A stretch of 38,840 nucleotides of DNA, from positions 1 to 38,840 of the forward strand of contig JAEUHV010000409.1 of NCBI GenBank assembly GCA_016794485.1, in the 5' to 3' direction. Under the pieces are notes generated by a model. It made no database searches, had not been told where the DNA came from, and saw nothing but the letters and a program-made list of their open reading frames with translations. The first letter of the stretch is position 1, and each line of letters opens with the position of its first letter. Of the stretch, positions 1 to 38,840 are shown piece by piece. The DNA is from Planctomycetota bacterium (lineage in GTDB: Bacteria > Planctomycetota > UBA1135 > UBA2386). The position numbers were made by a program, and so were the translations under genes.

Positions 1-1046
1 ACGCACTCGCTTTCGCCATCGGCCTGTCGCTGGCGCCCGGCACGCTCGCAGCCCAGGTCCCCGGCCTCCTGGCCACCTTGCCCCTGCCCGGATTGCCGCG
101 TGTGTTGCGCCTCGACGTCGGCACGAGCTTCGTGCTCGCCCCCGCCAGCGACGGCACGCTCGACCTGCAGTGGGTCGCCGGCACACTGCGCACCACGCCG
201 GCCTGCGACTGGCGCACGGCCGACGAACCGGGCAAGGACGCGCCGCTGCCGGCGAGCCTCGTGGGCGGGGACTTCGACGGCGACGGCAAGGTCGAATTCG
301 TGCAGCGCATCGGCGAGCGCTACCACGTGCTCGGCGCCGACACCGCCCCTACGCACGGCCGCACGCAGGGAATCTGGTTCAGCGGGCGCTGCTTCGATCT
401 CGACGGCGACGGCAAGGCCGAGCTGCCGAGCCACGACGGTGCGCAGATCCTGCAACTGGTCGATGCCCTCGGCACACCGCGCACCGAGCCGCTGCTCGAC
501 CTCAACGCGCACCTGCTGCCCGGCACCGCGATCGAAGCCGGCACCGCGGGCGACTACGACCGCGACGGCGACGTCGACCTCGTGCTGGCCCTGCCCGAAC
601 GTGGCCTCGTGTGGCTGCCGAACCTCGGCCCGAAGTCGGCGACACGGTTCGGCCCGCCGGTGCCGCTGTGGCCGTACGAACCGGGTACGCGCGTGTCCGG
701 ACTGCTGCTCGAGGACTTCGACGGCGACGGCTGGCCCGACCTGTTCGTCGCTTCGTGCGCGCGCGGCGGCAGCGGCCCGTTCGCGTTCCAGCACGACGAA
801 GAGCGCCGCGACCGCACCCCCCGGCAGGAGGCCGAACTGCGCCGGTTGGAGCAGAAGCCGGCGGCGCGGCCGCCGGAGGCGAGCCTGCCGCAAATGCCCG
901 GCACGCTGCACTCAGAGAGGCCCGACCCGTTCGCACGTTTGCTGGAATGGAAGGAGCACCAGGACCGCGCGCGCAGCCTGCGCTGCATCACCACACCGTG
1001 GCATGCCCGTCCGGTCGTCGTGCACGTTCGCAAAGGTCGCGCCTAG
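1..1046 (+). CDS. Secreted FG-GAP/VCBS repeat protein (5' end outside window)
   Basis: The frame is open from base 3 and the true start lies before the window. The first codons encode a hydrophobic run ending LAAQ (to about base 56), which reads as the tail of a Sec signal peptide, so the protein is probably exported. An in-frame TTG at 78 lies beyond that peptide and is unlikely to be the start. Four Asp-rich calcium-loop motifs follow at irregular spacing: DFDGDGKVEF (about 270), DLDGDGKAEL (about 397), DYDRDGDVDL (about 553) and DFDGDGWPDL (about 717). These are the FG-GAP/VCBS blade signatures of beta-propeller proteins. The last 90 residues are charged, Arg/Glu/Pro-rich and lack repeats, so the propeller seems short and ends in a basic tail. 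The specific role is unknown. tpx starts 33 bases downstream on the same strand. Confidence 0.85.
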   Translation, partial: ALAFAIGLSLAPGTLAAQVPGLLATLPLPGLPRVLRLDVGTSFVLAPASDGTLDLQWVAGTLRTTPACDWRTADEPGKDAPLPASLVGGDFDGDGKVEFVQRIGERYHVLGADTAPTHGRTQGIWFSGRCFDLDGDGKAELPSHDGAQILQLVDALGTPRTEPLLDLNAHLLPGTAIEAGTAGDYDRDGDVDLVLALPERGLVWLPNLGPKSATRFGPPVPLWPYEPGTRVSGLLLEDFDGDGWPDLFVASCARGGSGPFAFQHDEERRDRTPRQEAELRRLEQKPAARPPEASLPQMPGTLHSERPDPFARLLEWKEHQDRARSLRCITTPWHARPVVVHVRKGRA

Positions 1047-1079
1047 GAACCGGCGGGCCAGCAACCTACCGTCGCGCCC

Positions 1080-1580
1080 ATGGCCAAGATCACGTTCAAA
1101 GGCAACCCCGTCGCCACCGTCGGCGACCTTCCCAAGGTCGGCAGCCAGGCGCCCGACTTCGCCCTCACCAAGATCGACCTCGGCGCGCTCGCCAAGAAGG
1201 ACCTGCACGGCAAGAACGTCGTGCTCAACATCTTCCCGAGCATCGACACCGGCGTCTGCGCCACCGCGGTGCGCACGTTCCACCAGAAGATGGCGGCCGC
1301 GACCGACACCGTCGTCGTCTGCGTGTCCAAGGACCTGCCGTTCGCCCTGAAGCGCTTCTGCGGCGCCGAGGGCATCGACAAGGTCACGCCGGCGAGCTGG
1401 TTCCGCGGCCAGGATTTCGGCAAGGACTACGGCGTCACGATGCTGGACGGCCCGCTCGCCGGCCTGTTCGCGCGCGCGGTGGTCGTGTTCGACAAGACCG
1501 GCAAGGTCGTGCACAGCCAGCTCGTGCCCGAGATCGCGCAGGAACCGAACTACGACCAGGCCCTGGCCAGCATCCGCTGA
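1080..1580 (+). CDS. tpx: Thiol peroxidase (Tpx), atypical 2-Cys peroxiredoxin
   Basis: A 166-residue protein of the usual Tpx length. It reduces H2O2 and organic hydroperoxides using thioredoxin. The family signature PSIDTGVCATAV places the peroxidatic cysteine at C60, with the conserved Thr three residues before it. The resolving cysteine is C94 in KRFCGAEGI, matching the C61/C95 spacing of E. coli Tpx, so the intramolecular disulfide type is intact. The N-terminus (TFKGNPV, then the GSQAPDF motif) and the C-terminal PEIAQEPNYD are also family-typical. There is no signal peptide, so it is presumably cytoplasmic. The ATG at 1080 is the only start that fits the family N-terminus; no clear Shine-Dalgarno site precedes it. 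It is probably a single gene or lightly coupled to the FG-GAP gene upstream. Confidence 0.96.
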   Translation: MAKITFKGNPVATVGDLPKVGSQAPDFALTKIDLGALAKKDLHGKNVVLNIFPSIDTGVCATAVRTFHQKMAAATDTVVVCVSKDLPFALKRFCGAEGIDKVTPASWFRGQDFGKDYGVTMLDGPLAGLFARAVVVFDKTGKVVHSQLVPEIAQEPNYDQALASIR

Positions 1581-1641
1581 CCCACGGGGGCAAAGTCGCG
1601 GCCGCGGCCGTAGTAGCCCGATCGCCCGCCCCACCACGCCG

Positions 1642-2403
1642 ATGCGCCCGATTCCGTTCGTCGTTCTCCTGTCGCTGCTCGCCCATGCCCACGCCCAGGT
1701 CGCATTGCCGACCGGTGGCCAGCGGTTCGTCGACTTCAGCGCCCACCTCGCCCACCCCGGCGTGTGCGTCGTGGTCGGAACGCTGGACGGCTGGAAGGAG
1801 GGCAAACGCGAACGCCTGGCCGACGGCCAGCTCGGCGGCGGCGGGGCCGTGGCCAGCGTCAGCGGCACGCAGTTCTTCAAGGTCCAGGTCACCGCCGGCG
1901 TGAAGGTGCGCACCACGTTCGTCGGCAAGCCGACCGACGTGAAGCTGCAGTTCGAGGTGCAGCTGGCGCGGCTGCCCGACGGCAAGGAACGGCGACAGAT
2001 CGCGGGCGGCGCCGAACTTGCCGACGACCAGCTGGCGCTGTTCGTGTTCACCCCGGCGAAGAAGAAAGGCCATGTGCTGTGCGCCGCGGTGCCCTACGAC
2101 CCGAAGGAGGAAAAGGGCGGTGAAGCGGCGTTCGTCGATTCGATGCGCGACTACTACGTGGTCAACCAACGCATGGCCGACCTCGTGCGCGCGCTCGACG
2201 GATTCGACAAGGCGCCGGACGACGCGGCGAAGAAGGCGGCGGCAGTGGCGCTGCGCGAACTGCTCGACAAGAAGCCCGAACTGAAGGTGGGCAAGAACGA
2301 CGGCCTGCTGACGATGCACTGCGGCCCGCTCGAGGCGCGCGCGCAGAAGCGGCTCGCCGACGCGGCGGCTGCGGACGCGGCCAAGGCCGGCGACGGCAAG
2401 TAG
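1642..2403 (+). CDS. Hypothetical secreted protein, 253 aa
   Basis: I do not recognise a family. The N-terminus has a short basic start (MRPIP), a hydrophobic core and an AHA-Q cleavage site near residues 17-19, so it should be exported by Sec. The middle is a mixed beta-type sequence with GTLDGWKEGKRERL and TAGVKVRTTFVGKP. The last third is Ala/Lys-rich and helical, ending in a run of Ala-Asp-Lys. There are three cysteines in the mature part. It follows tpx after 61 bases that hold only a GC palindrome (1599-1610) and no terminator. Its stop is 6 bases from the convergent stop of the metallo-hydrolase gene. Coding is supported by strong G/C bias at third codon positions and by the signal peptide. 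Confidence 0.7.
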   Translation: MRPIPFVVLLSLLAHAHAQVALPTGGQRFVDFSAHLAHPGVCVVVGTLDGWKEGKRERLADGQLGGGGAVASVSGTQFFKVQVTAGVKVRTTFVGKPTDVKLQFEVQLARLPDGKERRQIAGGAELADDQLALFVFTPAKKKGHVLCAAVPYDPKEEKGGEAAFVDSMRDYYVVNQRMADLVRALDGFDKAPDDAAKKAAAVALRELLDKKPELKVGKNDGLLTMHCGPLEARAQKRLADAAAADAAKAGDGK

Positions 2404-2409
2404 CGCGCG

Positions 2410-3270
2410 TCAGAGCTCTTCGACGGCGAACGACGCCAGCGGGTCCACCGGCACGACCTGCCCCGACTCGTCCTTGCCGAGCCCGCACACCGCCACCAGC
2501 GGATCGTGCGTGAAGAACAGCCGCCCGCCGCGCGCATGCAGGTCGGCGAGCAGGGCGGCCTTCTCGTCGACGAGCAGTTCGGGGTAGCGGTCGTAGCCCA
2601 TCGTGATCGCGCGGCGCACCCACGGCGCCCCCGGCACGAGGTCGGCGCAGAACAACAGCGGCCCGTGGTGGCCGGCGACCTCGGCGAGCAGCATGCCCGG
2701 CGTGTGGCCGTGGCTCGTGTGGAACCGGAAGCGGTCGCCGAGCACGGCACTGCGCGCGCCCTCGATGCGTTCGAGCCGGCCGGTCGCCTGCAGCAACCCC
2801 GGCAACTCGGGCACATAGCTGGCGCGGTCGCGCGGGTGCGGCCGGCAGGCGCGCGCGAAGGCCGCCTCGGAGACCACGTAGTGCGCGTTCGGGAACACCA
2901 GGGACGGCGCCGTGTCCGGGCGGAATGCGGTGAGCACGCCACCGGCATGGTCGAAGTGCAGGTGCGACAACACCACCACGTCGACGTCGGCGGGCAGAAC
3001 GCCCAGGGCCGCGAGCTCGTCGAGCAAGACGTGCCGGTCCTCCTGCACGCCGAACCTGCGGCGCAGGTCCGGGGCGAAGAACGCGCCGATGCCGGCCTCA
3101 CACAACACGGTGCGGGCGCCATCGCGCAGCAGGAGGCAACGGCAGGCGAGGTCGATGCGGTTGTCGTCGTCGGGCACCGCCCAACGCCGCCACATCGCCT
3201 TCGGCGCGTTGCCGAACATCGCCCCGCCGTCGAGCTTCTGCGCGTTGCCGAGGACCGCGTGCGCTTTCAT
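2410..3270 (-). CDS. Metallo-beta-lactamase-fold hydrolase
   Basis: A 286-residue MBL-fold protein. The HxHxDH zinc motif is HLHFDH at 103-108. The other expected ligands follow in order: H189 (HGHTPG), D210 (FCADLVPG) and H255 (FFTHDP). The binuclear metal site therefore looks complete. No signal peptide is present, so it is probably cytoplasmic. The fold covers lactonases, thioesterases, glyoxalases and phosphodiesterases; sequence alone does not pick the substrate. The start chosen is the ATG at 3270, because it overlaps the stop of the upstream serine hydrolase by ATGA (3267-3270). The frame stays open further upstream, but there it is only the shadow of that gene. The tight coupling suggests the two hydrolases act on related substrates or in sequence. 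Confidence 0.9.
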
Positions 3271-4337
3271 TTCTTCGCCATCGGCGCCACCAGTTCGGCG
3301 ACCTGCTGCGCCAGCGGCTGCAGGCGCACCTTCTCCAGGTTGCATAGCACGACGACCACGACGCCCTGCTCGGGCAGCAGGTAGAGCATCGTGCTGACGC
3401 GCGACTGCGCGCCGCTGTGCGAGACCACGAGCCGCCCGCTGCTGCGGTCGACGCGGCAGCCCAGGCCGTACTCGATCTCGGTGCCGGCCAGCGTTTGCTG
3501 CCGGGTCCACATCGCCTCGAGCGACTTGCGCGAACACAGCTTGCCGGCGAGCAAGGCCTGGCCGAACGCGGCGAGGTCCTCGGCCGACGCACACAGGCCG
3601 CCACCGCCCAGCTTGTAGCTGGCGTCCATCAGCGCGCTGTTCTGCAGCACGCCGTCGACCCGGATGTAGCCCTGCGCACGACCGCGAACGATGCGGCGTA
3701 CGTCGTCGTCCTGCAGCGAGCGCGCGCCGGCCGGGCCGGCGACCCGTTCCGCGACCACCTGCGCGAACGGCTGCTTCGTGGTCGCTTCGACCACCGCCGC
3801 GACCAGGTTGAAGCCGTAGGTGCTGTAGTGGTAGGCGGTGCCCGGCTGGTGCTTCAGCGGGTCGGCGGCGAACCGCGGCAGCGCTTCGGTCTGCGTCGCG
3901 TAGTGGTGCGTGCTCTCACCCTCGTCGCGGTAGTGCCGCACCCCGCCGAGGTGCGCCAGCAGCTGGCGCGTGGTCACCGGCCAGTCCTTCTTCGGCCACG
4001 CGGGCACCAGCGTCGCGACATCGGCGTCGAGGTCGAGCTTGCCCGCTTCGGCCAGCTGCATCGCCGCCACCGCGGTGACCATCTTGCTGATCGACGCCAG
4101 GCGGTAGACCGTCTGCGGCGTCGCCGGCACCTCGTTCTCGATGTCGGCGAAGCCGAAGCCCTGCTGGAACGGCTTCTGCTCCCCGACGGCGACCACGCAC
4201 GACAGCCCGGGGATGCGGTCGCGTTCGATCGCCGCCTTGATCACCGCCACGGTGGCCGGCGTCCACGCCGGGTCCTGGGCCAGGGCGAGGCCGAGCAGCC
4301 AGGGAAACGTGCACGAGAAGTGCTGGGCCGGAGTCAT
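3267..4337 (-). CDS. LACTB-like serine hydrolase (beta-lactamase/PBP family)
   Basis: 356 residues with a possible short hydrophobic export signal ([12 protein letters not shown], residues 10-21). The catalytic SxxK motif is S82-I-S-K85 within [13 protein letters not shown]. The second motif region is YSTYGFN (171-177), with Tyr in place and Thr at the usual Asn position. The third is HSG (307-309), replacing the KTG box. These variants, together with [18 protein letters not shown] and the [11 protein letters not shown] stretch, closely match the pattern of the mitochondrial protein LACTB rather than true class C beta-lactamases. LACTB-type enzymes are peptidases/hydrolases; the substrate here is unknown. 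The ATG at 4337 starts the gene, and the stop overlaps the MBL-fold gene by 4 bases. It is divergent from the chemoreceptor-like gene across about 140 bases. Confidence 0.9.
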
Positions 4338-4477
4338 GGCGGGGACGGATGCGCGGGGCAGGGGACGGACAGTTCACAGGCTAACGCCGGAACGCCTGGA
4401 AGGCCTCAACCATGCCCCCGTCACCGGCCGATGCTCCGGGAGAACCCGCATTCGGCTCCAGGACCGACCCAGCCGCC

Positions 4478-5554
4478 ATGTTCGCATCCCGCATCGTTCC
4501 CGCCCTCATCGCCTGCGCTCCGACGCTCGTCGCCACCGTGTTGTCGTGGCGCGCGTTCTACCTGCGCGGCCAGCTCACGATGGTCGGCCTGTGCGCCGTC
4601 AGCGCGGCGATCGGCTGGTGGCTGGCGCGGACCAGCGGCACCGGTTCCGGCCTCGGCGGCATCACCGGCCTCCTGAAGCGCTGGAACGGCGGCGACGGCA
4701 ACGGCAGCGACGGCCCGTTCGACGCGTTCGCCGACGCCTCGACCAGGCCGCTGGCGCGACAGCTCAACCAGTTCACGCAACGCGTCCAATCGACGCTGGC
4801 GGAAGTGCGCGACACCACGCACAAGCTCGCCGCCGGCACGCAGGGCGCAACCGCCAGCAGCCGCGAAGTGGCCGGCAACGCCCAGCAGCAGACCTCGTCG
4901 CTGCAGAACATCTCGGCCGCGCTCGAGGAGATGACCACGGTCGTCACCGGCAGCGCCAAGACCGCCGAGGACGCCAGCTCGATCGCCCGCACCGCCGAGA
5001 ACTCGGCCACCAAGGGCACCGCCGCGATGCAGCGCATGGTCGAGGCGATGGGCGCGATCCAGACCTCGAGCACCGAGATCTCGCGCATCATCAAGGTGAT
5101 CGACGACATCGCGTTCCAGACCAACCTGCTGGCGTTGAACGCCGCGGTCGAAGCGGCGCGCGCCGGTGAAGCGGGCAAGGGATTCGCCGTCGTCGCCGAG
5201 GAAGTGCGCAACCTGGCGCAGCGCAGCGCCGAAGCCGCCAAGAACACCTCGCAGCTGATCGCCGAAGCCGGCCAACGCGCCCAACGCGGCAGCCAGATCA
5301 GCCAGGAAGTCGACGGCATGCTGCGCGAGATCGTCGACGCGACCACGCGCTTCACGACGTTGATGGCGCAGATCGCGACCAGCACGAAGGAACAGTCGAG
5401 CGGCATCCAGCAGATCACCCGCGGCGTCGCCGAGATCCAGACCGTGACCCAGCGCAGCCAGGACGGCTCGCAGGCGTTGGCCGAGACCGCCGCCGCGACC
5501 GCACAGCAGGTCGAAGGCCTGAGCCAGGTGGTCGACGGCCTGCGCCTCGACTGA
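4478..5554 (+). CDS. Methyl-accepting chemotaxis-like protein without sensor domain
   Basis: 358 residues from the ATG at 4478. An upstream in-frame ATG at 4412 would add 22 residues, but that stretch has clearly weaker G/C at third codon positions (about 73%) and rare codons, so I reject it as start. Two hydrophobic segments at about 6-29 and 33-50 leave almost no periplasmic loop. A Gly/Asp linker follows, then a long helical coiled-coil region. The signalling hairpin at about 205-250 has the near-invariant [18 protein letters not shown] and [15 protein letters not shown] sequences that contact CheA/CheW. There is no ligand-binding domain, no obvious HAMP and no C-terminal CheR-binding pentapeptide. 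No other che genes are in the window. It may sense membrane state or a partner protein, or be an orphan receptor feeding a distant array. Confidence 0.9.
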
Positions 5555-5609
5555 CGGATCCGTCCGCCTCGCCGTTGCTCCGCGACGGCGGCCCTGGCAC
5601 GCTCGCGGC

Positions 5610-6110
5610 ATGGACGGCCGCGCCTCGCCACGCCCCGAAGAACGCCTGCAGCGGCGCGTGGTCCCGTATTGGATGCTCGGCGACACCCTGAGCGCCGTGG
5701 TGCTGACCGGACTGGCGTGGTTCGTCGGCCGGCCGCAGCTGGCCGCGCACTGGGACACGTGGTCGCCCGCCCTCGAACAGGTGCTGCTCGGCATCTGCCT
5801 CGGCGTGCTGCTGCTCGGGATGGTCACGCCGCCGCTGGCGTTCGCACGCTGGCGCTATGGTTTCCTCGGCGACCTGTTGCTGCTGCGCTACGGGATCCTG
5901 TTCGTGGAAGAACGCGCCGTGCCCGTGCGCCGCATGCAGCACGTGGACCTCGTGCGCGGGCCGATCGAACGGCTGTTCGGGCTGGCGACCCTGGTGGTGT
6001 TCACCGCCGGCAACGAAGGTTCGGCCTTCCGCGTGCCCGGGCTCGCCATCGCCCGCGCCCAGGAGTTGCGCGACCGCATCGTCGAGGCACGCGGTGACGG
6101 ACGTCTCTGA
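5610..6110 (+). CDS. Bacterial PH-domain (bPH2) membrane protein, YdbS-like
   Basis: 166 residues. Two transmembrane segments (about 21-40 and 57-79) are followed by one bPH2 domain (about 81-150) with the typical ARWRYGFLGDLLLLRYG entry, the VRRMQHVDLV strand-turn and the RLFGLATLVVFTAG end. This is the YdbS arrangement seen in Bacillus, where YdbS and YdbT sit side by side in the membrane and have been linked to resistance to certain bacteriocins; the biochemical role is unclear. The next gene, a YdbT-like protein, starts with GTG inside this gene (17-base overlap), so the two are almost certainly translated together as partners. The start is the ATG at 5610. Confidence 0.88.
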   Translation: MDGRASPRPEERLQRRVVPYWMLGDTLSAVVLTGLAWFVGRPQLAAHWDTWSPALEQVLLGICLGVLLLGMVTPPLAFARWRYGFLGDLLLLRYGILFVEERAVPVRRMQHVDLVRGPIERLFGLATLVVFTAGNEGSAFRVPGLAIARAQELRDRIVEARGDGRL

Positions 6111-7668
6111 ACCGGCCGCGGCGCCGGCACCCGCCGTGCTCGCCCGCGGCCACCTGCACCCGGCGATCCTGCTGCTGCGGTTCGTCGAGGCCTTGCAACA
6201 GGCGGTGCTGCCGCTCGCGGCCGGCGTCGTGCTGATGAACCCGTGGCTGCTCGGGTTCGGCGGGCTGATGTTCCTGCTGCGCCTGGGCTACGCGCTGGCG
6301 CGCTACCTGACCCTGCAGTTCACGTTGACCGCCGACGAGCTGCGCGTGCGCGAAGGCCTGCTCGAACGCCAGGAACGGCGCATCCCGCTCGATCGCATCC
6401 AGGACCTCGGCTTCGAGTCGTCGCTGCTGCGGCGCGCCCTCGGGCTCGTCACGGTGTCGATCGAGACCGCGTCAGGGCTTGGGGTCGAAGCGCGGCTCGA
6501 CGCGTTGTCGCGCGCCGACGCCGACCACCTGCGCGAAGTGCTGCTGGCCGCGCGCGCCGCGGCCACCTTGCAGCCGTCGGTTCCGCCGCCAACGGCACCG
6601 GCGGACGGTGACGCTGGTGCGGCGGCGCCTGCCGCGCCAACCGTTCTGCCGGTGCCGCCCGCGGCCGAACCGGAGTGGCTCGTGCACCGCGCCAGCACCG
6701 GTGAACTGCTGTTGCGCGGCGTCACCGACATGCGGTTGTCGGCGTTCTTCGTCACCGGCTTCGCGGCGTGGGAACTGGCCGACCAGCTCGACGTGCTGCA
6801 CCGGTTCGCCGGCACCGCGAAGTCCCTGCGCGACTGGCTGCTGCAGTTTTCGCCGCTGGCCCTGGCCCTGTTCCTGGTCGGCCTCCTGTTCGTGGTGATG
6901 CTGTTCGGCGTCGTCACGTCGACGCTCGGCAACCTGGTCACGTTCCACGGCTTCGAACTGCGCCTGCGCGGCGACGTGCTGCAGCGGCGCTACGGCCTGT
7001 TGACGACCCGCCAGAAGACGCTGCCGCGGGCCCGCATCCAGCGGGTCACGGTCGAACAGACGTGGCTGCGGCGCCTGCTCGGACTCGGCGCCGTCAAGGC
7101 CGACTCGGCCGGCGGCAGCCGCACCGACGGCGCCGACGTCACCGGCGGCTGGGACGTGGTCGTGCCGCTCACCGCGATGCCGCGGGCGCAGGCGCTGCTG
7201 CCGGCCCTGCTGCCGGGGCTCGAGCGCGAGACGTTCGCGTGGTCGAAGGGCTCCCCCCGGCTGGTCGTCCGTACCGGCGCCCAGGGCCTCCTGCTGGCGG
7301 CCCTGCTGCTGCCGCCGGCGTGGCTGCGCTACGGCCCGTTCGCGCTGCTGGCGCTGCTGCTGGTGCCGGCGTTCGCGGTGCTCGGCGTCCTGGTGTGGCG
7401 CAACCTCGCCTATGCGCTGGGCCAGGACATGCTGACGCTGCAGCACGGCATCATCGGCCGCACGCTCGCGTTCGTGCCGACCACCAAGGTGCAGGCGGTC
7501 GTGGTGCGCCAGGGGCCGGTGGCGCAACTGCTGGGCCTCGCCGACCTGACCGTCTACGTCGCCGGCGGGTCGCCGACGCGGCTGCCGGACCTGACCATCG
7601 CCGATGCGCGTGGGCTCGCGCACGCAATCGCGGCGCGGGCCGGGATCGCCGCCGCCGCGAGCTGGTGA
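6094..7668 (+). CDS. Triple bPH2-domain membrane protein, YdbT-like
   Basis: 524 residues from a GTG at 6094, which lies inside the end of the preceding gene. The frame is open upstream, but only as a shadow of that gene. The protein has three bPH2 domains at about 75-150, 283-365 and 437-512. Each follows a pair of membrane helices (about 25-68, 210-275 and 397-435) and each has the FTL/FEL..R.G.L..R....P..RIQ pattern ending RRxLGL or QLLGL. A 45-residue Pro/Ala linker (about 158-195) separates the first and second modules. The layout matches YdbT, the usual partner of YdbS. An internal triplication of TM-TM-PH modules is the simplest reading. Function is unproven: membrane-surface scaffold or stress protection are possibilities. 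Confidence 0.88.
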   Translation: MTDVSEPAAAPAPAVLARGHLHPAILLLRFVEALQQAVLPLAAGVVLMNPWLLGFGGLMFLLRLGYALARYLTLQFTLTADELRVREGLLERQERRIPLDRIQDLGFESSLLRRALGLVTVSIETASGLGVEARLDALSRADADHLREVLLAARAAATLQPSVPPPTAPADGDAGAAAPAAPTVLPVPPAAEPEWLVHRASTGELLLRGVTDMRLSAFFVTGFAAWELADQLDVLHRFAGTAKSLRDWLLQFSPLALALFLVGLLFVVMLFGVVTSTLGNLVTFHGFELRLRGDVLQRRYGLLTTRQKTLPRARIQRVTVEQTWLRRLLGLGAVKADSAGGSRTDGADVTGGWDVVVPLTAMPRAQALLPALLPGLERETFAWSKGSPRLVVRTGAQGLLLAALLLPPAWLRYGPFALLALLLVPAFAVLGVLVWRNLAYALGQDMLTLQHGIIGRTLAFVPTTKVQAVVVRQGPVAQLLGLADLTVYVAGGSPTRLPDLTIADARGLAHAIAARAGIAAAASW

Positions 7669-7714
7669 AGGAACTTCGCCCGGAACTGCACCCGAACGGT
7701 TGCGAGCGGGCCCG

Positions 7715-9250
7715 TTGGCGTCCGTGCAGATCCCGACCATCACCATCGGCTGTGGCCTCGTGCTCGGCGTCGACGCGATCCCCGTGCAAGTGGAGGCGAC
7801 GACGCGGCACGCCGGCGACGGCACTCCACGCCTGCTGGGCCTCGTCGACGCCTGCGTGCGCGAGGCCTACCACCGCGTGCTGCAGGCGTTCTTCGCCCTC
7901 GACCTGCCGCCGCCGCGCGGCGTCACCACCGTCAACTTCGCGCCCGCTGCCCTGAAGAAGCACGGCAGCGGCTTCGACCTGCCGTTGGCCCTGGCGCTCG
8001 CCGGAGCCGCCGGACTGTTCCCGCCCGAACGCGCCGCCGGCCTGTTCGCATTCGGCGAAGTGTCGCTGCGCGGCGAGATCCTGCCGGCGCGAGGTGCGGT
8101 GAGCGTCGCCGTCGCAGCGCTGCAGCACGGCGCGCGCGCGCTCGTGTGTGGCCCGGCCGATGCGGCCGTGTGTGCGGTCGTCGACGGACTGCCGCTGCAC
8201 GGCGCACCGACCCTCGCCGATGCGGTGTTCTGGCTCGCCGGCCGTCGTGCGCTGCCGCCGGTGCCGCCGTTGACGAACCGCTCGGCCGAGCCCGTGCCCG
8301 ACCTCGCCGACCTGCGCGGCCACCGCACACCGAAGAAGGCGCTCACCGTCGCCGCCGCGGGCGGCCACAACCTGCTGTTCGTCGGCCCGCCCGGCACCGG
8401 CAAGAGTGCGCTGCTGCGCCGGTTGCCCGGGATCCTGCCGCCGCTGGCGCCGGCCGAACGGCTCGCCGTGCTGCAGGTGCACGCCGCCGCAGGCCTGTCG
8501 CTGCCCGGGCCGGGCCGCCCGCTGCGGGCCCCGCACCACACCAGTTCGGCGGCGAGCCTGCTCGGCGGCGGCGCCGACGTGCGGCCGGGCGAAGTGACGC
8601 TCGCCCACCACGGCGTGCTGTTCCTCGACGAGTTGCCGGAGTTCCGTCGCGACGTGCTCGAAGCCCTGCGCCAACCGCTCGAAGACGCGATCGTGACCGT
8701 CGGCCGCGCGCAGCGCACCATCACGATGCCCGCCCAGTTCCTGCTCACCGCGGCGATGAATCCGTGCCCGTGCGGCTACCGCGGCCACCGCCAACGTCCG
8801 TGCACGTGCACGCCGGCCGCCATCGCCCGCTACCGGAGCCGCCTGTCCGGCCCGCTGCTGGACCGGCTCGACCTGCAGGTCGAAGTACCCGCCCTGAGCC
8901 CGGCCGAACTGCGCGCCCCCGAAGACGCCGCCGGTTCGACCACGGCGCTGCGCGAACGGGTGCTCGCGGCGCACGCCCGCCAACAGCACCGCCAGACCCG
9001 TTCCGGCGTCCCCACGCCGAACGCGCGCCTCGCCGACCGGGCGCTGGTCGCCGCCTGCGCGGCCGACGAGGCCGCCATGCACGCCGTCGACGAAGTGCTG
9101 CGCCTGCACCACCAGAGTGGCCGCGGCCGCGTGCGCCTGCTGCGGCTGGCGCGCACGCTGGCCGATCTCGACGACCGCGCCGCGATCGGCGAGGTCGACG
9201 TGTTCGAGGCGGCCGCGCTGCGCGGCTTCGCCGCGGTGGCGAACGTGTAG
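7715..9250 (+). CDS. comM: ComM/YifB family Mg-chelatase-like AAA+ ATPase
   Basis: 511 residues from a TTG at 7715 (a GTG at 7724 is an alternative), which gives the N-terminus LGVDAIPVQVEA where ComM proteins have it and a length close to the usual 500-510. The N-terminal Lon-protease-like domain covers about 1-175. The AAA+ domain has Walker A GPPGTGKS (224-231), Walker B LFLDE (302-306) and the family MNPCPCGYRGH Cys motif (348-358). The C-terminal Mg-chelatase helical domain ends the protein. ComM is a hexameric helicase that drives branch migration during integration of transformed DNA; here it may serve general recombination. The usual GLPD motif reads GLVDACVRE. It ends 8 bases from a convergent gene with no terminator between them. 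Confidence 0.93.
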   Translation: MASVQIPTITIGCGLVLGVDAIPVQVEATTRHAGDGTPRLLGLVDACVREAYHRVLQAFFALDLPPPRGVTTVNFAPAALKKHGSGFDLPLALALAGAAGLFPPERAAGLFAFGEVSLRGEILPARGAVSVAVAALQHGARALVCGPADAAVCAVVDGLPLHGAPTLADAVFWLAGRRALPPVPPLTNRSAEPVPDLADLRGHRTPKKALTVAAAGGHNLLFVGPPGTGKSALLRRLPGILPPLAPAERLAVLQVHAAAGLSLPGPGRPLRAPHHTSSAASLLGGGADVRPGEVTLAHHGVLFLDELPEFRRDVLEALRQPLEDAIVTVGRAQRTITMPAQFLLTAAMNPCPCGYRGHRQRPCTCTPAAIARYRSRLSGPLLDRLDLQVEVPALSPAELRAPEDAAGSTTALRERVLAAHARQQHRQTRSGVPTPNARLADRALVAACAADEAAMHAVDEVLRLHHQSGRGRVRLLRLARTLADLDDRAAIGEVDVFEAAALRGFAAVANV

Positions 9251-9258
9251 CGGACGGT

Positions 9259-10815
9259 CTAGCGTTCTTTCGGGATGTAGACGCGCGGTCCCGCGGGCGA
9301 GGCGACCGGCTTCGCCACCGGCGACGGCGCCGGCGACACCGGCACGACGTCCTGCGGCCCGCGGTGCACGGGGACCTGGGGCCGCGCACGCTTTTCGCGC
9401 GCGGCGATCGGCCCCTGCAGTTGCGGCGCCAGCGCCTGCGCATCGAGTTCGACCGTTCGCTGCACGAACGCGAAGTCGCCGGCCAGTTCGTCCCAGGCCG
9501 CCAGCGGCGCCACGCAGGCGAGCACCAGGAAGCGGCCCTGGTGCGCGATCACGTCGAGCTGCGCCCGCGTCGGCACGCCGTCGCGTCGCCCCGTCGCGAA
9601 CAAGCGCACGGCCGGCCGTTCGCGCATCGCCACGTCGGAGCGCGACTCGACGGTGAGGCCGGGCTGGAGCAGGCGGAACCAGGTCGCGACGGCGTCGGCG
9701 GCGCTCGGCAACGGCGTGCCGGGTTCGAGATGGTCCAGGCGCGACAAGCTGATGCTGGCGCCGTGCGGCTCGCACGCGAGCACGAGGGTACCGGCGGCGA
9801 CGCCGTCGCGGGTGATCCACGCCGGATTCGGCAACCACAGGCCGAACGTTCCGCCGGCTTCGGCCACGATCGCCGGCGCTATCGACACCGCCCCGACGGC
9901 GGTGCGGCAGCTCGCGGCACTGCTCGGCACGGCGACCAGCGCCGGGCCCGAGAGTTCGCGACGCAGCGTGCGCGCGGTCGCGTCGACCCACTCGGCATTG
10001 CGGCCGGAAGCGCCCGACTCGGCGACCTCGGTGATCTGCATCGGCTGGCCGTCGATCGTCACGGTGCGACGCCGACTGCCGTCGTAGCTGCGCACGACCA
10101 GTTCCTGCGTCGCCGGATCGAACAACGTGCGTTCGCCGAGCGCGGCCGTGGTGATTCTGGCCAGCACGCGCGCCAGCAGCGGGAACGTGTGCGCGCGCGT
10201 CCACCGCAGCTGCCGTTCGCTGCGCCCGGACGCGTCGAGGATCTGTACCGCGAGCCGATCGCCTAGGACCTTCGCTTCGACGATGCGTTCGTCGACCACC
10301 CGTTCCTGCGCCGACGCGGCGTCGCTGCCGTCCGGCAGCAACACCGGCAGGACCGGCTCGGTGATGCGTTCGCGGAAATAGGCGGTCGTACCGTCGCCGT
10401 TCGCCGCCGCGGTCGCCTGCGAAGTGACCTGGTAGCGCCGCCGGCCGTGCTGGAACTCGTATTCCTCGGCGACGACGAAGCCGTCGGCGCGGGGCGAGAC
10501 GCTGGTCGACAACCAGCCGACCGCCTGCCCCTTGGCGTCGTGCAGCACGAACCACTCGGCGCTGCGCGCGACCGTGCCCGGGGCGGCCGCGGCAGGGCCG
10601 GCCCCGCGGTGCACGGCGGCGACCTGGGCGGTCGCGATGCCGATGGTCGCGCCGGCCTCGAGTTCGATCTCGAGGTAGCCGTCGAGCGAAGTGGTGATGC
10701 GGCCTTCGAGCCGGTCGCCGTTCTTCAGTTCGACCACGTCCCGCGCGGGCCGTGCCTCGGGGGATTGGGCGGGATCCTGGCAGGCGAGCAACGACGTGAG
10801 CAGCAGGGGGATCAT
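9259..10815 (-). CDS. Secreted lipoprotein-like protein with small beta-barrel N-domain
   Basis: 518 residues; no named family recognised. The ATG at 10815 opens a short hydrophobic leader, IPLLLTSLLAC, whose C12 could be a lipidation cysteine with the less usual lipobox LLAC, so it is probably exported. A DVVELKNGDRLEGRI strand-turn-strand (about 26-40) resembles the SH3/LSm-like beta segment common at the front of planctomycete surface proteins. The rest is beta-rich with a DGSRRRTVTIDGQPM segment mid-protein, and a Pro/Val/Ala-rich, Arg-containing tail of about 60 residues. A GGAG ribosome-binding site lies 7 bases before the ATG. It follows the glycosyltransferase gene by 44 bases and closes the long leftward operon. 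Confidence 0.72.
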   Translation of the reverse strand: MIPLLLTSLLACQDPAQSPEARPARDVVELKNGDRLEGRITTSLDGYLEIELEAGATIGIATAQVAAVHRGAGPAAAAPGTVARSAEWFVLHDAKGQAVGWLSTSVSPRADGFVVAEEYEFQHGRRRYQVTSQATAAANGDGTTAYFRERITEPVLPVLLPDGSDAASAQERVVDERIVEAKVLGDRLAVQILDASGRSERQLRWTRAHTFPLLARVLARITTAALGERTLFDPATQELVVRSYDGSRRRTVTIDGQPMQITEVAESGASGRNAEWVDATARTLRRELSGPALVAVPSSAASCRTAVGAVSIAPAIVAEAGGTFGLWLPNPAWITRDGVAAGTLVLACEPHGASISLSRLDHLEPGTPLPSAADAVATWFRLLQPGLTVESRSDVAMRERPAVRLFATGRRDGVPTRAQLDVIAHQGRFLVLACVAPLAAWDELAGDFAFVQRTVELDAQALAPQLQGPIAAREKRARPQVPVHRGPQDVVPVSPAPSPVAKPVASPAGPRVYIPKER

Positions 10816-10859
10816 GCGGAGACTCCGCCGCTCGTATCGAACCGCCGATGCGAAGGGCT

Positions 10860-12551
10860 TTACCGCGCTGTCGGCGAATCCGACGCCGCCGGAGGCCGCG
10901 GCCGTGCGGCGAACCAGGCGAACAGCACCGCGAAGGCCACCGGGGGCAGCAGCAGCGCCCACCACGGCAGTTCGAGCACGTCGCCCCAGAACCGCCACCA
11001 CAGATGGCGGCCGCTGCGGTCCTCCCACCGGACCGGAGCGACCTTCTGCCGTTCCGTTGCCGCCTCGGCCCCGAACACCGCGGCGATGGCGCGTCCGTCG
11101 CGCGCCGCGTAGCCACCGACCTCGAACCCCCCGCCGGCGCTGGCGACCGCGTAGCGCCAGTTCGCCACCAGCGGCGTGAACTCCACGCGCCAACTGACCG
11201 GATCGGCCATGTCGGTCTCGTCGGCGGCGAGACCCCGCGCCCACGCCGCCTGGTCGGCGAGCTGCTTCACGCCGCGCACCGGTGCCACCACGCTGGTCAG
11301 GCACGCGAACGCACCGAACGCGGCGAGCGCCCAGCACGCCTTCGGCCAGCGCCGCCATGGCGTCGCCTGCGGCAGCACGATCGCCAGCAGCAGCACCAGG
11401 CCGTGCGTCACGTAGCGCGCGCCCCAGCATTCGCCGCCCTGCCAGCCGCGCGCGCGGGCGAAGAACCACAGGGGGAACAGGAACACGAGCCACGCGAGCC
11501 AGCGCCAGTGCACCGGGACGCGCCGGTTCGCGGCGAGCGGCAGCGCCAGCCACACGATCGGCGATAGCCACGCGACGCCGCGTCCGGCGGCGAACAGGAT
11601 CTTCACCGCACCGAGCCATGCCGGCTGGTCGAGCCAGGCGTCGACCTTCGGATAGCCGGTGTCGAACGGGTCGCCGAAGCGCGCGTGGTTGGCCAGCAGC
11701 AGCAGTGCCGCCGCCGGCAGCACGCCGAGGACGAATGCGACCACCGGCCACGGCCGGCGCGGCCGCCGACACGCGAGCAGCAGTGCTAGGCCGATCGGCA
11801 CCAGCAGGGCCGCGTTCTGGTAGCGCAACGACACCGCGGCGCCGCCGCACAATCCGCCGAGCAGCGCCGTGCGCACGCCCGCCCCGGACCGCACGTTCGC
11901 GACGGCCAGCACCGTGGCGAGCAGGAGCACGAGACCGGGCCCGTCCGACAGCGTCTCGCGCCCGAACGCGAAACACTGCGTCGTCAGCAGGATCACCAGG
12001 GCCGTCGTCCACGCGTCGCGGTCGCCGGCCCCGAGGCGCCGGGCCAGCAGGAACAACAGCAGCAGGATCGACGCGGCGCATGCGGGCGGCAGCAGCACCG
12101 ACACGAGGCCCTGGACCAGCACGGGGCTGCCGCGGGTGTGTTCGAGCGTGGTGCGCGCCTGCTCCGGCGTCTGCCCGGGCGCCGCGTGCGTCCGGAACGC
12201 CGTGTCGATTCCCGGCCAGGCCCGCTCGACCGAGTCGCCGACCCAGGCGAACGGCACCAACAGCAGCTGATGGCCGAACGGAAACCACGTGTAGGCGATG
12301 CCGTCGGGCCCGACCTTGCCGGCGATGCCAAGGCCGATGGCCTGCGCCGCCTGCGCTTCACCGACCGACGTCGCCCCCTGGTCGGCGCGCCGGATGCCGC
12401 TGTCGCCGCGTTCGACCAGGTTGCGCGCCGCCAACAACGTGAAGCCCGCGTCGGTGGTCTCGAAGTTGCCGTGCGCCACCGCGACGAACGCGAAGAACGT
12501 CGCCAGCCATGCGGCGAACAGGCGCCGGAACGGAGTGCGGGAGCCGTTCAT
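10860..12551 (-). CDS. Polytopic membrane glycosyltransferase, GT39/ArnT-like
   Basis: 563 residues with about ten to twelve hydrophobic helices and a soluble C-terminal section before a last helix. The first periplasmic segment has acidic residues E31 and D34 (FETTDAGFTLLAARNL), placed like the catalytic acidic residue in the first loop of GT-C enzymes, followed by a long loop with WFPFGHQ. GT-C enzymes move sugars from polyprenyl phosphate to protein or lipid on the outer face of the membrane. The acceptor is unknown, and the GT-C call rests on topology and the loop motif rather than strong similarity. The ATG at 12551 overlaps the stop of the transporter gene upstream (ATGA, 12548-12551). 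The long open frame continuing upstream is a shadow. Confidence 0.72.
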   Translation of the reverse strand: MNGSRTPFRRLFAAWLATFFAFVAVAHGNFETTDAGFTLLAARNLVERGDSGIRRADQGATSVGEAQAAQAIGLGIAGKVGPDGIAYTWFPFGHQLLLVPFAWVGDSVERAWPGIDTAFRTHAAPGQTPEQARTTLEHTRGSPVLVQGLVSVLLPPACAASILLLLFLLARRLGAGDRDAWTTALVILLTTQCFAFGRETLSDGPGLVLLLATVLAVANVRSGAGVRTALLGGLCGGAAVSLRYQNAALLVPIGLALLLACRRPRRPWPVVAFVLGVLPAAALLLLANHARFGDPFDTGYPKVDAWLDQPAWLGAVKILFAAGRGVAWLSPIVWLALPLAANRRVPVHWRWLAWLVFLFPLWFFARARGWQGGECWGARYVTHGLVLLLAIVLPQATPWRRWPKACWALAAFGAFACLTSVVAPVRGVKQLADQAAWARGLAADETDMADPVSWRVEFTPLVANWRYAVASAGGGFEVGGYAARDGRAIAAVFGAEAATERQKVAPVRWEDRSGRHLWWRFWGDVLELPWWALLLPPVAFAVLFAWFAARPRPPAASDSPTAR

Positions 12552-14122
12552 CGCGGGCCTCCGAGCGCCCACGGATCGACGCCGAGCAGCGGCAACGACC
12601 ACCACCACAGGAACGGCAGCAGCAGGGCCGCGGCGAGCAGGTCGATGCACAGTCCGGCCCGCACCATCTGGCCGAAGGTGACGAGGCGCGAACTGAACAC
12701 GATGGTGTTCGGCGGCGTCGCGATCGGCAGCATGAAGCCGCACGACGCGGCGAGCACCGCCGGCAGCATCAGCACGAGCGGGTCGATCTTCGCGCCGACC
12801 GCGCCATCGCGCAGGATCGGCAGCAGCAGCGTCGCCACCGCGGTGTTGCTGGCGATCTCCGACAGCAACGTGATCGCGAGCACCAGCACGAGCAGCAGCA
12901 CGGCCGGATGCACGCTGCCGATCAACGGCCGCAGCAGTTCGCCGAACGCCGCCGAAACGCCGGTCGGACCGAACGCGTCCGCCATCGCGATGCCACCGCC
13001 GAGCAACAGCAGCAGGTCGAACGGCATCTGCCGCGCGGTCTCCCAGTCGACCAGCGTCCGCCGATCCGGCGTGCCGGCCGGGACCAGGAACGCGAGGATC
13101 GCCACCGCGACCGCCACCGAACCGTCCGCGATCCAGCGGTCGCGCTGGCCGTGGGGCACGAGCCAATGGGCCCAGCCGTGCAGGACCTCACCGCTGCCGA
13201 GTTGCAGGTCGCCGCGTGTAGTCCACAGCAGGACGGCGAGCAGGAACAACGCGCCGATGCGGCGTTCGGCCTTGCTCCAGCGACCGAGGGCTTCGGCTTC
13301 GGCGAACAGGACGTCGGCCCGGTGCAGGCGTGCGTTCGGCAGCGGCAGGGCGAACCGGGTCACCACGAAACTCGCCGCGACCGCGAGCAGCAGGACATAC
13401 GGCGCGAATGCCAGCGTCCACGACAGGAACGAAACCGGCCGCGCACCCTGCTGCACCAGCGGCTCGTAGGCCGAGAAGAAGATCGCGTTGGGTGCCGTGC
13501 CGATCGGCGTGCCCATGCCGCCGATCGACGCGCCGTACGCGATTGCACACATCACCCCGGCCCCCAGGTTGCGCACCGCCGTCGGCGACAGTTCGCCGAG
13601 GTCGCGCACCCGCTGCACCAGCACCGCGCCGATCGGCAGCAGCAGCAGCGCCACGGAGGTGTTGTTCATCCACAGCGAGAGGAACGTCGCCGCCGCGAAG
13701 AAACCGAACACCAGACGCCGCGGGAACGGGCCCACGGCCACCACGGTGCGCAGCGCCAGCCGCCGGTGCAGGCCGGCGCGTTCGATCGCCATCGCCAGTA
13801 CGAAGCCGCCGCCGAACAACCACAGGATCGGATCGCCGTAGCCCTTGGTCACCTCGGCGGTCGACTGGACGCCGAGCAGCGGCAGCAGCGCCAGCGGCAG
13901 CAGCGCCGCCGCGGCGATCGGCATCGCCGCCAGCAGCCAGCACGCCGTGGTGAGGCCGGTGACGAACAGGAGCCGGCAGGCGATTTCCGGCTTCGCGTCG
14001 GCCGGGTACGGCAGCCCGTGCCCAGCCCACCAACACGCGCCGCCGACCAGCACGGCCAGCGCGAGCTTGCGGTACGACACCTGCCGCCCCGCCTCCGGTT
14101 CGGATGCGATGGTCTCGGTCAT
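12548..14122 (-). CDS. DASS/SLC13-type sodium/anion symporter
   Basis: 524 residues with many membrane helices. Members move dicarboxylates, sulfate or citrate inward with Na+. The two signature hairpins are visible: WMNNTSVALLLLP at about 151-163 and SEIASNTAVATLLLP at about 421-435. The paired PN motifs GTPIGTAPN (204-212) and LPIATPPN (465-472) line the substrate path. The first SNT motif reads NNT, while the second is canonical SNT. This may shift substrate preference, but family identity is clear. The ATG at 14122 lies 7 bases after the cutA stop, and the gene's own stop overlaps the next gene by 4 bases. Neither neighbour suggests the substrate. Confidence 0.92.
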   Translation of the reverse strand: MTETIASEPEAGRQVSYRKLALAVLVGGACWWAGHGLPYPADAKPEIACRLLFVTGLTTACWLLAAMPIAAAALLPLALLPLLGVQSTAEVTKGYGDPILWLFGGGFVLAMAIERAGLHRRLALRTVVAVGPFPRRLVFGFFAAATFLSLWMNNTSVALLLLPIGAVLVQRVRDLGELSPTAVRNLGAGVMCAIAYGASIGGMGTPIGTAPNAIFFSAYEPLVQQGARPVSFLSWTLAFAPYVLLLAVAASFVVTRFALPLPNARLHRADVLFAEAEALGRWSKAERRIGALFLLAVLLWTTRGDLQLGSGEVLHGWAHWLVPHGQRDRWIADGSVAVAVAILAFLVPAGTPDRRTLVDWETARQMPFDLLLLLGGGIAMADAFGPTGVSAAFGELLRPLIGSVHPAVLLLVLVLAITLLSEIASNTAVATLLLPILRDGAVGAKIDPLVLMLPAVLAASCGFMLPIATPPNTIVFSSRLVTFGQMVRAGLCIDLLAAALLLPFLWWWSLPLLGVDPWALGGPR

Positions 14123-14129
14123 GGCCGGC

Positions 14130-14456
14130 TCAAGGCCCCGCCACCGCGTCGGCGAGCCAGCGCAGGTAGGCCGGCAGGCCGCCGTCGATGGCGACTTCGA
14201 GGATCTCGGGCACGTCGTACGGATGCAGCGCGGCGAGGCGCGAACGCAGGTTGGCGGCGGCCGCACGCGTGGTCTTGGCCAGCAACAGGCACTCGTCGGC
14301 GGTGTCGACCTTGCCCTGCCAACGGAACACCGAACGAACGCCCGGCAGCACGTTGACGCACGCGCACAAGCGCTCCTCGACCAGTTGCCGCGCCAACCCG
14401 TCGGCGGCCGCCAGCGGCGCCGTGCACAGCACGAGGACGGCGTCGGCCGCGGTCAT
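14130..14456 (-). CDS. cutA: CutA-type divalent-cation tolerance protein
   Basis: 108 residues, the standard CutA size. Signature stretches are present in order: the LCACVNVLPGVRSVFRWQGK core (30-49), the DECLLLAKTT strand (54-63) and HPYDVPEIL (78-86). CutA forms a very stable trimer with a ferredoxin-like fold. It was named for copper tolerance in E. coli, but its actual role remains unsettled. No signal peptide is present. The ATG at 14456 overlaps the stop of the metallophosphoesterase gene (ATGA, 14453-14456), and the transporter gene follows after 7 bases. It is part of the central nine-gene transcript. Confidence 0.94.
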   Translation of the reverse strand: MTAADAVLVLCTAPLAAADGLARQLVEERLCACVNVLPGVRSVFRWQGKVDTADECLLLAKTTRAAAANLRSRLAALHPYDVPEILEVAIDGGLPAYLRWLADAVAGP

Positions 14457-15202
14457 TTGCCGCGCGCCAACCGTTCGGCCAGGGCCGGATGCAGGCCGGC
14501 GGCCAGGATCTTGGCCTGGGTGCGGCGGAAGTCGTACGGCACCCGATGGATCTCGACGCGGTCGTCGTGCACGACCGCGAACGACGCGCGTGGATCGCCG
14601 TCGCGCGGCTGGCCGACGCTGCCGACGTTCACGATGCACGGGCCGTCGATCTTGAACTCGCGCTGCTCGTCGGTCGCCTGCGAGAACCGGTAGTCGGGGC
14701 GATGCACCCCAGGCCAGTGCGTGTGGCCGACGAAACACGGCCGGTCGAGCATGCCGAACAGCTGCGCCATCTTGTCCGGCTCCAGGAAGCCATCGCTCTT
14801 CAGCACGTATTCCATCACCGGGTCGCGCGGCGAACCGTGGCAGAACAGGAAGCCGTGCGCTTCGCGCCGTTCGGGCAGCGTGCGCAGGAACTCCCAGGCG
14901 GCCCGGCGGCGCGGCCGCAGGAACGACGGCCGCAGCTGCGCCCGGGTGTAGAGCAGGGCCTCGCGGGCCAGCGGGTTGAAGTCGTCGAGTTCGTGGAACA
15001 GGCCCCAGTCGTGGTTGCCGAGGATCGTCCACGCGCAGCGCTGCATGACGCGCAACGTCACCGGCAGCGGATCGGCGCCGTAGCCGACCACGTCGCCGAG
15101 GCACGCGACCTCGCGCACACCGAGCTGGTCGATGCGCGCGAACACGGCGTCGACGGCCTCCAGATTGGCGTGCAGATCCGAGATCAGCGCGAACGTGCTC
15201 AC
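14453..15202 (-). CDS. Metallophosphoesterase, YfcE/ApaH-like
   Basis: 249 residues from a GTG at 15202. All calcineurin-type metal motifs are in place: D9-x-H11 (ISDLHAN), GDVVGYG (36-42), GNHD (62-65), CHGSP with H122, and GHTH (159-162), followed by the NVGSVGQPRDGDPRASF stretch typical of the single-domain bacterial phosphodiesterase group that reads GSVGQPRD. Enzymes of this type hydrolyse phosphodiesters such as cyclic or dinucleoside substrates; the natural substrate is unknown here. It is cytoplasmic. The GTG start overlaps the stop of the DHH phosphoesterase gene (GTGA, 15199-15202) and its stop overlaps cutA, so all three are translationally coupled. Being fused in expression to an NrnA-like enzyme favours a nucleotide substrate. 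Confidence 0.92.
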   Translation of the reverse strand: MSTFALISDLHANLEAVDAVFARIDQLGVREVACLGDVVGYGADPLPVTLRVMQRCAWTILGNHDWGLFHELDDFNPLAREALLYTRAQLRPSFLRPRRRAAWEFLRTLPERREAHGFLFCHGSPRDPVMEYVLKSDGFLEPDKMAQLFGMLDRPCFVGHTHWPGVHRPDYRFSQATDEQREFKIDGPCIVNVGSVGQPRDGDPRASFAVVHDDRVEIHRVPYDFRRTQAKILAAGLHPALAERLARGK

Positions 15203-16188
15203 GCGCGCCGCCCGTTCGCGAGCGTCGCCAGCGCTTGCTGCACCCCGGCCTCGATCGCGGCCACGGCCGCGGGCAAGCCCATCTTCATGGTCGCGCCCGC
15301 CGCCTTCTTGTGCCCACCGCCACCGAACTGGGCGACGATCGCCTGCACGTCGACGTCGGCGCGCGCGCGCAGGGAACACTTCACGGTGCCGTCGAAGCGC
15401 TCCTTCAGCAGCGCCACCACCTCGACGCCGTCGAGTGAACGCAGCGGGTCGAGCACGGCGTCGGTGTCGAACTCGCTGCGCGCGGCCCGTTCCATCAACG
15501 CCTTGTCCAGACCCACCAGCGCCAGCTTGCCGCCGAGACGCAGCTGGTGCTTCCCCAGCATCTCTGCGAGCAGGCCGGCGGAGTCGGGGTGGTTGCGGCG
15601 GTACAACGCGTCGTAGATCTTCGAGCCGTCGACGCCCGCGGCGACCAGTTCGCTGGCCATCGCGAACACCTCGGCGTCGGCATTGCTGTAGCGGAACCAG
15701 CCGGTGTCGGCGACCAGCGACAGGAACACGCCTTCGGCCGCGGCCTTGCCGAGCGGCACGGCCAGTTCGCGGTAGAGACGCCGCACCAGCGCTCCGGTCG
15801 CCGCGGCCGTCGGGTCGACATAGCAGATGCTGCCGTCGCCGCGGTCGCTGCCGACGTGGTGGTCGACCACGGCGATCGGTTGGCCGCTCTGCTGCAGTCG
15901 TTGGCCGAGCACGCCCACTCGCGCGAGCTGGCAGCAATCGAGCAGGACCACCGCGTCGAAGTCCGGCAGCGGTTCGTCGGTGCGGGCGTGCGCGAACGGC
16001 GTGTGCTGCTGCAGGAAGTCGTGGCTGCGGCCGATCGGGTCCGGGTTCACGATGTGCACCTGCTTGCCCAGCGCGCGCAGCAGGTGGAACAACGCCACCT
16101 CGGCGCCAAGGCAATCGCCGTCGGGGTTCTCGTGACCGGTGAGCAGGAAGGAGCGGCGGCTGCGCAGGAAATCGAGGAACGTGGTCAC
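15199..16188 (-). CDS. nrnA: DHH/DHHA1 phosphoesterase, NrnA-like (nanoRNase/pAp phosphatase)
   Basis: 329 residues from a GTG at 16188. Motif I GHENPDGDCLGA (18-29) gives H19, D23 and D25; motif II has D84 in LLDCC; the DHH triad is at 109-111 (VVDHH); D161 lies in DTGWFRYSN. The C-terminal DHHA1 domain ends with the substrate-binding GGGGHKKAAG (289-298). NrnA enzymes degrade 2-5 nt RNA and often 3'-phosphoadenosine 5'-phosphate; related proteins cleave pApA from c-di-AMP. Length and domain order are standard. The gene begins 38 bases after the amidohydrolase stop and overlaps the next gene by GTGA. Confidence 0.94.
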   Translation of the reverse strand: MTTFLDFLRSRRSFLLTGHENPDGDCLGAEVALFHLLRALGKQVHIVNPDPIGRSHDFLQQHTPFAHARTDEPLPDFDAVVLLDCCQLARVGVLGQRLQQSGQPIAVVDHHVGSDRGDGSICYVDPTAAATGALVRRLYRELAVPLGKAAAEGVFLSLVADTGWFRYSNADAEVFAMASELVAAGVDGSKIYDALYRRNHPDSAGLLAEMLGKHQLRLGGKLALVGLDKALMERAARSEFDTDAVLDPLRSLDGVEVVALLKERFDGTVKCSLRARADVDVQAIVAQFGGGGHKKAAGATMKMGLPAAVAAIEAGVQQALATLANGRRA

Positions 16189-16226
16189 GAGCTTCCGGCA
16201 GACTGTACGGGGCGCCGTGCAGCGGC

Positions 16227-17438
16227 TCAACGCCGGGGCCTGGCCGAACGCACCCGTTGCGTGCCTGCCACCCACACCGCCGTGGGCATCGCCCCGCTGG
16301 CGACGACCGCATCGCGCGTGGCGGCGACCGTGGCCTGCGCAGGCAGCGTGCAGAAGTCGGCATGGCCTCCCGGCCGCAGTCGCCCGAGCCCCGGACGGCA
16401 GAGGGCGCGGGCCCCATTCGTGGTCGCCATGGCCAGCACCTGCACCGGCGTCAGTCCGGGCCAGAGTTCCAGCGCCCGCGCCATTTCCCGGCGCAGCGAC
16501 AGGCCGGTGTTGCTCGCCCGGGAATCGGTGCCGAGCGCGACCGGAATGCCGGCCGCGAGCCACTTCGGCACCGGCGGCGGGGTGCGGCCGAAGTACTCGA
16601 TCGTGCCCGGGCACACGACGATCGCGGCCCCCGACTGCGCGATGCGCGCGACGTCGCCGCGCTCGAGTTCCTGGCAGTGGACGAGCTGGGTGCGCGTCGT
16701 GAGCGCGCCGAGCCGTTCGAGCCAGCGCACGGCACCCATGCCGGGCGCGCGGAAGCCCGGCGGCAAACGGCCGAGTCGCGCCAGCAATTCGGCGAACGGG
16801 CCGCGGCCAGTGCGCAGGAACTGCTGCTCCAGAGGCACCTCCGCACAGTGGATCGCGAGCGGCGCCCGGGTCGCGACCGCGGCGCGGAACAGCTCGGCGG
16901 ACACCGAGTACGGCGCGTGCGGCGAGTAGCCGCCGGCGGTGGCGGCGCGGGAACGCGGCAGTGTCGGCCGTTCGCGCAGCAGTGCCCGCGCGCCCGCGCG
17001 ATCGAGGTGGAAGCCGGTCAACTCGCGGTAGCAGCGGCCACGCATGTCCGCGCCCGCCAGACGGGCGGTGCTGGTCCCGGTCGAATCGATGTCGCCGACG
17101 GCGAGGCACCCCTCTTCGGTCAAGGCGACGAGCGCCGCCCCGATGCGGCGCCGTTCGTCCGCCGCGGTGCTCGCGGCGCGCGCCGCCAGCACCGCGCCGA
17201 TCCACGGCACGAACGACTCCGGACGCTGGGCCAGCGCCGGCAACTGCAGATGCACGTGCGCATTGACGAGGCCGGGCATCACGGCGACGTCCTCGAGCCG
17301 CGTGCCCTTCCTGGCGCGGCGCACCGAGACGATGCGGCCTTCGGCGCTCCAGACGATCTCGCCACCTTCGAGCCAGTGGTCGGCGTCGAGCGCGATCCAG
17401 CGGGCGGCCAGGCGGCCGCCCGCAGCACGCCGGCTCAC
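16227..17438 (-). CDS. Amidohydrolase, aminodeoxyfutalosine deaminase-like
   Basis: 403 residues from a GTG at 17438, which overlaps the stop of the large lipoprotein gene (GTGA, 17435-17438). Metal and catalytic residues of the TRZ/ATZ/SsnA deaminase group are present: HVH (61-63), H197 (IHCAE), H254 (VHCQE) and D305 (LGTDSRASN), with E200 beside H197. The SPHAPYSVS stretch (172-180) and the FVPWI segment (76-80) are reminiscent of aminodeoxyfutalosine deaminases (MqnX) of the futalosine menaquinone route. No other mqn gene is in the window, so I keep the substrate open: another nucleoside or guanine-like base is possible. The open frame upstream of the GTG is a shadow of the lipoprotein. 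Confidence 0.85.
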   Translation of the reverse strand: MSRRAAGGRLAARWIALDADHWLEGGEIVWSAEGRIVSVRRARKGTRLEDVAVMPGLVNAHVHLQLPALAQRPESFVPWIGAVLAARAASTAADERRRIGAALVALTEEGCLAVGDIDSTGTSTARLAGADMRGRCYRELTGFHLDRAGARALLRERPTLPRSRAATAGGYSPHAPYSVSAELFRAAVATRAPLAIHCAEVPLEQQFLRTGRGPFAELLARLGRLPPGFRAPGMGAVRWLERLGALTTRTQLVHCQELERGDVARIAQSGAAIVVCPGTIEYFGRTPPPVPKWLAAGIPVALGTDSRASNTGLSLRREMARALELWPGLTPVQVLAMATTNGARALCRPGLGRLRPGGHADFCTLPAQATVAATRDAVVASGAMPTAVWVAGTQRVRSARPRR

Positions 17439-20212
17439 GTGCGCGCGAACACGCGCAGGGCAGTGACGACCTGGTTCGGGAACGCAGCCCGGTTGTAGTT
17501 CAGCAAGAACCGGAAGCCGGTCACCGAGTCCTGCGCGATGCCGGGGCCCGCACCCGTGCCGACACCTTCGCGCCAGGCGCGGATCGTGCCTTCGAGCGGC
17601 GCGTTGCCGGCCTGGTTCATCGTCGCGCCCTGGAACAGGATCACGACCGGACCATTGGGGTCGTTGGCCTTCACCGTGCCGGCTTCGCCGGAGTCGGTGA
17701 AGAACAAGTCGGCCGTGCCATTGCCGTCCGAGTCGACTTCGAGCTCGTAGCGGAGCCACACCGGCGGGAACACCTGGTTGCTGCTGCGCCAGATCGAAAG
17801 GTCGCCCGAGAGGCTGTCGCGGTCGTTCAGGGCACCGGAGTTGTTGGCCGCATTGAACGCGGGGACCGTGGCGGCGAGGCCGTTCCACGTCACGCCTTCC
17901 GCCGCCTCGAGACGGTAGAAGCCGTGCGAGCCCGCACCCGCCTGGCAGACGATGTTGAACTGCGTCGGCTGCGTGATGGTGCCGTAGCCCTGCGCGCGGC
18001 TACCCGCCCCACCCGCGGTGTCGAGCAGGCCGTTGCAGACGATGCCGCGGCCCGACTGCAGCAGGAACGAACCACCCGAGCCACCACCACCCGGCGTCGA
18101 GATGCCGAAGTTGAAGTCGGCAGCGGTGGTCGCGGTGTCGTCGCCACTGATCACGACGCCAGCCCCGCCCTTGGCCAGGAGCCGGGCCGTGCTGGCGATC
18201 GTCATCGTGCCGCCGCAGCGCAGCATCACGGCACCACCGCCACCCGAGCCACCGTGGCCAGCCATGAAGTAGTCGTTGGCGATCACGCTGGCGAGCAGAC
18301 CGAAGCAGCCCGAGCCACCACCGCCGCCACCCGAACCGCCGACCAGGAAGTGGTCGAGCGACTGGTAGCCGGCGGGCGGAGCGACCGGGAGCGGCAGCAG
18401 GGGGAACGCGACCGCAGCCGGGGGCACCGGGCCGTAGTTCGCCTGGTTGCCCGGGTTGTTGGCGTTGGTCAGCGGCGACGGCGTCGGGATCGGCGTCGTC
18501 GCGTGCTGGGCGCCGGCGAGCATGAACCCACCACCGCCACCACCGGCCGTGAAGCGCGCGCGGTAGCCGGTGCCGGGGTTGATGGTGCCGACCTGGATCG
18601 TCAGGTTGTTGGCGATCGTCGAAGTGCCTTCGAACGGGTGCATGGCCGAACCGCGGCCACCCGTGTTCGCTGCCTGGGCCGCATACGCATGGCTGGCGAG
18701 CACACGCACGCCGCCACCGGACTGGCCGTCGGTGACGACGACGCCGTTCACGGTGATGGCGCCGGCGCCGAGGCATTCGCGGCCGCCCGCACCGCCAGCA
18801 GCGCCACCGCAGCCGCCCGGACCACCGGGCTGGCCTTCCACCTGCACGGTCGAACCGTTGACGCCGTTGCCGGTTTGCGGCGTGCGGCAGTTGCGGTTGG
18901 TCGCGTGCTGGTTCGCCAACGGACCGCTGGTCGGCACGACGTGCGGCATGTCGGCCGCGCTGACGTCGATCGTACCACGCAGGTCGACCTGGCCGCGCAC
19001 GAAGATCTGCGCCGGCACCGAGCCGACGAACTTCACCGTGATGCCCTCAGGCACCACGAAGTCGGTGAAGTAGAAGCGACCGTCGGTGACCGTGAAGGCG
19101 TTGCCGCTCGGCGTGTTGGCGCCGGGGATCGTGAAGTTGTCGACGTTCCACTCGTAGGTGCTGTTGCCGAGGCCGACGCCGTTCTGCGGCTTGAAGGAAC
19201 CGTGGCGACCGTCGCCGCCGATCAAGCCGGGGCGCGCGCCGTTGTTCCAGACGCCGCCCGAGACCAGGGCAACCTGGCCGGCCGAGTTGGCGAACGACTC
19301 GTTGAAGTTGATTGGCGTCGACACGCCCGCGACCGTCAGCATCTCGAACTGGCGCGGAATCGCAGCGCGGCCCGAAAGGTCGCGCAGGTCCGACGTGACG
19401 TAGACCGTGAGGCACGAGGTGCCCGGCAGGGTCACCGGCGGCTGGTAGGTCACGACGGTGACGTCGCGCCCGTTCACGTTCTCGGTCGACAGGCTCGGCA
19501 GGCCTTCGAGTGCGATGCCTTCGGCGTCGCGATCACAGGAACCACCGGGCAGGGTGCCACGCAACACGACTCGCACCGGCGACGCCGCACTGAGCGGGCT
19601 CTGCAGCGCGGTCGTGTCGATGAGCTCCGAGAAGCGCAACACGATGGTCGGATCGAGCGGGATCGCGTTGGTCGACACGGGCGCCACGAGTTCGACCGTC
19701 GGCGGCTGCTGGTCGTCGTCCTGGATGCCGAGCGAAGCGCGGACCGTGCAGGTGAACTCCTGCGTCAGCGTGTCCCCGGCGAGGCTCTTGATGCCCTGCG
19801 CACCCGAGTTGCCACCAAGGACCGTGATGATGTAGCTCTCGTTGCGCAGGAAGCCGAACGTGCTGACGCCGTTCGAAGTGCTCACGCGCGGCGCGAACAC
19901 AACCTCGCTGCCGTTCACCAGGTAGTCACCTTCGGGAGCGACACCGGTCGCGGTGCGGATCGAGAAACTGGCACCGTTGACCGACGCCGGCTCGACCAGG
20001 TCCGAGAACTTGAAGCGCAGCTTCTGGTTCTCGGCGATCTCCGACACCGAGCAGCCGGTCTGGGTGCAACCCAGGTCACAACTGATGATGCAGAACGACT
20101 GGCCGCCGATGCACTTGATGCGGGCCGAGGCCGTGTCGTCCGTCGAGCCGCCGGAACATCCGGCGAACAACGACAGGCCGGCAAGGAGCGAGAGGGTGTA
20201 GGCGTTGCGCAT
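17435..20212 (-). CDS. Giant Cys/Gly-rich lipoprotein with Ig-like domains (paralogue A)
   Basis: 925 residues from the ATG at 20212. An ATG 8 codons earlier is possible but would push the signal peptide inward. A lipoprotein signal ends in LFAGC with C19 as lipid anchor. Next comes a compact cysteine cluster, C34, C41, C45, C49 and C54 (core CDLGCTQTGC), then two SbsA-type Ig-like units (about 58-170 and 175-300; KFSDLVEPASVNGASF and LRFSELIDTTAL). The middle opens with IGGDGRHG and a DVSAADM beta segment, and holds many Gly-rich loops. The C-terminal domain has DSDGNGTADLF, a possible calcium loop. Likely displayed on the cell surface or envelope; the function is unknown. It lies 31 bases after its paralogue and is coupled to the amidohydrolase downstream. 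Confidence 0.83.
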   Translation of the reverse strand: MRNAYTLSLLAGLSLFAGCSGGSTDDTASARIKCIGGQSFCIISCDLGCTQTGCSVSEIAENQKLRFKFSDLVEPASVNGASFSIRTATGVAPEGDYLVNGSEVVFAPRVSTSNGVSTFGFLRNESYIITVLGGNSGAQGIKSLAGDTLTQEFTCTVRASLGIQDDDQQPPTVELVAPVSTNAIPLDPTIVLRFSELIDTTALQSPLSAASPVRVVLRGTLPGGSCDRDAEGIALEGLPSLSTENVNGRDVTVVTYQPPVTLPGTSCLTVYVTSDLRDLSGRAAIPRQFEMLTVAGVSTPINFNESFANSAGQVALVSGGVWNNGARPGLIGGDGRHGSFKPQNGVGLGNSTYEWNVDNFTIPGANTPSGNAFTVTDGRFYFTDFVVPEGITVKFVGSVPAQIFVRGQVDLRGTIDVSAADMPHVVPTSGPLANQHATNRNCRTPQTGNGVNGSTVQVEGQPGGPGGCGGAAGGAGGRECLGAGAITVNGVVVTDGQSGGGVRVLASHAYAAQAANTGGRGSAMHPFEGTSTIANNLTIQVGTINPGTGYRARFTAGGGGGGFMLAGAQHATTPIPTPSPLTNANNPGNQANYGPVPPAAVAFPLLPLPVAPPAGYQSLDHFLVGGSGGGGGGSGCFGLLASVIANDYFMAGHGGSGGGGAVMLRCGGTMTIASTARLLAKGGAGVVISGDDTATTAADFNFGISTPGGGGSGGSFLLQSGRGIVCNGLLDTAGGAGSRAQGYGTITQPTQFNIVCQAGAGSHGFYRLEAAEGVTWNGLAATVPAFNAANNSGALNDRDSLSGDLSIWRSSNQVFPPVWLRYELEVDSDGNGTADLFFTDSGEAGTVKANDPNGPVVILFQGATMNQAGNAPLEGTIRAWREGVGTGAGPGIAQDSVTGFRFLLNYNRAAFPNQVVTALRVFART

Positions 20213-20243
20213 GGGAGACTGGGATACAGCGAACACTGGGCGG

Positions 20244-23123
20244 TCAGACGCGGTAGACGATCACGATCTGGTCGATCGTGATCACCTGACCCACGGTGTA
20301 GTCGGCGAACAACTGGAAGCGGAAGCCGTTGAGGCCATCCGACGCGATGCCGGTCTGCGTCGGACTGCTGCGCACGCTCGTGCGCCACGGAGCGATCTGC
20401 ACCGGGACCTGGGTCGACAGGTCGAGCTGGGCTCCCTGGAACAACGCGCGCACCGGCGCGCCGATCGTGGCGGCCTGGGTCGACACCGCGGGGTCGTCGC
20501 TGAGCAGGAACGGCACGCCGTCGACGGTGCCGCGGATCTCGTAGCGGGCGAACTCGGGGCCGAAGATCAGGTTCGTCGAGTACCACTTCGACTGGCAGAC
20601 GACGAGGTCGTCGCGTTCGTTCAGCGGGCCGATGTTGTCGGCGACCGGCGCAGGCTGCATCGTGCCGAGCTGCGACAGGGTGGCGCCTTCCCCGGTTTCG
20701 AGACGGACGAAGCCGGCCGACCCGTCACCACCGGCGATCTGCAGAACGACGCCGCTCGGCGACGCGCCACCCGCGGTGCCCGCGGTCCGGTTGAACACGC
20801 CGCCGAGGCCGCCGCGCACGTCGATCTGGCCGGTCAGGTCGACGGTGCGCCCCGCCTGCAGCACGATCGAACCACCCGAACCACCGCCACCCGGCGTCGG
20901 CTGGGCGATCGCCGCGGTGCCGGTCGAGTTGGCCGCCGAACCACCCTTCGCCAGCACGCGTCCGGCCGGGCCGATGCGGAGCAGGTCACCGGCGCGCAGG
21001 GCCACGGCACCACCACCACCACCACCGCCGCAGCCCACCGCGAACTTGTCCGCGGTGGCATTCATGGCCAGGGCCGCGTGGCTGGCGCCACCGCCACCAC
21101 CCGAGCCGCCGATGAGGAAGAACTCGCTGGAACGCGTGATCGTGCCCGAGGGAGCCGGGAACGGGAACAGCTGCAAGGCCACGCCACCCGAAGCCTGCGG
21201 CCCCATCTGGTTGGTCGAGGGCTGCGCCTGCGCCGCGATCGTGAACCCGCTCGCCGTCGGCGGCGTGGTCCACGCCGGCGACACCGTCAACGTCGTCGCC
21301 GAGTTGAACAGGACCGTGCGCGACTCCCCGGTACCCGGGCCACTGGTGATCGTCACCGTGCGGCCGGTGAAGCGGTTTGCCAGCCAGGCCGGCACCGGAG
21401 CCGCGACCAGCGTGGTCGCCGTGGCTCCGACCGAGGTGCCCGTGAAGGCGAGGTCCGAGTGGTTGTTGGAGACCACGCGGCCGGGTGCGCCGGCGACGAG
21501 GAACCCACCGCCCGCACCGCCTGCCGCGGCCGAGACGCAGTACGAGGGCACCGCGGTCGAGCCGTAGTAGAGGTGCGCGCTCAGGCCCGTCGTCGGGAAC
21601 ACGGTCGATCCCGCACCGCCGGAGTTCAGGAGGCTGGAGGCATAGCCGTGACCCGAGATCATCCGCGCATTTTCACCGCGCACGCCCTGGTGCTGGATCT
21701 GGGCACCGGTGGTGCTCGCCTGGGTCTGCGAGATCTTGTCGCCACCCTTGCCGCCGGCCCCGGCGAAGATGCCACCGGGTGCACCGGCCTGGCCCAGCGT
21801 CGAGCCGACCGTCGGCTGCAGGGTGATTCCCGTGCCCGACACGTCGATGTCGCCCAGCACGTCGAAGCGGCCGGCAACCGTGATGACCGGCGGACGCGAG
21901 CCGATGAACTTCAGCTTCACGTTGCTCGGCACCACCATCTGCGTGAAGAAGAACCGGCCGTCCGTGATCGCGATCGGGCTGCCGGTCGACGTGTTGCTCG
22001 CCGGAATGATCGTGTTGTCGGTGTTGAACTGGTAGACCAGCTTGCCGTCCTGGGTCGTGTTCGTGTTGGTCGCCAGGGCGAGGCTGAACGGGCCGTGCCG
22101 GCCGTCACCGCCGATCCGCGCGAACGAACACTGGCCGTTGGCCCAGGTCGCTGCCGAGAACTCCGTCTCCAGCTGCGTGTTGCTGTCGAACTCCTCGACC
22201 TTGCTCTCTTCGACGAGCGGCACCACGACGGTGCGGAACGTGAACGTCTGCGGCTGCGCCGGGCGCCCCGACAGGTCGGCGACGCCGTCGGTGACGTTGA
22301 TCTCGACACAGATGTTGCCGGGCAGCTCCTGCACCGGACGGAAGGTCAGGATCGAGATGCCGCGGCTGACGTCGAAGTCGAGCGCCTGCGTGCCCCCCAG
22401 CGTCTGCGGCGCAGAGTTCGGATCACACTCGTAACCGCCGCCCGTGGCGATGCGGTTGCGCCGCACGGAGAACGTGACCGGGCTCTGCGTCCCCGACAGG
22501 AACGGCGTCGCGTCGATCATCTCGTTGAACTCGAGCACGATCTCCGTGTTGCGTGGCGCACTCCCGACCTGGACCGAGGACGGCGACACCATCGTCGCGC
22601 GCGGCGCCACACCGTTGAGGTCGACGATGCCCAAGGTCGACTGCAGCGTGCAGGTCAACGTCTTGTCGAACGGCTTGCCCGACAGGCTGCGCACGACGTT
22701 CGGCTGGTCGGCGCCGCCGGGGATCGTCATCGTGTAGGTCTCGCCGGCGGAGAACCCGAAGAACGTCTGCCCCCCCGAGATCGACAACGTCGGCACGAAC
22801 TCGACCTGGTTGCCGTTCACCAGCAGTTCGCCGATGGGCTGGTCACCGCTGGCGGTGCGGAACCGGATCGACGAGCTGTTCACCGAGTTCGGATCGATCG
22901 CCTCGCTGAACTGCAGGATGACGATCTGGTTCTGCGCGATGTCGGTGCGCGAGCAGCCGGTCTCGCTGCAACCCAGATTGCAGTTCTGGATGCAGATGGT
23001 CTTCGCCCCCGCGGTGCCGCAGTCGAACGACAGCTGTGCGGTGCCAGAGCTGCCTCCCGAGCAACCCGCAAGGGCGCCGAGGGCAAGGAGTAGTGCTACT
23101 GCGTGCGAACTACGGACGGACAT
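20244..23123 (-). CDS. Giant Cys/Gly-rich lipoprotein with Ig-like domains (paralogue B)
   Basis: 959 residues from the ATG at 23123, preceded by a GAGG-like site. The lipobox is ALAGC, with lipid cysteine C21. The same cysteine cluster follows: C35, C44, C48, C52 and C57 (core CNLGCSETGC). SbsA-type Ig units come next (LQFSEAIDPNSVNSSS and LEFNEMIDATPF), then IGGDGRHG, a DVLGDIDVSGTG beta segment and Gly-rich loops up to nine Gly in a row. The domain order equals paralogue A, so the pair arose by duplication, though the sequences are now far apart. An extra segment of about 80 residues, rich in Thr/Val (ATATTLVAAPVPAWLANRF onward), is absent from A. First gene of the central operon; probable envelope protein of unknown function. 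Confidence 0.83.
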   Translation of the reverse strand: MSVRSSHAVALLLALGALAGCSGGSSGTAQLSFDCGTAGAKTICIQNCNLGCSETGCSRTDIAQNQIVILQFSEAIDPNSVNSSSIRFRTASGDQPIGELLVNGNQVEFVPTLSISGGQTFFGFSAGETYTMTIPGGADQPNVVRSLSGKPFDKTLTCTLQSTLGIVDLNGVAPRATMVSPSSVQVGSAPRNTEIVLEFNEMIDATPFLSGTQSPVTFSVRRNRIATGGGYECDPNSAPQTLGGTQALDFDVSRGISILTFRPVQELPGNICVEINVTDGVADLSGRPAQPQTFTFRTVVVPLVEESKVEEFDSNTQLETEFSAATWANGQCSFARIGGDGRHGPFSLALATNTNTTQDGKLVYQFNTDNTIIPASNTSTGSPIAITDGRFFFTQMVVPSNVKLKFIGSRPPVITVAGRFDVLGDIDVSGTGITLQPTVGSTLGQAGAPGGIFAGAGGKGGDKISQTQASTTGAQIQHQGVRGENARMISGHGYASSLLNSGGAGSTVFPTTGLSAHLYYGSTAVPSYCVSAAAGGAGGGFLVAGAPGRVVSNNHSDLAFTGTSVGATATTLVAAPVPAWLANRFTGRTVTITSGPGTGESRTVLFNSATTLTVSPAWTTPPTASGFTIAAQAQPSTNQMGPQASGGVALQLFPFPAPSGTITRSSEFFLIGGSGGGGGASHAALAMNATADKFAVGCGGGGGGGAVALRAGDLLRIGPAGRVLAKGGSAANSTGTAAIAQPTPGGGGSGGSIVLQAGRTVDLTGQIDVRGGLGGVFNRTAGTAGGASPSGVVLQIAGGDGSAGFVRLETGEGATLSQLGTMQPAPVADNIGPLNERDDLVVCQSKWYSTNLIFGPEFARYEIRGTVDGVPFLLSDDPAVSTQAATIGAPVRALFQGAQLDLSTQVPVQIAPWRTSVRSSPTQTGIASDGLNGFRFQLFADYTVGQVITIDQIVIVYRV

Positions 23124-23565
23124 TACGGCCTCGTATCGAGAAAGGGGGGACGGAACCTGATCGACGCCGACGAGAGGGGATCGTGAGGCGGCAGACCGGG
23201 ATGCGAGGATGGGCAAGGAAACCATACCGCAGGGGAAGCTGCAAGGTCGGGCGCCGAAGGAACTGGCGATCGAACCTGCGCGGGTGCGGCCCGGCCGACA
23301 ACTTCCATGCCGCTGTCCATGGTCGCGACCGCGCCGCGCAACTCCCGACGGCGCCGCAAGAATCGACAGCAGAACTGGGATCGGCCGATGCCAGCGAGGA
23401 GCACTTCGGCACCTCGATTGCGCGGTATCGAACATCTGCCCGGGCGGAGCCGGGTCGCGGTTTCGCCGTCCGACGGTCCGCCGACCGCCCTGTGCGGCCG
23501 GGCACGGCGACGTTCGCGTCCGAACATGCCGTGACGCCGCCCCGGCCGACCAATAGCTTCGCGGC
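23124..23565. other. 442-base divergent intergenic region
   Basis: This is the largest non-coding gap in the window, between the operon start at 23123 (leftward) and the HEAT-like gene at 23566 (rightward). Base composition is slightly less extreme than in the genes. Short open frames cross it on both strands, but none has a recognisable protein, a start with ribosome-binding site or consistent codon bias. I looked for sigma-70 boxes: a TATGGT lies on the minus strand near 23225, but no -35 sits at proper spacing. It must hold the promoters of both transcripts, yet I cannot place them. Confidence 0.5.
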
Positions 23566-24618
23566 ATGACCGGAACCCCATCCGCACCCCGCCCCGCACC
23601 GGGTTGGATCGCCCCTGCCGTGGTCGCCCTCGCCCTCGGCGGTCTCGCCTGGCAGCAGTGGCAGGCCCGAGTGGCCCTCGACGCCCTGGGCACCGCCGCC
23701 GCCGCGAACCAGAAGGTGCTCGACGAGATGTATGCGGAAGTCACCCGCCTGCGCATCGAACAGAGTGCGGGCACCAAAGGCCCCCAGGCGCTGCTGGACA
23801 AGCTGAAGGTCTACGCGCCGCTGCTGAACAACTCGCGCATCACCGAGCCCGACTACCAGTCGGCCCGCAAGGAGATGGAAGCGATCCTGCGCGCGTTCGC
23901 GACGCTCGGCACCGACGCGTGGAAGCCGGTGAGCGACCGGCTCGACAAGTGCACCCCCGAGGTCGAGTACGACGAGATCAAGTGGCTGCTCGAGGCCACG
24001 GCGCGCATCGACCGCGACGCCGCCAAGAAGCTCGTGCAGGAAGTGCTGCTCGGCCGCAAGTTCCCGTCGCCGCGGCTGCGCTGGTTCGCGGCCGAACTGC
24101 TCACCCGGATCGACCAGACCCTGGCCCAGAACCTGCTTCGCCAGATCCTGCTGACCGAGTCGAGCCGCGGCGTCGACCCGGCCCGGATCGCGCAGTACGG
24201 CGGCGGCATCCCGGACAAGGCGGCGCTGTCGGCGACCGGTTTCAACAACTTCGTGCAGTGGTACCTGCGCACCGGCGACCCGCGCATGGACGAAGTGCTG
24301 CAGCAGGTGATCGCGCGCACCGAACACGACGCGATCACGGTGCAGGACTGCGTGAAGGCGCTCGGCGCGCGCAAGGTCGCAGCGGCGGTACCGCAGATCG
24401 AGAAGCTCTACCTGAACCCGCCGAACCAACAGGAGAACCCGATCTTCCTGAACTACTGCCTCGAAGCGCTGGCGGAGATCCAGGGCAAGGAGTGCAAGCC
24501 GTTCCTCGAGGCCGCCCTGGCGAAATCGCCGCACGAGGCGATCACGCGCCGGATCCAGGACCTGCTGCACCGCATCGACACCGGCCAGCTCGACGCGAAG
24601 AAGGTCGAGCAGAAGTGA
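23566..24618 (+). CDS. Membrane-anchored helical (HEAT-like) repeat protein
   Basis: 350 residues, family not recognised by name. A single N-terminal membrane segment (about 13-30, WIAPAVVALALGGLAW) is followed by a coiled-coil-like stretch (NQKVLDEMYAEVTRLRIEQ). The remainder is a chain of amphipathic helix pairs, for example SPRLRWFAAELLTRID, ARKVAAAVPQIEKLYL and LNYCLEALAEIQGKECKPFLEAAL, which read as degenerate HEAT or PBS-lyase-type repeats. It has no catalytic motif. It is probably a cell-envelope scaffold with its helical part in the periplasm. The ATG at 23566 gives the membrane anchor at the right place. It ends 16 bases from the convergent stop of the cupin gene. Confidence 0.75.
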   Translation: MTGTPSAPRPAPGWIAPAVVALALGGLAWQQWQARVALDALGTAAAANQKVLDEMYAEVTRLRIEQSAGTKGPQALLDKLKVYAPLLNNSRITEPDYQSARKEMEAILRAFATLGTDAWKPVSDRLDKCTPEVEYDEIKWLLEATARIDRDAAKKLVQEVLLGRKFPSPRLRWFAAELLTRIDQTLAQNLLRQILLTESSRGVDPARIAQYGGGIPDKAALSATGFNNFVQWYLRTGDPRMDEVLQQVIARTEHDAITVQDCVKALGARKVAAAVPQIEKLYLNPPNQQENPIFLNYCLEALAEIQGKECKPFLEAALAKSPHEAITRRIQDLLHRIDTGQLDAKKVEQK

Positions 24619-24634
24619 CCGGCGCAGCGGCCCC

Positions 24635-25108
24635 TCAGGCCGTCAGGAACTCGATCGCGCCGGCCGGCAGGAAGTAGAGGATCAGCATCTCCCCGCCCCG
24701 CACGGTCGGCACGTGCACCGAGCCCTTGCCGTAGACGACCCAGCCGGCATCGTGGCCGTCGAACTTCGGCGCGCCCTTGGTCGCCATGCACAGGTCGATC
24801 TCGCCGTTCGGATGGCGGTGCTTGGGGCCTGGCACGTCCATCAGCACCGCGTCGACCGAGAACCCGAGCAGGTCCTTCACGACGCGGCCGAAGCGGATGC
24901 CGGCGTTGCTCTTCGGCAGCATCCAGTCCGAAGCGATGTTGGCGATCGCCGCCCGCTGCACGGCGGCGACTGCGGGACTGGCGAACGGCAGTTTCGCCGC
25001 ACAAAGCACCGCCGCGTCCTTGGCGTCGACGTCGAAGCCCTGCAGGGCCTGGGCCAGCGGGCGCAGCAGTTCGACGAACTGCTCCTTGGTCATCGTCTGG
25101 GTCGTCAT
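24635..25108 (-). CDS. 4-hydroxylaminobenzoate lyase (PnbB)-like / DUF4863 cupin-type protein
   Basis: 157 residues from the ATG at 25108 (an ATG at 25093 is an alternative). The C-terminal half has a cupin-like pattern: KHRHPNGEIDLCM (about 96-108) with H97, H99 and E103 as likely metal ligands, then PKFDGHDAGWVVYGKGSVH (114-132) with H132, and GGEMLILYFLPAGAIEF (138-154). This order fits the DUF4863/PnbB family as I recall it, whose studied members turn 4-hydroxylaminobenzoate into protocatechuate and ammonia. No nitroaromatic catabolic gene is nearby, so the native substrate may differ. It is the last gene of a three-gene leftward operon, 14 bases after mog. Confidence 0.65.
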   Translation of the reverse strand: MTTQTMTKEQFVELLRPLAQALQGFDVDAKDAAVLCAAKLPFASPAVAAVQRAAIANIASDWMLPKSNAGIRFGRVVKDLLGFSVDAVLMDVPGPKHRHPNGEIDLCMATKGAPKFDGHDAGWVVYGKGSVHVPTVRGGEMLILYFLPAGAIEFLTA

Positions 25109-25122
25109 GGTCGTTGGGTTCG

Positions 25123-25656
25123 CTACTTCGCCTTCGGTCGGAACACCGCCACCACCGCCGGATTGCCCTCGAGGCGCGGGCCGCCGATCAGGTCGATGCA
25201 GTACGGGATCGCGGGAAACACCGCATCGAGGCAGACGCGGATCGACGCCGGCTTGCCGGGCAACGTCACCACCAGCGTGCGGTCGAGGATCGCCGCGGTC
25301 TGCCGCGACAGGATCGCGGTCGGCACGCCGGCGCGCAGCGACGCCGCGCGCATCTGCTCGCCGAAGCCGGGCAGTTCCTTCGAACAGACCGAACGGATGA
25401 CCTCGGGCGTCACGTCGCGCGGGGCAGGGCCGGTGCCGCCGGTGGTGCACACGAGGCAGCAGCCGCTCGCGGCGAGTTCGCGCAGGGCGCGTTCGATGTG
25501 CTGCGGTTCGTCCGGCACCACCCGTGTCTCGAACGCACACGGAGTCGCCAGGTAGTCGCGCAACGCCGCTTCGATCGCCGGGCCCGATTCGTCGGCATAG
25601 ACGCCGGCGCTGGCGCGGTCGCTGATCGTCACGATGCCGATGCGAGGCTCGCCCAT
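25123..25656 (-). CDS. mog: Molybdopterin adenylyltransferase (Mog)
   Basis: 177 residues. Mog activates molybdopterin with ATP before metal insertion. The N-terminal GIVTISDRASAGVY (7-20), the TTGGTGPAPRD signature (71-81), PGFGEQMR (96-103), PTAILSRQ (112-119) and LPGKPASI (132-139) match E. coli Mog almost block for block, including the closing IPYCIDLI and VVAVFRPK. Those features separate it from the shorter MoaB. It is cytoplasmic. No other molybdenum-cofactor gene is in the window. It lies 9 bases after the arginine-rich protein gene and 14 bases before the PnbB-like gene, so the three are probably cotranscribed. Confidence 0.95.
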   Translation of the reverse strand: MGEPRIGIVTISDRASAGVYADESGPAIEAALRDYLATPCAFETRVVPDEPQHIERALRELAASGCCLVCTTGGTGPAPRDVTPEVIRSVCSKELPGFGEQMRAASLRAGVPTAILSRQTAAILDRTLVVTLPGKPASIRVCLDAVFPAIPYCIDLIGGPRLEGNPAVVAVFRPKAK

Positions 25657-25665
25657 TCGCCTGGC

Positions 25666-27297
25666 TCAGCCCTGCTCCGGCCCGGCCGGCGGCATCGTGC
25701 CTCCGGGCGACACCGGCTCTTCGGTCGGTTGGTCCTGGCCTTGCGCCACCAGCCGCTTGATGTGGATGCGGAACTCGCCACGTTCCTCCGGCTCGGCGAG
25801 GCGCCACCGCCCCATGTGCCGGCGCCGCTCGATCGCGTGGCCCTGCATCGTCACGCTGGTGATGTGCTTGCCCTGCGGCGTGAACACGTGCACCCGGCCC
25901 TTGCCGCCGAGCACCACGACCGTGCCCTGGTCGAGGTCCCACAGGATCGAGGCGTCGTTGGCCTCGCCGGCGTCCGGGTAGGCGCGCGACGTCGGACGCT
26001 GGCCTTCTTCGCTGCGTTCGAGGCCGTGCTGCGTGCGACGGCCGGTGTTGCGCGTGCGGCTCTGCAGGCGCTGCGCGAACTCCTGCAGCATCGGCAGCAC
26101 GAACGCCTCCTCGTCGACTTCGCCGTTCTGCAGCATGCCCTGCAGCCGCATCGCCTCGAGGTCGAGGTGGCGCTGGAACCGGCTCATGATCTGCACGATC
26201 GCCGGATCGGCGAGCTCCATCGGATCGACCGCGCCGACCGCGTGCAGCCGCAGCCGCACGCGCCCTTCGAGCGTGGTGCCGCGCAGCAGCTGGAAGCTGA
26301 ACGCGCAGCGACCGGCGCTGCTGAGCACGCGGAACAGGCCGGCGTCGACCTGGCCGAGGATCTTGAACACCGGCGAGTTGTTGCCGAACTCGGCGAGCTG
26401 CTGCGTGCGCAGCACGCGGCCCATCGTGACGCGCGTCAGCACGATCTCCTCACCGGCGAGCAGGTGCTCGATGTTCGGATCCTTGCGTTCGATCGCCATC
26501 GTCACGAAGTCGGCGAAGTTCGGCTTGCCGGTCGAGCCGTAGCCGTCGAACACGTGCCGCGGCTCGGTCGGGCGGCAGCCCTCCGCGTGCGACGTGCCGG
26601 CGAAGTAGCTGTAGACCGCCCCGGGACGCAGGGCCTGTTCGTGCTCGCGAACTTCGCGCACACGCTTGGCGATCTGCTCGACCGCGGTGCCGGCGGCGTG
26701 GCGGATGTCGTTGCCACCGTCGAGCGGGATGCGCAGGTTGAGTTCCAGGTAGCGCGGCATCGCCAGCGGCTCGACGCCTTCGACCCGCAGCAGCGCGTGC
26801 GCCATCTCGGCGAGGGACTGCACCGCCTGCATCGCCGCGTGCTGCGAATCGGCGCGGCCGCGGCGGTCGCGGTCGCGATCGTGGCGCGGGCGGTCGTTCG
26901 GGTGGCGGCCCTGTTGGCGCGGCTTGTGCTCGTGGCGCGGACCACGCGGTTCGCGGTGCGGTTGCGCCGGCTGGCTGCCGGACTCGCCGCCTGTCGCTGC
27001 GGCCGCAGCGGCATCCCCTTCGGGGGCCGGGCCCGCATCGCCTTCCTGGCCAGGAACTGCCCCCTCGGGCGAACCCGGCGCCCCGAGCCCGCGGCCACGT
27101 CCGCGCCGACGACGGCGGCGACGCCGCCGCTCACCTCCACCTTCGCCATCGGCTCCCGGCGCTCCGTCTGCAGGTGCAGCAGCACCGGCATCGGCGCCCG
27201 CCGCATCCGGTGACGGCGACGACGGCACGGGATCGGCACCGGCATTGGTCGGCACGGGTTCGGTCGGCGGGATGGCAGGCGGTTCGGACTCGTTCAC
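25666..27297 (-). CDS. Hypothetical protein with arginine-rich disordered N-region
   Basis: 543 residues from a GTG at 27297. An ATG at 27351 would add 18 residues and leave only about 40 bases to the divergent cbs gene, so I prefer the GTG. Residues 1-150 are disordered: Pro/Ala/Glu/Gly sequence, then nine consecutive Arg followed by GRGRG (about 57-70), a second acidic Ala stretch, and a His/Arg/Asp-rich part (PHREPRGPRHEH...DRDRDRRGRAD, about 113-150). Such RG/RD tracts often bind RNA or DNA. Residues about 152-450 form a folded domain I cannot name. The end holds a short beta unit (DQGTVVVLGGKGRVHVFTPQ) and a Pro tail. Head of the mog operon. Confidence 0.75.
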   Translation of the reverse strand: MNESEPPAIPPTEPVPTNAGADPVPSSPSPDAAGADAGAAAPADGAPGADGEGGGERRRRRRRRRGRGRGLGAPGSPEGAVPGQEGDAGPAPEGDAAAAAATGGESGSQPAQPHREPRGPRHEHKPRQQGRHPNDRPRHDRDRDRRGRADSQHAAMQAVQSLAEMAHALLRVEGVEPLAMPRYLELNLRIPLDGGNDIRHAAGTAVEQIAKRVREVREHEQALRPGAVYSYFAGTSHAEGCRPTEPRHVFDGYGSTGKPNFADFVTMAIERKDPNIEHLLAGEEIVLTRVTMGRVLRTQQLAEFGNNSPVFKILGQVDAGLFRVLSSAGRCAFSFQLLRGTTLEGRVRLRLHAVGAVDPMELADPAIVQIMSRFQRHLDLEAMRLQGMLQNGEVDEEAFVLPMLQEFAQRLQSRTRNTGRRTQHGLERSEEGQRPTSRAYPDAGEANDASILWDLDQGTVVVLGGKGRVHVFTPQGKHITSVTMQGHAIERRRHMGRWRLAEPEERGEFRIHIKRLVAQGQDQPTEEPVSPGGTMPPAGPEQG

Positions 27298-27392
27298 GGG
27301 GCGGAGAACGATGCGCACAACGGCAGGTGCGGACAAGGCCGCAGGCTGCATTTCCCTTCGGTCTGCCGGTCTGCTTTGATGCCGTCTCCCGC

Positions 27393-28750
<1,358 letters not shown>

Positions 28751-28754
<4 letters not shown>

Positions 28755-29659
28755 GCATGAACTTCGCCCGCGAGCAGTCGCTGCTGCGGCAGAAGCTGCA
28801 AGCGAAGGCCTCTCCGGACCTCGCCGCTGCACGCCTCGCCACCCTCGGCAGCGGACCGGTGACGTTCCTCGGCGCCGACGACACCGCCGTCGCCCAGGCC
28901 GCCAGCGACGTCGCCGCCGCATGGCCGGCGATGGGACGCGCGCAGATGACCGCGTTCGTGCGCACGCTGTGGAACAGCAAGATCCACGAACTGCGCGACG
29001 TCGGCGTGCGCCTGCTGGCGATGCGGGCAGCACTGCTCGAACCGGCCGACCTGCCGCTGCTCGAAGGGTTCCTGCAGGACCAGGCACTCGATGCGGTGCA
29101 CGCGACCCTGGCGCGCGACGTGGTCGGTGCCGTGGTGGCCCGCAACCGGAAGCTGTGGAAGGACCTGAAGCGCTTCGCCGCCAGCACCACCGTCGCGCTG
29201 CGCCGCGCCGCGGTGCGCGCCAGCGCGGCCCCGTTGGCGGACGACCCCGACGGGTTCCCGCGGCTCGTCGACGTGTTGGCTCCGCTGCTCGCCGAGGCCG
29301 ATCCGGTGCTGCAAGCGGCGATCGACGCGACGCTCGGTGCCGCCGCGGCAACGCACGGCGAGTCCGTGCGGGCGTTCGCCCAACAACACGGCCGCTCGAT
29401 CGTGGTCCAGAAGCCCGCCCCGGCCCCGGTGGCCAGCACCCCGACACCCGCGGCCGCAGCGGCTCCGGCGCCGAAGTCGTCCGCACCAGCCAAGGCGGCC
29501 GAGCCGACGGCGGTCGTGCCGGCGGCGACGAAGGCCGTGGCGAAGAAGAAGCCCGTCGCCAAGCCGAAGGCGGACAAACCCGCCGCCAAACCGCCCGCAC
29601 CAAAGAAGGCCGCGGCCAGGACCGCCAAGAAGCCGGGCGCGAAAGGCCGCGCGCGCTGA
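28751..29659 (+). CDS. AlkD-like HEAT-repeat protein with lysine/alanine/proline-rich tail
   Basis: 302 residues from the ATG at 28751, overlapping the cbs stop (28751-28754). Residues about 1-210 form helical pairs in the style of DNA alkylation repair (AlkC/AlkD) proteins: FVRTLWNSKIHELRDVGVRLLAM (about 69-91) and STTVALRRAAVRAS (about 144-157) match the LW..hE.R and LRRAA signatures. I cannot confirm the catalytic Asp/Trp residues. Residues about 215-302 are a low-complexity tail of Ala, Pro and Lys (AKKKPVAKPKADKPAAK, KKAAARTAKKPGAKGR) like histone H1 or HU tails, suited to non-specific DNA binding. Inferred: a nucleic-acid-binding repair or scaffold protein. Its stop is 18 bases from the convergent TPR gene. 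Confidence 0.8.
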
Positions 29660-29677
29660 CGGCGCGCGGGGCGCGGG

Positions 29678-30553
29678 TCACTTCGCCTTGTTGGCGAGTT
29701 CCTGGTTGTCCGGGTGGCGCCGTGCGCCCTTCTGCCAGATCTCCTTCGCCTTGGCCGGATCCCGGGCCTCGAGCAGATTGCCGAGGTAGAGGTAGGTCTG
29801 CGCCTCGTTCGCCTGCGGCGGCATCGACTCCTGCTGCGCGACCAGCGTCTCGAAGTGCGAGATGGCCTCCTTCTTCTTGCCGAGGAAGTCCGGCCAGAAC
29901 GTGTAGCTCATCGCCTTCGTGAAGCGCGCCTCCCAGTGCTTGCCGTCGAGCTCGAGCACCTTGTCGAAGACGCCGTCGGCCTTCATCGAGTACTGCCACT
30001 TGGTCTGGTCGAGATTGACGTACGACAAGTAGGCACTCGCCAACTGCATCTGGACCTGAGGGTCGTTGGGTGACGCCTTGGCCAGTTGCTCGAACCGCGC
30101 GATCGCCTCCTCCATCTTGCCGGCGGCATGCAAACGCCGCCAAAGGTCGCCGTCCTCCCAGAAGCTCTTCGACTGGAGGTTCGCGAACTCGGCATCGAGG
30201 TCGAACGCGCCACCTCCCGCGACCTTGCCCGCGGCGTCGGCCAGCAGCGCTGCGGCGCCGGCCGGCCTTTTCTGCAAGTAGGCTTCGACGGCTGCGGCGA
30301 CCTGGTCGGCCGAAACGGTCGGCACGGCGGTGCGGTCGATGGCCGCAGCCTGGTTCGCGGGAGCGGGCGCCTTCGCCATCGCATCGAGCCGTGCGAGCAG
30401 CTTCTGCTGGTCGGCCTTCAGGTCGGCGAGTTCCTGCGCGAGGCTGGGACCAGGCGTCGGCTCGGCGGCGGCGGGGCGCAGCGCGAAGGCAATGCCGGTG
30501 GCGGCAGCAGTGGCGAGGAGGGTCGAGAGAACGAGGACAGCGGATGGGTTCAT
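29678..30553 (-). CDS. Membrane-anchored TPR protein
   Basis: 291 residues from the ATG at 30553. An N-terminal hydrophobic segment (about 5-25, LVLSTLLATAAATGIAFAL) acts as signal anchor. A short coiled coil (LAQELADLKADQQKLLARLDAM) follows, then an Ala/Pro linker. Four TPR-like helix pairs occupy about 125-290: GDLWRRLHAAGKMEEAIARFEQ, PQVQMQLASAYLSYV, the EARFTKAMSYTF region and TYLYLGNLLEARDPAKAKEIWQ. Similar proteins in planctomycetes are called TPR or cytochrome c biogenesis CcmH-type proteins, but no such motif is present here. Likely periplasmic scaffold. Divergent from tatD across 78 bases. Confidence 0.8.
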   Translation of the reverse strand: MNPSAVLVLSTLLATAAATGIAFALRPAAAEPTPGPSLAQELADLKADQQKLLARLDAMAKAPAPANQAAAIDRTAVPTVSADQVAAAVEAYLQKRPAGAAALLADAAGKVAGGGAFDLDAEFANLQSKSFWEDGDLWRRLHAAGKMEEAIARFEQLAKASPNDPQVQMQLASAYLSYVNLDQTKWQYSMKADGVFDKVLELDGKHWEARFTKAMSYTFWPDFLGKKKEAISHFETLVAQQESMPPQANEAQTYLYLGNLLEARDPAKAKEIWQKGARRHPDNQELANKAK

Positions 30554-30631
30554 CAGGGGATGGCCGCAGCCGGGCAAGGGTGGCCGGTGCAGCGTGGCGC
30601 ATACAGTGGCCGCCCGCCAAGATTTCCCGTC

Positions 30632-31381
30632 GTGCAGGTCTACGACACCCATTGCCACCTCGGCCTCGACGGCAAGGCCACGCCCGACGACGAACACGCG
30701 CGCGCCGTCGCCAGCTCCGTCACCGCGATGCTGGTGGTCGGCATCGACGCAGCCACGACGCAGCAGGCCCGCGAACTGGCGCGACTGCCGGGCGTGCGCT
30801 GGAGTGCCGGCCTGCACCCGAACGACAGCGTGCACTTCGCCGAGCAATGGCCGGCCATCGCGGCGTTGGCGCGCACGCCCGGATGCGCCGCGATCGGCGA
30901 GACCGGAATGGACTGCTTTCGCGACCGCACGCCGCTCGACCAGCAGGAACGCTCGCTGCGGGCCCACCTGGAGCTGGCGAGCGAGCTCGGCCTGCCGGTG
31001 GTCTTCCACTGCCGCGACGCGGCCGCACCGATGTTCGCGGTGCTGCGCGAAGTGCGGCCCGAACGCGGCGTCATGCACTGCTTCTCCGGCGGCCGGGACG
31101 AGGCCCAGCAGGCCCTCGACCTCGGCCTGCACCTGTCGTTCGCCGGCCCGCTCACCTACCCGAAGAACGACGCGCTGCGCGCCGTCGCCGGGTGGGCCCC
31201 GGCCGATCGCATCCTGGTGGAGACCGACGCGCCGTTCCTGCCGCCGCAGCGTCGGCGCGGGCAGCGCAACGAACCGGCCTACGTGGTGGAGACGCTGGCG
31301 ACGCTGGCGCAGGTGCGCGGCGTCACGCTCGAACAGGCGGCGGCGCAGACGTTCGCCAACGCGGTGGCCCTGTTCGGTTGA
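30632..31381 (+). CDS. tatD: TatD-family metal-dependent deoxyribonuclease
   Basis: 249 residues from a GTG at 30632, close to the usual 260. The metal-site residues of the TIM-barrel family are visible: H7 and H9 (YDTHCHL), E90 (IGETGMD), H126 (VVFHCRD), H149 (MHCFSGG) and D199 (VETDAPFLPP). TatD enzymes are Mg-dependent 3'-5' exonucleases linked to DNA repair and to degradation of oxidised DNA. The usual GxHPH motif reads GLHPND, a modest departure. The start is set by the conserved DTHCH lying five residues in; the frame remains open far upstream but without family similarity. The stop is 6 bases from the convergent stop of the TMTC-like gene. Confidence 0.93.
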   Translation: MQVYDTHCHLGLDGKATPDDEHARAVASSVTAMLVVGIDAATTQQARELARLPGVRWSAGLHPNDSVHFAEQWPAIAALARTPGCAAIGETGMDCFRDRTPLDQQERSLRAHLELASELGLPVVFHCRDAAAPMFAVLREVRPERGVMHCFSGGRDEAQQALDLGLHLSFAGPLTYPKNDALRAVAGWAPADRILVETDAPFLPPQRRRGQRNEPAYVVETLATLAQVRGVTLEQAAAQTFANAVALFG

Positions 31382-31387
31382 CGGCGT

Positions 31388-33265
31388 TCAGCGACCTGGG
31401 GCCGCGAACTGCTGCACGGCCTGCATGACCGCCGGATCGAGCGGCGCTTCCCGCTGCACCCGGGCCAGCTCGGCCCGGGCTTCGTCGAGCCGGCCGAGGT
31501 CGCGCAACACCGCCGCCCGTTCGAGCCGGACACTGGTCGTGCCGAGCCCGCGGGCGATGCCGGCATCGAGATGCTGCAAGGCACCTGGCAGGTCGTCGAG
31601 CCCACGGCGCGCCTTGGCGGCGAGCCAATAGACGTAGCCCTTCGGTGCCGCCACGTCGAGGCACGACAGCGCCACGCGTTCGGCCCGTTCGAACGCCGCC
31701 GGATCCCGTCGCATGCGCCCGAGCTGGAGTTCGGCCTGCGCCAGCAGCGTGCGGGCCCACGGCTTGTCCGTCCCCTTGGCCAGGAGGTCGTGGCAGACCG
31801 CAACCGCGCGTTCCGGATCGGCCGTCGCATCGTCGTCCGGCACCGATACCAGCGCCTCGGCGAAGTTGCGGTGCGCGTCGTAGTGCAGCGGGTAGAGCGC
31901 ATGCCCCTTCGCCAGCGGCGCCACCGCACCGGTGTAGTCGTGGTTGCGCAGGCGCGCGGCGCCGAGCCCCCACCACGCCCGGAACGAGTCGGGATGCTGC
32001 TCGAGTTCGGCCGCCCACAACGCGCGTTCGTCGCGGTAGAGCCATGAACGGGTGCCGGAGTGCACGGCCGCAAGTACGGCGACCACCGCCGCCACCGCGA
32101 GCCACGCACGGCGCGGCAAGAGGCGCCTGGCGAACGGCGCGACGCGTGGCAGCACCCCGACCAGCACCGCGCTGCAGCCGAGCATCGGCCCGTAGTAGCG
32201 GTGCTCGGCGAGCGGCATGTTGAGCGGCACCACGATCCACGGCGCGGCCACCAGCCACGCGAACGCGACCCCGAGCCGACGCAGGCGAGCGCCGGGCCGT
32301 GGCCACGTCGCCCACAGCGTCACGCCGAGCATCGAGCCCCAGCCGAGCCACACCAGCGGATCGCCGAACGACGTGCGGAACGTCACCGCCGGATCGAACG
32401 ACAACCGCGCCGGCAGCAGGATCTGGCCGAGCACGTGCGGCAGTTCCGTGCCCATGGTCGCCAGCTGCATCGCCAGCGAACGGCCGTGCCCCGATGCCGG
32501 ATCGTCCCCCGCGCGGCCGAGCAACTGCACCGTCGCCTGGCCGAGCAGCAGCTTGCGCGCGACCAGGTAGCCGAGCACCACCGCGACGACCGGTGCGAGT
32601 CCTTGCGCGAGCCGCCGACCCTGCGTCCGGTCCCACGCCCCGTGCCGCATGCACCACGTTTGCGCGACGACCAGCACCGGCAACACCACGCCGGTCTCCT
32701 TGCTGCCGCACGCCAGCACGGTGCCGAGCACCATGCCGGCCAGCGCCGCGAACCCGCCGGTGCCGCGTTGCCAGCCAACATGCGCGTGCAGCGTCACCAG
32801 GATGCCGAACGCGGCGAGCAGTTCGCTGCGCGCCGACACCAGGTTGACCGCTTCGCTGGCCAGCGGGTGCACGGCGAACCACGCCGCGGCCAGTCCGGCC
32901 ACCAGCACGCGCCGCGACAACCGCCACAACCACAGGAACGCGAGCCCCGCGGTGGCGGCATGCAGCAGCACGTTGCCCGCCTTCAGCGACATCGGCCCGG
33001 CACACAGCCACCAGTTGACCGCGAACGACGTCAGCAGTGCCGGCCGGTACATCTTGCCCGAGCCGATGCTGAAGGCGTCCGGATCGACCCAGAACGTCGG
33101 CACGTTGGCGATCGCCTGCACCGCGGTGTTCGCCGCGACACTGTGCACGTCGTCGAACACGAACTCGCCGGCCAGGGCCGTGCCGTAGGCGAGGATCGCC
33201 AGCAGCAGGACGACGCCGGCGACCCGCCGCACCAGGCGTTCGACGTGGCTGCGCGCGCCGTTCAC
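31388..33265 (-). CDS. TMTC-like GT-C glycosyltransferase with C-terminal TPR repeats
   Basis: 625 residues from a GTG at 33265, overlapping the previous stop (GTGA, 33262-33265). About ten membrane helices cover residues 12-430. The first loop has the paired acidic residues D38-D39 (FVFDDVHSV), then YRPALLTSF (73-81) and HPLASEAVNLVSARSELLAA (133-152), which match the pattern of animal TMTC O-mannosyltransferases and bacterial DUF1736/TPR proteins. The last 190 residues are TPR-like (FRAWWGLGAARLRNHDYTGAV; TSVRLERAAVLRDLGRLDEA) and should lie outside the membrane. GT-C enzymes of this type pass a sugar from polyprenyl phosphate to protein Ser/Thr. It closes the pilin-glycosyltransferase block. 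Confidence 0.87.
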   Translation of the reverse strand: MNGARSHVERLVRRVAGVVLLLAILAYGTALAGEFVFDDVHSVAANTAVQAIANVPTFWVDPDAFSIGSGKMYRPALLTSFAVNWWLCAGPMSLKAGNVLLHAATAGLAFLWLWRLSRRVLVAGLAAAWFAVHPLASEAVNLVSARSELLAAFGILVTLHAHVGWQRGTGGFAALAGMVLGTVLACGSKETGVVLPVLVVAQTWCMRHGAWDRTQGRRLAQGLAPVVAVVLGYLVARKLLLGQATVQLLGRAGDDPASGHGRSLAMQLATMGTELPHVLGQILLPARLSFDPAVTFRTSFGDPLVWLGWGSMLGVTLWATWPRPGARLRRLGVAFAWLVAAPWIVVPLNMPLAEHRYYGPMLGCSAVLVGVLPRVAPFARRLLPRRAWLAVAAVVAVLAAVHSGTRSWLYRDERALWAAELEQHPDSFRAWWGLGAARLRNHDYTGAVAPLAKGHALYPLHYDAHRNFAEALVSVPDDDATADPERAVAVCHDLLAKGTDKPWARTLLAQAELQLGRMRRDPAAFERAERVALSCLDVAAPKGYVYWLAAKARRGLDDLPGALQHLDAGIARGLGTTSVRLERAAVLRDLGRLDEARAELARVQREAPLDPAVMQAVQQFAAPGR

Positions 33266-34389
33266 GCCGCCCCCACCGACCGCAACCGATCGAGCACGGC
33301 AGCCCATCGGCGCGCCAACGCCGAAGTGCCGAAGTGCTGCTCGTACGCGGGCCGAGCGGCCGCTGCCGCGGCGGCGACGCGATCCGGGACCGCGACCAGT
33401 TCGCGCAGGGTCGCGGCCAGGGCCATGGCGTCGCCGGCCGGCGACAGGAACACCGCCCCACTGCCGTCGAGCCAGTTGCACACCGCGGGCGTGTCGGCGG
33501 TGACGACTGGTCGCCCCGCCGCGAGCGCGTGCACGAGCTTGAACGGCACCACGCGTTGGGCCTTGCCACTCGTGCCGAACACACCGGCGACGAGATGGCT
33601 CTGGGCCAGCAGCCGCTGCAGTTGCTTCGTCGCAACGAACTCCGGTTGCAGCGACAACCGGTTGCCGAGCCGAGCCATCGCCTCGGCGCGATCGAACTCG
33701 GTGCCGCCGACCAGGGTCAGCTGCACGCCGGGAACGGCGGCGACGGCGGCGACCAGCACGTCGAGACCGTGCAGCGGCACGCCCGTGCCGAAGAACAACA
33801 GCTGCAGCGGCCCCGTCGGCGGTCGCCACGGTGCTGCGGCCCCCGCGTCGGGATCGTGCACCGGCAACCACACGAACTTCTCGGCCGGTTGTCCGGTGAG
33901 CGCCGCGACGTACGCGGCGTTCGCCGGCGTGTCGACCAGCACGAGGTCGGCGGCAGCGCAGGCCTCGGTGTCGAGATGCTGCAACCACCACGCCCCGAGC
34001 GAGCCCGGGCGCACCATCGCGCGGTCCTCGACGACGGTGTCGTAGGCCGACAGGAACAGGTCGAGCACGACCGGCACGCCGGCGGTTCGCTTGACGTGTC
34101 GCACGACGCCGTGGCCTGGGTACGGCACGACGACGCAGCGCGGTCGGCGCTCGCGCAGCGCCGCTTCGAGGCCGCGGCGCAGCCGCGCGCAATCGGAGCG
34201 GGAGCGCAGCCACAGGCCGGGCCAACGCCACGGCGAACGCAACAGCCGATGCTTGTCGCGGCCGAGCCCGGGCACGCGGCATTCGCGCACCGCCACCCCG
34301 TTCGCGACGAGCCCCTGGCGCAGCGACACCGTGCGCGGGTAGCCAGGACCTTCGTCCCAGGCGCCGCAGAACAGCACGTCGCCGTTCAT
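33262..34389 (-). CDS. GT4-type glycosyltransferase (GT-B fold)
   Basis: 375 residues from the ATG at 34389. The N-half is a variable acceptor domain beginning DVLFCGAWDEGPGYPRTVSL, with VVVPYPGHG and LVDTPANAAYV strands. The C-half has the nucleotide-sugar domain of retaining GT-B enzymes: LQLLFFGTGVPLHGLDVLVAAV (about 212-233), LVGG, and FKLVHALAAGRPVVTADT (about 296-313), where the usual E-x7-E pair is replaced by other residues. No signal peptide or membrane segment is present. Start and stop each overlap a neighbour by 4 bases (34386-34389 and 33262-33265), placing it between the GT2 and TMTC-like genes. Donor and acceptor are unknown; it may build or extend a lipid-linked sugar. Confidence 0.85.
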   Translation of the reverse strand: MNGDVLFCGAWDEGPGYPRTVSLRQGLVANGVAVRECRVPGLGRDKHRLLRSPWRWPGLWLRSRSDCARLRRGLEAALRERRPRCVVVPYPGHGVVRHVKRTAGVPVVLDLFLSAYDTVVEDRAMVRPGSLGAWWLQHLDTEACAAADLVLVDTPANAAYVAALTGQPAEKFVWLPVHDPDAGAAAPWRPPTGPLQLLFFGTGVPLHGLDVLVAAVAAVPGVQLTLVGGTEFDRAEAMARLGNRLSLQPEFVATKQLQRLLAQSHLVAGVFGTSGKAQRVVPFKLVHALAAGRPVVTADTPAVCNWLDGSGAVFLSPAGDAMALAATLRELVAVPDRVAAAAAAARPAYEQHFGTSALARRWAAVLDRLRSVGAA

Positions 34390-35408
34390 CCGTTCTTCCC
34401 GTGGTCGCGCGACAGGTTCTGGAAGCGCAGCGCGGCGATCTGTTCGGCGATCAGGCCGAGCGCGAACAAGAGTCCCGCCTGCGTCAGCAGCAGCACGGCC
34501 ATGTTGGTCAGGCGGCCGTCGCTGAGCCAGGTGTGCACGTACCACGCGAGGCCGAGGGCACCCGTCGCGAGCGACACCGGCAGGAAGACGCGCAACGGCG
34601 CGAACATGGTCGCGATGCGCAGGATGATCAGGAAGAAGCGCGAGCCGTCCTTGAGCAGGCGCACGTGGCTCTTGCCCTTCCTCTGCCGCACCTGGAACGG
34701 ATGGAAGCCGACCGACCAGCCGCCGCGCAGCATCGACATGGTGATCGTGGTCGGGTAGCTGAACGTGTTCGGCAACAGCCAGACGAGGTCCTTGACGACG
34801 TCGGCGCGCACGAGGCGGAAGCCGCTGGTGAGGTCGGGGATCTCGCGACCCGACACGTAGCTGGCGAGGCGGTTGTAGACCTGGTTGGCGAAGTTGCGAT
34901 GGGCGCTGCCGCCGCGGCCGCCGCGCGAGCCGACCACCATGTCGTAGCGTTCGGCCAACGCCAGCATCGCAGCGAGTTCGTGCGGCGGGTGCTGGCCGTC
35001 GCCGTCGAGCAGCAGGATCCAATCGCCCTTCGCTTCGCGGATGCCGCGCTTCACCGCCGCACCGTTGCCGAGGCTCTCGGCGTGCTGCACGACGCGGGCA
35101 CCGCCCCTCTGGGCGAGCTGTGGGGTGTCGTCGGTGGAGCCGTCGTCGACGACGACGATCTCGTGGAACGGCAGCTTCGCCGCCGCGAGCACCGGACGCA
35201 GTTCGTCGAGCAGGGCCGGCAGGTTGAGCGACTCGTTGCGCGCCGGGATCACCACGGTGAGGCTCTGCACGCGGCGGGCGCTGCCGGACGCGGGTGCACG
35301 CACCGGGCCGTCTTCGGGGCGACGTTCAGGAACGTCGCCGACCGCCATCAAGGCGCCGAGAGTGTCCGTGCGGGTGGCCGGATCCTTCTGCTGCAGTGCT
35401 GCCGACAT
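34386..35408 (-). CDS. GT2 polyprenyl-phosphate glycosyltransferase (Dpm/GtrB type)
   Basis: 340 residues from the ATG at 35408; an ATG at 35348 would remove 20 residues of a disordered 45-residue N-tail. The GT2 domain (about 48-260) has VVIPARNESLNLP, the VVVDDGSTDD nucleotide-binding motif (86-94) and the DGDGQHPP metal motif (135-142). Two C-terminal membrane helices (about 272-294 and 302-325) with a basic tail give the GtrB/ArnC/Dpm architecture. Such enzymes transfer a sugar from a nucleotide donor to polyprenyl phosphate on the cytoplasmic face. It is followed by coupled GT4 and TMTC-like genes, the expected user of a polyprenyl-P-sugar. It starts 112 bases after the second pilin gene. 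Confidence 0.92.
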   Translation of the reverse strand: MSAALQQKDPATRTDTLGALMAVGDVPERRPEDGPVRAPASGSARRVQSLTVVIPARNESLNLPALLDELRPVLAAAKLPFHEIVVVDDGSTDDTPQLAQRGGARVVQHAESLGNGAAVKRGIREAKGDWILLLDGDGQHPPHELAAMLALAERYDMVVGSRGGRGGSAHRNFANQVYNRLASYVSGREIPDLTSGFRLVRADVVKDLVWLLPNTFSYPTTITMSMLRGGWSVGFHPFQVRQRKGKSHVRLLKDGSRFFLIILRIATMFAPLRVFLPVSLATGALGLAWYVHTWLSDGRLTNMAVLLLTQAGLLFALGLIAEQIAALRFQNLSRDHGKNG

Positions 35409-35478
35409 CGCCCTTGGTATCGGCAGGTCCGGCTCCGGACCGAAGCCCGACTGGCGGCCTGCGCGCCGGACGAGCCCT

Positions 35479-35507
35479 GGCGGGGCCAGACGTTCGGGTG
35501 GCCCGCC
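35479..35507. other. Hairpin after pilin-like gene 1, no T-run
   Basis: An inverted repeat with arms GGCGGGGCCA (35479-35488) and TGGCCCGCC (35499-35507), one bulged base and a 10-base loop. It lies about 14 bases downstream of the stop of the second pilin gene in the leftward transcript. No T-run follows, so it is more likely an mRNA-stabilising or processing stem than an intrinsic terminator. Confidence 0.4.
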
Positions 35508-35520
35508 GGAAACGGACGCG

Positions 35521-36204
35521 TCACTGCACGACGACCCAGACCAGGCCGTCGCGTCCGACCGTGTTGGCGGCGATGGCGCAGTCCATCGTGCCCGAAGTAC
35601 CCGAGCGGAATGCGTCGTCGAAGGTCGGCACCGTGGTGGTGCCGCTGTAGGCGATGGTCGCGTTGTGGTTCGCCGCCAGGATGTCGCCGGACTGGTTGAT
35701 GAAGAAGGTGCGCTTGCCACTGTTGCCGTGGACGGCCGGCCACGCGTAGCAGCACCACAGGATCTCCGCCTTGCCGGCGTCGACGGCGCTGCCCGAGTAG
35801 CCACCTGCAGCGTCTTCGGCGACACCCACCCCCGTCGCCGACGGCAAGTAGATCTGGAACAGGTACCCCGAACGCATGACACGGGCGGCCGCGACGTTGC
35901 CGAACGCCGCCGACAGCACCGCCGGACGCAGCGACCGCGTACTGCCGCGGATCGCGACCTTGCCCGACAGCTCGCCGAAGAAGCCGTACTCGCCCCAGCC
36001 GTTGGTGTTGGTGTCGATGACCCCAGACGCCCGGCACTGCGCCTGGCCCGACGAGACGTTCTTGAGGGTGGCGATCGCCGCCGACTCGTTCGCGTTGAGA
36101 CGCGCACTGACGAGGTTCGGGATCGCGATCGACGCGATGATGGCGATGATCGCGACGACGATCATCAGCTCGATGAGGGTGAAGCCTTCTTGCCGCTCGG
36201 CCAT
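35521..36204 (-). CDS. Type IV pilin-like / pseudopilin protein 1
   Basis: 227 residues from the ATG at 36204. A seven-residue leader MAERQEG ends at the PilD cleavage glycine; the mature chain begins FTLIELMIVVAIIAIIAS, with E5 and a 20-residue hydrophobic helix, then IPNLVSARLNANESAAIATLKN. The globular part has four cysteines (AQC, LWCC, MDC), the extra one in WCC being absent from the neighbour. The sequence resembles the planctomycete group of ~220-residue pilins ending GLVWVVVQ. About 80% identical by eye (46 differences in 227) to the tandem neighbour, with the same length. A GGAGAG site lies 4 bases before the ATG. Upstream lies a strong hairpin, which may reduce its transcription relative to protein 2. 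Confidence 0.93.
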   Translation of the reverse strand: MAERQEGFTLIELMIVVAIIAIIASIAIPNLVSARLNANESAAIATLKNVSSGQAQCRASGVIDTNTNGWGEYGFFGELSGKVAIRGSTRSLRPAVLSAAFGNVAAARVMRSGYLFQIYLPSATGVGVAEDAAGGYSGSAVDAGKAEILWCCYAWPAVHGNSGKRTFFINQSGDILAANHNATIAYSGTTTVPTFDDAFRSGTSGTMDCAIAANTVGRDGLVWVVVQ

Positions 36205-36208
36205 GAGA

Positions 36209-36214
36209 CTCTCC
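36209..36214 (-). promoter_or_regulatory. Ribosome-binding site of pilin-like gene 1
   Basis: GGAGAG on the minus strand, 4 bases before the ATG at 36204. Clear Shine-Dalgarno sites are rare in this window, so its presence before both pilin genes suggests high translation. Confidence 0.7.
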
Positions 36215-36226
36215 GTTGAGCTCCTC

Positions 36227-36274
36227 TGCAAAACCGGCGACGCCCGCGCGCGGCGAAGCCGGGCGCGGGCGTCG
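36227..36274 (-). terminator. Putative intrinsic terminator/attenuator between the pilin genes
   Basis: A perfect 12-bp stem is formed by CGACGCCCGCGC (36238-36249) and GCGCGGGCGTCG (36263-36274). Inside it, after one G-G mismatch, CGGC (36251-36254) pairs with GCCG (36258-36261) around a GAA loop, giving 16 base pairs in all. In the leftward direction the stem is followed by CCGG and then TTTT (36230-36233). It lies about 45 bases after the stop of pilin-like gene 2. The T-run is short and slightly displaced, so partial termination (attenuation of pilin 1 and the glycosyltransferases) is more likely than full stop. Confidence 0.6.
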
Positions 36275-36319
36275 GGGACCGACAGGGGCGGCGGAGCCGC
36301 ACCGATCAGCCGAGGGGCG

Positions 36320-37003
36320 TCACTGCACGACGACCCAGGTCAGGCCGTCGCGGGCGACCGTGTTGGCCGCGACCGCGCAGTCGAGCGTGCCCGACGTGCC
36401 GGCGCGGAACGCGTCGTCGTACGACGGGGTCGTGGTCGTGCCGTTGTAGGCCGTGCCGCCGTTGTGGTTCGTCGACAGCACGTCACCCGACTGGTTGATG
36501 AAGAACGTGCGCTTGCCGCTGTTGCCCTGGGCGACCGGCCACGCGTAGCAGGCCCACAGCGTCTCCGCCTTGCCGGCGTCGACCGAGCTGCCGGTGTAGC
36601 CACCGGTGGCGTCTTCCGCGATGCCCGCGCCCGTCGTGGACGGCAGGTACATCTGGAACAGGTAGCCCGAGCGCGTGACGCGCGCGGCCGCGACGTTGCC
36701 GAACGCCGCCGACAGAACCGGCGGGCTGATCGTGTTGGTGCCGCCGCGGACGGCGACCTTGCCCGACAGCTCGCCGAAGTAGCCGTACTCGCCCGAGCCG
36801 TTGTTGTTGGTGTCGATGACACCCGACGCCTGGCACTGCGACTGGCCCGACGAGATGTTCTTGAGCGTGGCGATCGCCGCCGACTCGTTCGCGTTCAAGC
36901 GAGCGCTCAGCAGGTTCGGAATGGCGATCGAAGCGATGATGGCGATGATCGCGACGACGATCATCAGCTCGATGAGGGTGAAGCCCTTTTCCCGATTGGA
37001 CAT
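36320..37003 (-). CDS. Type IV pilin-like / pseudopilin protein 2
   Basis: 227 residues from the ATG at 37003. Leader MSNREKG, then mature FTLIELMIVVAIIAIIAS with E5, followed by IPNLLSARLNANESAAIATLKN. This is the class III signal peptide and N-terminal helix handled by PilD and assembled by PilB/PilC machines. Three cysteines remain (SQC, WAC, LDC). The globular domain with YLFQMYLPS, GGYTGSSVDAGKAE and KRTFFINQSGDVLS is shared with the neighbour. A GGAGAA site lies 4 bases before the ATG. The 77-base leader contains two stem-loops. First pilin gene transcribed, just after pilC and a TPR gene, so it is likely the more abundant subunit; major pilin versus pseudopilin cannot be decided from sequence. 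Confidence 0.94.
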   Translation of the reverse strand: MSNREKGFTLIELMIVVAIIAIIASIAIPNLLSARLNANESAAIATLKNISSGQSQCQASGVIDTNNNGSGEYGYFGELSGKVAVRGGTNTISPPVLSAAFGNVAAARVTRSGYLFQMYLPSTTGAGIAEDATGGYTGSSVDAGKAETLWACYAWPVAQGNSGKRTFFINQSGDVLSTNHNGGTAYNGTTTTPSYDDAFRAGTSGTLDCAVAANTVARDGLTWVVVQ

Positions 37004-37007
37004 GATG

Positions 37008-37013
37008 TTCTCC
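37008..37013 (-). promoter_or_regulatory. Ribosome-binding site of pilin-like gene 2
   Basis: GGAGAA on the minus strand, 4 bases before the ATG at 37003. Matches the position of the site before pilin-like gene 1. Confidence 0.7.
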
Positions 37014-37017
37014 GTGA

Positions 37018-37051
37018 CAACTCTCTGTTGATGACGACCGACGCGGTCGTC
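37018..37051 (-). promoter_or_regulatory. Paired stem-loops in the leader of pilin-like gene 2
   Basis: A perfect stem GACGACC (37033-37039) / GGTCGTC (37045-37051), extendable by the G37040-C37044 pair around an ACG loop, lies 30-48 bases before the pilin start. A second small stem CAAC/GTTG (37018-37021, 37027-37030; loop of 5) lies beside it, just upstream of the ribosome-binding site. No T-run follows. They could mark an RNA-processing or stabilising element that raises pilin mRNA over the upstream pilC-TPR part. Inference only. Confidence 0.4.
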
Positions 37052-37080
37052 GTTCCCCGTTCTCTTCCCCAGCGTTCCGG

Positions 37081-37959
37081 TCAGCGCGTAGGAGCGGCTG
37101 CCGGAGGGCGCTGCAGTTCTTGGAATCGTGCGTCCGCGGCGACCGTCGACCAGGCGTCTGGCTCGTTGCCGAGCAGGCGCCTCACCTCGGTCGGCTGTGC
37201 CTTGGCAGCACGCTCCAAAAGACCGAGGCAAGTATCGACGTCGTTCTGCTGCAACTTGAGGCGGGCCAACCAGTAATTGGCGATCGGAAGTTCGGTTGCA
37301 GCCCTTGCCAAGGCGCTTTCGGCGGCGCCAGATTCGCCCAACTCGAACAGTTCCTGGCCCGCTTGCAGCGCTGCCATCGACGGCGCGGCGGCGTCCTCGA
37401 GCACGACGGTCGCACGCTGTATCGCTTCGGGACGACGACCGAGTTGCCGCAGGATCGTGGCCTCCTCGAGCCGGCGCTGGTGGCCGAAACGTCGGTCCAG
37501 GCGATCGGCGTGGCGCGCGAACACCGCGAGCGCCGCCTCCTTCTGGCCAGCGGCGGCCAGCATGCGGGCCTGGTTGAACGCCAGTACGTCGCGTTGCTCG
37601 TCACCGCAGTCCTTGCACAGCTGGGCACGCGCGTAGTGCGCGGCAGCGTCGGCGTAGCGGCCCTGCAGCATGTGGGAGAAGCCGGTGAACTCGGCGGTGT
37701 CGACGAGGCCGGGCTCGATGCGTTCGACGTCGGCCAGGGAACGATCGGCCTGAGCGATCATGTCGACCCGCGCGGACAACGGCTTGCCCTGCTTGTCGGC
37801 GGCCGGCATGCCGTAGGCGAGCCGCAACTGCACGTTGACGCTGCTGAGCATCGTCATCACGTCGGCGTCCTGGACGCGGTGCTGCCACAGGTAGCCGATC
37901 GCGCCGAGGGTGACGACCGCGCTGCCGTAGAGCAGCGCCCGCTTGGTGTGTGAGTGCAT
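37081..37959 (-). CDS. Membrane-anchored TPR-like protein of the pilus block
   Basis: 292 residues from the ATG at 37959, preceded by AAGGGG; an ATG at 37998 would add 13 residues. One N-terminal membrane helix (about 8-25) with basic residues before it leaves the rest outside the cytoplasm. Helix pairs with TPR character are seen at about 100-250: SHMLQGRYADAAAHYARAQL, AFNQARMLAAAGQKEAALAVFARHAD, TILRQLGRRPEAIQRATVVLED and ANYWLARLKLQQNDVDTCLGLLERA. A CKDCGD pair sits at about 125-130. Family name not recognised. Its place between pilC (44 bases) and the pilin genes suggests a role like the TPR pilotins or assembly scaffolds (PilF/Tgl) of type IV pili, but it lacks a lipobox. Confidence 0.78.
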   Translation of the reverse strand: MHSHTKRALLYGSAVVTLGAIGYLWQHRVQDADVMTMLSSVNVQLRLAYGMPAADKQGKPLSARVDMIAQADRSLADVERIEPGLVDTAEFTGFSHMLQGRYADAAAHYARAQLCKDCGDEQRDVLAFNQARMLAAAGQKEAALAVFARHADRLDRRFGHQRRLEEATILRQLGRRPEAIQRATVVLEDAAAPSMAALQAGQELFELGESGAAESALARAATELPIANYWLARLKLQQNDVDTCLGLLERAAKAQPTEVRRLLGNEPDAWSTVAADARFQELQRPPAAAPTR

Positions 37960-38003
37960 GTTCCCCTTGCCTGCTTCGCCGAACGACCGCGTGTCCATCC
38001 CGA

Positions 38004-38840
38004 TCAACCGCCCGACAGCTTCTCCTGCAGCTTGAAGATCGGCAGGAACACCGCGAGCACGATGCCGCCGACGATCACGCCCATGACCGCGATCATGATC
38101 GGCTCGATCATCGACGTGAGTCCCTTCACCTCGGCCTCGACCTGCTGGTCGTAGAACTCGGCGATCTTCTCGAGCAGCGCGTCGAGCGCGCCCGAACGCT
38201 CGCCGATCGCCATCATCTTGACGACCATCGGCGGAAACACCGTCGACTTGGTGAACGGCTCGGACAGGCTCTCGCCGTTCTTCACGCTGTCGCGCGCGCC
38301 GTTGACGATGTTGGAGATCACCAGATTGCCCGACGTGTCGGACACGATCTCCATGGCGCCGAGGATCGGCACGCCGCTCTTGACCAGGGTCGAGAACGTG
38401 CGCGCGAACCGCGACAACGCGACCTTCTTGAACAGGATGCCGAACACGGGCAGGCGCAGCATCACGTGGTCCTTCACCAGGGCACCACGCGGCGTCTTGC
38501 ACACGGCACCGATGCCGAAGATCAGCGCGCCGATGCCGCCGAAGATCAGGTACCAGTAGTCCCGCATGAAGAACGCGATCTCCATGATGAACACGGTGAG
38601 TCCGGGCAGCTTGACTTCGAGCGAGTCGAACACCGGCTTGAACGACGGCACGATGCCGATCATCAGGAACGACGCGATGCCGATGACGAGCACCAGCGAG
38701 ATGACCGGGTAGGTCATCGCCGACTTGATCTCGCTGCGCAGGTGCGCCGCCGCTTCGAGGTACTCGGCGAGGCGCTGCAGGATGATGTCGATCTGGCCGG
38801 AGACTTCGCCGGCGCGGATCATGCTGACGTAGATGTGCGA
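38004..38840 (-). CDS. pilC: Type IV pilus / type II secretion inner-membrane protein PilC/GspF (5' end outside window)
   Basis: At least 278 residues; the reading frame continues past the window edge (codons for SHIYVS precede the in-frame ATG at 38822, which is internal). The second GspF domain is complete: SRFARTFSTLVKSGVPILGAM (about 145-165 from that ATG), followed by NGESLSEPF, MMAIGERSGALDALLEKIAEFYDQQVEAEV and a last membrane helix IMIAVMGVIVGGIVLAVFLPIF. The end of the first domain shows RAGEVSGQIDIILQRLAEYLE and its paired membrane helices. PilC/GspF couples the assembly ATPase to pilin insertion. It is the first visible gene of the leftward pilin block, so the ATPase gene (pilB/gspE) probably lies just outside the window. 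Confidence 0.95.
   Translation of the reverse strand, partial: SHIYVSMIRAGEVSGQIDIILQRLAEYLEAAAHLRSEIKSAMTYPVISLVLVIGIASFLMIGIVPSFKPVFDSLEVKLPGLTVFIMEIAFFMRDYWYLIFGGIGALIFGIGAVCKTPRGALVKDHVMLRLPVFGILFKKVALSRFARTFSTLVKSGVPILGAMEIVSDTSGNLVISNIVNGARDSVKNGESLSEPFTKSTVFPPMVVKMMAIGERSGALDALLEKIAEFYDQQVEAEVKGLTSMIEPIMIAVMGVIVGGIVLAVFLPIFKLQEKLSGG

Follow-up and report, generated by a model that had tools for sequence, protein, structure and literature searches.

A conserved planctomycete gene cluster headed by paralogous predicted lipoproteins with Ig-like domains and a C-terminal module unmatched by sequence

Two genes for large predicted lipoproteins precede a run of metabolic genes in a planctomycete contig, which raises the question of what these proteins are and whether they belong functionally with the genes behind them. 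An earlier sequence-only reading of the window (the whole stretch of DNA analysed, 38,840 nt) had described two lipoproteins of 925 and 959 residues sharing a set of features, followed at tiny gaps by housekeeping-type genes. The genes concerned are as follows.

20244-23123, minus strand: LpA, 959 aa, ATG at 23123, stop codon ending at 20244
17435-20212, minus strand: LpB, 925 aa, ATG at 20212, stop codon ending at 17435
16227-17438, minus strand: amidohydrolase (Amidohydro_1), begins with GTG and overlaps the LpB stop by 4 nt
15199-16188, minus strand: DHH/DHHA1 phosphoesterase, NrnA-like by family matches, 38 nt from the amidohydrolase
14453-15202, minus strand: calcineurin-like metallophosphoesterase (Metallophos_2), 4-nt overlap with nrnA
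14130-14456, minus strand: CutA1 family protein, 4-nt overlap with the metallophosphoesterase
12548-14122, minus strand: DASS sodium-coupled anion symporter, 7 nt from CutA
10860-12551, minus strand: PMT-like glycosyltransferase, 4-nt overlap with the DASS transporter
9259-10815, minus strand: conserved 518-aa protein, after a gap of 44 nt, no Pfam or NCBIfam match
23566-24618, plus strand: HEAT-repeat protein, divergent from LpA across 442 nt
25123-25656: MoCF, used as a synteny control
35521-38822, minus strand (as LpA): T2SSF (PilC/GspF-like) and N_methyl pilin-type genes, from domain matches

LpA and LpB are 31 nt apart, and both reading frames show GC3 bias of the coding type. The proteins are 39% identical in alignment, with a BLASTP segment of 36% identity over 269 aa (E 1e-26). 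Each begins with a signal peptide whose end forms a lipobox, the Cys being at +1, and they have in common a cysteine cluster, two Big_5 stretches, an IGGDGRHG box, glycine runs and a C-terminal domain. The Big_5 (PF13205) matches exceed the Pfam gathering score (bit scores of 51 and 33.1, against 23.6). Coordinates, alignment, BLASTP and Big_5 matches bear out the earlier description, and LpA and LpB are confirmed as paralogous predicted lipoproteins.

Big_5 was the sole Pfam domain in either protein at E ≤ 1; YkuD, peptidoglycan-binding domains and the autotransporter C-terminal beta-barrel translocator were absent at this threshold. The C-terminal module, of about 630 residues with a glycine-rich insert, had no match in Pfam, NCBIfam or PHROGs, and none to a solved chain by sequence. 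As the sequence-only reading had supposed, this is not a well-described family, only generic Big_5 matches being found. The sole match of the family profile in the PDB up to E 1 was the glycine-rich stretch that starts a CsrA chain. The module also matches predicted giant-virus glycine-rich proteins; matches between glycine-rich stretches can arise from their composition. No catalytic domain was matched (YkuD absent, Pfam E ≤ 1), and a role as enzyme or transpeptidase was rejected on this ground.

A profile search found Lp matches in the window's own genome and in 60 of 60 relatives. The lipobox occurs in 77 of 78 family members (the window's two included), a count that is partly circular since starts were picked partly by lipobox. 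The cysteine pattern C-x3-C-x2/3-C-x4/5-C is present in 70 of the 78, and the cluster probably forms disulfides. G[GN]D[GA]RHG was found in 51 and exact GGDGRHG in only 45 of the 78 (the window's two counted), so the box pointed out earlier is common to LpA and LpB but cannot define the family, and exact IGGDGRHG was rejected as a family signature. The motif GDGRHG was not found in a limited search of open-licence papers, which leaves room for earlier publication of the family. In seven other relatives, the C-terminal module follows Lectin_C (two of seven) or Kelch-type stretches (four of seven, two of these weak). A phage or plasmid origin was rejected: the LpB module gave no tblastn match in the phage or the plasmid collection at E 1e-5, and no PHROG match.

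The structure prediction proposed in the earlier reading was made for LpB and gave Ig domains and a C-terminal module without a significant PDB match (Foldseek, E ≤ 0.001). AlphaFold models reached a pLDDT of 86.5 for whole LpB, and of 89.9 with a pTM of 0.88 for residues 300-925. The second Ig domain aligns with the S-layer proteins SbsC (Z 9.8, rmsd 2.6, 100 residues; 2ra1, 4uic) and SbsB (Z 8.6). The top alignment of the Lp Ig domains is TssM (8q00, Z 10.9), not an S-layer protein, with L,D-transpeptidase (Z 9.9) and CopC domains just behind it; the SbsC-type fold match is therefore not specific. The two ends of the 300-925 model align jointly to jelly-roll-like sandwiches, namely a tail protein of phage SU10 (Z 8.9, rmsd 2.5, 117 residues), CBM16 (2zew, Z 7.0) and CBM61 (2xom, Z 6.5), and residues 35-497 of that model align to the IcsA beta-helix (Z 6.5). 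These module values of 6-9 are at or slightly over the level reached with this tool by models that have no clear match. The modelling suggests Ig domains of the S-layer type, followed by a jelly-roll-like sandwich that a glycine-rich solenoid-like insert interrupts.

We hypothesize, at about even chances, that the Lp proteins are surface lipoproteins with an Ig stalk and a jelly-roll head, with an adhesive or structural role, encoded in an old housekeeping operon. LpA and LpB would be exported, anchored by an acylated N-terminal cysteine and most likely displayed outside the cell. Behind a short cysteine cluster, two Ig-like domains of the S-layer type would form a stalk, followed by a head of about 630 residues. 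In this head, a jelly-roll-like sandwich made up of the module's first ~30 and last ~140 residues would carry the large glycine-rich solenoid-like insertion. We infer a surface location and an adhesive or envelope-structural role, perhaps with glycan binding through the head. Joint transcription with housekeeping-type genes would be inherited, and would not require a single pathway.

Comparison with known systems shows partial likenesses. LpA and LpB have Ig-like stretches in common with Big_5 (SbsA-type bacterial Ig-like) surface proteins and the S-layer proteins SbsC and SbsB. In contrast to these, Lp has a lipobox N-terminus and a C-terminal module without a PDB match (E ≤ 0.001). Its Pfam matches at E ≤ 1 comprise Big_5 and no wall-binding domain. 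The predicted ends of the module resemble CBM16, CBM61 and an Eph-type ligand-binding sandwich (Z ~6.2-7.2, 107-118 residues), whereas the Lp sandwich is split by an insertion of about 450 residues and lacks a sequence match to them. The insertion resembles the IcsA passenger beta-helix, but unlike IcsA-type adhesins Lp has no matched autotransporter barrel and has a lipobox in its place.

Downstream of LpB, the amidohydrolase is likely an aminofutalosine deaminase. Its best PDB sequence match is DR_0824 (2imr, E 4e-32), and it also matches 7lkj, a chain named aminofutalosine deaminase (E 6e-10); the best NCBIfam model is PRK08418, with a score of 105 against a cut-off of 320. The assignment fits the two MqnA/MqnD-family matches in the window genome. 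The starts of the downstream genes were chosen by hand among candidate starts, and with these the housekeeping-type genes do follow Lp at gaps of 7-44 nt or 4-nt overlaps. Scanning the window for Rfam families and for tRNAs gave no hits.

The gene order was then compared among relatives. In families f1 and f6, 31 Lp-anchored loci had room for reading: Lp runs codirectionally into the amidohydrolase in 25, into neither gene in one, and into nrnA in five, where it adjoins nrnA and the amidohydrolase is not detectable. Lp lies directly upstream of the amidohydrolase in 19 of 19 genomes of f2, f4, f7 and f8, which were picked via the phosphoesterase gene, and in one of two f5 loci. The order Lp(-Lp)-amidohydrolase-nrnA-phosphoesterase was found in f1, f2, f4, f6, f7 and f8, the readable families of the order. 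It also occurs in six loci from four families outside the order, mostly with very distant forms of Lp; 17 of 20 amidohydrolase-anchored loci there (from 20 of the 44 genomes matched) show no Lp, three of the 17 being contigs under 5.5 kb. In one f1 locus (L080), the 10 kb that follow the Lp pair contain no gene of the downstream row. The DASS transporter is the variable part (14 of 28 f1/f6 loci), and the HEAT-repeat gene lies beside Lp in 33 of 39.

Recurrence of the order across related families led us to reject chance packing. As it recurs in most related Planctomycetota genomes examined, the operon appears old rather than accidental. The MoCF control matched in 14 of 19 genomes at E ≤ 1e-15, nine strongly, and each of the nine strong matches is located either on a different contig from the cluster or ~300 kb or more from it. 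In 14 of 19 genomes comM, at the far end, is on the phosphoesterase's contig, ~9-20 kb away; since it is often near the cluster too, conserved order by itself is no proof of shared function, and slow regional rearrangement may account for part of it. The "mixed operon" of the earlier reading is thus right in that Lp heads a recurring row of metabolic genes; it is not a one-off mixture, since the neighbourhood is fixed and old.

No terminator-like site was found between the cluster genes on the minus strand, and no sigma-70-like site in 9200-24700. The recurring order, the 4-nt LpB-amidohydrolase overlap and the lack of an intergenic terminator-like site strengthen the placing of Lp at the operon head, and we infer that Lp and the metabolic genes may share a promoter and be co-transcribed.

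A further-reaching possibility, which we consider rather doubtful, is that the module, a jelly roll interrupted by a glycine-rich solenoid, is an extracellular domain not described before and perhaps found in Planctomycetota only. It would form the common head of surface lipoproteins, lectins and Kelch proteins, with the lipoprotein form functionally tied to the operon enzymes. If so, the shared operon predates the split of the order's families.

It is unlikely that Lp are instead pilus-associated surface or export components of an upstream type IV pilus/pseudopilin system, with the metabolic genes as bystanders. The T2SSF and N_methyl pilin-type genes of the window share the strand of Lp but lie ~12 kb from LpA, with intervening genes on both strands. 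In nine of 15 f8 loci, a PilC-like and a pilin-type gene are both encoded upstream of Lp and on its strand, in eight at a distance of ~2 kb and in L153 beyond a TPR-gene match. Of the remaining six loci, L145 shows just the pilin-type gene, and five are stretches that begin 0-3.3 kb upstream of Lp. In L193, PilC and pilin-like genes precede Lp together with genes that read like pilT and pilB by their motifs. However, the pilus genes are some 4-8 kb from Lp in L080, L086, L103 and L105, and are parted from it by two opposite-strand genes in L148 and L149; pilin-type genes also lie upstream of the amidohydrolase in L200, L202 and L206, outside the order, where Lp is not detectable, and no domain links the pilus proteins to Lp.

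Similarly improbable is that the cluster is one functional module in which, for example, the phosphoesterases or the glycosyltransferase modify or regulate Lp (PMT-like glycosylation). The tight overlaps, the widely kept codirectional order, the Lp-nrnA adjacency in the five loci without a detectable amidohydrolase, and the PMT-like gene in 23 of 28 f1/f6 loci with nrnA read are consistent with it; the generic housekeeping families of the enzymes, comM in the same neighbourhood and the L080 pair without enzymes argue against it.

That Lp face inward or reach the peptidoglycan as envelope tethers rather than surface adhesins is very unlikely, for although the best Foldseek matches of the whole LpB model are to Ig-like domains of mycobacterial L,D-transpeptidases (best E 1.9e-5), which are wall-associated, Lp have no YkuD or peptidoglycan-binding domain at Pfam E ≤ 1 and S-layer Ig domains align just as well.

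The reading as adhesive or structural surface lipoproteins would add a large unannotated surface-protein family with an undescribed domain to a group of bacteria about whose cell surface little is known, in a gene order that has persisted while the sequences diverged strongly. A functional linkage would connect an envelope protein with quinone, nucleotide and phosphoesterase metabolism; otherwise, the cluster would be a clear example of an operon inherited from ancient times.

A single LpA/LpB duplication common to f1 and f6 was rejected by an AU test (p 3e-77; 37 rows against 37 on a quick tree, with four unpaired rows placed by their position in an earlier tree, and the L082 and L107 rows, whose copies are sisters, left out of both groups once that earlier tree had been seen). 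The Lp pairs would therefore have arisen more than once, or have been homogenised by gene conversion.

Two large paralogous lipoprotein genes lie in tandem on the minus strand, separated by 31 nt:

20244-23123, minus strand: LpA, 959 aa
17435-20212, minus strand: LpB, 925 aa

Both ORFs have a coding-type base composition, and LpA and LpB show 39% identity in an alignment spanning their whole length (36% over 269 aa by BLASTP). In each, a lipobox is accompanied by five other cysteines close to the N-terminus, and two Big_5 stretches exceed Pfam's cut-off. The coordinates, lengths, paralogy, lipobox and Ig-like units described in the sequence-only reading were all recovered. An NCBIfam search listed no entries for either protein, and the family (Lp) and its C-terminal module, the final ~630 residues, are absent as described entries from the libraries searched. 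A ~90-residue insertion at LpA residues 547-640 (window 21204-21485) is missing from LpB. It is present in the first-copy rows of loci L007, L009 and L020 and missing from other aligned rows, and is therefore a variable module.

The window comes from a 5.94-Mb MAG (83% complete), in which it is contig C464. A profile search of planctomycete genomes, proposed in the sequence-only reading, was run with an LpA+LpB profile, which matched the window's own genome and 60/60 relatives in the order. Across 199 genomes sampled from the phylum, 46 matched at E <= 1e-8 (the window's own and 11 more from its order among them), many of them through the Ig-like or glycine-rich part alone. Two peptide patterns searched across species genomes gave 32 loci, a count limited to what these patterns reach; the record titles read Planctomycetota, Planctomycetia or Phycisphaerales for 26, only bacterium or uncultured bacterium for five, and Candidatus Kuenenia stuttgartiensis for one. 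The last record (L016, CAMAUH010000268.1) holds close LpA/LpB relatives and is probably a misnamed bin. The C-terminal module was not found in phage and plasmid collections.

LpB is followed by seven same-strand genes, encoding an amidohydrolase, a DHH/DHHA1 (NrnA-like) protein, a Metallophos_2 phosphoesterase, CutA1, a DASS symporter, a PMT-like glycosyltransferase and, lastly, an unknown 518-aa protein. With start codons picked from a candidate list, these genes are spaced by 4-nt overlaps or gaps of <=44 nt, bearing out the tiny gaps noted earlier, and the amidohydrolase start has four bases in common with the LpB stop. The interval 9200-24700 yielded no sigma-70-type promoter-like site. 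Terminator-like sites were no commoner than in shuffles (4 vs a mean of 6.3), with none between the cluster's genes on the cluster's strand. The closest PDB sequence to the amidohydrolase is DR_0824 (2imr, E 4e-32), reportedly assayed as an aminodeoxyfutalosine deaminase; it also matches 7lkj, a chain named aminofutalosine deaminase (E 6e-10). VitK2_biosynth (MqnA/MqnD family) has two matches in the window's genome.

Gene order was compared in 40 Lp-anchored neighbourhoods from families of the same order (f1, 32; f6, 7; f3, 1), with neighbours placed by best tblastn match. Nine stop inside the last Lp gene or <=112 nt past it (L071, L073, L074, L075, L086, L098, L106, L107, L108). Among the remaining 31, a codirectional amidohydrolase is next in 25, and a codirectional nrnA is next with no detectable amidohydrolase in five (L088, L090, L093, L094, L103); L080 has neither continuation. 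Where nrnA could be read (28 loci), the phosphoesterase follows in all 28 and CutA in 27; 23 of these loci have the PMT-like gene and 14 have DASS. The divergent HEAT-repeat gene (23566-24618, plus strand) adjoins Lp in 33/39 f1/f6 loci.

The same order recurs further out. In 19 genomes of families f2, f4, f7 and f8, chosen by best phosphoesterase match (L155, a repeat of L141, was left out), an Lp-profile ORF always lies directly upstream of a codirectional amidohydrolase (gap <=414 nt), and nrnA lies between amidohydrolase and phosphoesterase in 17. The amidohydrolase adjoins Lp in 4/12 loci anchored on weaker Lp matches (L188, f24; L189, f5, same order; L193, f71; L199, f47). Outside the order, 20 amidohydrolase-anchored loci were taken from 44 matched genomes; Lp is beside the amidohydrolase in three (L201, f27; L210 and L213, f47), and the other 17, three of them contigs <5.5 kb, show no Lp, nrnA or phosphoesterase. 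The f24 Lp is full-length (E 2e-75). In f27, f47 and f71 the profile matches far less strongly (E 1e-17 to 1e-32) and partly over the generic Ig-like part, so whole-protein homology there is less sure. As a synteny control, comM, convergent at the cluster's far end, occurs on the cluster contig in 14 of the 19 genomes, at ~9-20 kb from the phosphoesterase, and all nine strong matches to MoCF (25123-25656) lie elsewhere, either on a different contig or at a distance of about 300 kb or more; the region thus rearranges slowly, yet some neighbours leave. The Lp-amidohydrolase order at the head of the mixed operon, as first proposed, recurs in 25/31 f1/f6 loci and 19/19 f2/f4/f7/f8 genomes, which supports an old, conserved operon.

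Structure prediction, also named earlier as a check, gave an LpB model (42 sequences, pLDDT 86.5, pTM 0.71) with two Ig-like domains. These align to TssM (Z 10.9), L,D-transpeptidase domains (9.9), CopC (9.3) and the S-layer proteins SbsC (9.8; rmsd 2.6, 100 residues) and SbsB (8.6); the top Foldseek matches are L,D-transpeptidases (E 1.9e-5). The C-terminal module model (47 sequences, pLDDT 89.9, pTM 0.88) had no Foldseek match in the PDB at E <= 0.001. Its two ends jointly align to jelly-roll-like sandwiches (phage SU10 tail protein, Z 8.9; phi812 baseplate, 8.2; Eph ligand-binding domains, about 7; CBM16, 7.0; CBM61, 6.5), and residues 35-497 to the IcsA beta-helix (Z 6.5). A split jelly roll is a suggestion from the model, because these Z scores are at or little above the tool's values for models without a clear match. 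This module model (LpB residues 300-925) also matched predicted glycine-rich/collagen-like proteins of large DNA viruses and one phage (E 1e-9 to 1e-4), which may reflect composition. Seven relatives (L032-L038) carry the same module after different N-termini: Lectin_C (C-type lectin) in two, Kelch-type in four (two weak, E 0.001-0.008) and none in one.

Most likely, Lp are exported surface lipoproteins, for which we infer the location, ligand and co-transcription. They would be anchored through the N-terminal lipid, with the Ig domains as a stalk exposing a jelly-roll/solenoid head outside the cell, would serve adhesion or envelope structure, and would be co-transcribed with inherited housekeeping genes downstream. 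A rival reading links Lp to pilus genes upstream: 35521-38822 (minus strand) encodes one T2SSF (PilC/GspF-like) protein and a pair of similar N_methyl pilin-type proteins, and in 9/15 f8 loci genes of both kinds precede Lp at a short distance on its strand. Three loci outside the order (L200, L202, L206) have pilin-type genes upstream of the amidohydrolase, with 2-3 kb between and no detectable Lp. Another rival makes Lp and the downstream enzymes a true functional module, a shared function that the conserved operon does not prove. Lp as an inward tether is the last rival to the surface role.

A quick tree built from 78 Lp proteins places first copies and second copies in distinct groups in f1 (support 85 and 95) and in f6 (99 and 99), and the two copies are sisters in L082 and in L107; the pairs reflect either repeated duplication or homogenisation. 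A single group of f1 and f6 first copies was rejected by a tree test. A second Lp lies behind the amidohydrolase in L154, and two Lp also occur in L142, L146 and L150. In L070, from a same-genus genome (G003, contig C14), the end of a third copy (18799-19572) lies directly upstream of the pair, which gives this genome a tandem array of three or more Lp genes.
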